Assembly: GCA_021737865.1 (NCBI GenBank)
Contig: JAIPDC010000010.1
Span: forward strand, 1-36,388
Direction of reading: 5' to 3'
DNA: 36,388 nucleotides
Source: Rhodoferax sp.
GTDB taxonomy: Bacteria; Pseudomonadota; Gammaproteobacteria; Burkholderiales; Burkholderiaceae_C
Under the pieces are notes generated by a model. It was not told where the DNA came from and did not search any database. It saw only the letters and a list, made by a program, of their open reading frames with translations. Numbering within the stretch: the stretch's first letter is position 1; every line of letters begins with the position of its first letter. Positions 1 through 36,388 of this stretch are shown here, piece after piece. Made by a program: the position numbers and the translations under genes.

Positions 1-1
1 T

Positions 2-1714
2 ATTTTTGGACACGGTTCAACCGATCTGGGCGAAGTGTTGCGCGTTTATTCAGAGTCGGGTGTGGTTCAGGTGTTCAATTTCCGAAATGAAGTGGAGATG
101 GCCCATGCCGGCACTGCCTTGGCCTGGGTGTATCAGGAAACCTGTGCGGTGGTGACCTCGATCGGTCCGGGCGCTCTGCAATCCTTGGCCGGTTCGCTGG
201 CGGCGGTGTCCAATGGTGTCGGGCTCTATCACATTTATGGCGACGAGACCACACACGGGGAAGGCTACAACATGCAGCAAATCCCCAAACCTCAGCAGCA
301 CTTGTTTGGCCAGATGACCGCGCTGATGGGCCAGTCTTATGTGCTGCACACCCCGCAGGCCTTGCGCGATGCGCTGCGCCGGGGCACACAGTGTGTGCAC
401 CATCCGAGCAAGGCCGGGCCGTTTTTCCTGTTGCTGCCGCTCAATACGCAGCCGCAGGTGATTGAGGACTTGAATCTGGTGGCCTTGCCGGAGCGGCTCC
501 GGCTGCCGCGCAGCGGTGTCGCCGATGACGCCGCTTTGAACCAGGCAGCCACGCTGCTGCGCCAGCACCCTCGCGTTGTGATGAAGGTGGGCGGTGGTGG
601 CCGCGCCTTTGCCGCTCAGGTGTGCGCGCTGGCTGAAGCCGTTGGTGCCGCCGTGGTGTTGTCGCCGGGCTCCTCCGGGGTGCTGCCCGATACCCATCCG
701 CAAAACATGCATGTCGGTGGCAGCAAGGGGTCCATCAGTGGAAACCATGCGATGGCGCAGGGGGAATTGCTGCTTGTAATCGGTTCTCGTGCGGTGTGTC
801 AGGCCGACTGCTCGGGCGTTGGCTATCCGAGGGTGAAAGCCGTCATCAATATCAACGCTGATCTGGCCGACGTGGCGCATTACAACGCCACACTGGCGTT
901 ATCTGGCGACATCGGGGCGGTCATCGGACAATTGCTGGGCGCCTTGTCCTCGCCTGACTCTCACCCCAAGGAGCGCCAGTCCTGGCTGGCTGAATGTGCT
1001 GCCGGCAAGGCGCAATGGAAGCAATTTCTGTCGTCCCGTCAGAATGCAACGCCCCTGGCAGACGAGGTCTGGCAACGCCCGGTGTTGTCGCAGCCGGCAG
1101 CCATCAAGGCGGTCTGCGACTTCGCCGCCACCATCAATGCCGTCAAGTTTTTTGACGCCGGTGATGTGCAGGCCAACGGGTTCCAGACGGTGGAAGATGT
1201 CCGGCCTTTTGACACCTATACGGAGACCGGTGCTTCCTATATGGGCTTCGCCACCTGCGCCGTCATTGCTGCCGGACTGGCCGACCAGCCCCGCTACAGC
1301 ATGGCGTTCACAGGCGATGGATCTTTCATGATGAACCCGCAGGCGCTGATCAGTGCCGTTGAGCACGGCGCCAAAGGAATGATCGTCATTTTCGACAACC
1401 GCCGGATGGCGGCGATCTCCAGCCTGCAGCACGCCCAGTACGGCGTCGACTTCCGCACCAACGACAGCGTGGCCGTGGACTATGTCCAGCTCGCGTCGAG
1501 CGTCGCCGGGGTCAAGGCGGTGTGGGCTGGCTACACCCTGGACACGCTGAAGGCTGCACTCCGGGACGCGAAAGACCATGACGGCCTGTCGGTGGTGCAT
1601 GTTCCGGTCTATGCCGGTACCGCGCCTGAAGGCGGCCTGGGCGCCTACGGTTCATGGAACGTTGGCAACTGGTGTGCCGATGTGCAACGCCGCTATGGCG
1701 CCAGCGATATTTAA
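2..1714 (+). CDS. IolD-like thiamine diphosphate-dependent enzyme (5' end outside window)
   Basis: The protein belongs to the acetolactate synthase/IolD superfamily of thiamine diphosphate (ThDP) enzymes. The frame is open from base 2 and already reads IFGHGSTDLGE before the first possible internal start (GTG at 35), so the true N-terminus lies upstream. The IFGHG block, the GPGA segment, the GDETTHGEG loop and the C-terminal YGSWNVG all resemble IolD, the inositol-pathway trihydroxycyclohexanedione hydrolase, more than acetolactate synthase. The cofactor motif is GDG at 1313-1321 with its Asn (FDN) about 28 residues later, and an N-terminal FRNEVEMAHAG carries the likely activating Glu. It is followed 19 bases later by an aldehyde dehydrogenase gene, which fits an enzyme that produces an aldehyde or semialdehyde. 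The substrate is unknown, and it is probably not IolD itself because no other iol gene is present. Confidence 0.8.
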   Translation: MFGHGSTDLGEVLRVYSESGVVQVFNFRNEVEMAHAGTALAWVYQETCAVVTSIGPGALQSLAGSLAAVSNGVGLYHIYGDETTHGEGYNMQQIPKPQQHLFGQMTALMGQSYVLHTPQALRDALRRGTQCVHHPSKAGPFFLLLPLNTQPQVIEDLNLVALPERLRLPRSGVADDAALNQAATLLRQHPRVVMKVGGGGRAFAAQVCALAEAVGAAVVLSPGSSGVLPDTHPQNMHVGGSKGSISGNHAMAQGELLLVIGSRAVCQADCSGVGYPRVKAVININADLADVAHYNATLALSGDIGAVIGQLLGALSSPDSHPKERQSWLAECAAGKAQWKQFLSSRQNATPLADEVWQRPVLSQPAAIKAVCDFAATINAVKFFDAGDVQANGFQTVEDVRPFDTYTETGASYMGFATCAVIAAGLADQPRYSMAFTGDGSFMMNPQALISAVEHGAKGMIVIFDNRRMAAISSLQHAQYGVDFRTNDSVAVDYVQLASSVAGVKAVWAGYTLDTLKAALRDAKDHDGLSVVHVPVYAGTAPEGGLGAYGSWNVGNWCADVQRRYGASDI

Positions 1715-1733
1715 AAATTCCGGATGACACAAC

Positions 1734-3200
1734 ATGAAACGTGAAAACTTTGGTCTGTACCGCGACTACGGTCTGTTTATCAACGGTCAGTGGCAACCCG
1801 CAAGCGAAGGCGGTGTGCGCGAGGTCATTGACCCGGCCAACGAGGAGGTGATCGGCTGGCTGCCAGCGGCTGGCAAAGACGATCTGGATGCCGCGCTGTC
1901 CGGTGCGCGGCAGGGCTTCGCCATCTGGCGGCGCACTTCGCCCTGGGAGCGGGCTGCTGTGCTGCGACGCACCGCCGGTCTGATTCGAAGCCGGGTGGAC
2001 GCAATGGCCCAATTGATGTCTGTCGAGACCGGCAAGCCGCTGGCGCAAGCGAAGGGCGAAATCTCGGATGCGGCCGACCAGTTTGAATGGTACGCAGGCG
2101 AGACTCAACGCCTTTACGGGCAGACCATGGAGGCTCGGTTACCTGAGGTGCGTATGCAGGTGCGCTATGAGCCGGTGGGCGTGGTCGCTGCCTTTTCGGC
2201 CTGGAATTTTCCGGCATTGCTGCCTTCGCGCAAAATCGCCGCGGCGCTGGCCGCCGGGTGTTCCGTGATCGCCAAACCGGCCAGCGAGGCGGCAGGCAGT
2301 TGTATGGCGATTGTGCAGGCCCTGCACGATGCCGGACTACCGGCTGGGGCGGTTAGCCTGGTCACGGGTGACTCGGCTTTCATTTCCGAGTACCTGGTGC
2401 GCTCTCCGATTGTGAACAAGGTCACGCTGACCGGCTCCACCGGGGTTGGCAAGCGTCTGTTGCACTTGGCAGCCGATGGCGTCAAGCGGGTCTCCATGGA
2501 ACTCGGCGGGCATGCGCCGGTGCTGGTGTTCGAGGATGCCGATGTGGCCTACGCCGCTGAACAGTGTGCCCGTTTCAAGTACCGCAACTGTGGTCAGGTG
2601 TGTGCCTCGCCGTCCCGGTTTTATGTGCACGAGAGCCTGTATGCGGCGTTTTGTGAACGCTTTGCCGCGATTGCCAACAGTCTGAAAGTGGGGCACGGGC
2701 TGGACCCGGAAACCGCGGTCGGCCCAATGGCAAATCGCCGTGGGCTGGACAACGCACACCGCTTGATCGACGACGCGCTCGCGCAAGGTGCCCGTCTGAT
2801 CGCGGGTGGCGGACGTCCCGCCGGCATCAGCGGCGACAAGGGTTACTTTCTGGCGCCAACGGCCTTGGCTGACGTGCCCAAAGAGGCCTTGATCATGCGG
2901 CAGGAGCCGTTCGCGCCGGTGGCGCCCATTGCGCCGTTTGCCTCTTTCGACGAGGCGATTCAGCTGGCCAACAGCACCCCTTATGGTCTTGCTTCCTACC
3001 TGTTCTCGAACTCGTTGAAAACGGCCACAATGGCCAGCGAGGCGATCGAGGCCGGCATGGTGGGAATCAATGAACTTGGTATTGCCAGTGCCGAAATGCC
3101 TTTTGGTGGCGTCAAGGAAAGTGGCATGGGCCGCGAAGGTGGTTCCCTGGGTATTCGTGATTATCTGGAGCCCAAATTCATCAAGACGCGCCTGCTGTGA
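1734..3200 (+). CDS. NAD(P)-dependent aldehyde dehydrogenase (semialdehyde type)
   Basis: A full-length aldehyde dehydrogenase of 488 residues that oxidises an aldehyde to the acid in the cytoplasm. The catalytic Asn lies in SAWNFP near residue 158, the general-base Glu in MELGGHAP near 256 and the nucleophile in GQVCASPSR is Cys290. The C-terminal PFGGVKESGMGREGG block is also typical. The overall pattern resembles the GabD/alpha-ketoglutaric semialdehyde group rather than betaine-aldehyde dehydrogenases, but the substrate cannot be fixed from sequence. The gene lies between a ThDP enzyme and a sugar-acid dehydratase, which suggests the terminal oxidation of a semialdehyde in the same pathway. 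Its stop is 56 bases before the most likely start of the dehydratase. Confidence 0.9.
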   Translation: MKRENFGLYRDYGLFINGQWQPASEGGVREVIDPANEEVIGWLPAAGKDDLDAALSGARQGFAIWRRTSPWERAAVLRRTAGLIRSRVDAMAQLMSVETGKPLAQAKGEISDAADQFEWYAGETQRLYGQTMEARLPEVRMQVRYEPVGVVAAFSAWNFPALLPSRKIAAALAAGCSVIAKPASEAAGSCMAIVQALHDAGLPAGAVSLVTGDSAFISEYLVRSPIVNKVTLTGSTGVGKRLLHLAADGVKRVSMELGGHAPVLVFEDADVAYAAEQCARFKYRNCGQVCASPSRFYVHESLYAAFCERFAAIANSLKVGHGLDPETAVGPMANRRGLDNAHRLIDDALAQGARLIAGGGRPAGISGDKGYFLAPTALADVPKEALIMRQEPFAPVAPIAPFASFDEAIQLANSTPYGLASYLFSNSLKTATMASEAIEAGMVGINELGIASAEMPFGGVKESGMGREGGSLGIRDYLEPKFIKTRLL

Positions 3201-3256
3201 CGCTATGGCAACCCAATGACGTCGAGGCTGGCGCAGCTCGAAAAAAAACAGGAGAT

Positions 3257-5005
3257 ATGACAGTGGAAGAAATCAATGAAGTTGGCATGGCGCGCGGCTT
3301 GACCAACTATGGTGACCGTGCGTTTGCACTTTATCTTCGACGCTCTTTCATCAAATCGATGGGTTACTCCGGGGACATTTTGAAGAAGCCGGTGGTGGGG
3401 ATTGCCTCCAGTCCGTCCGGATTCAACAACTGCCACCGGGCCATGCCCGAGCTGGTCGATGCGGTCAAGCGCGGGGTGCTGGCGGCCGGTGCCTTGCCGA
3501 TTGACTTCCCAACGATCTCCTTGGGCGAGGTTTTTCTGAACCCGACCAGCCTCATGTTCCGCAACCTGATGAGCATGGACGTGGAAGAAATGGTGCGCGC
3601 CCAGCCAATGGATTCGGTGGTCATGATCGGGGGCTGCGACAAAACCGTGCCGGCCCAGCTGATGGGCGCAGCCTCTGCTGATGTGCCTGCCATCCAACTT
3701 GTCACCGGCCCAATGATGACCGGGCGCCACAAGGGTGAGCGGCTGGGGGCCTGTACCGACTGTCGCCGTTTCTGGGGTAACTTTCGCGCAGGCAAGATCG
3801 AGCGTGAAGAGATTGATGTGGTGGAGAGCCGGTTGGCCACGACGGCAGGAACCTGTGCCGTGATGGGCACGGCCAGCACCATGGCCTGTATTGCCGAGGC
3901 CTTGGGCATGTCCTTGCCTGGCAGTGCTGCGATTCCAGCAGTCCATGCGGACCGGCTGCGTGCCGCGGAGGCCAGCGGCACGCTGGCGGCGCGCATGGCC
4001 CTGGGGCAGGTGCCAGTCGTGCGGCCCAGCGATGTGATCACGCCCAAATCGGTCGAGAACGCGCTGCGCGTGCTGCTGGCCCTGGGTGGCTCGACCAATG
4101 CCATCATCCACCTGACGGCGGTTGCTGGACGACTCAACATTCCGATTTCTCTGGCACGTCTGAATGAGTTGAGTGACACGACGCCCGTGTTGGTCAATCT
4201 GAAGCCTACCGGGGACAACTACATGGAGGACTTCTATGCAGCCGGCGGCATGAGCGCCCTGTTGCGGGAGTTGAAGCCTCTGTTGCACCTGGACACGGTC
4301 AGCGTCACAGGTGAAACCTTGGGTGAGCGGCTCGATGCTGAAGCCGATTCGTGGATTGACTCCAAAATCGTGCGGCCAGCCAGTGATCCGATCGAACCCG
4401 TGGGTGGTTTGGTTGCCTTGTTCGGTTCGCTCGCGCCGCGCGGCGCCATTCTGAAGCGATCAGCGGCCGACAAGAACTTGTTCGAGAAGGAAGGCCGCGT
4501 CGTGCTGTTCACCTCACTGGAGGATTTAAGCGCCCGTATCGACGACCCGGATCTGGATGTGACAGCGGATGACATCCTGGTGTTGCAAAATGCCGGCCCG
4601 ACCAGTCGAAGCGGCATGCCCGAGGCCGGCTATTTGCCGATCCCGAAAAAGCTGGCGCAGGCCGGGGTGAAAGACATGGTGCGGATCTCGGATGCGCGCA
4701 TGAGCGGCACCGCGTTCGGAACCATCGTGCTGCATGTCGCGCCAGAGGCGGCGGCAGGCGGCCCGCTGGCACTGGTCCAGAACGGCGACCGGATCCGGCT
4801 CAGCGTGAAGCATCGCAGCCTCGATCTACTCGTAGATGAAGCCGAGTTGGCACGCCGGCGCCTGGTTCTGCCATCCACGTTGCCGCACATTCCGCGCGGC
4901 TACGCCAAGTTGTACCAAGACCATGTGTTGCAGGCGGATGCAGGCTGCGACTTCGATTTCTTGCGCGCAGCCGCGCAACCCCAGGACCAAGCGAGAGGAG
5001 CGTAG
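3257..5005 (+). CDS. IlvD/Edd-family dehydratase, probably for a sugar acid
   Basis: An iron-sulfur dehydratase that removes water from a 2,3-dihydroxy acid to give a 2-keto-3-deoxy acid. Cysteines likely to hold the cluster are in GGCDKTVPA, GACTDC and TAGTCAVMGTAS; the ISDARMSGTAFG block near the C-terminus is a family hallmark. The C-terminal pattern (GYAKLYQDHVLQADAG.DFDFL) resembles pentonate dehydratases such as L-arabinonate dehydratase more than the isoleucine-valine enzyme. The frame is open from 3197, but ATG 3257 follows AGGAG at 3250-3254 by 2 bases; GTG 3263 with an 8-base spacer is an equally good start. No branched-chain amino acid genes are nearby, so a catabolic role with the upstream aldehyde dehydrogenase is inferred. 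Confidence 0.88.
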   Translation: MTVEEINEVGMARGLTNYGDRAFALYLRRSFIKSMGYSGDILKKPVVGIASSPSGFNNCHRAMPELVDAVKRGVLAAGALPIDFPTISLGEVFLNPTSLMFRNLMSMDVEEMVRAQPMDSVVMIGGCDKTVPAQLMGAASADVPAIQLVTGPMMTGRHKGERLGACTDCRRFWGNFRAGKIEREEIDVVESRLATTAGTCAVMGTASTMACIAEALGMSLPGSAAIPAVHADRLRAAEASGTLAARMALGQVPVVRPSDVITPKSVENALRVLLALGGSTNAIIHLTAVAGRLNIPISLARLNELSDTTPVLVNLKPTGDNYMEDFYAAGGMSALLRELKPLLHLDTVSVTGETLGERLDAEADSWIDSKIVRPASDPIEPVGGLVALFGSLAPRGAILKRSAADKNLFEKEGRVVLFTSLEDLSARIDDPDLDVTADDILVLQNAGPTSRSGMPEAGYLPIPKKLAQAGVKDMVRISDARMSGTAFGTIVLHVAPEAAAGGPLALVQNGDRIRLSVKHRSLDLLVDEAELARRRLVLPSTLPHIPRGYAKLYQDHVLQADAGCDFDFLRAAAQPQDQARGA

Positions 5006-5006
5006 G

Positions 5007-5495
5007 ATGAAAGTGCGAGACATCATTCAATCCAAGAGCCGCCCTCCTTTAACGGTACACCCTCAAACGCTGCTTTCGCAATGCGTGATCAGCATGGCCG
5101 ACGAGGACCTGGGCTCATTGGTCGTGATGGATGGCCCCACGGTGGCCGGCATATTGACCTTCCGCGAAGTGATCCTGGTGTTGGCGCAGCGCCAGAAAGA
5201 ACTGCGCATCGGACCGACGCCACCTGTCGCCGAACTCAAGGTATGCGATGTCATGAACTCGAATCCGGTTTGCACCGCGCCCGATGTCGAGCTGCATGAC
5301 CTGCGCGCTCTGATGATCAGCCATCACCAGCGTTACCTGCCGGTGCTGGACAACGGCGTGTTGATCGGTGTGTTGTCGTTCCACGATGTTGCACGCAGCG
5401 TGTTTGAGGAGAAGGAGTTTGAGAACCGCATGCTGAAGAGCTATATCAGTGACTGGCCGACTGCGGATACCCCGGTGTCGTCGGGAAAAGCCTGA
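5007..5495 (+). CDS. Protein with two CBS domains
   Basis: A 162-residue protein made almost entirely of a CBS-domain pair, roughly residues 3-60 and 75-135, with the typical V.DVM...P.....V.L.D.R.LM......LPV.D....IGV.S..D pattern in the second repeat. CBS pairs bind adenine nucleotides (AMP, ATP, SAM) and act as energy or ligand sensors; there is no catalytic domain here. The gene starts one base after the dehydratase stop, at ATG 5007, with GAGAGGAG at 4993-5000, and ends 12 bases before the XdhC gene, so it is embedded in the operon. A regulatory role over one of the operon enzymes is possible but nothing in the sequence says which. Confidence 0.85.
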   Translation: MKVRDIIQSKSRPPLTVHPQTLLSQCVISMADEDLGSLVVMDGPTVAGILTFREVILVLAQRQKELRIGPTPPVAELKVCDVMNSNPVCTAPDVELHDLRALMISHHQRYLPVLDNGVLIGVLSFHDVARSVFEEKEFENRMLKSYISDWPTADTPVSSGKA

Positions 5496-5507
5496 AGAGG
5501 TGACTTT

Positions 5508-6524
5508 TTGGAAAGCCTTGATCTTCGGGTGTTGGCTGACGCGCTTGCTTGGCATCGCAGCGGTCATGCGGTTAATTTGGTGACGGTGGTGCAAACTTGG
5601 GGTAGTGCGCCGCGGCCACCAGGCGCTTTGCTGGCTATACGCGAGGACGGCGTGGTGAGCGGTTCTGTGTCTGGAGGCTGCGTCGAAGACGATCTGATCG
5701 CCCGCACAAAGGCCCGCTTTCAAGTGGTTGATGGCACTGATGTCACTTTGGATAAGCCTGCCATGATCGTCTATGGTGTCAGCCGGGAAGAAGCCTCACG
5801 CTTTGGCCTGCCGTGTGGTGGCACCCTGCGCTTGGTGCAGGAACCCTTGCTTGACACCGACTGGGTGACTCATTTGCTGGCATGCACCGCCGATCACCAA
5901 CTGGTGGCGCGCACGCTGACCTTGGCGACCGGCGCTGTGCAACTCTCCAAAGCCGATCGTGGTCAAGCGATATGTTTTGATGGCGCCACCTTGACCACGG
6001 TGTTTGGCCCCAAGTGGCGCCTGCTGCTCATTGGCGCTGGGCAGTTATCGCAAGCGGTCGCGCAGATGGCCACCTTGGTTGATTTCGAAGTTCTGGTTTG
6101 CGATCCGCGTGAAGAATATGCTGCGATGCTTGTGGCTGGCATGCCGGGTATCCAACGAATCGAAGGCATGCCTGATGACGTCGTTCGCGAACTGGTGCCA
6201 GATGCCCACACGGCCATCGTGGCCCTGACCCATGACCCAAAACTCGACGATATGGCTTTGCTCGAAGCGCTGAAATCCAATGCCTTTTACGTCGGCGCTT
6301 TGGGCTCGCGGCGCAACCAGGAAACACGCAAGCGGCGACTGGCTGAACACTTTGAGTTAAGCTTTGAGGAACTGGGTCGCCTTCATGGTCCGGTGGGTTT
6401 GGCGTTGCGCGCAAAAACACCAGCCGAGATTGCGGTCTCCATAGTGGCCGAGATCGTGCAAGTAAAAAACGAGACTGCTGCTTTTACGTTGATGTCCCCT
6501 CTGCAAGGTTACGTGCCGCTTTGA
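5508..6524 (+). CDS. XdhC/CoxI-family molybdenum hydroxylase maturation protein
   Basis: 338 residues with both parts of the family: an N-terminal XdhC/CoxI domain with GSVSGGCVEDDL near residues 51-62 and a C-terminal Rossmann domain starting at LLLIGAGQLSQ. Family members bind the molybdenum cofactor, help add its terminal sulfido ligand and insert it into xanthine dehydrogenase-type enzymes. The start is TTG 5508, supported by AAGAGG at 5495-5500 with a 7-base spacer. The 3' end overlaps the next gene by four bases (TTGA), a translational-coupling arrangement. The client molybdoenzyme is not in this window and probably lies upstream of base 1. Confidence 0.88.
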   Translation: MESLDLRVLADALAWHRSGHAVNLVTVVQTWGSAPRPPGALLAIREDGVVSGSVSGGCVEDDLIARTKARFQVVDGTDVTLDKPAMIVYGVSREEASRFGLPCGGTLRLVQEPLLDTDWVTHLLACTADHQLVARTLTLATGAVQLSKADRGQAICFDGATLTTVFGPKWRLLLIGAGQLSQAVAQMATLVDFEVLVCDPREEYAAMLVAGMPGIQRIEGMPDDVVRELVPDAHTAIVALTHDPKLDDMALLEALKSNAFYVGALGSRRNQETRKRRLAEHFELSFEELGRLHGPVGLALRAKTPAEIAVSIVAEIVQVKNETAAFTLMSPLQGYVPL

Positions 6525-7066
6525 ATTTGCCCACTGTCATCATTCTGGCCTCAGGACGCGGGGAGCGTTTTACGGCATCGGGTGGCAGCACCCACAAATT
6601 GCAGGCCCAGTTGGCGGGTAAGACGGTTCTACAGCGTACCTTAGATGCCGTTCGCGGCAGTGGCCTGGCATGGCATCTTGAGGAGGGTAGTCACCGCGGT
6701 ATGGGTGACTCGATAGCAGCGGCGGTGCACAAAACATCTCAAGCCAAAGGCTGGCTGATCCTGCCAGCGGATTTGCCACTCATTCAAAGTGACACCCTCT
6801 GTGCGATTGCGGCTGCACTGAAGGGACATGACGTGGTCGTGCCGGTATACCTCGGACGACGTGGTCATCCAGTCGCTTTTTCTTCTGTTTGTCGTCAAGC
6901 ACTTCTGAACTTGAAAGGAGACCGGGGAGCAGTTTTCGTCGTACGCGCGCATGAAGCTTTGGAGTTGGCCACGGAAGATATCGGTTGTGTTGCCGATATT
7001 GACACTGTCGATGACCTCCATATCGCAGAGGATCTGTTGCGCAAAATGGGGGTCTCAGCCAAATGA
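6521..7066 (+). CDS. MobA-like nucleotidyltransferase (MocA type)
   Basis: A 181-residue nucleotidyltransferase of the MobA/MocA fold. The N-terminal ILASGRGERF...GGSTHKL is a variant of the LAxGxSxRxGxxK nucleotide-binding loop, and LPADLPLI carries the metal-binding Asp. MocA enzymes convert molybdopterin cofactor to the cytosine dinucleotide form used by xanthine dehydrogenase-family enzymes, which matches the coupled XdhC gene. The start is TTG 6521, overlapping the xdhC stop; the second TTG at 6527 cannot be excluded. It is the last gene of the operon. The LAAG alanine is replaced by Ser (LASG), a tolerated change. Confidence 0.85.
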   Translation: MNLPTVIILASGRGERFTASGGSTHKLQAQLAGKTVLQRTLDAVRGSGLAWHLEEGSHRGMGDSIAAAVHKTSQAKGWLILPADLPLIQSDTLCAIAAALKGHDVVVPVYLGRRGHPVAFSSVCRQALLNLKGDRGAVFVVRAHEALELATEDIGCVADIDTVDDLHIAEDLLRKMGVSAK

Positions 7067-7455
7067 GTGTTCCAAGGTTTCTTTCGCAATTGACGTGGAA
7101 GGATCGATTCAACTTGAAGCGAATGACATTTGAACTTCATTAGACTTGCCTGCGCTGCGGAAGAGCCGACCAAGACCATGCTCCACTTAAATTAGCTCAG
7201 GTTCAGTGACCGCAATTGGGCACCTGTCCCCAATGTCTGCAACGGGTCTTGGATTCAACCGGTCGACCCCGGGTACCCCCATTGGTTGAAATCGCGGCCG
7301 GACAGCTGACTGTCGACCTACCCGAACCCACGTCAGGTGTCGGGCGGGCAATTTGAACTGCTGTAGACCCTCGCCCGCTGCACTCCGGCAAAATAGTCCA
7401 AGGACTGTGAGTAAATGCAACCCCTTTGACAGCATCGTCAAGTAGCGCGCAAGTA
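7067..7455. other. Non-coding stretch with three inverted repeats
   Basis: No convincing gene is present in this 389-base stretch. It contains three perfect inverted repeats within 100 bases: ATTGGG/CCCAAT (7215-7220 and 7229-7234), TTCAACC/GGTTGAA (7254-7260 and 7284-7290) and GACAG/CTGTC (7301-7305 and 7310-7314). None has a T-tract, so they are not obvious intrinsic terminators. Whether they form an RNA or are chance in a decayed region cannot be told. Confidence 0.35.
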
Positions 7456-7782
7456 TCAAGCCTGCCAAACCCCAAACCCGCCCGCGCGCAGATCAATGCC
7501 CAATTCCACTTCCAGACTCCTGGCTTCGTCGTAGGTCAGCGGGTTGTACAACTCATATAGTTCCGGCAACAGGCGCTGGCCAAATTCCTGCACGTAGCGG
7601 TTGGCCTGAATTCCAGCCTTGTGCTTGTCAAAGCGCACGTCCGGATCCAGTCCGGTCATGCCAACGTAAACACACGGTTTTCCTGGTTTGTAACCCGGAT
7701 TGGACCGCATGAACCGGGCATTGAGCAACACGTCATTGGACAACTCAACAACATAGACGTGATAGTGCTTGCGCCGCGCCAT
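7456..7782 (-). CDS. Small GIY-YIG-like protein
   Basis: A 108-residue protein whose HVYVVEL near the N-terminus and CVYVGMTGLDPDVRFDKHKAG core resemble the GIY-YIG nuclease fold: paired Tyr-containing strands, a TG.....RF..H..G segment, and a Glu in SLEVELGI. I recall this as a conserved hypothetical protein in proteobacteria, not a characterised nuclease. The frame is open further upstream to 8028, but similarity begins only at MARRKHYHVY, so ATG 7782 is chosen; it lacks a strong ribosome-binding site. ATG 7869 is the next possible start. Confidence 0.6.
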   Translation of the reverse strand: MARRKHYHVYVVELSNDVLLNARFMRSNPGYKPGKPCVYVGMTGLDPDVRFDKHKAGIQANRYVQEFGQRLLPELYELYNPLTYDEARSLEVELGIDLRAGGFGVWQA

Positions 7783-7801
7783 GCTTGATTGGGTCCCGAA
7801 T

Positions 7802-8044
7802 TCAGGCAATTCCCAGTGGCTCACCGTCGGCGCCGGAAATCCGGGTTGGGATCGCCTCGTCACCCACATCAGCCTCCCTGGGTCTGCGAATGAACGTGGC
7901 CGGGTGGCAGGGCCAGACATTGTGCTTTCCTGCGTCGGCGGGCGGTTCAACGCCAAAGTGTCCGGCGTAGCGTTCGCGCTCCCTGATGGCTTGGTGGTGG
8001 CTGCACATTGCGCGATGGTAGCGCCCAAATTCCGAGGCCTTCAT
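7802..8044 (-). CDS. Possible small hypothetical protein
   Basis: An 80-residue frame starting MKASEFGRYHRAM and ending 19 bases before the GIY-YIG-like gene on the same strand. Its composition (charged, with Cys, His and Trp spread through it and few low-complexity runs) looks more protein-like than the usual shadow frames. I do not recognise the family. There is no clear ribosome-binding site; GTG 8053 and TTG 8047 are alternative starts. It may be a real partner of the downstream gene or a spurious frame. Confidence 0.25.
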   Translation of the reverse strand: MKASEFGRYHRAMCSHHQAIRERERYAGHFGVEPPADAGKHNVWPCHPATFIRRPREADVGDEAIPTRISGADGEPLGIA

Positions 8045-8085
8045 CAAACGCACACATCAGCGCTGCGTTCAAGTCAACCAATCTT

Positions 8086-8357
8086 GTCAAAATCCCAACT
8101 TCTCATCGACCGTTCTACCGAGACAGACAAATCACGGCAAATCTTGACCCCCTGACCAAGGAAACGATTTACGTGGCAATCAGCATCACCAACAACTGCC
8201 CTTACTGCATCGCATCCCATTCGGCAGGTGCACGGGCCAAAGGCATGAGCGATGCGCAATTCGGTGAATTGATGGCCGTGATTGGTCTGGCCAACGAGAC
8301 CAACCGTCTGGCCTTGGTTATGGCGTTCCCATTGACGAGGCATTCCTGCCGAAATAA
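8086..8357 (+). pseudogene. AhpD-fold (carboxymuconolactone decarboxylase-like) gene, frameshifted
   Basis: The reading from about 8143 (LDPLTKETIYVAISITNN) through CPYCIASHSAGARAKGMS is the AhpD core with its CxxC...H redox centre. The frame runs on in a meaningless sequence after LAL, but the next frame gives GYGVPIDEAFLPK and then TAA at 8355-8357, a natural C-terminus. One missing G in the TTGG at 8314-8317 explains the break. No good start codon or ribosome-binding site is seen upstream, so the 5' end is also uncertain. AhpD-fold proteins are peroxidases or decarboxylases; this copy is probably dead unless the frameshift is a sequencing error. Confidence 0.65.
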
Positions 8358-8368
8358 ACCAAGGATCT

Positions 8369-8635
8369 CTATCCGCCGGATTTCAACGCTTCCATCAAGG
8401 CATCCGGCTGGCCACCTTCTGCCAGATGGCTTTTATACCAAATCGTCAGGATGCTGGTAACGACAGGACCAGGGTTTTGCAAAACCTTGTCAAAGTCCAG
8501 CGCATTGATCTTGCAGATCAGCTTGACCAAGTCCATGTCCAGATCGATGGCATCGGATTCGCAGCGCCTGAGCTTGAGATCAGCAAAGGTGTAGCCCTCA
8601 GGCAGTTTGAGCGTCAGAAGCGTATCAGTGGGCAT
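8369..8635 (-). CDS. Small hypothetical protein
   Basis: An 88-residue frame from ATG 8635 (MPTDTLLTLKLPEG) to 8369, acidic in the middle and without membrane segments or motifs I recognise. The frame stays open to TTG 8725, giving 118 residues, but the extra part looks less protein-like. No strong ribosome-binding site is visible. It lies convergent with the broken AhpD-fold gene, 11 bases from its stop. Function unknown. Confidence 0.4.
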   Translation of the reverse strand: MPTDTLLTLKLPEGYTFADLKLRRCESDAIDLDMDLVKLICKINALDFDKVLQNPGPVVTSILTIWYKSHLAEGGQPDALMEALKSGG

Positions 8636-8976
8636 GGTGGAATCGAAAAATGGTTGACTGGATGGGACCGGATTGTCGCCATCCCGGACAGAGGCCCGCA
8701 AGAAACAGGATGCGGTTGTCCCCAAAAGACGTGATTAATCTTGTGCATAAGTCGGTGAACAAGTGCCCGAACCCTGGCCAGCGCTGATTTCAGGGCCTGG
8801 TGCTTAAAATTTGGGCACCACGATGAGGAATGAGCCGGAGCCTTGCAACAGACTGTACGAAAAATGGCTCTGTTGGCATTACGCAGGGATAAGCCGCGTT
8901 CCGCGCCCTGACCCGCCTAAGTGTTCGGGCCTTACGCCCTCATTGAACCGCGCGTCAGACGCGGCCAAACCATGAG
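8636..8976. other. Non-coding stretch
   Basis: No supported gene, RNA or strong hairpin was seen in these 341 bases between the small hypothetical gene and the VapC remnant. The stretch belongs to the low-density region that separates the two operon-rich parts of the window. Confidence 0.4.
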
Positions 8977-9198
8977 TTACCGGCCCGGGCGGTCACAGTT
9001 CTCCACTTCGAGCACAGGCACGCGCACGAATTCCGACATGTTGTTCGTCACCAGCACCAAGCCTTCGCTGCGTGCGTGGCCGGCAATGTGCAGGTCATTC
9101 ACTCCGATGGGTTGGCCGAGTTTTTCCGGGGCGGCACGGATGGCGCCGTAGTGGTTTACCTTGATTCCAAGCGTATCGGATAAGCTCTGCGGACGAAC
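8977..9198 (-). pseudogene. VapC-type PIN-domain toxin, 3' remnant
   Basis: The minus strand reads NHYGAIRAAPEKLGQPIG, then VNDLHIAGHARSEGLVLVTNN and EFVRVPVLEVEN, which is the C-terminal half of a VapC ribonuclease toxin, including the ND and TNN acidic-site neighbourhood. A stop (TGA) lies in frame just upstream of 9198, so the N-terminal half with the first catalytic Asp is lost. The usual terminal Trp codon after EN is Cys (TGT) and the frame then reads five extra residues to TAA at 8977-8979. No VapB antitoxin gene was found beside it. It is a relic of a toxin-antitoxin module. Confidence 0.75.
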
Positions 9199-9239
9199 TC
9201 AGCGCCCCAAAAGCGCCCCTGAACGATAACGATCAATCC

Positions 9240-10076
9240 ATGCATCACGAAACGATCACAGCAGACGATGGAGAGCAACTTCACGTCCACCTGTCGGGGA
9301 GCGGGATCCCCATCTTGCTGATGCATGGCTGGACCGCCAACCATGCCGCCTGGTCGCCCCTGGTGGCGCCGCTGTCACAGCACTATCGTCTGCTGCGCCC
9401 GGATGCGCGCGGTCATGGAGGCCACCCGCTCACCGTGAATCACGAGCCTGATGTCAAGCGGCTCGCGCGTGACATCATCAATCTGCTTGACCATTTTGAG
9501 ATCGAACGTATTGCCGCCGTCGGGCATTCGATGGGTGCGCTGACACTGTGGCAATGCATCCGGGATTTCGGTGGGGAGCGTTTTTCTCACCTTGCCTTCA
9601 TCGACCAATCACCCAAATTGATGACCGACGACATGTGGCACATGGGCATCTATGGTGATTTCGACAGCGCCCGTGCGCAGCGATTCATCGACGACCTGGA
9701 CGCTGACTTTGTCGAAGCGGTGCTGCGTTTGATCGCCTTCGGGCTCAACGACAAGGCGCGTGAGACCTATCTGCGCAACTCATCGGGTTGGCGTGCGGCG
9801 CGCGAAGCCCTGCGCAACATCAACCCGCATTCAGCCATCGCCATCTGGAGGAGCCTGGTTGCCGGCGACTACCGCGATGTGCTGGCGACCATTGATGCCC
9901 CCACTTTGCTTGCCTATGGGACGTCAAGCAACTTCTACCCCAGGGAGGCAGCACAATTTGTGGCGTCCCGCATACCGAAGGCACGTTTGAGCTTTTACGA
10001 AGGCGCTGATCACGGTCCACATCTCCTCCAACCGGATCGATTTGCTGGTGAACTCATTGCATTGCTCAATGGATAA
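9240..10076 (+). CDS. Alpha/beta-fold hydrolase
   Basis: A 278-residue cytoplasmic hydrolase of the chloroperoxidase/RsbQ-like branch. The oxyanion-hole motif HGWTANHAAW is near residues 29-38, the nucleophile elbow GHSMG has Ser97, and the catalytic His is His258 in GADHGPHL. After strand 6, where the acid residue normally sits, the sequence is APTLLAYGTSSNFYP with no Asp or Glu, so the acid may come from another position. The start is ATG 9240 with no strong ribosome-binding site. It is transcribed alone, 41 bases after the VapC remnant. Substrate unknown. Confidence 0.85.
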   Translation: MHHETITADDGEQLHVHLSGSGIPILLMHGWTANHAAWSPLVAPLSQHYRLLRPDARGHGGHPLTVNHEPDVKRLARDIINLLDHFEIERIAAVGHSMGALTLWQCIRDFGGERFSHLAFIDQSPKLMTDDMWHMGIYGDFDSARAQRFIDDLDADFVEAVLRLIAFGLNDKARETYLRNSSGWRAAREALRNINPHSAIAIWRSLVAGDYRDVLATIDAPTLLAYGTSSNFYPREAAQFVASRIPKARLSFYEGADHGPHLLQPDRFAGELIALLNG

Positions 10077-10227
10077 GGCGGGGCTTTGGCTTTCGTAGGG
10101 ACAATTGACACCCCAAGACAACGCCCCGATGGCCACGGTCCCCGCGCCGGATGCGCCAGACTGAACTTCCTATAAACTGCTGCAACCATGCGCGACGTTG
10201 GCTCGCAGCTGTGCACCAGAGTGACTC

Positions 10228-11166
10228 ATGCGAAACAACACCAAACGCGGCATTTTCTATCTTGCCCTGGGTGTCTTTGTGTTCTCCCTGCAGGACGCCA
10301 TCATCAAGCAAGTCAGCGGCTCTTATGCGCTGACAGAGGTGGTCTTCATTCGATCGCTGGTTGCCATACCGATACTGCTGTTAATCGTCCAGCGCGAAGT
10401 GGGCTGGCGCGCCATTTTTCCGCCGCAGTTGTGGCCGTTGATGCTGCGTTCAGCCATTCTTTTCATGTCCTACATCGCCTATTACATGGCGTTCCCGGCC
10501 CTGCCGCTGGCCGATGCGGTCGCGCTGTACTTTACCGTTCCCTTGTTCGTGGCGGCGCTGGCGGGCCCGTTTCTGCACGAGCGCTCCGACCGCAGGGTTT
10601 GGCTGGCGGTGCTGGTGGGTTTTCTCGGGGTGATGGTCATGCTGCAGCCGAGTCGGCGTGTTTTTGAGCCCGCTGCCATGCTCTCCCTGCTGGCGGCAGC
10701 CGCCTACGGTTTCTCGATGCTGATGGCGCGCAAGCTGGGAAGCACCCAGTCCACAGGCGTGATGGTCTTTCACCAGAATCTCATGTTCCTGGCGGGTTCC
10801 GTGGCAACCGCCCTGGTCCTGGGGAGCCTGGGCATTGTCGATGCCGCCCACCCGAGCTTGTCCTTTCTGGTTCGCCCCTGGGTCTGGCCGACGGCCTACG
10901 ACGCCTTTCTGATGTGCGCCTGCGGCCTCATCTCAACACTTGGCATGATGCTGCTCACCAGCGCCTATCATGTGGCCAAGGCGAGTTCTGTCGCGCCCTT
11001 CGAATACACCGGAATCATGTGGGCGCCGTTGTGGGGCTTCTTGTTCTTCAACGAGACGCCGCGCCTGACAACACTGCTGGGGGCGGTGCTGATCGTCGGC
11101 GCGGGGCTGGTGGCCCTGCGCACAAACAGAACAGAAAACCCGGCCGCCCCGGTGGCAGGGCATTGA
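10228..11166 (+). CDS. EamA/DMT-family transporter
   Basis: A 312-residue inner-membrane protein with about ten hydrophobic segments arranged as two repeats of the EamA domain, the first from about residue 8 and the second from about residue 150. Members of the drug/metabolite transporter superfamily export amino acids, metabolites or drugs; the substrate here is not predictable. The 151-base gap from the alpha/beta hydrolase suggests its own promoter. The gene is convergent with the LysR gene, with only 9 bases between the stops. Confidence 0.88.
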   Translation: MRNNTKRGIFYLALGVFVFSLQDAIIKQVSGSYALTEVVFIRSLVAIPILLLIVQREVGWRAIFPPQLWPLMLRSAILFMSYIAYYMAFPALPLADAVALYFTVPLFVAALAGPFLHERSDRRVWLAVLVGFLGVMVMLQPSRRVFEPAAMLSLLAAAAYGFSMLMARKLGSTQSTGVMVFHQNLMFLAGSVATALVLGSLGIVDAAHPSLSFLVRPWVWPTAYDAFLMCACGLISTLGMMLLTSAYHVAKASSVAPFEYTGIMWAPLWGFLFFNETPRLTTLLGAVLIVGAGLVALRTNRTENPAAPVAGH

Positions 11167-11175
11167 CTGTCATCA

Positions 11176-12042
11176 TCAGTCAACACAAGCCAGCCCCTGA
11201 ACGTTTTCGATCAACTGCTCTTCCAGCAACAGGACAGCATGGGGCGGCGTGCCGCTGGCCCGGTGCAATGCAATCTCGATCTCCGGAAGGGGCGGCAACT
11301 TTTCCTCCGGCCCCAAAATCCTCCACCCCGAAGGCACCATGCTCTGGGCGACGACAGTCACCGCCAGCCCCCCGGACACGGCCAGCGCGCCCCCCACAAA
11401 GCTCTGGCTGCAATACGCGACTCGCCAAGCTCGCCCCTGCGCTTCGAGTGCGGCCAATGCATGGCCACGAAATACGCAGCCATCGGGAAAAAGCGCGAGT
11501 GGCAGCGTGGCTTCTGCATGCGCCAGATGGTGCCGCGATCCTACCCATACCAAGCGCTCCCGGCGCAGCGTCTTACCGAGTCGGCGATTGGGCTGGCGCG
11601 TGATGATTGCAATGTCCAAATTGCCGGCCTCGACCCGGTCAAGCAGTTCTCCGCTCAGCGCGCCAAAGACCTCAAGTTGCACCCTTGGATAAGCATGAGA
11701 GAAGCGCGTCAAAACGCCTGGTAAAAAGAACCGTGCGTAGTCGTCTGGCATACCAAGCCTGACGTGACCTTCGGCGAAAGCCTGATTCATTGCAAATAGG
11801 GCTTCTTCGTTCAAGCGGATCATGCGGCGCGCGTAGCCCAGAAGAACTTCACCTGCCTCGGTCAGCTTGATTTGACGATTTTCGCGCTGCAGCAGCTGCT
11901 GACCCGTCATGTCCTCCAGCTTGCGCAATTGCATGCTCACTGCTGACTGTGTTCGACAAAGATAGTGTGCGGCGCGCGTAAAACTCCCGCTGTCCACGAC
12001 TGCGGCAAAGGCCTGCAAAAGAGTGACATCAAAGTATTTCAG
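11176..12042 (-). CDS. LysR-family transcriptional regulator, probable CTG start
   Basis: A LysR regulator: N-terminal winged helix-turn-helix (SGSFTRAAHYLCRTQSAVSMQLRKLE would be the DNA-binding helices, seen in pieces SGSFTRAA and QSAVSMQLRKLE) and a C-terminal effector-binding domain. The first ATG/GTG/TTG in frame is TTG 12018, which would remove the start of the first helix. CTG at 12042-12040 gives LKYFDVTLLQAFAAV, matching the usual LysR N-terminus, and has AAGGA at 12053-12049 with a 6-base spacer, so CTG is taken as the start (288 residues). It is divergent from a solute-binding-protein gene, with paired palindromes in between, and probably controls that gene and itself. Confidence 0.85.
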   Translation of the reverse strand: MKYFDVTLLQAFAAVVDSGSFTRAAHYLCRTQSAVSMQLRKLEDMTGQQLLQRENRQIKLTEAGEVLLGYARRMIRLNEEALFAMNQAFAEGHVRLGMPDDYARFFLPGVLTRFSHAYPRVQLEVFGALSGELLDRVEAGNLDIAIITRQPNRRLGKTLRRERLVWVGSRHHLAHAEATLPLALFPDGCVFRGHALAALEAQGRAWRVAYCSQSFVGGALAVSGGLAVTVVAQSMVPSGWRILGPEEKLPPLPEIEIALHRASGTPPHAVLLLEEQLIENVQGLACVD

Positions 12043-12053
12043 ATCAGTTCCTT

Positions 12054-12094
12054 CATCACGTTTCGTGATGCAAACGATAACAAAAATTCGTTTG
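12054..12094. promoter_or_regulatory. Two adjacent palindromes, probable LysR operator
   Basis: Two perfect inverted repeats stand side by side between the LysR gene and the divergent binding-protein gene: CATCACG-TTT-CGTGATG at 12054-12070 and CAAACGA-(10 bases)-TCGTTTG at 12071-12094. LysR regulators commonly bind a recognition site and a second activation site nearby; this layout fits. The first palindrome abuts the regulator's own ribosome-binding site, which would allow autorepression. Confidence 0.55.
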
Positions 12095-12120
12095 CTTTGA
12101 AATAGACCACATCCTACAGT
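12091..12120 (+). promoter_or_regulatory. Candidate promoter of the solute-binding-protein gene
   Basis: TTTGCT at 12091-12096 and TACAGT at 12115-12120 are separated by 18 bases and could serve as -35 and -10 boxes. The weak -35 overlaps the arm of the second palindrome, as expected for a LysR-activated promoter. This is a pattern match only. Confidence 0.25.
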
Positions 12121-12196
12121 CTAGCCGCCCAGGTACCAACCAAGAAGTACTTCCCCGGATGATCCGGAATTTTCAACTTTGTAAGAGACATGAAAA

Positions 12197-13765
12197 ATGA
12201 CAAATACTGAAACTAAATCGAAATCCGGAATCATTCTGGACCGCAGACAATTGATCTCCGGTGCGACCGCGCTCGGGCTATCTGCAGCCTTCGGCGCCAT
12301 GCCAGCCATGGCCCAGGAAGCGCAAAAGAAAGGCGGCACCCTTAAGTTGGGTATGGAAGGCGGCTCTGCCTCCGACAGTCTGGACCCACGCACCTACGCA
12401 GATGCCATTCCGCGCGTTTGCAGTCTGATGTTCTGGAACCAACTGGTCGAGATCGATGCCAAAGGCGATGCGACTCCCGAACTGGCCGAAAGTTGGGAAG
12501 CCAAGCCCGGCGCGGCTGAATGGATCTTCAATATTCGCAAGGGCATCACCTTTACCTCCGGAAAGACGCTCGACGCAGACGACGTCATCTTCTCGCTCAA
12601 CCTCCACCGGGGCGAGACCAGCTCGCCGGCAAAGGGATTGCTCGCACAGATCACAGATATCACGAAACTTTCTGCAAACCAGATTTCCGTCAGGCTGTCA
12701 GGCGGCAACGCGGACCTGCCCTATGTTTTTACCGACTACCACCTGATGATCGTTCCAAACGGCACCAAGGACTTCTCCAAGCCCGACGGAACTGGCGCTT
12801 TCACGCTGGTTGAGTGGCAGCCCGGCGTGCGCGTGGTAGCCAAACGCAAGCCCGGCACCTACTGGAAGCCCGGCCGCGGCAATTTCGACACGGTTGAGTT
12901 GCGCTATATCCTGGACGCTACTGCACGCACCCAGGCGATCATGACGGGGCAGGTCGACGCGATCAACAAGCTTGACCCGAAGACTGCAACCCTAGTGGCC
13001 AAGGCGCCCAACGTCGCCGTGGTTCGCACCAAGGCTGCGGGCAATCGATACAGCTTTGTCGCACACCGGGACAGAGACCCCTACGCCAACAACGATCTGA
13101 TGCTGGGACTGAAGTACGGCATCGACCGCCAGAAGATCATCGACACCGTGTTTGGCGGATTCGCCTCTCTGGGAAATGATCACTTGATTGGATCCACCCT
13201 GAAGTATTACGACGCCAGCCAACCCCAGCGGCCTTACGACCCGGACAAGGCGGCATTTCACTTCAAGAAAGCAGGGGTCAGGACTCCCTTGGAGCTGTTG
13301 GTATCCGAAGGCGCATACACCGGCGCCACGGATGCGGGCGTGTTGTTTCAGGAGTCCCTGAGAAGGACCGGCACCGCGCTCGAAGTGAAGCGTGTCTCGG
13401 GCGATGGCTATTGGGACAATGTCTGGCTGAAGCAACCGTTCTCTGCCGTCTACTGGAGCCCCCGCCCGACGGTAGACATGCAGATTTCAACCACCTTTAT
13501 TTCGGACGCTGCGTGGAATGACACGCGCTGGAAGCGTCCCGCCTTCGACAAGCTGGTGATTGCGGCCAGGGCCGAACTTGACGACCTCAAGCGGCGCAAG
13601 ATGTACGCGGATGCACAGCGCCTGGTGAGCGATGACGGCGGCATGATCTGTTTTGCCGTGGGTGATTTTCTGGACGCCCACTCCAAGAAGCTGCACGGAT
13701 TGGCCCCTCATCCTCGCTTCGACCTGAACGATAACCGTCTTCCTGAAAAAGGCTGGTTTGCCTGA
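12197..13765 (+). CDS. Dpp/Opp-type ABC transporter solute-binding protein (copy 1)
   Basis: A 522-residue periplasmic binding protein of family 5 (peptide/nickel type). The leader has a twin-Arg DRRQLISG, then a hydrophobic stretch and a cleavage-like AMPAMAQ near residue 40, suggesting Tat or Sec export. The mature part has the family features (GGTLKLGMEGG, a DADDVIFSLN block, GTGAFTLVEWQPG). It is clearly a paralogue of the protein encoded at 18693-20267: both share the leader pattern LGLSA.FGAMPAMAQ, the GYWDNVWLK.PF.AVYW block and the terminal EKGWFA. No permease or ATPase is beside it; it may use the importer encoded at 15090-18522. It is divergent from the LysR gene. Confidence 0.9.
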   Translation: MTNTETKSKSGIILDRRQLISGATALGLSAAFGAMPAMAQEAQKKGGTLKLGMEGGSASDSLDPRTYADAIPRVCSLMFWNQLVEIDAKGDATPELAESWEAKPGAAEWIFNIRKGITFTSGKTLDADDVIFSLNLHRGETSSPAKGLLAQITDITKLSANQISVRLSGGNADLPYVFTDYHLMIVPNGTKDFSKPDGTGAFTLVEWQPGVRVVAKRKPGTYWKPGRGNFDTVELRYILDATARTQAIMTGQVDAINKLDPKTATLVAKAPNVAVVRTKAAGNRYSFVAHRDRDPYANNDLMLGLKYGIDRQKIIDTVFGGFASLGNDHLIGSTLKYYDASQPQRPYDPDKAAFHFKKAGVRTPLELLVSEGAYTGATDAGVLFQESLRRTGTALEVKRVSGDGYWDNVWLKQPFSAVYWSPRPTVDMQISTTFISDAAWNDTRWKRPAFDKLVIAARAELDDLKRRKMYADAQRLVSDDGGMICFAVGDFLDAHSKKLHGLAPHPRFDLNDNRLPEKGWFA

Positions 13766-13791
13766 CCACTGTCCACTTAATCAGCATGTTT

Positions 13792-13814
13792 TCCCGGGCG
13801 TTTTTGGCCCGGGA
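13792..13814 (+). other. Intercistronic hairpin
   Basis: TCCCGGGC and GCCCGGGA form an 8-base-pair stem around a 7-base loop (GTTTTTG). It lies between the binding-protein stop and the AGGAG of the next gene, without a T-tract, so it is more likely an mRNA-stabilising or processing element than a terminator. Confidence 0.4.
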
Positions 13815-13828
13815 CAGGAGAAATTATT

Positions 13829-14767
13829 TTGAAAATCGGTTTCATTGGACTTGGCAACATGGGAAGAGCTGCCGCCCGCAATATCCTGCGCGCGGGCTTC
13901 GCTCTAACTGTCCACGACATCAACAAGAGTGCCGCAGATCCGTTGCTGGCAGAAGGGGCTCTCTGGGCGGATACGCCCGCGAGCTTGTTGGATCAGGTCG
14001 ACATCGTGGTATCGATGGTTTTCGGACCCCCGCAGATCGAGCAGGTCGTGCGCGGCACGAACGGATTGCTGGCCACAAGCTGCAAGGGAAAGGGCTGGAT
14101 TGACATGACGACCAGCAGCCCCATGCTGATGCGGGAACTCGCCAGCGAATTTGAAAGCGCGGGCGGACTGCCGGTCGACTCGCCCGTCACAGGGTCTGTC
14201 GATTCGGCCATTCGCGGCGACATGATCCTGTTTGTCGGAGGAACAGATGCGGCGATAGCCTTCGCTAAACCAGTTCTTGAAGTTGTTGGGGTCATCCGGC
14301 TGGTAGGACGGTATGGCAATGGCTACGTAGCCAAACTGGTGAACAACCAGTTGTGGTTCATCCACGCCGCGGCGATTGGAGAGGCCATGGTGGCGGCCAA
14401 GAAGGCGGGGCTGGAACCCGAAGTCTGGTGGGCTGCGATGAAGGGCGGAGCGGCTGAGAGCTTTGTCATGCAACACGACGTCCCCTCCATTTTTGCCGGT
14501 CACTACGACCCATCTTTCCGCCTGGAGTTGTGCCTGAAAGATCTGGCCCTGATTGATGAGTTGCTGAAGTTCATGGGCACTCGCCAGGAAATCACTGGTG
14601 CAACTTATGCGCGTTTTCGCGAGGCCGCCCAGCGCTACGGCGTCGGCGCCGGAGAAATGACCGTCTGCAAGGTGATAGAGGACGATGCCGGAGTTGCGCT
14701 TCGCGTGGCGGGCGACTGGACGCCACCGTGGGAAGTCAAGCACCCCGATGAGGCCCAAACAGCATGA
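13829..14767 (+). CDS. NAD(P)-dependent beta-hydroxyacid dehydrogenase
   Basis: A 312-residue member of the 3-hydroxyisobutyrate/tartronate-semialdehyde dehydrogenase family. The Rossmann motif GLGNMG is at residues 7-12, the substrate-binding segment is DSPVTGSVDSA and the catalytic Lys is in KLVNNQL. It reversibly oxidises a 3-hydroxy acid to the semialdehyde or keto acid; some relatives are imine reductases. The start is TTG 13829 with AGGAG at 13816-13820 and an 8-base spacer. Its stop overlaps the ATG of a degraded second copy. The C-terminal extension after VIEDDAG is longer than in 3-hydroxyisobutyrate dehydrogenase. Co-transcription with the binding protein suggests the imported compound or a derivative is the substrate. 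Confidence 0.85.
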   Translation: MKIGFIGLGNMGRAAARNILRAGFALTVHDINKSAADPLLAEGALWADTPASLLDQVDIVVSMVFGPPQIEQVVRGTNGLLATSCKGKGWIDMTTSSPMLMRELASEFESAGGLPVDSPVTGSVDSAIRGDMILFVGGTDAAIAFAKPVLEVVGVIRLVGRYGNGYVAKLVNNQLWFIHAAAIGEAMVAAKKAGLEPEVWWAAMKGGAAESFVMQHDVPSIFAGHYDPSFRLELCLKDLALIDELLKFMGTRQEITGATYARFREAAQRYGVGAGEMTVCKVIEDDAGVALRVAGDWTPPWEVKHPDEAQTA

Positions 14768-15085
14768 ACGATCCACTGAGACTGACCCTTGGATTTCCCG
14801 GTCTGGGCAATGCGGGAGGGCAGATCATGTCGAGTCCGTGGTGAGCGGGTCCCTTGGCGCCATCGCGGCGATGGGCCCTCCATTTTTGCCGTTCACCTTG
14901 ACCCCTCGTTTTCTCTGGGCCTCTGCGTAAAAGACCTGGGTCGGATTGCTGCGTTGAGTGAAAACGTCAAAGCTTCCTGGCCCATGACTTCGGCGCCGCA
15001 GGTCGCCTTAGGCATGGCATTGGCGCGTTGCGGCCCAGACGCCGCAGGATTGCCTGTGGCAAAGCGGATTGAAGACGACAGCAAT
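14764..15085 (+). pseudogene. Second beta-hydroxyacid dehydrogenase, internally deleted remnant
   Basis: ATG 14764 overlaps the stop of the intact dehydrogenase (ATGA) and reads MNDPLRLTLGFPGLGNAGGQ, a Rossmann start, before a stop at 14842-14844. A second frame then gives VVSGSLGAIAA, like the substrate-binding Ser motif of the family. A third gives GPSIFAVHLDPSFSLGLCVK and later AKRIEDDS, aligning with VPSIFAGHYDPSFRLELCLK and CKVIEDDA of the intact gene. At least two deletions have joined three pieces of a gene once about 900 bases long. It ends where the convergent ABC ATPase gene ends. Confidence 0.8.
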
Positions 15086-15089
15086 CCGT

Positions 15090-16700
15090 CTATGTGGCGA
15101 GACGCTTGGCCAGCACCCCATCCAGCCAGTCCACCCGCATTTCGGGCACCGCTGTGATCAGTTTCTGGGTGTAGGGGTGTTCCGGGTTGTCGAAAATCTT
15201 GTCGGTTTGATCAAAGGCCACGAACTGGCCCTGGAGCATGACCGCCGTGCGATGGGCGATGCGGTGCACCACATCAAGATCGTGCGTGATCAAAACATAG
15301 GACAGACCCAGCTCAGCCTGCAGCTTGCGCAGCAATTTCAGGATTTCTTCGGCCACCAAGGGGTCCAGCGCGGAGGTCGGCTCGTCGAGAATGATCAGGT
15401 CAGGCCGGGCCGCCAAGGCGCGCGCGATACAGACGCGCTGCTTTTGCCCACCCGACAGTTGACCCGGCCTGCGCTGCAAAAAGTCAACAGGCAGTTCAAC
15501 CAGGGTCATCAGTTCCTTGGCCCGCTCAAGCGTCCCTTGCCGACCCAGTCCAAAATAGAACTGCACTGGCCGTCCCACAATATCGAGGAGATTTTGGCGC
15601 GGGTTGATCGCCACATCGGGGATTTGGTAGACCAGCTGAATACGTCGCTTGAGTTCCTTGTCGCGCGCCTTGAGGCTGGGCGGCAAGGGTTTTCCCTGGA
15701 AAACAATCTCACCGCTTTTTGGCGGCAGAAGGCCCGTGATCACACGCGCCAAGGTGGACTTGCCCGAGCCGGACTCACCGACCACGGCCACGGTCTCACC
15801 CCCCTTGACGGTCAACGCAACACCCTTGACCACATGGAAATTCCCGTAGTAGGCGTGGCAATCCTTGATGGACAACACGATTTCCGGCTTCACCGTGCCT
15901 GGCGCCGCCCGTTCGCTGGCCGCCGCGCCGCGCACCGCCACCAGGCGGGCCGTGTATTCCTGTTTGGCGTTGTGCAGAATCTGGCTGGTCAACCCTTCCT
16001 CGACCTCCTTGCCATGGCGCAACACCTTGATGCGGTCGGCCACCTGCGCCACCACCGCCAGGTCGTGTGTGATGTACAGGGCGGCCGTGTTGTACTGACG
16101 AATCAGGGACTTCAGCAGGATCAGCACCTCGATCTGGGTCGTCACATCGAGCGCGGTGGTGGGCTCGTCCAGCACCAGCACGTCGGGTCGGCAGGACATC
16201 GCCATCGCCGCCATCGCCCGCTGCAGTTGGCCGCCGGATGCCTGGTGCGGATAACGGGCGCCGAAGTTCTGCGGGTCCGGCAGGTCCAGGGCGGTGAAGA
16301 GCTGGCGCGCCCAGGCCTCTGCCTCCGCGCGGGTCATGAGCTTGTGGATCAAAGGCGCCTCGCACACCTGGTCCATCAGCGTGTGCGCCGGGTTGAAAGC
16401 CGCCGTGGCCGACTGGGCAATGTAGGCAATGCGCTTGCCGCGCACGCTGCGCCGGCCTTCGGCGTCGAGGGCGCGGATGTTGGTGCCGCCAAGAATGATC
16501 TCGCCCCCGGCGATGTGCACGCCGGCGCGCGCGTAACACATGCCCGCGAGGCCGATGGTGGACTTGCCGGCGCCGCTTTCACCGATCAGGCCCAGGACCT
16601 CGCCCTTGTTCAGATTGAGGTCGACGTTGTCGACGATCACCTGGCCCGCGATGCTCTCCAGGCGCAGCCCCTTGATTTGCAAAATGATGTTGTCGCTCAT
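15090..16700 (-). CDS. Fused double ABC transporter ATPase (Dpp/Opp type)
   Basis: A 536-residue protein carrying two complete nucleotide-binding domains, equal to a DppD-DppF fusion as in GsiA/YejF. First domain: Walker [10 protein letters not shown] at 40-48, signature ASGGQ at 154-158, Walker B VLVLDEP at 174-180. Second domain: Walker [10 protein letters not shown] at 308-316, LSGGQ at 415-419, LIILDEP at 435-441. It powers import through the two permeases encoded just upstream. The start ATG 16700 is 15 bases after the permease stop. The signature of the first half begins with Ala instead of Leu. It is the last gene of the transporter operon. Confidence 0.93.
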
Positions 16701-16715
16701 GGTGTCGGGTTCCGA

Positions 16716-17549
16716 TCAGAGTTCGGCTTGCGCGCCCGAGGGGCGCGCATCCATGGACAGCATCCAGTCAACCACCAGATTGATGGCGACGGTCAACAAG
16801 GCAATGGTGGCGGCCGGGTAAATCGGCGCCATCATGCCGAAATTGATCGCGGCGGCGTTCTCTTTCACCATGCCGCCGAGGTCGGCGAAGGGCGGCTGGA
16901 TGCCCAAGCCCAGGAAGGACAGACCGGCGATAAACAGGAAGTTGAAGCAAAAGCGCAGGCCGAACTCGGCCACCAGGGGAGCCCAGGCGTTGGGCAGGAT
17001 TTCCCGGGTGATGACCCACCACAGGCCTTCGCCGCGCAGCTTGGCCGCCTCCACGTACTCCATCACCGACAGGTTCATGCCCAAGGCGCGCGACAAGCGG
17101 AACACGCGGGTGGAATCCAGGACCGCAATCGTCAGAATCAGCACCGGGATGCTGGAGCCGAACACGCCGAGAACGATCAGGGCGAAGATCAGGCCGGGTA
17201 TGGACAACATCACATCGACCAATCGGCTGAAAAAGACGTCGACCCAGCCACCCAGCACAGCGCTGGTAAAGCCCACCACGATGCCGATGAAGAAGGACAG
17301 CAGGGTGATCGCCAGGGCCACGCCAATAGTCATGCGCGTGCCGTAGAGAATGCGGGTGAACATGTCGCGGCCGATCTGGTCGGTTCCCAGCCACATGGTC
17401 GAGCTGGCTTCGTCCCAGGTGCCGCCGATGGTGGCGGATTCGGGGTGAGGGGCGATCCAGGGGGTAAACAGCGCGACCAGCACAAACAGTGTGACCACCA
17501 CCAGGCCGAACCAGGCGGTGGGTGTGGGTTTTTGTCCGAAGAGTTTCAT
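16716..17549 (-). CDS. Dpp/Opp-type ABC transporter permease (DppC type)
   Basis: A 277-residue inner-membrane permease with about six hydrophobic segments. The N-terminal segment LVVVTLFVLVALFTPWIAPH, the GTDQIGRDMFTRILYG block and the cytoplasmic EAAKLRGEGLWWVITREILPN coupling helix region (shown here for its EAA-type motif) identify the DppC branch. The start ATG 17549 has AAAGGAG with an 8-base spacer. It follows the DppB-type gene by 25 bases and forms the channel with it. Confidence 0.92.
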   Translation of the reverse strand: MKLFGQKPTPTAWFGLVVVTLFVLVALFTPWIAPHPESATIGGTWDEASSTMWLGTDQIGRDMFTRILYGTRMTIGVALAITLLSFFIGIVVGFTSAVLGGWVDVFFSRLVDVMLSIPGLIFALIVLGVFGSSIPVLILTIAVLDSTRVFRLSRALGMNLSVMEYVEAAKLRGEGLWWVITREILPNAWAPLVAEFGLRFCFNFLFIAGLSFLGLGIQPPFADLGGMVKENAAAINFGMMAPIYPAATIALLTVAINLVVDWMLSMDARPSGAQAEL

Positions 17550-17574
17550 GGGCAGTTCTCCTTTCTTCTTGTTG

Positions 17575-18522
17575 CTAGCGCTTGTGCCGCAAACGGGGAT
17601 TGACCAGAATGACCAGAATGTCCGCCAGGGTGTTCAGGGCCACGAACACGACCGCGAACACCAGACCACAGGCCTGGACCACAGGCACATCGCGCTTGGA
17701 CACCGCATCCACCATGAGCTGGCCGAGCCCGGGGTAAACAAAGACCGCCTCGATCACCACCACACCGACCACCAGGTAAGCCAGGTTCAGGGCGATCACG
17801 GTGATGATGGGCGCGGCCGCATTGGGCAAGGCGTGGCGCGTGATGACACGTTGGCGCCTGGCCCCCTTCAGAAAAGCCATCTCGATGTAGGGGGTGGACA
17901 TCACCGACAGCACCGAACTGCGCGTCATGCGCAGCATGTGGGCGGCGACCAGCAGGGTCAGGGTGATGGCGGGAAGCGTTGTCTGGTGGACACGCTCGCC
18001 AAACGGCATGCCCGTGAACACGGTCGAGAGGGACGGGAACCAGTCCACATTCACCGCCATGGCGATGATCAGCAGGTAGGCAATGAAAAACTCGGGCAGG
18101 GAAATGGCGACCAGGGTCAGGATGTTGGACAGCTTGTCCATCAGCTTGCCCTCGTTGATCGCCGAGTAGATGCCCAGACCCACAGCGAGGGGAATGGCGA
18201 TCAGCGCCGCGTAGGCGGCGAGAAACAGGGTGTTGCCCAGGCGGGGCAGAACTTCGTCCACGATGACGCGCTTGTTGGTGAGCGCCACACCCAGGTCGCC
18301 TTGAAGGGCCGCCACCAGCCAATTCCAGTAGCGCAGGTGGGATGGGACATCCAGTCCGAGCTCTTTGCGGAAGATAACGAGGGCTTCCGGCGTGGCGCCC
18401 TGGCCCAGCACGGCCGAGGCCACGTCACCAGGCAGGATCTCCGTGCAAACGAAGATCAGCACCGACACCGCAAAAAGAGTCAGCACGCCCAGCAGCAAGC
18501 GGTTGAATATGAGTTTCGACAT
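17575..18522 (-). CDS. Dpp/Opp-type ABC transporter permease (DppB type)
   Basis: A 315-residue inner-membrane permease with about six hydrophobic segments. It begins LIFNRLLLGVLTLFAVSVLI, typical of DppB, followed by the ILPGD motif of the periplasmic loop and a C-terminal coupling region with KGARRQRVITRHALPNA. The start is ATG 18522 without a strong ribosome-binding site. The gene lies 170 bases after the binding-protein stop, with a strong hairpin in the gap. Confidence 0.92.
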   Translation of the reverse strand: MSKLIFNRLLLGVLTLFAVSVLIFVCTEILPGDVASAVLGQGATPEALVIFRKELGLDVPSHLRYWNWLVAALQGDLGVALTNKRVIVDEVLPRLGNTLFLAAYAALIAIPLAVGLGIYSAINEGKLMDKLSNILTLVAISLPEFFIAYLLIIAMAVNVDWFPSLSTVFTGMPFGERVHQTTLPAITLTLLVAAHMLRMTRSSVLSVMSTPYIEMAFLKGARRQRVITRHALPNAAAPIITVIALNLAYLVVGVVVIEAVFVYPGLGQLMVDAVSKRDVPVVQACGLVFAVVFVALNTLADILVILVNPRLRHKR

Positions 18523-18629
18523 GGCTTTGCTTTTTGTGAACTGAAAAACGAAAGGGTCGGATCAAATGAAACTTCATGTGGTCTGACACATGGGAGGGCA
18601 CCGTTCGAAGCCCTTGATCTCAAGCAAAA

Positions 18630-18654
18630 CGGGGTGGAACGCAGTTCCACCCCG
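18630..18654 (-). terminator. Hairpin after binding-protein gene, probable partial terminator
   Basis: CGGGGTGGAAC and GTTCCACCCCG form a perfect 11-base-pair stem with a 3-base loop. On the minus-strand transcript it is followed by TTTTG. It lies 38 bases after the binding-protein stop and 108 bases before the permease start, where such hairpins commonly reduce readthrough or protect the upstream mRNA so that the binding protein is made in excess. Confidence 0.65.
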
Positions 18655-18692
18655 CAGGCTCACTTCATGAAAAATTCCGGGGACCGGAAAGG

Positions 18693-20267
18693 TCAGGCAA
18701 ACCAGCCCTTTTCAGCGATACGCTGGTCGCCCAGATCGTAGCGGGCAGAGATCGTCAGGCCTTTCAGCTTGGTTGAGTGCGCATCCAGGTAGTCCTGCAC
18801 GCAGAAATTGACCATGCCGGAATTCTGGCTGACCAACTCCTGGCAGCGCGCGTACATCTGGGCGCGCTTGGCTTGATCGAGTTCCACACGTGCCGCGATC
18901 AAGGTTTTGTTGAACTCGTCGTTGATGAAGTGGGTGTCGTTCCAGGGATTGCTCAGACCGTTGGAGAAGATACTGGTCAACTGGTTGTCGATGGTCGGGC
19001 GGTTGCCCCAATACACCGCGCAGAACGGCACTTTCAGCCAGACGTTGTCCCAATAGCCGTCACCCGAGACGCGCTTCAAGTCCAGCTTGATGCCGGCCTT
19101 GGCAAGCGACTCCTGGAAGACCTGGCCGGCGTCGGTGGCGCCGGTGAAGGCGCCTTCGGACACCTGAAGTTCCATGGGCGCCGTCACACCGGATTTCTTG
19201 TAGAAGAACTTGGCTTTTTCGGGGTCGTAGGAGTTCAGTTTCTGCTTCGGGTCGTAGTACTTCATCCGTGGGCCCACGCAGTTATCGTTGCCGATGGATG
19301 CGTAGCCCGAGAACACGTTGTTGACAATGGTCTTGCGATCGATGCCGTGCTTGAGCGCCATCATCAGGTCGGAGTTGGTGTACGGCGACTTGTCGGTGTG
19401 GGCAACGAAGCAGAAGCGGTTGCCAGCACCTGGCGTGCGCGAGACCTTGATGTTCTTGTTCTTTTCCAGCAGGGCCGCGGTTTTGGGGCTGGCGCGGTTG
19501 ATGGCGTCGACCTGCCCCGTCAGGAGGGCTTGGGTGCGGGCCGCAGCATCACCGATGTAGCGCAGCTCGACGCGGTCGAAGTTGCCGCGGTTGGGCTTCC
19601 AGTAGTTGCCGGGCTTGCGCTTGAAGGTGGCGCGAACACCCGGTTGGAATTCTTCCAGCGTGAAGGCGCCGGTGCCGTCGGGCTTGGCCCAGTCCTTGAA
19701 GCCATTGGGCACAACAATGATGTGGTAGTCGCTCAGGTTGTAGGGCAGGTCCAGGTTGCCGTTCTTCATGAGAATCTGGATGGTGTTGGCGTCGATTTTC
19801 TTGACGTCAGTGACGTCGCCCAACAGCGACTTGGCGGGCGACTTGGTTTCGCCACGGTGCATGTTGATCGAGTAGATGACGTCGTCCGCATCGAGCGTCT
19901 TGCCCGAGGTGAAGGTGATGCCCTTGCGGATATGGAATGTCCAGTCTGCAGCTCCGGGCTTGACGTCCCATTTCTCGAAGAGTTCACCCGTGGCGTCGCC
20001 GTTGTCGGCCACTTCCACGAGGTTGTTCCAGAGCATCAGGCTCATCGCGATCGGAATGGAGTCGGCATAGGTGAGCGGATCGAGGCTGTCGGATGGCGAA
20101 CCGCCTTCCATGCCCAAGCGCAAAGTGCCGCCCTTTTTGGGCGCGCCCTGGGCCATCGCGGGCATGGCACCAAAAGTTGCCGACAAACCCAGGGCTGCGG
20201 CGCCGGTTAACAAATGGCGTCGACCCAGAATGATCCCGGACTCCGTTTGGATTTCGTCAGTTGGCAT
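18693..20267 (-). CDS. Dpp/Opp-type ABC transporter solute-binding protein (copy 2)
   Basis: A 524-residue periplasmic family 5 binding protein. The leader has GRRHLLTG with a twin Arg and ends in AMPAMAQ, suggesting Tat or Sec export; the mature part begins KKGGTLRLGMEGG. The start ATG 20267 has AAGGAG with an 8-base spacer. It heads the importer operon (binding protein, two permeases, fused ATPase). It is a paralogue of the protein at 12197-13765. Family 5 proteins bind peptides, nickel, opines or other small polar compounds. The nearby carnitine-type catabolic genes on the same strand make a quaternary amine or its derivative a possible ligand, but this is inference. Confidence 0.92.
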   Translation of the reverse strand: MPTDEIQTESGIILGRRHLLTGAAALGLSATFGAMPAMAQGAPKKGGTLRLGMEGGSPSDSLDPLTYADSIPIAMSLMLWNNLVEVADNGDATGELFEKWDVKPGAADWTFHIRKGITFTSGKTLDADDVIYSINMHRGETKSPAKSLLGDVTDVKKIDANTIQILMKNGNLDLPYNLSDYHIIVVPNGFKDWAKPDGTGAFTLEEFQPGVRATFKRKPGNYWKPNRGNFDRVELRYIGDAAARTQALLTGQVDAINRASPKTAALLEKNKNIKVSRTPGAGNRFCFVAHTDKSPYTNSDLMMALKHGIDRKTIVNNVFSGYASIGNDNCVGPRMKYYDPKQKLNSYDPEKAKFFYKKSGVTAPMELQVSEGAFTGATDAGQVFQESLAKAGIKLDLKRVSGDGYWDNVWLKVPFCAVYWGNRPTIDNQLTSIFSNGLSNPWNDTHFINDEFNKTLIAARVELDQAKRAQMYARCQELVSQNSGMVNFCVQDYLDAHSTKLKGLTISARYDLGDQRIAEKGWFA

Positions 20268-20663
20268 TTCTATAACTCCTTAGTAGTCGATAAATAGGGA
20301 CAAGGGTTTGATCCGAGACAGACATAACAACCGCTTAATCCAAGAGCAAATTGGCTTTGCACTCACAGAAGATCATAGTGCGCCAATGGCGTGACCGTAT
20401 CCATAGATTCCCTAGGTATTTGGGGTTTTTCCTTGGCATGCATCCAATTACTTGCATTGAAAAAATGACCTGAAATGGGGGAATTGTCGCTAAACGAATG
20501 CTTGATGTCGCTTTCTAACGCACCGGAATGGTGGGCTCTGGTAAGGCTTCAAAAAGCGTCGCTGAAGCCGTGTTTTCCGCACCCTCTCACCTGGACGTGC
20601 TGCTCAACGCGGTTTGTCGCAGCCTTGCGCGCGGCTGCGCCCGCGCCAAAGGCAAACACGGCA
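20268..20663. other. Intergenic region carrying the importer promoter
   Basis: This 396-base gap between the hydratase stop and the binding-protein start has no supported gene. The half near 20268-20480 is AT-richer and must hold the promoter of the importer operon on the minus strand, although no clean -35/-10 pair stood out. The other half is GC-rich and may include decayed coding sequence: one minus-strand frame ends LFEALPEPTIPVR, too short to assign. Confidence 0.4.
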
Positions 20664-21446
20664 TCAAGCGCCGCGCCAAAGCGGCGGACGCTTTTCACTG
20701 AAGGCGCGCGGCCCTTCTTTCGCGTCTTCGGAGGTGAGCATGGCCCGGTAAGTGGGCAAGGACGCTGATCGCAGCGTGCGGTAGGCCGTCTCGATATCCT
20801 GGTGGCTGGTGGCGCGCAAAACCTCCTTGACCGCAGCCACCGCCAAGGGCGCGTTCATCGCGATCTGCGCGGCCATCTCCATCGCGCATGACATGAGTTG
20901 ATCGGCCGGGACCAGCTGGTTGACCAGGCCCCAGCGCAGGGCCTCTTCGGCCCCCATGCGCCGACCCGTGAACAACATTTCGGTGGCCAGCGCGCGCGGC
21001 AAGCGGCGCGGCAAGCGCAAGACACCACCCGAGTCGGGAATCATGCCCAGCTTCACCTCGGGCAGCGCAAACTCGGCTTGCGGGCTGGCAACCATCAGGT
21101 CCGCGGCAAGCGCCAGTTCAAAACCACCCCCCATGGCCAGGCCATTGACCGCGGCAATCACCGGCTTGCTCAGGGCAAAAAATTCTGTCAGGCCCGCGAA
21201 GCCGCCAGGGCCGTGGTCGGCGTCCACCGCCTCACCTTCGACGGCACCCGTCAGGTCCCACCCAGCCGAAAAGAACCGTCCCACCCCGGTCACAATGCCG
21301 ACCCTCAGCGCAGCGTCGTCCTGAAGCCGCGCAAACGCGGCGTACAGGGCCCGGCTGGTGCTCACGTTGATGGCGTTGGCCTTGGGCCGGTCCAGTGTGA
21401 TGGTCAGGACACTGCCCGTGACGGACATTCGCACCGCGTCGTTCAT
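20664..21446 (-). CDS. caiD: Crotonobetainyl-CoA hydratase (CaiD-like)
   Basis: A 260-residue crotonase-fold enzyme. Recalled E. coli CaiD matches it closely along its length: [17 protein letters not shown], the [17 protein letters not shown] loop, [38 protein letters not shown] and the ending FAEKR.P.W-type tail ([12 protein letters not shown] here). The [10 protein letters not shown] insert is specific to CaiD rather than general enoyl-CoA hydratases. It adds water to crotonobetainyl-CoA to give L-carnitinyl-CoA. The start ATG 21446 has GAAGGA with a 7-base spacer and lies 3 bases after the synthetase stop. It is the last gene of the catabolic operon. The gene symbol rests on recalled similarity, not on a search. 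Confidence 0.87.
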
Positions 21447-21449
21447 GTT

Positions 21450-23531
21450 TCAATCCTTCCGGGAAATCCGTATCATGGCATCCACCGCCAGCACACCGTC
21501 GCCCCGCGGTCGCACCAGCAGGGGGTTGACATCGAGTTCCTCCAGGCAATCGCCGTTGGCCTGCGCGTAGGCGGCAATGGCCATGACGGCATCCAGCAGC
21601 GCCTCCACATCACCTGGTGGCCGTGACCGGTAGCCGCTGACCAGCGGCCAGGTCTTGAGAGAGACAAGCGCCTCGCGCACGTCAGCCCGCGTGGTCGGCA
21701 GCAACAAGGTCACCGTGTCTTTCAGCAGCTCGACGAAAACGCCGCCGGCGCCAAGCGTCAGCGCCAGGCCGAACTGCGCGTCGCGATGCACACCGACAAT
21801 GAGCTCAGCCACCGCGTCGGTGACCATTTTCTCCACCAGGAAACGGTCTGACAAGTGCGCCATGCCCGCAACGGCCTGCGCCACGCCGGCGTCATCGCTC
21901 AGGTTGAGACACACGCCGCCTGCTTCAGTCTTGTGGGCCAGTGCGGGTGACACCGCTTTCACCACCACCGGGTAACCCAGCCTGCGCGCACAGGCGACGG
22001 CTTCAGCGGCAGACACCACCTGACTGGCGGGAACCGGCAAGCCGAACGCGGCCAGCGCCTGTTTGCTGAGCGCCTCATCCAGCATCTGAATTTCCGAAGG
22101 GGCCGCGCCAGACACCGCTTCCAGCGCGAGGGCCTGCCCGGCGCGGCGCTGCGCGGCGCCGATCAGGGCCGCACTCACCAGCGCGTCCATACACTCCGCG
22201 AGGCCCTGCATGGGCGCGATCCCGTGGGCCAGCAGGGTGCGTGAAAAAACGTCTGGCAATCCTTCAGGCATGGAGGCCAGAACACATGCGGGCGCACCCG
22301 TGCGCTCGTGGGCGGCGACCCAGGCGTCCACCGTGCCCTGCCAGGCCGCGCCATCACACCGGTCAGCCCGGGGAAAGTCCAGCACCAGCAGGTGCATGTC
22401 GAACCGGCTCTCCATCAGCGCTGCAAAACATGCCGTTTGCGCAGCCATATCTCCCCAGATGTAGGTGTGGTAATCCAGCGGGTTTGCCACATGCACCCTG
22501 TCACCCAGCAGGTCGCGCAATTGCTGGTCGACGGGCGCAGGCAGGTCGGCCATGTCAAGCCCGCGCGGCTGCGCCAGGTCCGCCACCAGGGAGGCCTCCC
22601 CGCCGGAGCAACTGGCCGAGGCAATGCGCCGCCCGGCCAGCGCACCGTGGACATGCAAAAGCTTGAGCGTCTCCACCAGGCCGGCGGGGTCAAGCACCCG
22701 CGCCACGCCGCAGCGGGCAAACAAGGCGTCATACAAAACATCGGGGCCCGCCAGCGAACTGGTGTGGCTCATGGTCGTGCGCGCACCCGCCTCTGAGCTG
22801 CCGGACTTCAGCGCCACCAGAGGCACGCCCAAAGCAAGCGCCTTCAGGGCCACGCGAGAAAAAGCGGCGACATCGCCGAGCCCCTCCATGTGTAGTCCGA
22901 TGGCGCTGACCCGGTCGTCCTGCAGCAGGGCATCGACAACTTCCTCCAGACTGGCACCCGCCTTGTTGCCCACGGTCACCAAGTAGGCCAGGGGCAATGC
23001 GCGCCTCTGCATGGTGAGGTTCAAGCCGATATTGCCACTTTGGGTGACGATGGCCACGCCGCGCGCAAGCCGCTCGCCACCATGCTGGTCAGGCCAGAGC
23101 GCCACCCCGTCCAGATAGTTCAACATGCCGTAGCAATTGGGCCCCAGCAAGGCCGTGGCGCCCGCGGCCTGCACCAGTTGCCGCTGCAGCGCGACACCTT
23201 CCCCCCCCGCTTCGGCAAACCCGGAGGCATAACAGATGACCCCGCCAGCACCACGGGCGGACAGCGCCGAAACCACTTCCACCGTGCCTTCTCGCGGCAC
23301 CGCGATAAAGCTGGCATCGGGCGCCTCGGGCAAGGCGTTCACCCCCGGATAACAGCGCAAGCCTTCCAGTGTTTCTTTGCCCGGGCGAACCGGCCAGATC
23401 TCCCCGGCAAACCCGAGCGCCCTGCACTGGCGCACCACTTCTGCGGCAGCCCTGCCGCCAAACACGGCAATGTGCCGGGGTGCAAACAGGCGGCGCAGAT
23501 TGGCGGCGGACGCCGCGCCCGGTCTGCTCAC
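21450..23531 (-). CDS. NDP-forming acyl-CoA synthetase, likely gamma-butyrobetaine activating
   Basis: A 693-residue fused synthetase of the acetyl-CoA synthetase (ADP-forming) family. It has an N-terminal CoA-binding domain (about 10-140), a succinyl-CoA-synthetase-like ligase domain with the phosphorylated His256 in TTMSHTSSLAG, and a C-terminal ATP-grasp domain (about 480-690, GYPVVVKAVSPALAHKTEAG). It makes an acyl-CoA from acid, CoA and ATP, releasing ADP and phosphate. The start is GTG 23531, immediately after the TAG of the acyl-CoA dehydrogenase. In this operon it is the only CoA-ligating enzyme, so gamma-butyrobetaine (or crotonobetaine/carnitine) is the inferred substrate. E. coli uses an unrelated AMP-forming ligase (CaiC) and a CoA transferase (CaiB) for this step. 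Confidence 0.85.
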   Translation of the reverse strand: MSRPGAASAANLRRLFAPRHIAVFGGRAAAEVVRQCRALGFAGEIWPVRPGKETLEGLRCYPGVNALPEAPDASFIAVPREGTVEVVSALSARGAGGVICYASGFAEAGGEGVALQRQLVQAAGATALLGPNCYGMLNYLDGVALWPDQHGGERLARGVAIVTQSGNIGLNLTMQRRALPLAYLVTVGNKAGASLEEVVDALLQDDRVSAIGLHMEGLGDVAAFSRVALKALALGVPLVALKSGSSEAGARTTMSHTSSLAGPDVLYDALFARCGVARVLDPAGLVETLKLLHVHGALAGRRIASASCSGGEASLVADLAQPRGLDMADLPAPVDQQLRDLLGDRVHVANPLDYHTYIWGDMAAQTACFAALMESRFDMHLLVLDFPRADRCDGAAWQGTVDAWVAAHERTGAPACVLASMPEGLPDVFSRTLLAHGIAPMQGLAECMDALVSAALIGAAQRRAGQALALEAVSGAAPSEIQMLDEALSKQALAAFGLPVPASQVVSAAEAVACARRLGYPVVVKAVSPALAHKTEAGGVCLNLSDDAGVAQAVAGMAHLSDRFLVEKMVTDAVAELIVGVHRDAQFGLALTLGAGGVFVELLKDTVTLLLPTTRADVREALVSLKTWPLVSGYRSRPPGDVEALLDAVMAIAAYAQANGDCLEELDVNPLLVRPRGDGVLAVDAMIRISRKD

Positions 23532-24692
23532 CTAGGCACCCTGGGCACGCAACATGGCGCGCGAAATAATGTGCCGCTGGATTTCACTCGTGCCGTCCCA
23601 GATGCGCTCCACCCGGGCATCACGCCAAAAGCGCTCAATTGGCAAACTCTCCATCAGGCCCATGCCGCCAAAGATTTGCAGCGTCTGGTCGGTGATCCGC
23701 GCCAGGGTTTCAGAGGCAAACAATTTGGCCATGGCGGCATCGGAGTCGGTCATTCGGCCCTGGTCACATTTCCACGCCGCTTGCAGTGTGAGCAGTTCAG
23801 CGGCTTCGAGTTCGGTGGCCATGTCGGCGAGCTTGAAGCCCGTGCCCTGAAAGCGCCCGATCGGCTGGCCAAACTGCTGCCGGGTGGCCGCCCACTGCGT
23901 GGCCATATCAAGCACGCGGCGACCCCGCCCAACGCTGGTGGCGGCCACGGTCAGGCGCGTCGCGCCCAACCATTCACCCATCAAGTCAAAGCCCCGCCCC
24001 TCCTCGCCCAAACGCTTGCGCACGGACACGCGGCAGTCGTCAAAAAAAAGCTCACTCTGGTGGTAGCCGCGGTGCGACACACAGGGTGGTCCCCGCCGCA
24101 CCGTGAGGCCCGGACTGTTCATGTCCACGAGAAAACCGGTGATCTTCTTCTTGGGCCCGCTTCGGGTCTCCTCCACGCCTGTCGCCGCAAACAGGATCAC
24201 AAAGTCGGACATGTCGGCATGGCTGATGAAGTGCTTGGTGCCGTTGATCACATAGTCATCCCCCTGGCGCGCGGCGCGCGTCTGCATGCCGCGCACGTCG
24301 GAGCCGGCGTTGGGTTCCGTCATGGCCAGACAGTCGTGGCGCTCACCCCGGATGGTGGGCAGCAGGTACTCTTCGATCTGATCACCCGTGCAGCCACGCA
24401 AAATATTGCTGGGGCGCGCCACCAGCATTTGCAGGCCATACGAGGCCCTGCCAAGCTCACGCTCCAGCAAGGTGATGCCCAGATTGTCCAAGCCCCCGCC
24501 GCCCAGGGCTTCTGGCATGTTGGCGGCGTAAAGACCCACCTCGATGGCCTTGGCCTGGATCTGCGCCGCAAGGTCTGGCGGAATCGCGTCGGTGCGCTCA
24601 ACAAGGTCTTCATGAGGGTACAGCTCGGTCTCAACAAAAGAGCGGACCGTGTCGACAATCATGGTTTGTTCGTGGCTGAGTTCAAAATGCAT
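23532..24692 (-). CDS. Acyl-CoA dehydrogenase, likely gamma-butyrobetainyl-CoA dehydrogenase
   Basis: A 386-residue FAD-dependent acyl-CoA dehydrogenase. AMTEPNAGSDVRG and the FISHADMSDF strand form the flavin and substrate site; ATRQQFGQPIGRFQG and QIFGGMGLMES are family blocks in the C-terminal helices. At the position of the usual catalytic Glu (IWEGTSEIQ) it has Asp366 (IWDGTSEIQR). The frame is open to 24947, but the family N-terminus starts at MHFELSHEQ, so ATG 24692 is used, 25 bases after the thioesterase stop. It would form the 2,3 double bond that the CaiD-like hydratase then hydrates. Electrons should go to an electron-transfer flavoprotein encoded elsewhere. Confidence 0.88.
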   Translation of the reverse strand: MHFELSHEQTMIVDTVRSFVETELYPHEDLVERTDAIPPDLAAQIQAKAIEVGLYAANMPEALGGGGLDNLGITLLERELGRASYGLQMLVARPSNILRGCTGDQIEEYLLPTIRGERHDCLAMTEPNAGSDVRGMQTRAARQGDDYVINGTKHFISHADMSDFVILFAATGVEETRSGPKKKITGFLVDMNSPGLTVRRGPPCVSHRGYHQSELFFDDCRVSVRKRLGEEGRGFDLMGEWLGATRLTVAATSVGRGRRVLDMATQWAATRQQFGQPIGRFQGTGFKLADMATELEAAELLTLQAAWKCDQGRMTDSDAAMAKLFASETLARITDQTLQIFGGMGLMESLPIERFWRDARVERIWDGTSEIQRHIISRAMLRAQGA

Positions 24693-24717
24693 AAGGACGC
24701 TTCCGGATGATGGCCGC

Positions 24718-25293
24718 TCAGGGCTTGCGACGGATGCCGATGGAGGCACCCGCCTGGGGGGGTCTGCCAAGCGGCGCATGGGCCGCGTGGATGGCGGCGA
24801 GGCGTTGCTGCAGGTCCGCCGGCATGGGTGCCGACCGGCCCTGCGCCATCTGCACGTGCACCAGCATTTGCTCACAGGTCGCCAACAACTCGCCCGTTGT
24901 GGCGTGGTGCATGGCATGGAAGATGTGCATCCGCTTGGCGTCGACATCGAGCAGTTGCAGGCTCAGGCGCAAAGGCTGGCCGAGCGAGATTTCCCTGATG
25001 TTGTGAATGTGTGTCTCCACCGTGTAGAAGGAATGGCCGCCCTGGTCCCGGTACGACTCGTCGATGCCGATGAAACGAAAGAATGCATCCGAGCTGTCGC
25101 CAAAAACCAGCAGGTAACAGGATTCGCTCATGTGCCCGTTGTAGTCGACCCACTCGGGTCGCACGGTGGTCTGGTGCAGGCACAGCGGCGCGGTAATGGG
25201 GGCATTCGCGTCCCACGCCGTCGCGGGGGTGCCTTCCAGTGGCGTGCTGAGCCGGCTGCTCGCGGCCGGCCCGGGGGTGTTGGGCTTATCCAT
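24718..25293 (-). CDS. Hotdog-fold acyl-CoA thioesterase (carnitine pathway, type 1)
   Basis: A 191-residue 4-hydroxybenzoyl-CoA-thioesterase-like hotdog protein with the active-site motif WVDYNGHM (Asp50, His54), then FGDSSDAFFRFIG and TVETHIHNIREI. As I recall, it most resembles the thioesterase domain fused to L-carnitine dehydrogenase in some rhizobia. The frame extends to 25440, but ATG 25293 overlaps the preceding thioesterase stop by 8 bases, a coupled arrangement, and the residues before it do not look like protein. About 40 residues precede the hotdog core, an unusual Pro/Ala/Thr-rich leader. It may hydrolyse carnitinyl-CoA or betainyl-CoA. Confidence 0.82.
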   Translation of the reverse strand: MDKPNTPGPAASSRLSTPLEGTPATAWDANAPITAPLCLHQTTVRPEWVDYNGHMSESCYLLVFGDSSDAFFRFIGIDESYRDQGGHSFYTVETHIHNIREISLGQPLRLSLQLLDVDAKRMHIFHAMHHATTGELLATCEQMLVHVQMAQGRSAPMPADLQQRLAAIHAAHAPLGRPPQAGASIGIRRKP

Positions 25294-25795
25294 GGGGGGT
25301 GACAAGTTTGGGTGGCGCCAGCGCAATGGAGCGGCCGGCATAACTTGGCCGGGGCAGCGCGAGGTGCGGCTGCGCCAAGGCGCGCAGTCGCTCCCCCGCC
25401 TGCGCTGCAAAGGGAGCGGACCGCGCCCGCGCGGAGTCAATATTGATCAGCATCTGCTCATTGGCGGCCAGCAGCGCAGCGCCGCCCTGAAGGTACAAGC
25501 CGTGGCAGAGATGCAGCCGTTTGGCATCCAACCCCACGATGTGGGTGAACACCTCCACGTCCGCACCCTCCTTGACTTCCAGCAAGTAGCTCAGGTGGGT
25601 TTCGAGCGTGTACAGGGTGTGCCCGGTCGTTTGGCGGCCCTGCGCGTCCATGCCGATCAAGTCCATCAGGCCGTCACTTGCAAAACTGAAAATCACCATG
25701 TAGTAGGCGTCGCGCAGATGGCCGTTGTAGTCCACCCAGTCATGCGCCACCTTGCCGCGCCATGTGCACAGCGGCTCTTTCACCGGGCTACTCAT
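25286..25795 (-). CDS. cdhB: Betainyl-CoA thioesterase (CdhB-like)
   Basis: A 169-residue hotdog thioesterase with [13 protein letters not shown] (Asp22, His26) and [20 protein letters not shown], the pattern I recall for Pseudomonas CdhB, which hydrolyses glycine betainyl-CoA to glycine betaine and CoA. The start ATG 25795 lies 8 bases inside the carnitine dehydrogenase gene and its stop overlaps the next thioesterase by 8 bases. It is clearly different from that neighbour (WVDYNGHM and longer leader), so the pair is not a recent duplication. The assignment rests on recalled similarity and context. Confidence 0.8.
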
Positions 25796-26753
25796 CGAGC
25801 GAAATTCCGTGCTTGATCTTGGTGGCGCGCACCGCTTCCTGCACCGCCATCAGGCAGTCGTCGCGATAACGCTCCAGTTCAGCAATGCTGTGTTTTCCCA
25901 GTTGCACCTTGGTGCCATCGACAACCTCGTCGATCAAGGCATCGGTCAACTCCGGCGCGATCAGTTTGGTCCAGGGCAATTTGAGCGCCGGACCGAATTG
26001 CGACATGAAGTGGCGCATGCCGGCATCACCGCCGGCCAGCGTGTAAATCAGAAAACTGCCCATGAACGACCAGCGAATGCCGGCGCCGTAACGAATGGCG
26101 TCGTCGATCTCGCCGGTGGTCGCGACGCCCTCGTTGATCAGGTGCAGTGACTCCCGCCACTGGGCCTCCAGCAGCCGGTCGGCGATGAAGCCAGGAACCT
26201 CCTTGCGAACATGCAGCGGCTTCATGCCCATGCCCTTGTAAATGCCGATCGCCGCGGCAATGGCCTCTGGCGAGGTGTGTTTCCCACCCACCACCTCGAC
26301 CAGCGGGAGCAAATACACCGGGTTGAACGGGTGGCCCACCAGACAACGCCCGGGGTTCCTCGCCCGGGCATAAAACTCCGAGGGCAGCAGGCCGGAGGTG
26401 CTTGAGCCAATGAGCACCTCGGGCCGGGCTGCCGCACTGACCTCCGCGTGCAAATCAATTTTCAGCTGGAGCGTCTCGGGCGCGCTCTCCTGAACGAAAT
26501 CGGCATCGGCCACACAGGCTTCAATGGTGGACACAAAGCGCAGGCGCGCGGGTGATGCGCCGGCCTTGAGGCCGTTCTTTTCAAGCGCGGGCCAGCATTT
26601 TTCGATGCGTTGGCGCAGATTGACCTCGGCATTGGGGGCCGGGTCCCACGCGGTCACATCCATGCCGTTGGCCAGGGCACGCGCAATCCAGCCGCTGCCG
26701 ATCACGCCGGTGCCCAGCGCGGCGAAAGTTTTGATGTCAGTCACAAAGGCCAT
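25788..26753 (-). CDS. cdhA: L-carnitine 3-dehydrogenase
   Basis: A 321-residue member of the 3-hydroxyacyl-CoA dehydrogenase family that oxidises L-carnitine to 3-dehydrocarnitine with NAD+. The Rossmann motif GTGVIGSG is at residues 14-21, Asp37 at the end of strand 2 indicates NAD+, and the catalytic pair is His141 (GHPFNP) and Glu153 (LVEVVGG). Blocks such as [17 protein letters not shown] and [14 protein letters not shown] match recalled Pseudomonas CdhA along the whole length. It is as short as the stand-alone form, without the fused thioesterase domain of some rhizobial enzymes. The start ATG 26753 has AAGGAG with a 5-base spacer. Confidence 0.92.
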
Positions 26754-26787
26754 GGAGGCTCCTTCAAGGGGTTCGATGTCAGAATTC

Positions 26788-27675
26788 TCAAGCGCGGGTC
26801 TTCAGGTTCATTTTGACTCGTCCCTGCGCCGGTGTCATCGGTCTGGCACCCATGCAGCCGATCAACTCGATGACACGCTCGACAAGTTGCCCATTGCTCG
26901 CGGGCACGCCCTTGGCGAGCCAGATGTTGTCCTCCAGGCCCACCCGCACGTTGCCCCCCAACAAAATCGCCTGCGCCGCCATGGGCATTTGCATGCGGCC
27001 GATGCCGAACGCGGCCCAGGTCACGCCCTGCGGCAGGTTGTCCACCATCGCCTTCATGGTGGTGGTGTCGGCCGGTGCGCCCCAGGGAATGCCCAAGCAC
27101 AACTGAAACAGCGGGTCGTGCAGCAGGCCCTCCCTGATCATCTGGTTGGCAAACCACAGGTGACCGGTGTCAAAAATCTCCAGTTCGGCCTTCACCCCCA
27201 GTTCGGTGATGCGCCGGGCGCCCGCCCGCAAGGCGGCGGGGGTCGAGACATAAATCGTGTCGCCATCGCCAAAGTTCAGGGTGCCGCAGTCCAGGGTGCA
27301 AATATCGGGCAACAATTCCTCGACATGCACCAGACGGGTCAAGGGGCCCACCAGGTCGGTGCCGGGCCCAAAGGCCATCGGCGACTCGCCGGCGCCAATT
27401 TCAAGGTCGCCGCCCATGCCGGCGGTCAGGTTGACGATCATGTCAACGCCTGAATCACGGATGCGCTCCATCAACTCCCGGTACAGGGCCGGGTCGCGGC
27501 TGCCCTTGCCCGTCTGGGGGTCCCGCACATGGCAATGCACCACGGTTGCTCCGGCCCTGGCCGCCTCCACCGCGGCCGCGGCGATTTGTTTTGGCGTCAC
27601 CGGGATGGCGGGATGCCTGCCAACCGTGTCTCCGGCGCCGGTCAGCGCGCAGGTGATGATGATGTCGTGGTTCAT
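26788..27675 (-). CDS. cdhC: 3-Dehydrocarnitine:acetyl-CoA cleavage enzyme (BKACE family)
   Basis: A 295-residue beta-keto acid cleavage enzyme (BKACE, formerly DUF849), a zinc-dependent TIM barrel. Zinc ligands are His47 and His49 in VVHCHVRDP, with Glu248 in [11 protein letters not shown]; Arg244 and Asp249 are the other conserved catalytic residues. It matches recalled CdhC, which turns dehydrocarnitine and acetyl-CoA into glycine betainyl-CoA and acetoacetate. Position next to carnitine dehydrogenase supports this among the many BKACE substrates. The frame begins at 27690, but ATG 27675 has GAAGGA with a 7-base spacer and matches the family start MNHD. Confidence 0.92.
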
Positions 27676-27727
27676 GTTCTTTTCCTTCAAAAAATGGGCT
27701 GGCTTTTCTGCCTGAAAGTGTTTGAAA

Positions 27728-28468
27728 TCAGGTTTTATAGTCAGGTTCTTCCTGCTCGAGGATGTCCTTGAGCGCCTGAAAATGCAGGCTGGCGAACTGC
27801 GTCGGATAGGCGCGCCACTGCGCCGCGGCGGTCGACGCCATGGCGTCGGGAATCAGCGCCAGGGTCTGCCCGGTAGACAGTGCACGCACCTGCAGGGCGG
27901 CCGCCTTTTCGAGGTAATACAGTTCATCGAAAGCCTCCGCCACCGAGCCAGCGATCACCATCACGCCGTGGTTTTTCATGAAGAGAACGTTTTTGTCGTC
28001 GCCCAGCAGCGCAATCACCCGGTGCGCCTCCGACGCATCGAGTGCCATTCCGCTGTAGTGGTGGTCATAGGCAATGCGCTTGTGGAAACGACAGGCGTTC
28101 TGGTCGAGCATCAAAAACTCAAAGTCCTGCAGGCAGCACAGGGCCGTGACGTTGATCATGTGGGTGTGCAAAACACAACGGGCCTGCGGATGACGCTGGT
28201 GCAGCGCCGCATGCAGATGCCATGCCGTCGGATCCGGTGCCTGCGCTCCCTGCGAAGGCGCTTCAAGGGCGTCGAGCAACAGCAAGTCGCTGGCGCGCAT
28301 CCGGGAAAAGTGCCGCCCCACGGGATTCAGCAGAAACTTCGATCCATCCCGCGAAACGGCCACACTAAAATGGTTGGCAATGGATTCGTGCATGTCCAAG
28401 CGCGCCGCCCATCGGAAGGCGGCGGCCAGGTCGATCCGGGCTTCACGAATCATTGATGCGTCAGGCAT
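27728..28468 (-). CDS. Class II aldolase/adducin-like protein
   Basis: A 246-residue class II aldolase fold protein. Metal ligands are His101 and His103 in [10 protein letters not shown] and His167 in MKNHGVMV. Relatives cleave or epimerise sugar phosphates or decarboxylate hydroxy acids. No known step of carnitine breakdown needs such an enzyme. It is the first gene of the operon, 52 bases before the BKACE gene. ATG 28468 is chosen over 28510 because GGAG precedes it by 8 bases and the family similarity starts there. Confidence 0.82.
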
Positions 28469-28684
28469 TTGCAAATCTCCATTCAAAACCGAATGTACCT
28501 GCACCATCACCGGTCAAATTTACATCGAGCGACATTTATTTGATGAAAAACGACTGGCCGTGGGGCTCGTTTACCCTATCCAGGTCGCATCTGAAATGCG
28601 AACGACCTGCCATCTTGTGCCACACTTCCGCCTGATTTTTCAAAGTTTTTGCCGCATCGTGACCCGCATCCATCAGGAGTTGAA
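28469..28684. promoter_or_regulatory. Divergent promoter region with inverted repeat
   Basis: This 216-base gap separates the catabolic operon (minus) from the MFS gene (plus) and should hold both promoters. An inverted repeat, TCGCAT (28585-28590) and ATGCGA (28596-28601), is flanked by AGGTCG (28582-28587) and CGACCT (28603-28608), giving overlapping dyads centred near 28593-28595. This is a candidate operator for an unlinked regulator; no regulator gene stands beside it. Confidence 0.4.
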
Positions 28685-29980
28685 TTGAATAGATTACTGT
28701 TACCGCTGGCCTCTCTTCTCAGCGGGGTGGGCATGCTGGTCGTCGGCACGGGCTTGTTGTTTGCGGCCATCGGCGCACAGGCCGCTTCGGCCCACTTTTC
28801 GGGTCTGGTCACAGGCCTGATCATGTCGGCCTATTTCGCCGGTTTTGTGTATGGCACCTATGCCTGCCCCGCCATCATCCGGGGGGTGGGGCACATCCGG
28901 GCCTTCGCAGCCATGGCCTCCGTCGCGTCGGCCTTGCCCATCTTGCATGCGTTGTGGATCAACCCATGGTCCTGGGGCGTGCTTCGCTTTGTGACCGGTG
29001 TGTGTCTGGTGGGGCTGTACATCGTGGTGGAAAGCTGGCTCAACGTGGTCGCCACAAGCCAGCAGCGGGGCAAGGTGTTTGCCGCGTACATGGCCGTCAA
29101 TGGCGTGGCACTGGCGCTGGGCCAATGGCTCATTTTGGTGGGCGACCGGTTCGGATTCATTCCTTTTGCAATGGTTTCCGTGCTGTTTTCCTTCGCGCTC
29201 CTGCCCATCACGCTGACGCCCGTGGCTGAGCCCGTGCCCACCGAGGCGCCCAAGCTGGGGCTGGTCGAGCTGTTTGCCATTTCCCCGATCGGGGTCATCG
29301 GGGCTGTGGGTTCGGGTTTGCTCAACGGCGCATTTTTCAGCCTGGGCAATGTGTTTGCACAAGGCGTGGGTTTCAGCGAAAAGGGCATCGCCACCTTCAT
29401 GGCCGCCACCATTTTGGGCGGCGCCGTGTTCCAGTGGCCGGTGGGGCACCTCTCGGACCGGCATGACCGGCGCCGGGTCCTCTTTCTGATCTGCGCGCTC
29501 AGTGGCGCCGTGGCCTTGGCAGGGTACTTCTTGGCTCAGGGTAACGAAATGTTGCTGATCTTCCTGGGCGTGGTCTACGGCGGCTTGTCATTCACGGTCT
29601 ATGGACTGAGTGTGGCCCACGTCAACGACCTGATCGACCCTTCGCGGGTACTGGAAGTCACCGGTGGCCTGCTCTTGCTGTACGGACTTGGGGCCACCGC
29701 CGGCCCGACCCTGGCGGGCGGCCTGATGGACCAGTTGGGGCCCGAGGCCTTGATGCTGTACCTGGCCACAGTCCTTGCATTCCTGGTCGTGGCCATTTGG
29801 CGTTACAGCATCCGAACCCCGATAGTCACCGACTCCCATGCCGTCAAGTCGGACTACGTTGTCATGGGCAATAGCTCGCCGGCGGTTTTGCAAATGGACC
29901 CGCGTCTCCAGCCGGCACGCCCAACCCCCGATGCGGATGACCCCTCGATCCCAACAACCGCGCGAGCGCCGGGGCAATAA
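28685..29980 (+). CDS. MFS transporter (YcaD-like)
   Basis: A 431-residue inner-membrane transporter of the major facilitator superfamily with about twelve hydrophobic segments. The inter-helix motif GHLSDRHDRRRVL is in the second half, and VESWLNVVATSQQRGKVFAAY is a YcaD-like signature segment. The start is TTG 28685 with AGGAG at 28675-28679 and a 5-base spacer; upstream frame to 28649 lacks such a site. The C-terminal 60 residues are hydrophilic and proline-rich. It is divergent from the carnitine-type operon and could import or export a related compound. Its stop abuts that of the convergent HyuA-like gene. Confidence 0.85.
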   Translation: MNRLLLPLASLLSGVGMLVVGTGLLFAAIGAQAASAHFSGLVTGLIMSAYFAGFVYGTYACPAIIRGVGHIRAFAAMASVASALPILHALWINPWSWGVLRFVTGVCLVGLYIVVESWLNVVATSQQRGKVFAAYMAVNGVALALGQWLILVGDRFGFIPFAMVSVLFSFALLPITLTPVAEPVPTEAPKLGLVELFAISPIGVIGAVGSGLLNGAFFSLGNVFAQGVGFSEKGIATFMAATILGGAVFQWPVGHLSDRHDRRRVLFLICALSGAVALAGYFLAQGNEMLLIFLGVVYGGLSFTVYGLSVAHVNDLIDPSRVLEVTGGLLLLYGLGATAGPTLAGGLMDQLGPEALMLYLATVLAFLVVAIWRYSIRTPIVTDSHAVKSDYVVMGNSSPAVLQMDPRLQPARPTPDADDPSIPTTARAPGQ

Positions 29981-32011
29981 CTACGCCTGCGCTGAATAGT
30001 TCGGCCGCCCGATCGCCTCGGCCACGATCACCGCCTCCAGCAAACCGGTGTCGCTCACCGCGTTGGGCAGCCATTGCTTCTTCACGCTGATCTTCACCTC
30101 AGGCTCCTGCGCGCCCATGGCGATGACGGCATCGTGCGCCGCCTGTCGGGCCATGTGCGTGGCGGCTTCCAGTGCGGCTGCGGGGTCGGTGAATTGCTGC
30201 AAGCCGGCGGTGGAGCGCAGGCGGAACATGCCGCAGCCATCCCCATCCACACGCACCGTCACCGCTTTCGCGACCACGCCGGTGGCTGCGCCCACGGCAT
30301 TGGCCACATCCCAGTAGTCGGGAAAGACCACGGTGCAACCCAGGCGCAGGCCCACCTCGGCGTAATACACCTTCACCGGGCCGCCCACCGCCACCACGGG
30401 CACCGAGGGCGCCATGCTGATGCGGGCCAGGCCCAGCTTGCCCGCGCCTGAACACACGGCATTGATCAGGGTGTCGTCCGCCGGGCTCATGCCAAATGCG
30501 GTATCGAGAATCGCACGCCCGGTGAGTCGCACCGTCTCGCTCCAGACCTCTTTGGCGAAAGCCTCAGTGCGCTCGGGGGTCGGGAATTTCATTTCGCGCA
30601 GACGGCAGGCCAATTGCGCCGCCAAGGTGGCCGCCGGTGCCGACCAGTTCGCCTGCAGGCCCAGCACATGGGCGGCATCGGAGGGGGTGAAGGCGCTGAC
30701 CTGCACGAGACCCTTGCGCTTGAGTGAGGCAATGGCACGATGGGCTGTGCTGGAGTTGGCAATTTTCCTGAACGGCTGCGGGTGCCCGGTGACGAGGCGC
30801 AGCACCTCGGCCTCGCGCGGTGCCAATTCGCCCGTGGGCGCGTCCTGGCGCGCGCCAAAGGGCAGCAGCACAAAGCGCCCATGCATGGAGCCTCCGCCGG
30901 CAACATCAGCCAGGTCGGCCTCCAGCATCTTCAGGACCTCGGGGTAACGGGCGCCCAGCAAGGCCACGGGAACCACGCGGTGCGGGCCGATGTTGATCTT
31001 GTTGTTGGCGCCCAGTTGCACCTCGCTGTCGCCGCCCAGGCCGATGGTGCGCACGTCAATGGCACGCACCATCGTGCGCCAGCCGCCGACTTCGGCGCCT
31101 TCCTGTGTGACGCGGGGCCGCCCGTCCAGCACCACGCCCAGGTCGGTGGTGGTGCCCCCCATGTCGGACAGGATAAAACTGTCCAGGCCCGACAACCATT
31201 GCGCGCCGACCAGGCTGGCGGCGGGGCCGGACAGCACGGTTTCAATGGGGCGCATGGCCACGCTCTCGGCCAGGGCAAGGGTTCCATCACCTTTCACAAT
31301 CATCAGCGGGCAGCTGATGTGCAGGTCACGCATGGCCCGGCTTACCGCCTCGATCAGGTTGGACACGCGTGAAATCAGGCGGGCATTGAGTGCCGCCGTG
31401 ATCGCCCTGCGCGGCGCGTCCAGCGAAGAGGACAACTCGGTCGACAAGGTCACAGGCTTGCCGGTGCGGGCCACGATGTGATCGCGCGCCGCCAGTTCAT
31501 GCGCCGCGTTGCGCACCGCAAATCTGGACGCCACGGCAAACGCGTCCACCTGCCCCGTCATACGCTGCAGGGCGGCATCGAGCGCGTCCAGGTCCAGCGG
31601 CACCGGGGCGTCGCCGTTGTGGTCATGCCCGCCGGCAATCACCGCGACGGGCATGCCGGGAAAGGCCTTGGCAATGCCGGTGCGTTCGACCATGGCCGCA
31701 TCGAACCCGACCAGCAACACACCGACCGCGCTGCCATGCCCCTCGACCACGGCATTGGTGGCCAGCGTGGTGGAAACCGAGACCATGGAGATGTCCTGCG
31801 GGTGCAGGCCCTGCGGCAGCTGGGCGACGGCCCGGGTAATGGCCTCGGTCACACCGATCGCCAGGTCGCCCTTGGTGGTGATGGCTTTGGCGGAAGCGAT
31901 GACGCGGTGCCCTTGGGCTTCGATGATGGCGGCATCGGTGTAGGTGCCGCCGGTGTCCACACCGATCAGGTAAGAGGCCGCCGCGGCAACCAATGGGTCT
32001 TTAGTGGTCAT
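29981..32011 (-). CDS. HyuA-like hydantoinase/oxoprolinase-family protein
   Basis: A 676-residue protein with the actin-like ATPase fold of the HyuA/5-oxoprolinase alpha family: GVDTGGTYTDAAII near the N-terminus, SDMGGTTTDLGVV in the middle and VAVGGPVKVYY near the C-terminus. Family members use ATP to open lactam or hydantoin rings or to carboxylate ketones. A segment at about residues 395-450 (REAEVLRLV, AHRAIASLKRKGLVQVS) looks like an inserted winged helix, seen in one subgroup of the family. The usual HyuB partner is absent. ATG 32011 is chosen as start because similarity begins soon after; the frame runs to 32080. Confidence 0.82.
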   Translation of the reverse strand: MTTKDPLVAAAASYLIGVDTGGTYTDAAIIEAQGHRVIASAKAITTKGDLAIGVTEAITRAVAQLPQGLHPQDISMVSVSTTLATNAVVEGHGSAVGVLLVGFDAAMVERTGIAKAFPGMPVAVIAGGHDHNGDAPVPLDLDALDAALQRMTGQVDAFAVASRFAVRNAAHELAARDHIVARTGKPVTLSTELSSSLDAPRRAITAALNARLISRVSNLIEAVSRAMRDLHISCPLMIVKGDGTLALAESVAMRPIETVLSGPAASLVGAQWLSGLDSFILSDMGGTTTDLGVVLDGRPRVTQEGAEVGGWRTMVRAIDVRTIGLGGDSEVQLGANNKINIGPHRVVPVALLGARYPEVLKMLEADLADVAGGGSMHGRFVLLPFGARQDAPTGELAPREAEVLRLVTGHPQPFRKIANSSTAHRAIASLKRKGLVQVSAFTPSDAAHVLGLQANWSAPAATLAAQLACRLREMKFPTPERTEAFAKEVWSETVRLTGRAILDTAFGMSPADDTLINAVCSGAGKLGLARISMAPSVPVVAVGGPVKVYYAEVGLRLGCTVVFPDYWDVANAVGAATGVVAKAVTVRVDGDGCGMFRLRSTAGLQQFTDPAAALEAATHMARQAAHDAVIAMGAQEPEVKISVKKQWLPNAVSDTGLLEAVIVAEAIGRPNYSAQA

Positions 32012-32134
32012 GAAAAATGGAACAGGCGAGGGGTGAATGGCGCAATTAGACAGGTCCGGATGTCTCACCCAGACAAGCACGCTTGCGGCCCATGTGTTAG
32101 CTTAGCTGCCGGCACAAACAACCGGGCATTTTCA

Positions 32135-34147
32135 ATGAAAACCGTCAAGTCCTTTCCGCGCAGGGTCAAAGAGATTTCCAACACCTTCATTCCCCTGGCC
32201 GACGGCACCCGCCTCGCGGCCCGCATGTGGCTGCCGGTGGACGCCGACCAACATCCGGTGCCCGCCATTCTGGAATACCTGCCCTACCGCAAGCGCGATG
32301 GCACCATCGTGCGTGATGCCCTGACGCACCCCTACCTTGCGGGCCATGGCTACGCCTGTGTGCGGGTGGACATGCGCGGCAATGGCGACTCAGACGGGGT
32401 CATGCTGGACGAGTACGCCGAGCAGGAACTCGCCGATGCCGAGGAGGTGATTGCCTGGCTGGTGCGCCAAGCCTGGAGCACGGGCAAGGTGGGCATGATG
32501 GGGATATCCTGGGGCGGCTTCAACAGCCTGCAGGTGGCGGCGCGCAAACCACCGGGGCTCGATGCAATCATCACCCTGTGCTCCACCGACGACCGCTACA
32601 CCGATGACATCCATTACAAGGGCGGCTGCCTGCTGGGCGAGAACCTGGGCTGGTCGGCCACCATGCTGGCGTATTCGTCGCGCGCACCAGACCCCGCACT
32701 GGTCGGGGAACGCTGGAAAGCGATGTGGCTGGACCGCCTGAACAACGAGCCCTTGCTGGCCATCCCGTGGCTCGAGCACCCGCACCGCGATGCCTACTGG
32801 AAACGCGGCTCGGTGTGTGAAGACATCGGCGCCATCGATGCCGCCGTGCTGGCCGTCGGCGGCTGGAACGATGCCTATACCAATGCGGTGCCGCGGCTCG
32901 TGGCCACGGTGCGGTCACCTGTGAAGGGCATCATCGGCCCCTGGGCGCACAAGTACCCGCACTTTGCCGTGCCCGAGCCACGCATCGGCTTTCTTCAGGA
33001 GGCGCTGCGCTGGTGGGACCAGTGGCTCAAAGGCATTGACACCGGTGTGGTTCAGGACCCGGCGCACCGCACCTACATCATGGCGCTCAACCGCCCCGGA
33101 GCCAGCGTGGTCCACATTGGCGGGCGCTGGGTCAGTGACCAGCGCTGGCCTGCGGACCAGTGCGAGATGCAGCGCTGGCATCTGAACCAGCAGGGTTTGA
33201 GCACCACGCGCGAAACGACGGGCAAACAGATCGTGGCGTCGCCGCAGCACACGGGTGCCGACAGCGGCGAGTACTGCATCATCTGGCTGGGTCCGGAATT
33301 TCCGGGCGACCAGCGCCAGGATGATTCGGGTTCGCTCACCTTCGACAGCGCGCCGCTGGCCAAAGCGATGGACCTCGTGGGGGGCGCCGTGCTTCACCTC
33401 AAGCTCAGCAGCGACAAGCCGGTGGCAGTGGCCGCCGTGCGCCTGAACGCGGTGTGGCCCGACGGGGCCGTGTCGCGCCTGACCTATGCCGTTGCCAACC
33501 TGTGCCACCGCGATGGCCACGAGCACCCGCAAGTGCTGGAACCCGGCAAGACCTACACCGTGGCCCTCAAGCTCGATGATGTGGCCTGCACCGTGCCCAA
33601 GGGCCACCGGTTGCGGGTCTCCATTTCGACCAGCTACTGGCCGCTGATCTGGCCGGCCCCCGAGCCGGTGACACTCACGGTGCACACCGGCTCCAGCTTT
33701 ATGGATATCCCGGTGCGCCTGCCCCGGCGCGGCGAAAAGGCGCCCGTCTTTGCGCCCGCCGAGGCGGCGCCACCGGTCAAGCTCAGCACCATCGACCAGC
33801 CCTGGCACCAGCGCGAGGTGACCACCAACCAGCGCACCGGCGAGCGCCGCATGTGCATCGTGGACGACTTTGGCCGCAGCACCATTGCAGAGCACGGCCT
33901 CACGACCTGGGGGCGCGGGCGCGAGTCTTACAGCATCCTGCCAGACGACCCGCTGTCGGCCCGCCAGGAATGCCACTGGTCGATGGAAACCTCGCGCGGC
34001 GAGTGGAAAGTGCGCACCGAGACCTACTCCAGCCTGCGTGCCACCAGGACACACTGGCTGGTGTCGGGCCGGCTGGAGGCATACGAAGGCGACGCCCTGG
34101 TGCTGAAACGGGAATGGAACCAGAAAGTCAGGCGCAAGCTGCTTTGA
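32135..34147 (+). CDS. CocE/NonD-family alpha/beta hydrolase (peptidase S15 type)
   Basis: A 670-residue hydrolase of the X-Pro dipeptidyl-peptidase/cocaine-esterase family. Catalytic triad: Ser125 in GISWGGF, Asp246 in GGWNDAYT, His272 in GPWAHKYPH. A C-terminal jelly-roll domain follows (about 330-540, with LRVSISTSYWPLIWP). There is no signal peptide, so it is probably cytoplasmic. Family members hydrolyse esters, amides or proline peptides. The frame is open from 31478, but the upstream part is antisense to the HyuA-like gene, and ATG 32135 fits the family N-terminus. It is divergent from the HyuA-like gene with 123 bases between them. The tail beyond residue 560 has no recognised domain. 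Confidence 0.87.
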   Translation: MKTVKSFPRRVKEISNTFIPLADGTRLAARMWLPVDADQHPVPAILEYLPYRKRDGTIVRDALTHPYLAGHGYACVRVDMRGNGDSDGVMLDEYAEQELADAEEVIAWLVRQAWSTGKVGMMGISWGGFNSLQVAARKPPGLDAIITLCSTDDRYTDDIHYKGGCLLGENLGWSATMLAYSSRAPDPALVGERWKAMWLDRLNNEPLLAIPWLEHPHRDAYWKRGSVCEDIGAIDAAVLAVGGWNDAYTNAVPRLVATVRSPVKGIIGPWAHKYPHFAVPEPRIGFLQEALRWWDQWLKGIDTGVVQDPAHRTYIMALNRPGASVVHIGGRWVSDQRWPADQCEMQRWHLNQQGLSTTRETTGKQIVASPQHTGADSGEYCIIWLGPEFPGDQRQDDSGSLTFDSAPLAKAMDLVGGAVLHLKLSSDKPVAVAAVRLNAVWPDGAVSRLTYAVANLCHRDGHEHPQVLEPGKTYTVALKLDDVACTVPKGHRLRVSISTSYWPLIWPAPEPVTLTVHTGSSFMDIPVRLPRRGEKAPVFAPAEAAPPVKLSTIDQPWHQREVTTNQRTGERRMCIVDDFGRSTIAEHGLTTWGRGRESYSILPDDPLSARQECHWSMETSRGEWKVRTETYSSLRATRTHWLVSGRLEAYEGDALVLKREWNQKVRRKLL

Positions 34148-34165
34148 GCATCACCGGGTGCCTGA

Positions 34166-34206
34166 AACTATTACAAAATAAGCGCTAGTCGCTATTAAAA
34201 AATAGC
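34166..34206. repeat. Comamonadaceae-type intergenic repeat element
   Basis: The segment contains AAGCGCTAG followed by GCTATT-AAAA-AATAGC (34191-34206), a 6-base-pair stem. Elements built from AAGCGCTAG and AATAGC units are, from memory, scattered through intergenic regions of Comamonadaceae genomes. Here it lies just before the EamA gene start. Confidence 0.55.
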
Positions 34207-34209
34207 ACA

Positions 34210-35091
34210 ATGAAAACAAAATACTTTGCGCAACTGGTCCTGCTGTCCGCCTTGTGGGGGGCGACCTTCATGCTGACACGGATTGCCGCGCCCGACCTCG
34301 GCCCCAATCTGCTTGCAGCCATGCGCATCTCGATGGCCACCGTGGTGCTGACCGCGATCATGCGCCTGTTCAAGCACGCCTGGCCATGGGCACAGTGGCG
34401 CGAGATGCTGCTGCTGGGCTTGCTGGCGGTGGCCGGGCCCCACACCTTCTACGCCTGGGCCGCGCTGAACCTGCCGGCGGCCTACAGTTCACTGCTGTCC
34501 GTGACAGCCGTGCTCTTTGGCGCCGTGATTTCCGCAGCCATGAAGGAAGAACAGTTGACGCGGGTGAAATTTCTGGGATGCCTGTTTGGTTTTGCCGGCG
34601 CCGCGCTGGTGGTGCGCCTGGGCCCGGTCAGCCCCACACCCATGCTGGTGGCGGCCGCGCTCGCCTGCGTGGCAGGGGCTGCGCTGTCGGGACTGTCGAC
34701 ACCGTTTTTAAAGCGGGCGACCACCCGCATGGAGCCCCTGACCATTACCGCGGGCATGCACGCGGCGGGTGCCGTGATGCTGATGCCGGGCGCGGTGCAT
34801 GACTGGCCGCAAGCCCGCTTCACGTCCGCCGCCCTGGCAGCGGTGGTGCTCATGGGCACGGTCACGTCGGGTCTGGCCTACTGGATGTACCTGCGCATCA
34901 TGCGTCACGTGCCACCGGTGGCCGCACTGAGCAGCACTTTCCTGGTCACCGGCTTTGGTGTGCTGTTTTCCATCGTGTTTCTCGGTGAAGCCAGCGGCTC
35001 GGGCCTGTACGCCGGGGGCGCCTTGATCGTGTTGGCCAGCGCGATGGTCATGGGCTTCAACCCCTGGCGAAAGATCACAACTTCACCGTAA
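34210..35091 (+). CDS. EamA/DMT-family transporter
   Basis: A 293-residue inner-membrane protein with about ten hydrophobic segments in two EamA repeats (about 1-140 and 150-290), beginning LVLLSALWGATFMLTRIA. Export of an amino acid or metabolite is the usual role. The start ATG 34210 has no ribosome-binding site and follows the repeat element by 3 bases. The gene is 4 bases upstream of a LysR gene on the same strand, so the two are probably co-transcribed. Confidence 0.87.
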   Translation: MKTKYFAQLVLLSALWGATFMLTRIAAPDLGPNLLAAMRISMATVVLTAIMRLFKHAWPWAQWREMLLLGLLAVAGPHTFYAWAALNLPAAYSSLLSVTAVLFGAVISAAMKEEQLTRVKFLGCLFGFAGAALVVRLGPVSPTPMLVAAALACVAGAALSGLSTPFLKRATTRMEPLTITAGMHAAGAVMLMPGAVHDWPQARFTSAALAAVVLMGTVTSGLAYWMYLRIMRHVPPVAALSSTFLVTGFGVLFSIVFLGEASGSGLYAGGALIVLASAMVMGFNPWRKITTSP

Positions 35092-35095
35092 TCTC

Positions 35096-36007
35096 ATGCT
35101 GCCCGTTTCAACTTCCCGCAAGACCAACCGCTTGCCCCTGACTGCGCTGCGCGCATTCGAGGCGGCTGCGCGCTGTCTGAGTTTCAAGGAGGCGGCAGCT
35201 GACCTCGGTGTCACACCGGCCAGTGTGAGCAACCAAGTCCGCCAGTTGGAAAAGAGCTGGGCTTGCCTGCTCTTTGTTCGCAAGACGCGTCAACTGGAAT
35301 TGACTGCGCAGGGCCAGGCATTGTTCGCCGTTGTGGCGCAGGCTTTTTCCGGCCTGTGCCAGGGCATTGAGGCCCTGAATTTCACCGGTTTTTCAGCCGG
35401 CGTCAAACAAGTCAGCCTGGCGGTGGGTCCCTTGTTTGGCACGCGTTGGCTGGCACCTCGTCTCGGGCACTGGTATGCGCAGCATCCGCAGTTTGTTCTG
35501 GCGCTGCACCAGGCGGAGCCGATCCATCACGCGAACCAACTTCAGACCACTGCGGCCATCGCCTGGGGTGACGGCCACTGGCCCGGGCTGCACTCGCAGC
35601 GTTTGCTTGACTGCTGGTTTGCCCCGGTACTGAGCCCCTCGCTGCTTGACAAGCATGCGGGCCTGACGGTCGCGGCAGATCTGGCACGTTATCCGGTGGT
35701 GCACCAACAAACCCGCACGGATTGGCGTGCCTGGATGGCACAAGCCGGCGCTGGCTCCGTTCAATTTTTGCGCGAGACGGTGATGGCCGACGCCAATATG
35801 GCCATCCAGGCCGCTATCGACGGCCAGGGCGTGGCGCTGGGCGTTTTCCCGCTTGTGCAGGGTGATATCGACGCCGGTCGCCTGATGTGCCCCCTGGACC
35901 AACCTTTGCGGACGGCGGACAGCTACTATCTGCTGACCCGGCCCGAGGATCAGCACCGCCGCGAAGTGCAAGCCATGGCAACCTGGATGGCCGCGCAATT
36001 CTCATAA
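35096..36007 (+). CDS. LysR-family regulator, GcvA-like
   Basis: A 303-residue LysR regulator. LPLTALRAFEAAARCLSFKE with TPASVSNQVRQLE is the helix-turn-helix of the GcvA group; the rest is the effector-binding domain with VALGVFPLVQGDI near the C-terminus. The start ATG 35096 is 4 bases after the transporter stop. It may control the transporter or the oxidoreductase gene 111 bases downstream, whose neighbours are outside the window. Confidence 0.88.
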   Translation: MLPVSTSRKTNRLPLTALRAFEAAARCLSFKEAAADLGVTPASVSNQVRQLEKSWACLLFVRKTRQLELTAQGQALFAVVAQAFSGLCQGIEALNFTGFSAGVKQVSLAVGPLFGTRWLAPRLGHWYAQHPQFVLALHQAEPIHHANQLQTTAAIAWGDGHWPGLHSQRLLDCWFAPVLSPSLLDKHAGLTVAADLARYPVVHQQTRTDWRAWMAQAGAGSVQFLRETVMADANMAIQAAIDGQGVALGVFPLVQGDIDAGRLMCPLDQPLRTADSYYLLTRPEDQHRREVQAMATWMAAQFS

Positions 36008-36118
36008 CCCCAAAATTTTGCAGTCATGACACGGGAAAAAGTAGTTTGTCAGCCCCCAGGCTTTTCGCGCACACTCCGCGGCGTTCAGACTGCAAATTCT
36101 TGAAGGCCTTTGACATTG

Positions 36119-36388
36119 ATGAGTGACTTGAAAATTTCCGAGCCGAACTCCGATATCGCCTGCGATGTGCTGGTGGTCGGCGCTGGTACCGCGGGTTTCG
36201 GTGCTGCCATCGCTGCCGCTCGGGCCGGGCTTTCGGTTCACCTGATCGAGGCGGGCACCAAGGTGGGTGGTGTGATGGCCTTTTGCCCCGGCATGCCTTG
36301 GGGCGGAGGTTATCCACTGGGGCGCAGCATCGGCGGCATCTTTTCGGAGCTGACGGAGCGGCTACTTGCCATGGCGCCACCGGCCGCC
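36119..36388 (+). CDS. FAD-dependent oxidoreductase (3' end outside window)
   Basis: The first 90 residues of a flavoprotein. DVLVVGAGTAGFGAAIAAAR is the FAD-binding Rossmann motif, with Glu in HLIEAG at the end of strand 2, followed by GGVMAFCPGMPWGGGYP. It resembles the FAD-dependent oxidoreductases of the type that includes fumarate-reductase-like and unknown flavoenzymes with a Cys after the FAD motif. The start ATG 36119 has only a distant AAGG upstream. The frame runs off the window edge, so the substrate domain is not visible. Confidence 0.8.
   Translation, partial: MSDLKISEPNSDIACDVLVVGAGTAGFGAAIAAARAGLSVHLIEAGTKVGGVMAFCPGMPWGGGYPLGRSIGGIFSELTERLLAMAPPAA

Follow-up and report, generated by a model that had tools for sequence, protein, structure and literature searches.

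The 3′ portion of a conserved catabolic cassette that joins an IolD-sister ThDP enzyme to an aldehyde dehydrogenase, an IlvD/Edd dehydratase and, in relatives, a molybdenum hydroxylase

Six tightly spaced genes occupy the first 7 kb of a 36,388-nt contig (hereafter the window, that is, the whole stretch of DNA that was analysed), and the question that they raise is which pathway brings together a ThDP-dependent enzyme, an aldehyde dehydrogenase, a sugar-acid-type dehydratase and maturation genes for a molybdenum enzyme. A sequence-only reading had placed them in a route related to both inositol breakdown and the Weimberg pathway. Profile searches gave the expected family matches for the six ORFs, which run co-directionally on the + strand from position 2 to 7066:

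2–1714, + strand: IolD-sister ThDP-dependent enzyme, truncated at its 5′ end (TPP enzyme N, M and C domains; 61–85% identity to family members)
1734–3200, + strand: SSADH/KGSA-dehydrogenase-type aldehyde dehydrogenase, ALDH (Aldedh; both carboxylate-binding Arg positions kept)
3197–5005, + strand: IlvD/Edd [2Fe-2S] dehydratase of the PRK06131 subfamily (ILVD_EDD_N/C)
5007–5495, + strand: stand-alone CBS-domain pair (two CBS domains)
5508–6524, + strand: XdhC-family maturation factor for a molybdenum hydroxylase (XdhC_CoxI and XdhC_C)
6521–7066, + strand: MocA/YgfJ-like molybdenum cofactor nucleotidyltransferase (NTP_transf_3, closest to MocA/YgfJ)

The ThDP stop codon at 1714 is followed by the ALDH ATG at 1734, and the ALDH stop at 3200 overlaps the IlvD GTG at 3197, in place of which comparison with the related locus L024 makes an ATG at 3257 the likelier start. 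The IlvD stop (5005) adjoins the CBS ATG (5007), the CBS stop (5495) lies close to the XdhC TTG (5508), and the XdhC stop (6524) overlaps the start of the MocA-like gene (6521). No sigma-70-like site was found inside the six-gene run, which is consistent with a single transcript without proving it. The window spans one contig from end to end in a metagenome-assembled genome (259 contigs, 79% complete), and the ThDP gene is cut at the assembly break, about 66 N-terminal codons being missing relative to L024.

Relatives of the ThDP protein were obtained from one scan of bacterial genomes, which yielded 80, and from seven plasmid records, three of them annotated, which added more. The neighbourhood map comprises 87 loci, and clustering of all their ORFs separates three cassette types. 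In type A, a zinc dehydrogenase (ZnDH) is combined with an XDH-type molybdenum hydroxylase, and most loci add TTT transporter genes. Type B relies on a Gfo/Idh/MocA dehydrogenase, accompanied in most loci by an ABC sugar transporter and in a few by an IolE-like TIM barrel. Type C has either front end, and a PRK09273 isomerase replaces ALDH and IlvD; its hosts are Clostridia, Spirochaetes, one actinobacterial bin and one deltaproteobacterial bin. Further anaerobic examples were sought in about 390 genomes of the class to which the Faecalicatena host belongs, and the host alone was found. When the 58 fully flanked loci (7 kb or more upstream and 4.5 kb or more downstream) are considered, an oxidative front end of one of the two kinds is present in 57: the molybdenum hydroxylase in 31 (29 with ZnDH), Gfo/Idh in 33 and both in 7. 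The exception, L015, carries another NAD(P) oxidoreductase together with TRAP genes. ALDH and IlvD occur in 39 of the 58.

In the closest relatives (L023, L024, L026 and L031; 74–85% ThDP identity), ThDP-ALDH-IlvD is immediately preceded by ZnDH, the FAD subunit and two Mo subunits, and often by TctC/B/A as well. The sequence-only reading had taken the XdhC and MobA-like genes to imply that the pathway includes a molybdenum hydroxylase, and had proposed that the upstream DNA be read for it and for a transporter; both are where it expected them in these relatives. As all close relatives (the four just named plus L027, L028 and L029) are of type A, the window very probably carries a cassette of type A too, of which positions 2–7066 would form the 3′ part. 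When the ZnDH and the Mo subunit of L024 were searched for in the window's own incomplete assembly, only distant paralogues were recovered. In L024, an XdhC gene (77% identical) lies directly 3′ of IlvD and is followed by a MocA-like gene (61% identical). CBS homologues are found 3′ of IlvD in L023 (63%) and L027 (57%); the free CBS pair reported between the genes is indeed present in the window, and among close relatives it is an accessory that is optional. The Phaeobacter piscinae locus reads IclR, zinc dehydrogenase, FAD subunit of the molybdenum hydroxylase, two Mo subunits, TctC, TctB, TctA, ThDP, ALDH, IlvD, transhydrogenase, BLUF and XdhC.

The order ThDP, ALDH, IlvD recurs in Alpha- and Betaproteobacteria, including the SAR11 strain HIMB114, and the three genes are contiguous across distant lineages. 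From these comparisons it is near certain that relatives possess a conserved cassette which includes a molybdenum hydroxylase, and by gene content and order the window holds the 3′ portion of a conserved catabolic cassette. The fragmented and incomplete source assembly might have pointed to an assembly artefact or to chance adjacency, but the same order is found in complete replicons and in isolates of several classes, so that the probability left to this explanation is negligible and chance adjacency is refuted by the comparative data.

The ThDP enzyme had been called IolD-like. Against the IolD model TIGR04377 it scores 165 bits, far under the cut-off of 715, true IolD proteins scoring 786–950 bits. 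As unrelated ThDP enzymes of the window's genome reach 200 bits on the same model, kinship with IolD rests on the tree and not on the score. In a tree that included IolD and other ThDP enzymes of the host genomes, the family stands apart from acetolactate-synthase-type enzymes and is the sister clade of IolD (support 1.0). By phylogeny, the family is thus placed outside IolD: the earlier label holds as sisterhood and fails as identity. The GHG motif is kept in 83 of 86 ThDP sequences and the RNE motif in 80 of 86; IFGHG, SIGPGA and DNR...LQ are common to the family and IolD. In a fold search with the predicted structure (pLDDT 89), acetolactate synthases, glyoxylate carboligase and cyclohexane-1,2-dione hydrolase (CDH, PDB 2PGN/4D5E) ranked alike. 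CDH, recovered by profile search as well, is also a ThDP enzyme and yields an omega-oxo acid by hydrolysis of a cyclic 1,2-dione, but its natural substrate is not polyhydroxylated, and with about 21% identity in the structural alignment it matches no better than the acetolactate synthases do.

Ordinary myo-inositol (iol) catabolism has in its favour the IolD-like ThDP enzyme and the weak similarity of Gfo/Idh and ZnDH to IolG and IolM. IolD (3D-(3,5/4)-trihydroxycyclohexane-1,2-dione hydrolase) likewise has dehydrogenase and ALDH-family partners. The partners in the cassettes are, however, ZnDH with the molybdenum hydroxylase, or Gfo/Idh alone, and none of IolB, IolC and IolJ was recognised among the recurrent neighbour families of the 87 loci. 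Moreover, 15 of the 30 host genomes examined encode a true IolD at another locus, which makes it unlikely that the cassette serves myo-inositol there. Taking into account the IolD score, the separate true IolD and the neighbourhood content, canonical inositol catabolism was rejected as highly improbable.

The description of the second gene as a semialdehyde-type dehydrogenase is supported by its residues. The protein scores 482 bits against the SSADH subfamily TIGR01780, below the cut-off of 646. Human SSADH binds the carboxylate of succinic semialdehyde through Arg213 and Arg334 (PMC10599462, PMC11681614), and equivalents of both are kept in all 42 ALDH sequences (WNFPxxxP(A/S)RK, RNxGQVC), which implies an acid-ended aldehyde as substrate. 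By analogy with what has been proposed for sulfolactaldehyde dehydrogenase, a sulfonate could bind the same arginines. The dehydratase exceeds the cut-off of PRK06131 (811 bits against 539) and falls below the equivalog cut-off of the L-arabinonate dehydratase PRK13016 (660 against 882); its cluster and active-site motifs are well kept, GGCDK and RMSG in 51 of 51 sequences and FNxCH in 47 of 51. IlvD homologues outside the cassette occur in varied contexts, none of which pinned down a substrate.

KGSA dehydrogenase and L-arabinonate dehydratase are among the closest solved relatives of the ALDH and the IlvD protein, and a related SSADH-IlvD pair is found in Bosea within a different sugar-acid operon. 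These observations would suit a Weimberg-like pentose or pentonate path in which the ALDH acts as KGSA dehydrogenase and the IlvD protein as pentonate dehydratase, the ThDP and molybdenum genes belonging to a separate co-regulated route. The oxidative L-arabinose pathway does share both enzyme families, so that the earlier terms "pentonate-type" and Weimberg are correct at family level. They go no further, as 2-keto-3-deoxypentonate dehydratase, the second dehydratase of that pathway and a member of the DHDPS or FAH family, was seen in no cassette, while the ThDP enzyme and the molybdenum hydroxylase are additional to it. The contiguity of ThDP, ALDH and IlvD in distant lineages also argues against a separate route, and a search of HIMB114 for the DHDPS family gave a single protein which, from its score, is most likely DapA. 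We regard a Weimberg-like path as improbable.

The molybdenum hydroxylase of the relatives resembles other members of the XDH family in its FAD, 2Fe-2S and MoCoBD domains, in the active-site glutamate motif (GxKGIGE(P) in the Mo subunit) and in its XdhC and MocA-like companions, a linked hydroxylase accompanying the XdhC/MocA set in relatives. It differs from the usual family in that, in most proteobacterial loci, one gene encodes the 2Fe-2S domain together with the first Mo-binding part while the second such part has a gene of its own, and in being linked not with purine genes but with ThDP, ALDH and IlvD. The closest solved relatives of the Mo subunit are aldehyde oxidoreductase, 4-hydroxybenzoyl-CoA reductase and xanthine dehydrogenase. 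Oxidation of carbinols is not known for XDH-type molybdenum hydroxylases, a point against the scheme favoured below. ZnDH is conserved at 65–85% identity, and still at 70–75% between Burkholderiales and Clostridia.

For the cassette as a whole we favour, with a confidence that stays slightly short of even, a scheme in which a probably cyclitol-like, polyhydroxylated substrate is degraded through hydrolysis of a dicarbonyl by the ThDP enzyme and through oxidation and dehydration that require no kinase step. The scheme builds on what could be read from the sequences, namely gene content, conservation, modular front ends, sisterhood to IolD and catalytic residues; the order of the reactions, the dicarbonyl cleavage and the aldehydo-acid product are what we infer. 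The substrate would enter via the TTT transporter and be oxidised by the zinc alcohol dehydrogenase and the XDH-type molybdenum hydroxylase, the cofactor of which the XdhC and MocA-like proteins of the window would make ready; in sister cassettes, oxidation would fall to one Gfo/Idh/MocA dehydrogenase and uptake to an ABC sugar transporter. The IolD-sister enzyme would then hydrolyse the vicinal dicarbonyl to an aldehydo-acid (uronate-like), the aldehyde of which would be oxidised by the SSADH-type ALDH, and the IlvD/Edd protein would remove water from the alpha,beta-dihydroxy acid to give a 2-keto-3-deoxy acid. The latter could be cleaved by an aldolase of the HpaI/GarL type encoded elsewhere in the genome.

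Carboxylates are the usual cargo of TTT transporters, and acids that of the TRAP system found in L015. A linear sugar-acid or aldarate path would accommodate this, with TTT import, oxidation to a 2-keto acid by ZnDH, decarboxylation or cleavage by the ThDP enzyme that leaves a shorter aldehydo-acid, and then ALDH and IlvD. The carboxylate-binding residues of the ALDH and the IlvD family fit such a path, many ThDP relatives are decarboxylases, and the transketolase and PF02502 isomerase of type C also suit linear acids. Nevertheless, the linear path has no obvious place for the molybdenum hydroxylase, does not account for the arrival at the same intermediate of neutral sugars that an ABC system imports and Gfo/Idh oxidises once, and sits poorly with a ThDP enzyme that is sister to a ring-opening hydrolase; we consider it rather unlikely. 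As IolD-type cleavage gives an aldehydo-acid from a neutral ring, hydrolysis is preferred over linear decarboxylation. The TTT transporter is equally compatible with a sugar acid and with a cyclitol. A difficulty for the cyclitol-like scheme is that most type B cassettes have no IolE-like dehydratase, which leaves formation of the 1,2-dione unexplained there. Comparison of the substrate-binding proteins with solved structures did not discriminate between ligands, the ABC types matching AcbH- and ribose-binding-like proteins and TctC matching Bug/TctC proteins.

Downstream of the ThDP enzyme, ALDH plus IlvD and isomerase plus transketolase substitute for each other, and by analogy both modules suit an aldehydo-acid. 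In the anaerobic cassettes the PF02502 isomerase adjoins the ThDP gene, and three type C loci (L091, L093 and L098) also have a split transketolase. The PF02502 family includes DhuI, a uronate isomerase with the same function as KduI, itself a KduI/IolB-family protein (PMC12838403), which adds a functional likeness between the anaerobic cassettes and the IolD pathway. In the sulfo-TK pathway of sulfoquinovose (SqwGH, SqwI), a two-subunit transketolase and a PF02502 isomerase likewise act together on an unphosphorylated, acid-ended sugar (PMC9594981); unlike that pathway, the cassettes have no recognised sulfoquinovose genes and carry instead the IolD-like enzyme and a front-end oxidase. Under the cyclitol-like scheme, the DhuI/RpiB-family isomerase of the anaerobes would act on the aldehydo-acid, from which transketolase would then strip C2 units.

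As to the aerobic end of the scheme, HIMB114 encodes one HpaI/GarL-like aldolase, far from the cassette, and no KDPG/KHG aldolase was found in that genome. The L024 genome encodes an HpaI/GarL-like aldolase too, and the aldolase of the window's own genome resembles HpaI only distantly. The HIMB114 set speaks against a Weimberg pathway that ends with a DHDPS-type enzyme and suits a 2-keto-3-deoxy (di)acid that undergoes aldol cleavage; its aldolase could serve the cassette.

The literature searched contained no description of this gene set, in agreement with the sequence-only reading; most subscription journals lay outside that search, which makes this weak evidence. The cassette thus appears to unite familiar enzyme families in an apparently undescribed combination, with a ThDP family outside IolD. 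Its carriers range from a SAR11 strain whose genome measures 1.2 Mb through freshwater Burkholderiales, marine roseobacters and rhizobia to gut clostridia; among those in culture are Phaeobacter piscinae S26, Rhodovulum marinum DSM 18063, Afipia sp. 1NLS2 and HIMB114. A pathway kept across such carriers probably acts on a compound that is common in the environment or the diet. It is possible, if doubtful, that they share a widespread route which degrades cyclitol-like compounds without a kinase, where ZnDH and a molybdenum hydroxylase make a vicinal dione that the IolD-sister hydrolase opens, the aldehydo-acid then being oxidised and dehydrated in aerobes, the SAR11 strain included, or isomerised and dismantled by transketolase in gut clostridia and spirochaetes. 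The cassette would assign a function to the ThDP family, a subfamily of molybdenum hydroxylases, the conserved ZnDH and the PRK09273 isomerase.

Two groups of genes accompany the operon at 2-7066 in the window:

9240-14767: genes downstream of the operon
20664-32080: gene cluster separate from the operon

The former includes an alpha/beta hydrolase, an EamA transporter, a family 5 solute-binding protein and a 3-hydroxyisobutyrate-dehydrogenase-like gene. The latter, which is probably a second catabolic operon, includes genes for enoyl-CoA hydratase, an ADP-forming CoA ligase, acyl-CoA dehydrogenase, a thioesterase and 3-hydroxyacyl-CoA dehydrogenase. It also holds hydantoinase-like genes and those for BKACE, a class II aldolase and an MFS transporter.

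Among the loci compared, that of Pseudovibrio denitrificans JCM 12308 (L101, 9830-14859) has the ThDP and IlvD genes each apparently divided into two overlapping ORFs, through frameshifts or errors of the draft assembly. ALDH and IlvD are absent from cassettes of Afipia/Pseudolabrys-like alphaproteobacteria (L036, L043, L046, L047, L062), where the zinc dehydrogenase (ZnDH), molybdenum hydroxylase and ThDP genes are present. Most of these cassettes also encode Gfo/Idh, an alpha/beta hydrolase or a 4-pyridoxolactonase-like protein, and adjoin genes for an amidohydrolase, a cyclase, 3HCDH and SDR. They may represent a further variant or an adjacent pathway. In anaerobes, the ThDP gene regularly lies near PRK09273 (L091, L093, L095, L097, L098, L100); this RpiB/LacAB family member, annotated as 'hypothetical protein', is a candidate uronate-type isomerase.

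An operon of a ZnDH orthologue, a CBS protein and a TIM-barrel protein of family c16 is found on Thermus plasmids (L148 and L149, both at 8989-11440), adjoined by genes for a TTT transporter, a class II aldolase, a Tm-1-like protein and creatininase. Identity to the counterparts in L024, a close relative of the window operon, is 62% for ZnDH and about 53% for c16. As no ThDP or Mo genes occur near this Thermus operon, ZnDH, CBS, c16 and TTT look like a separate recurrent module.
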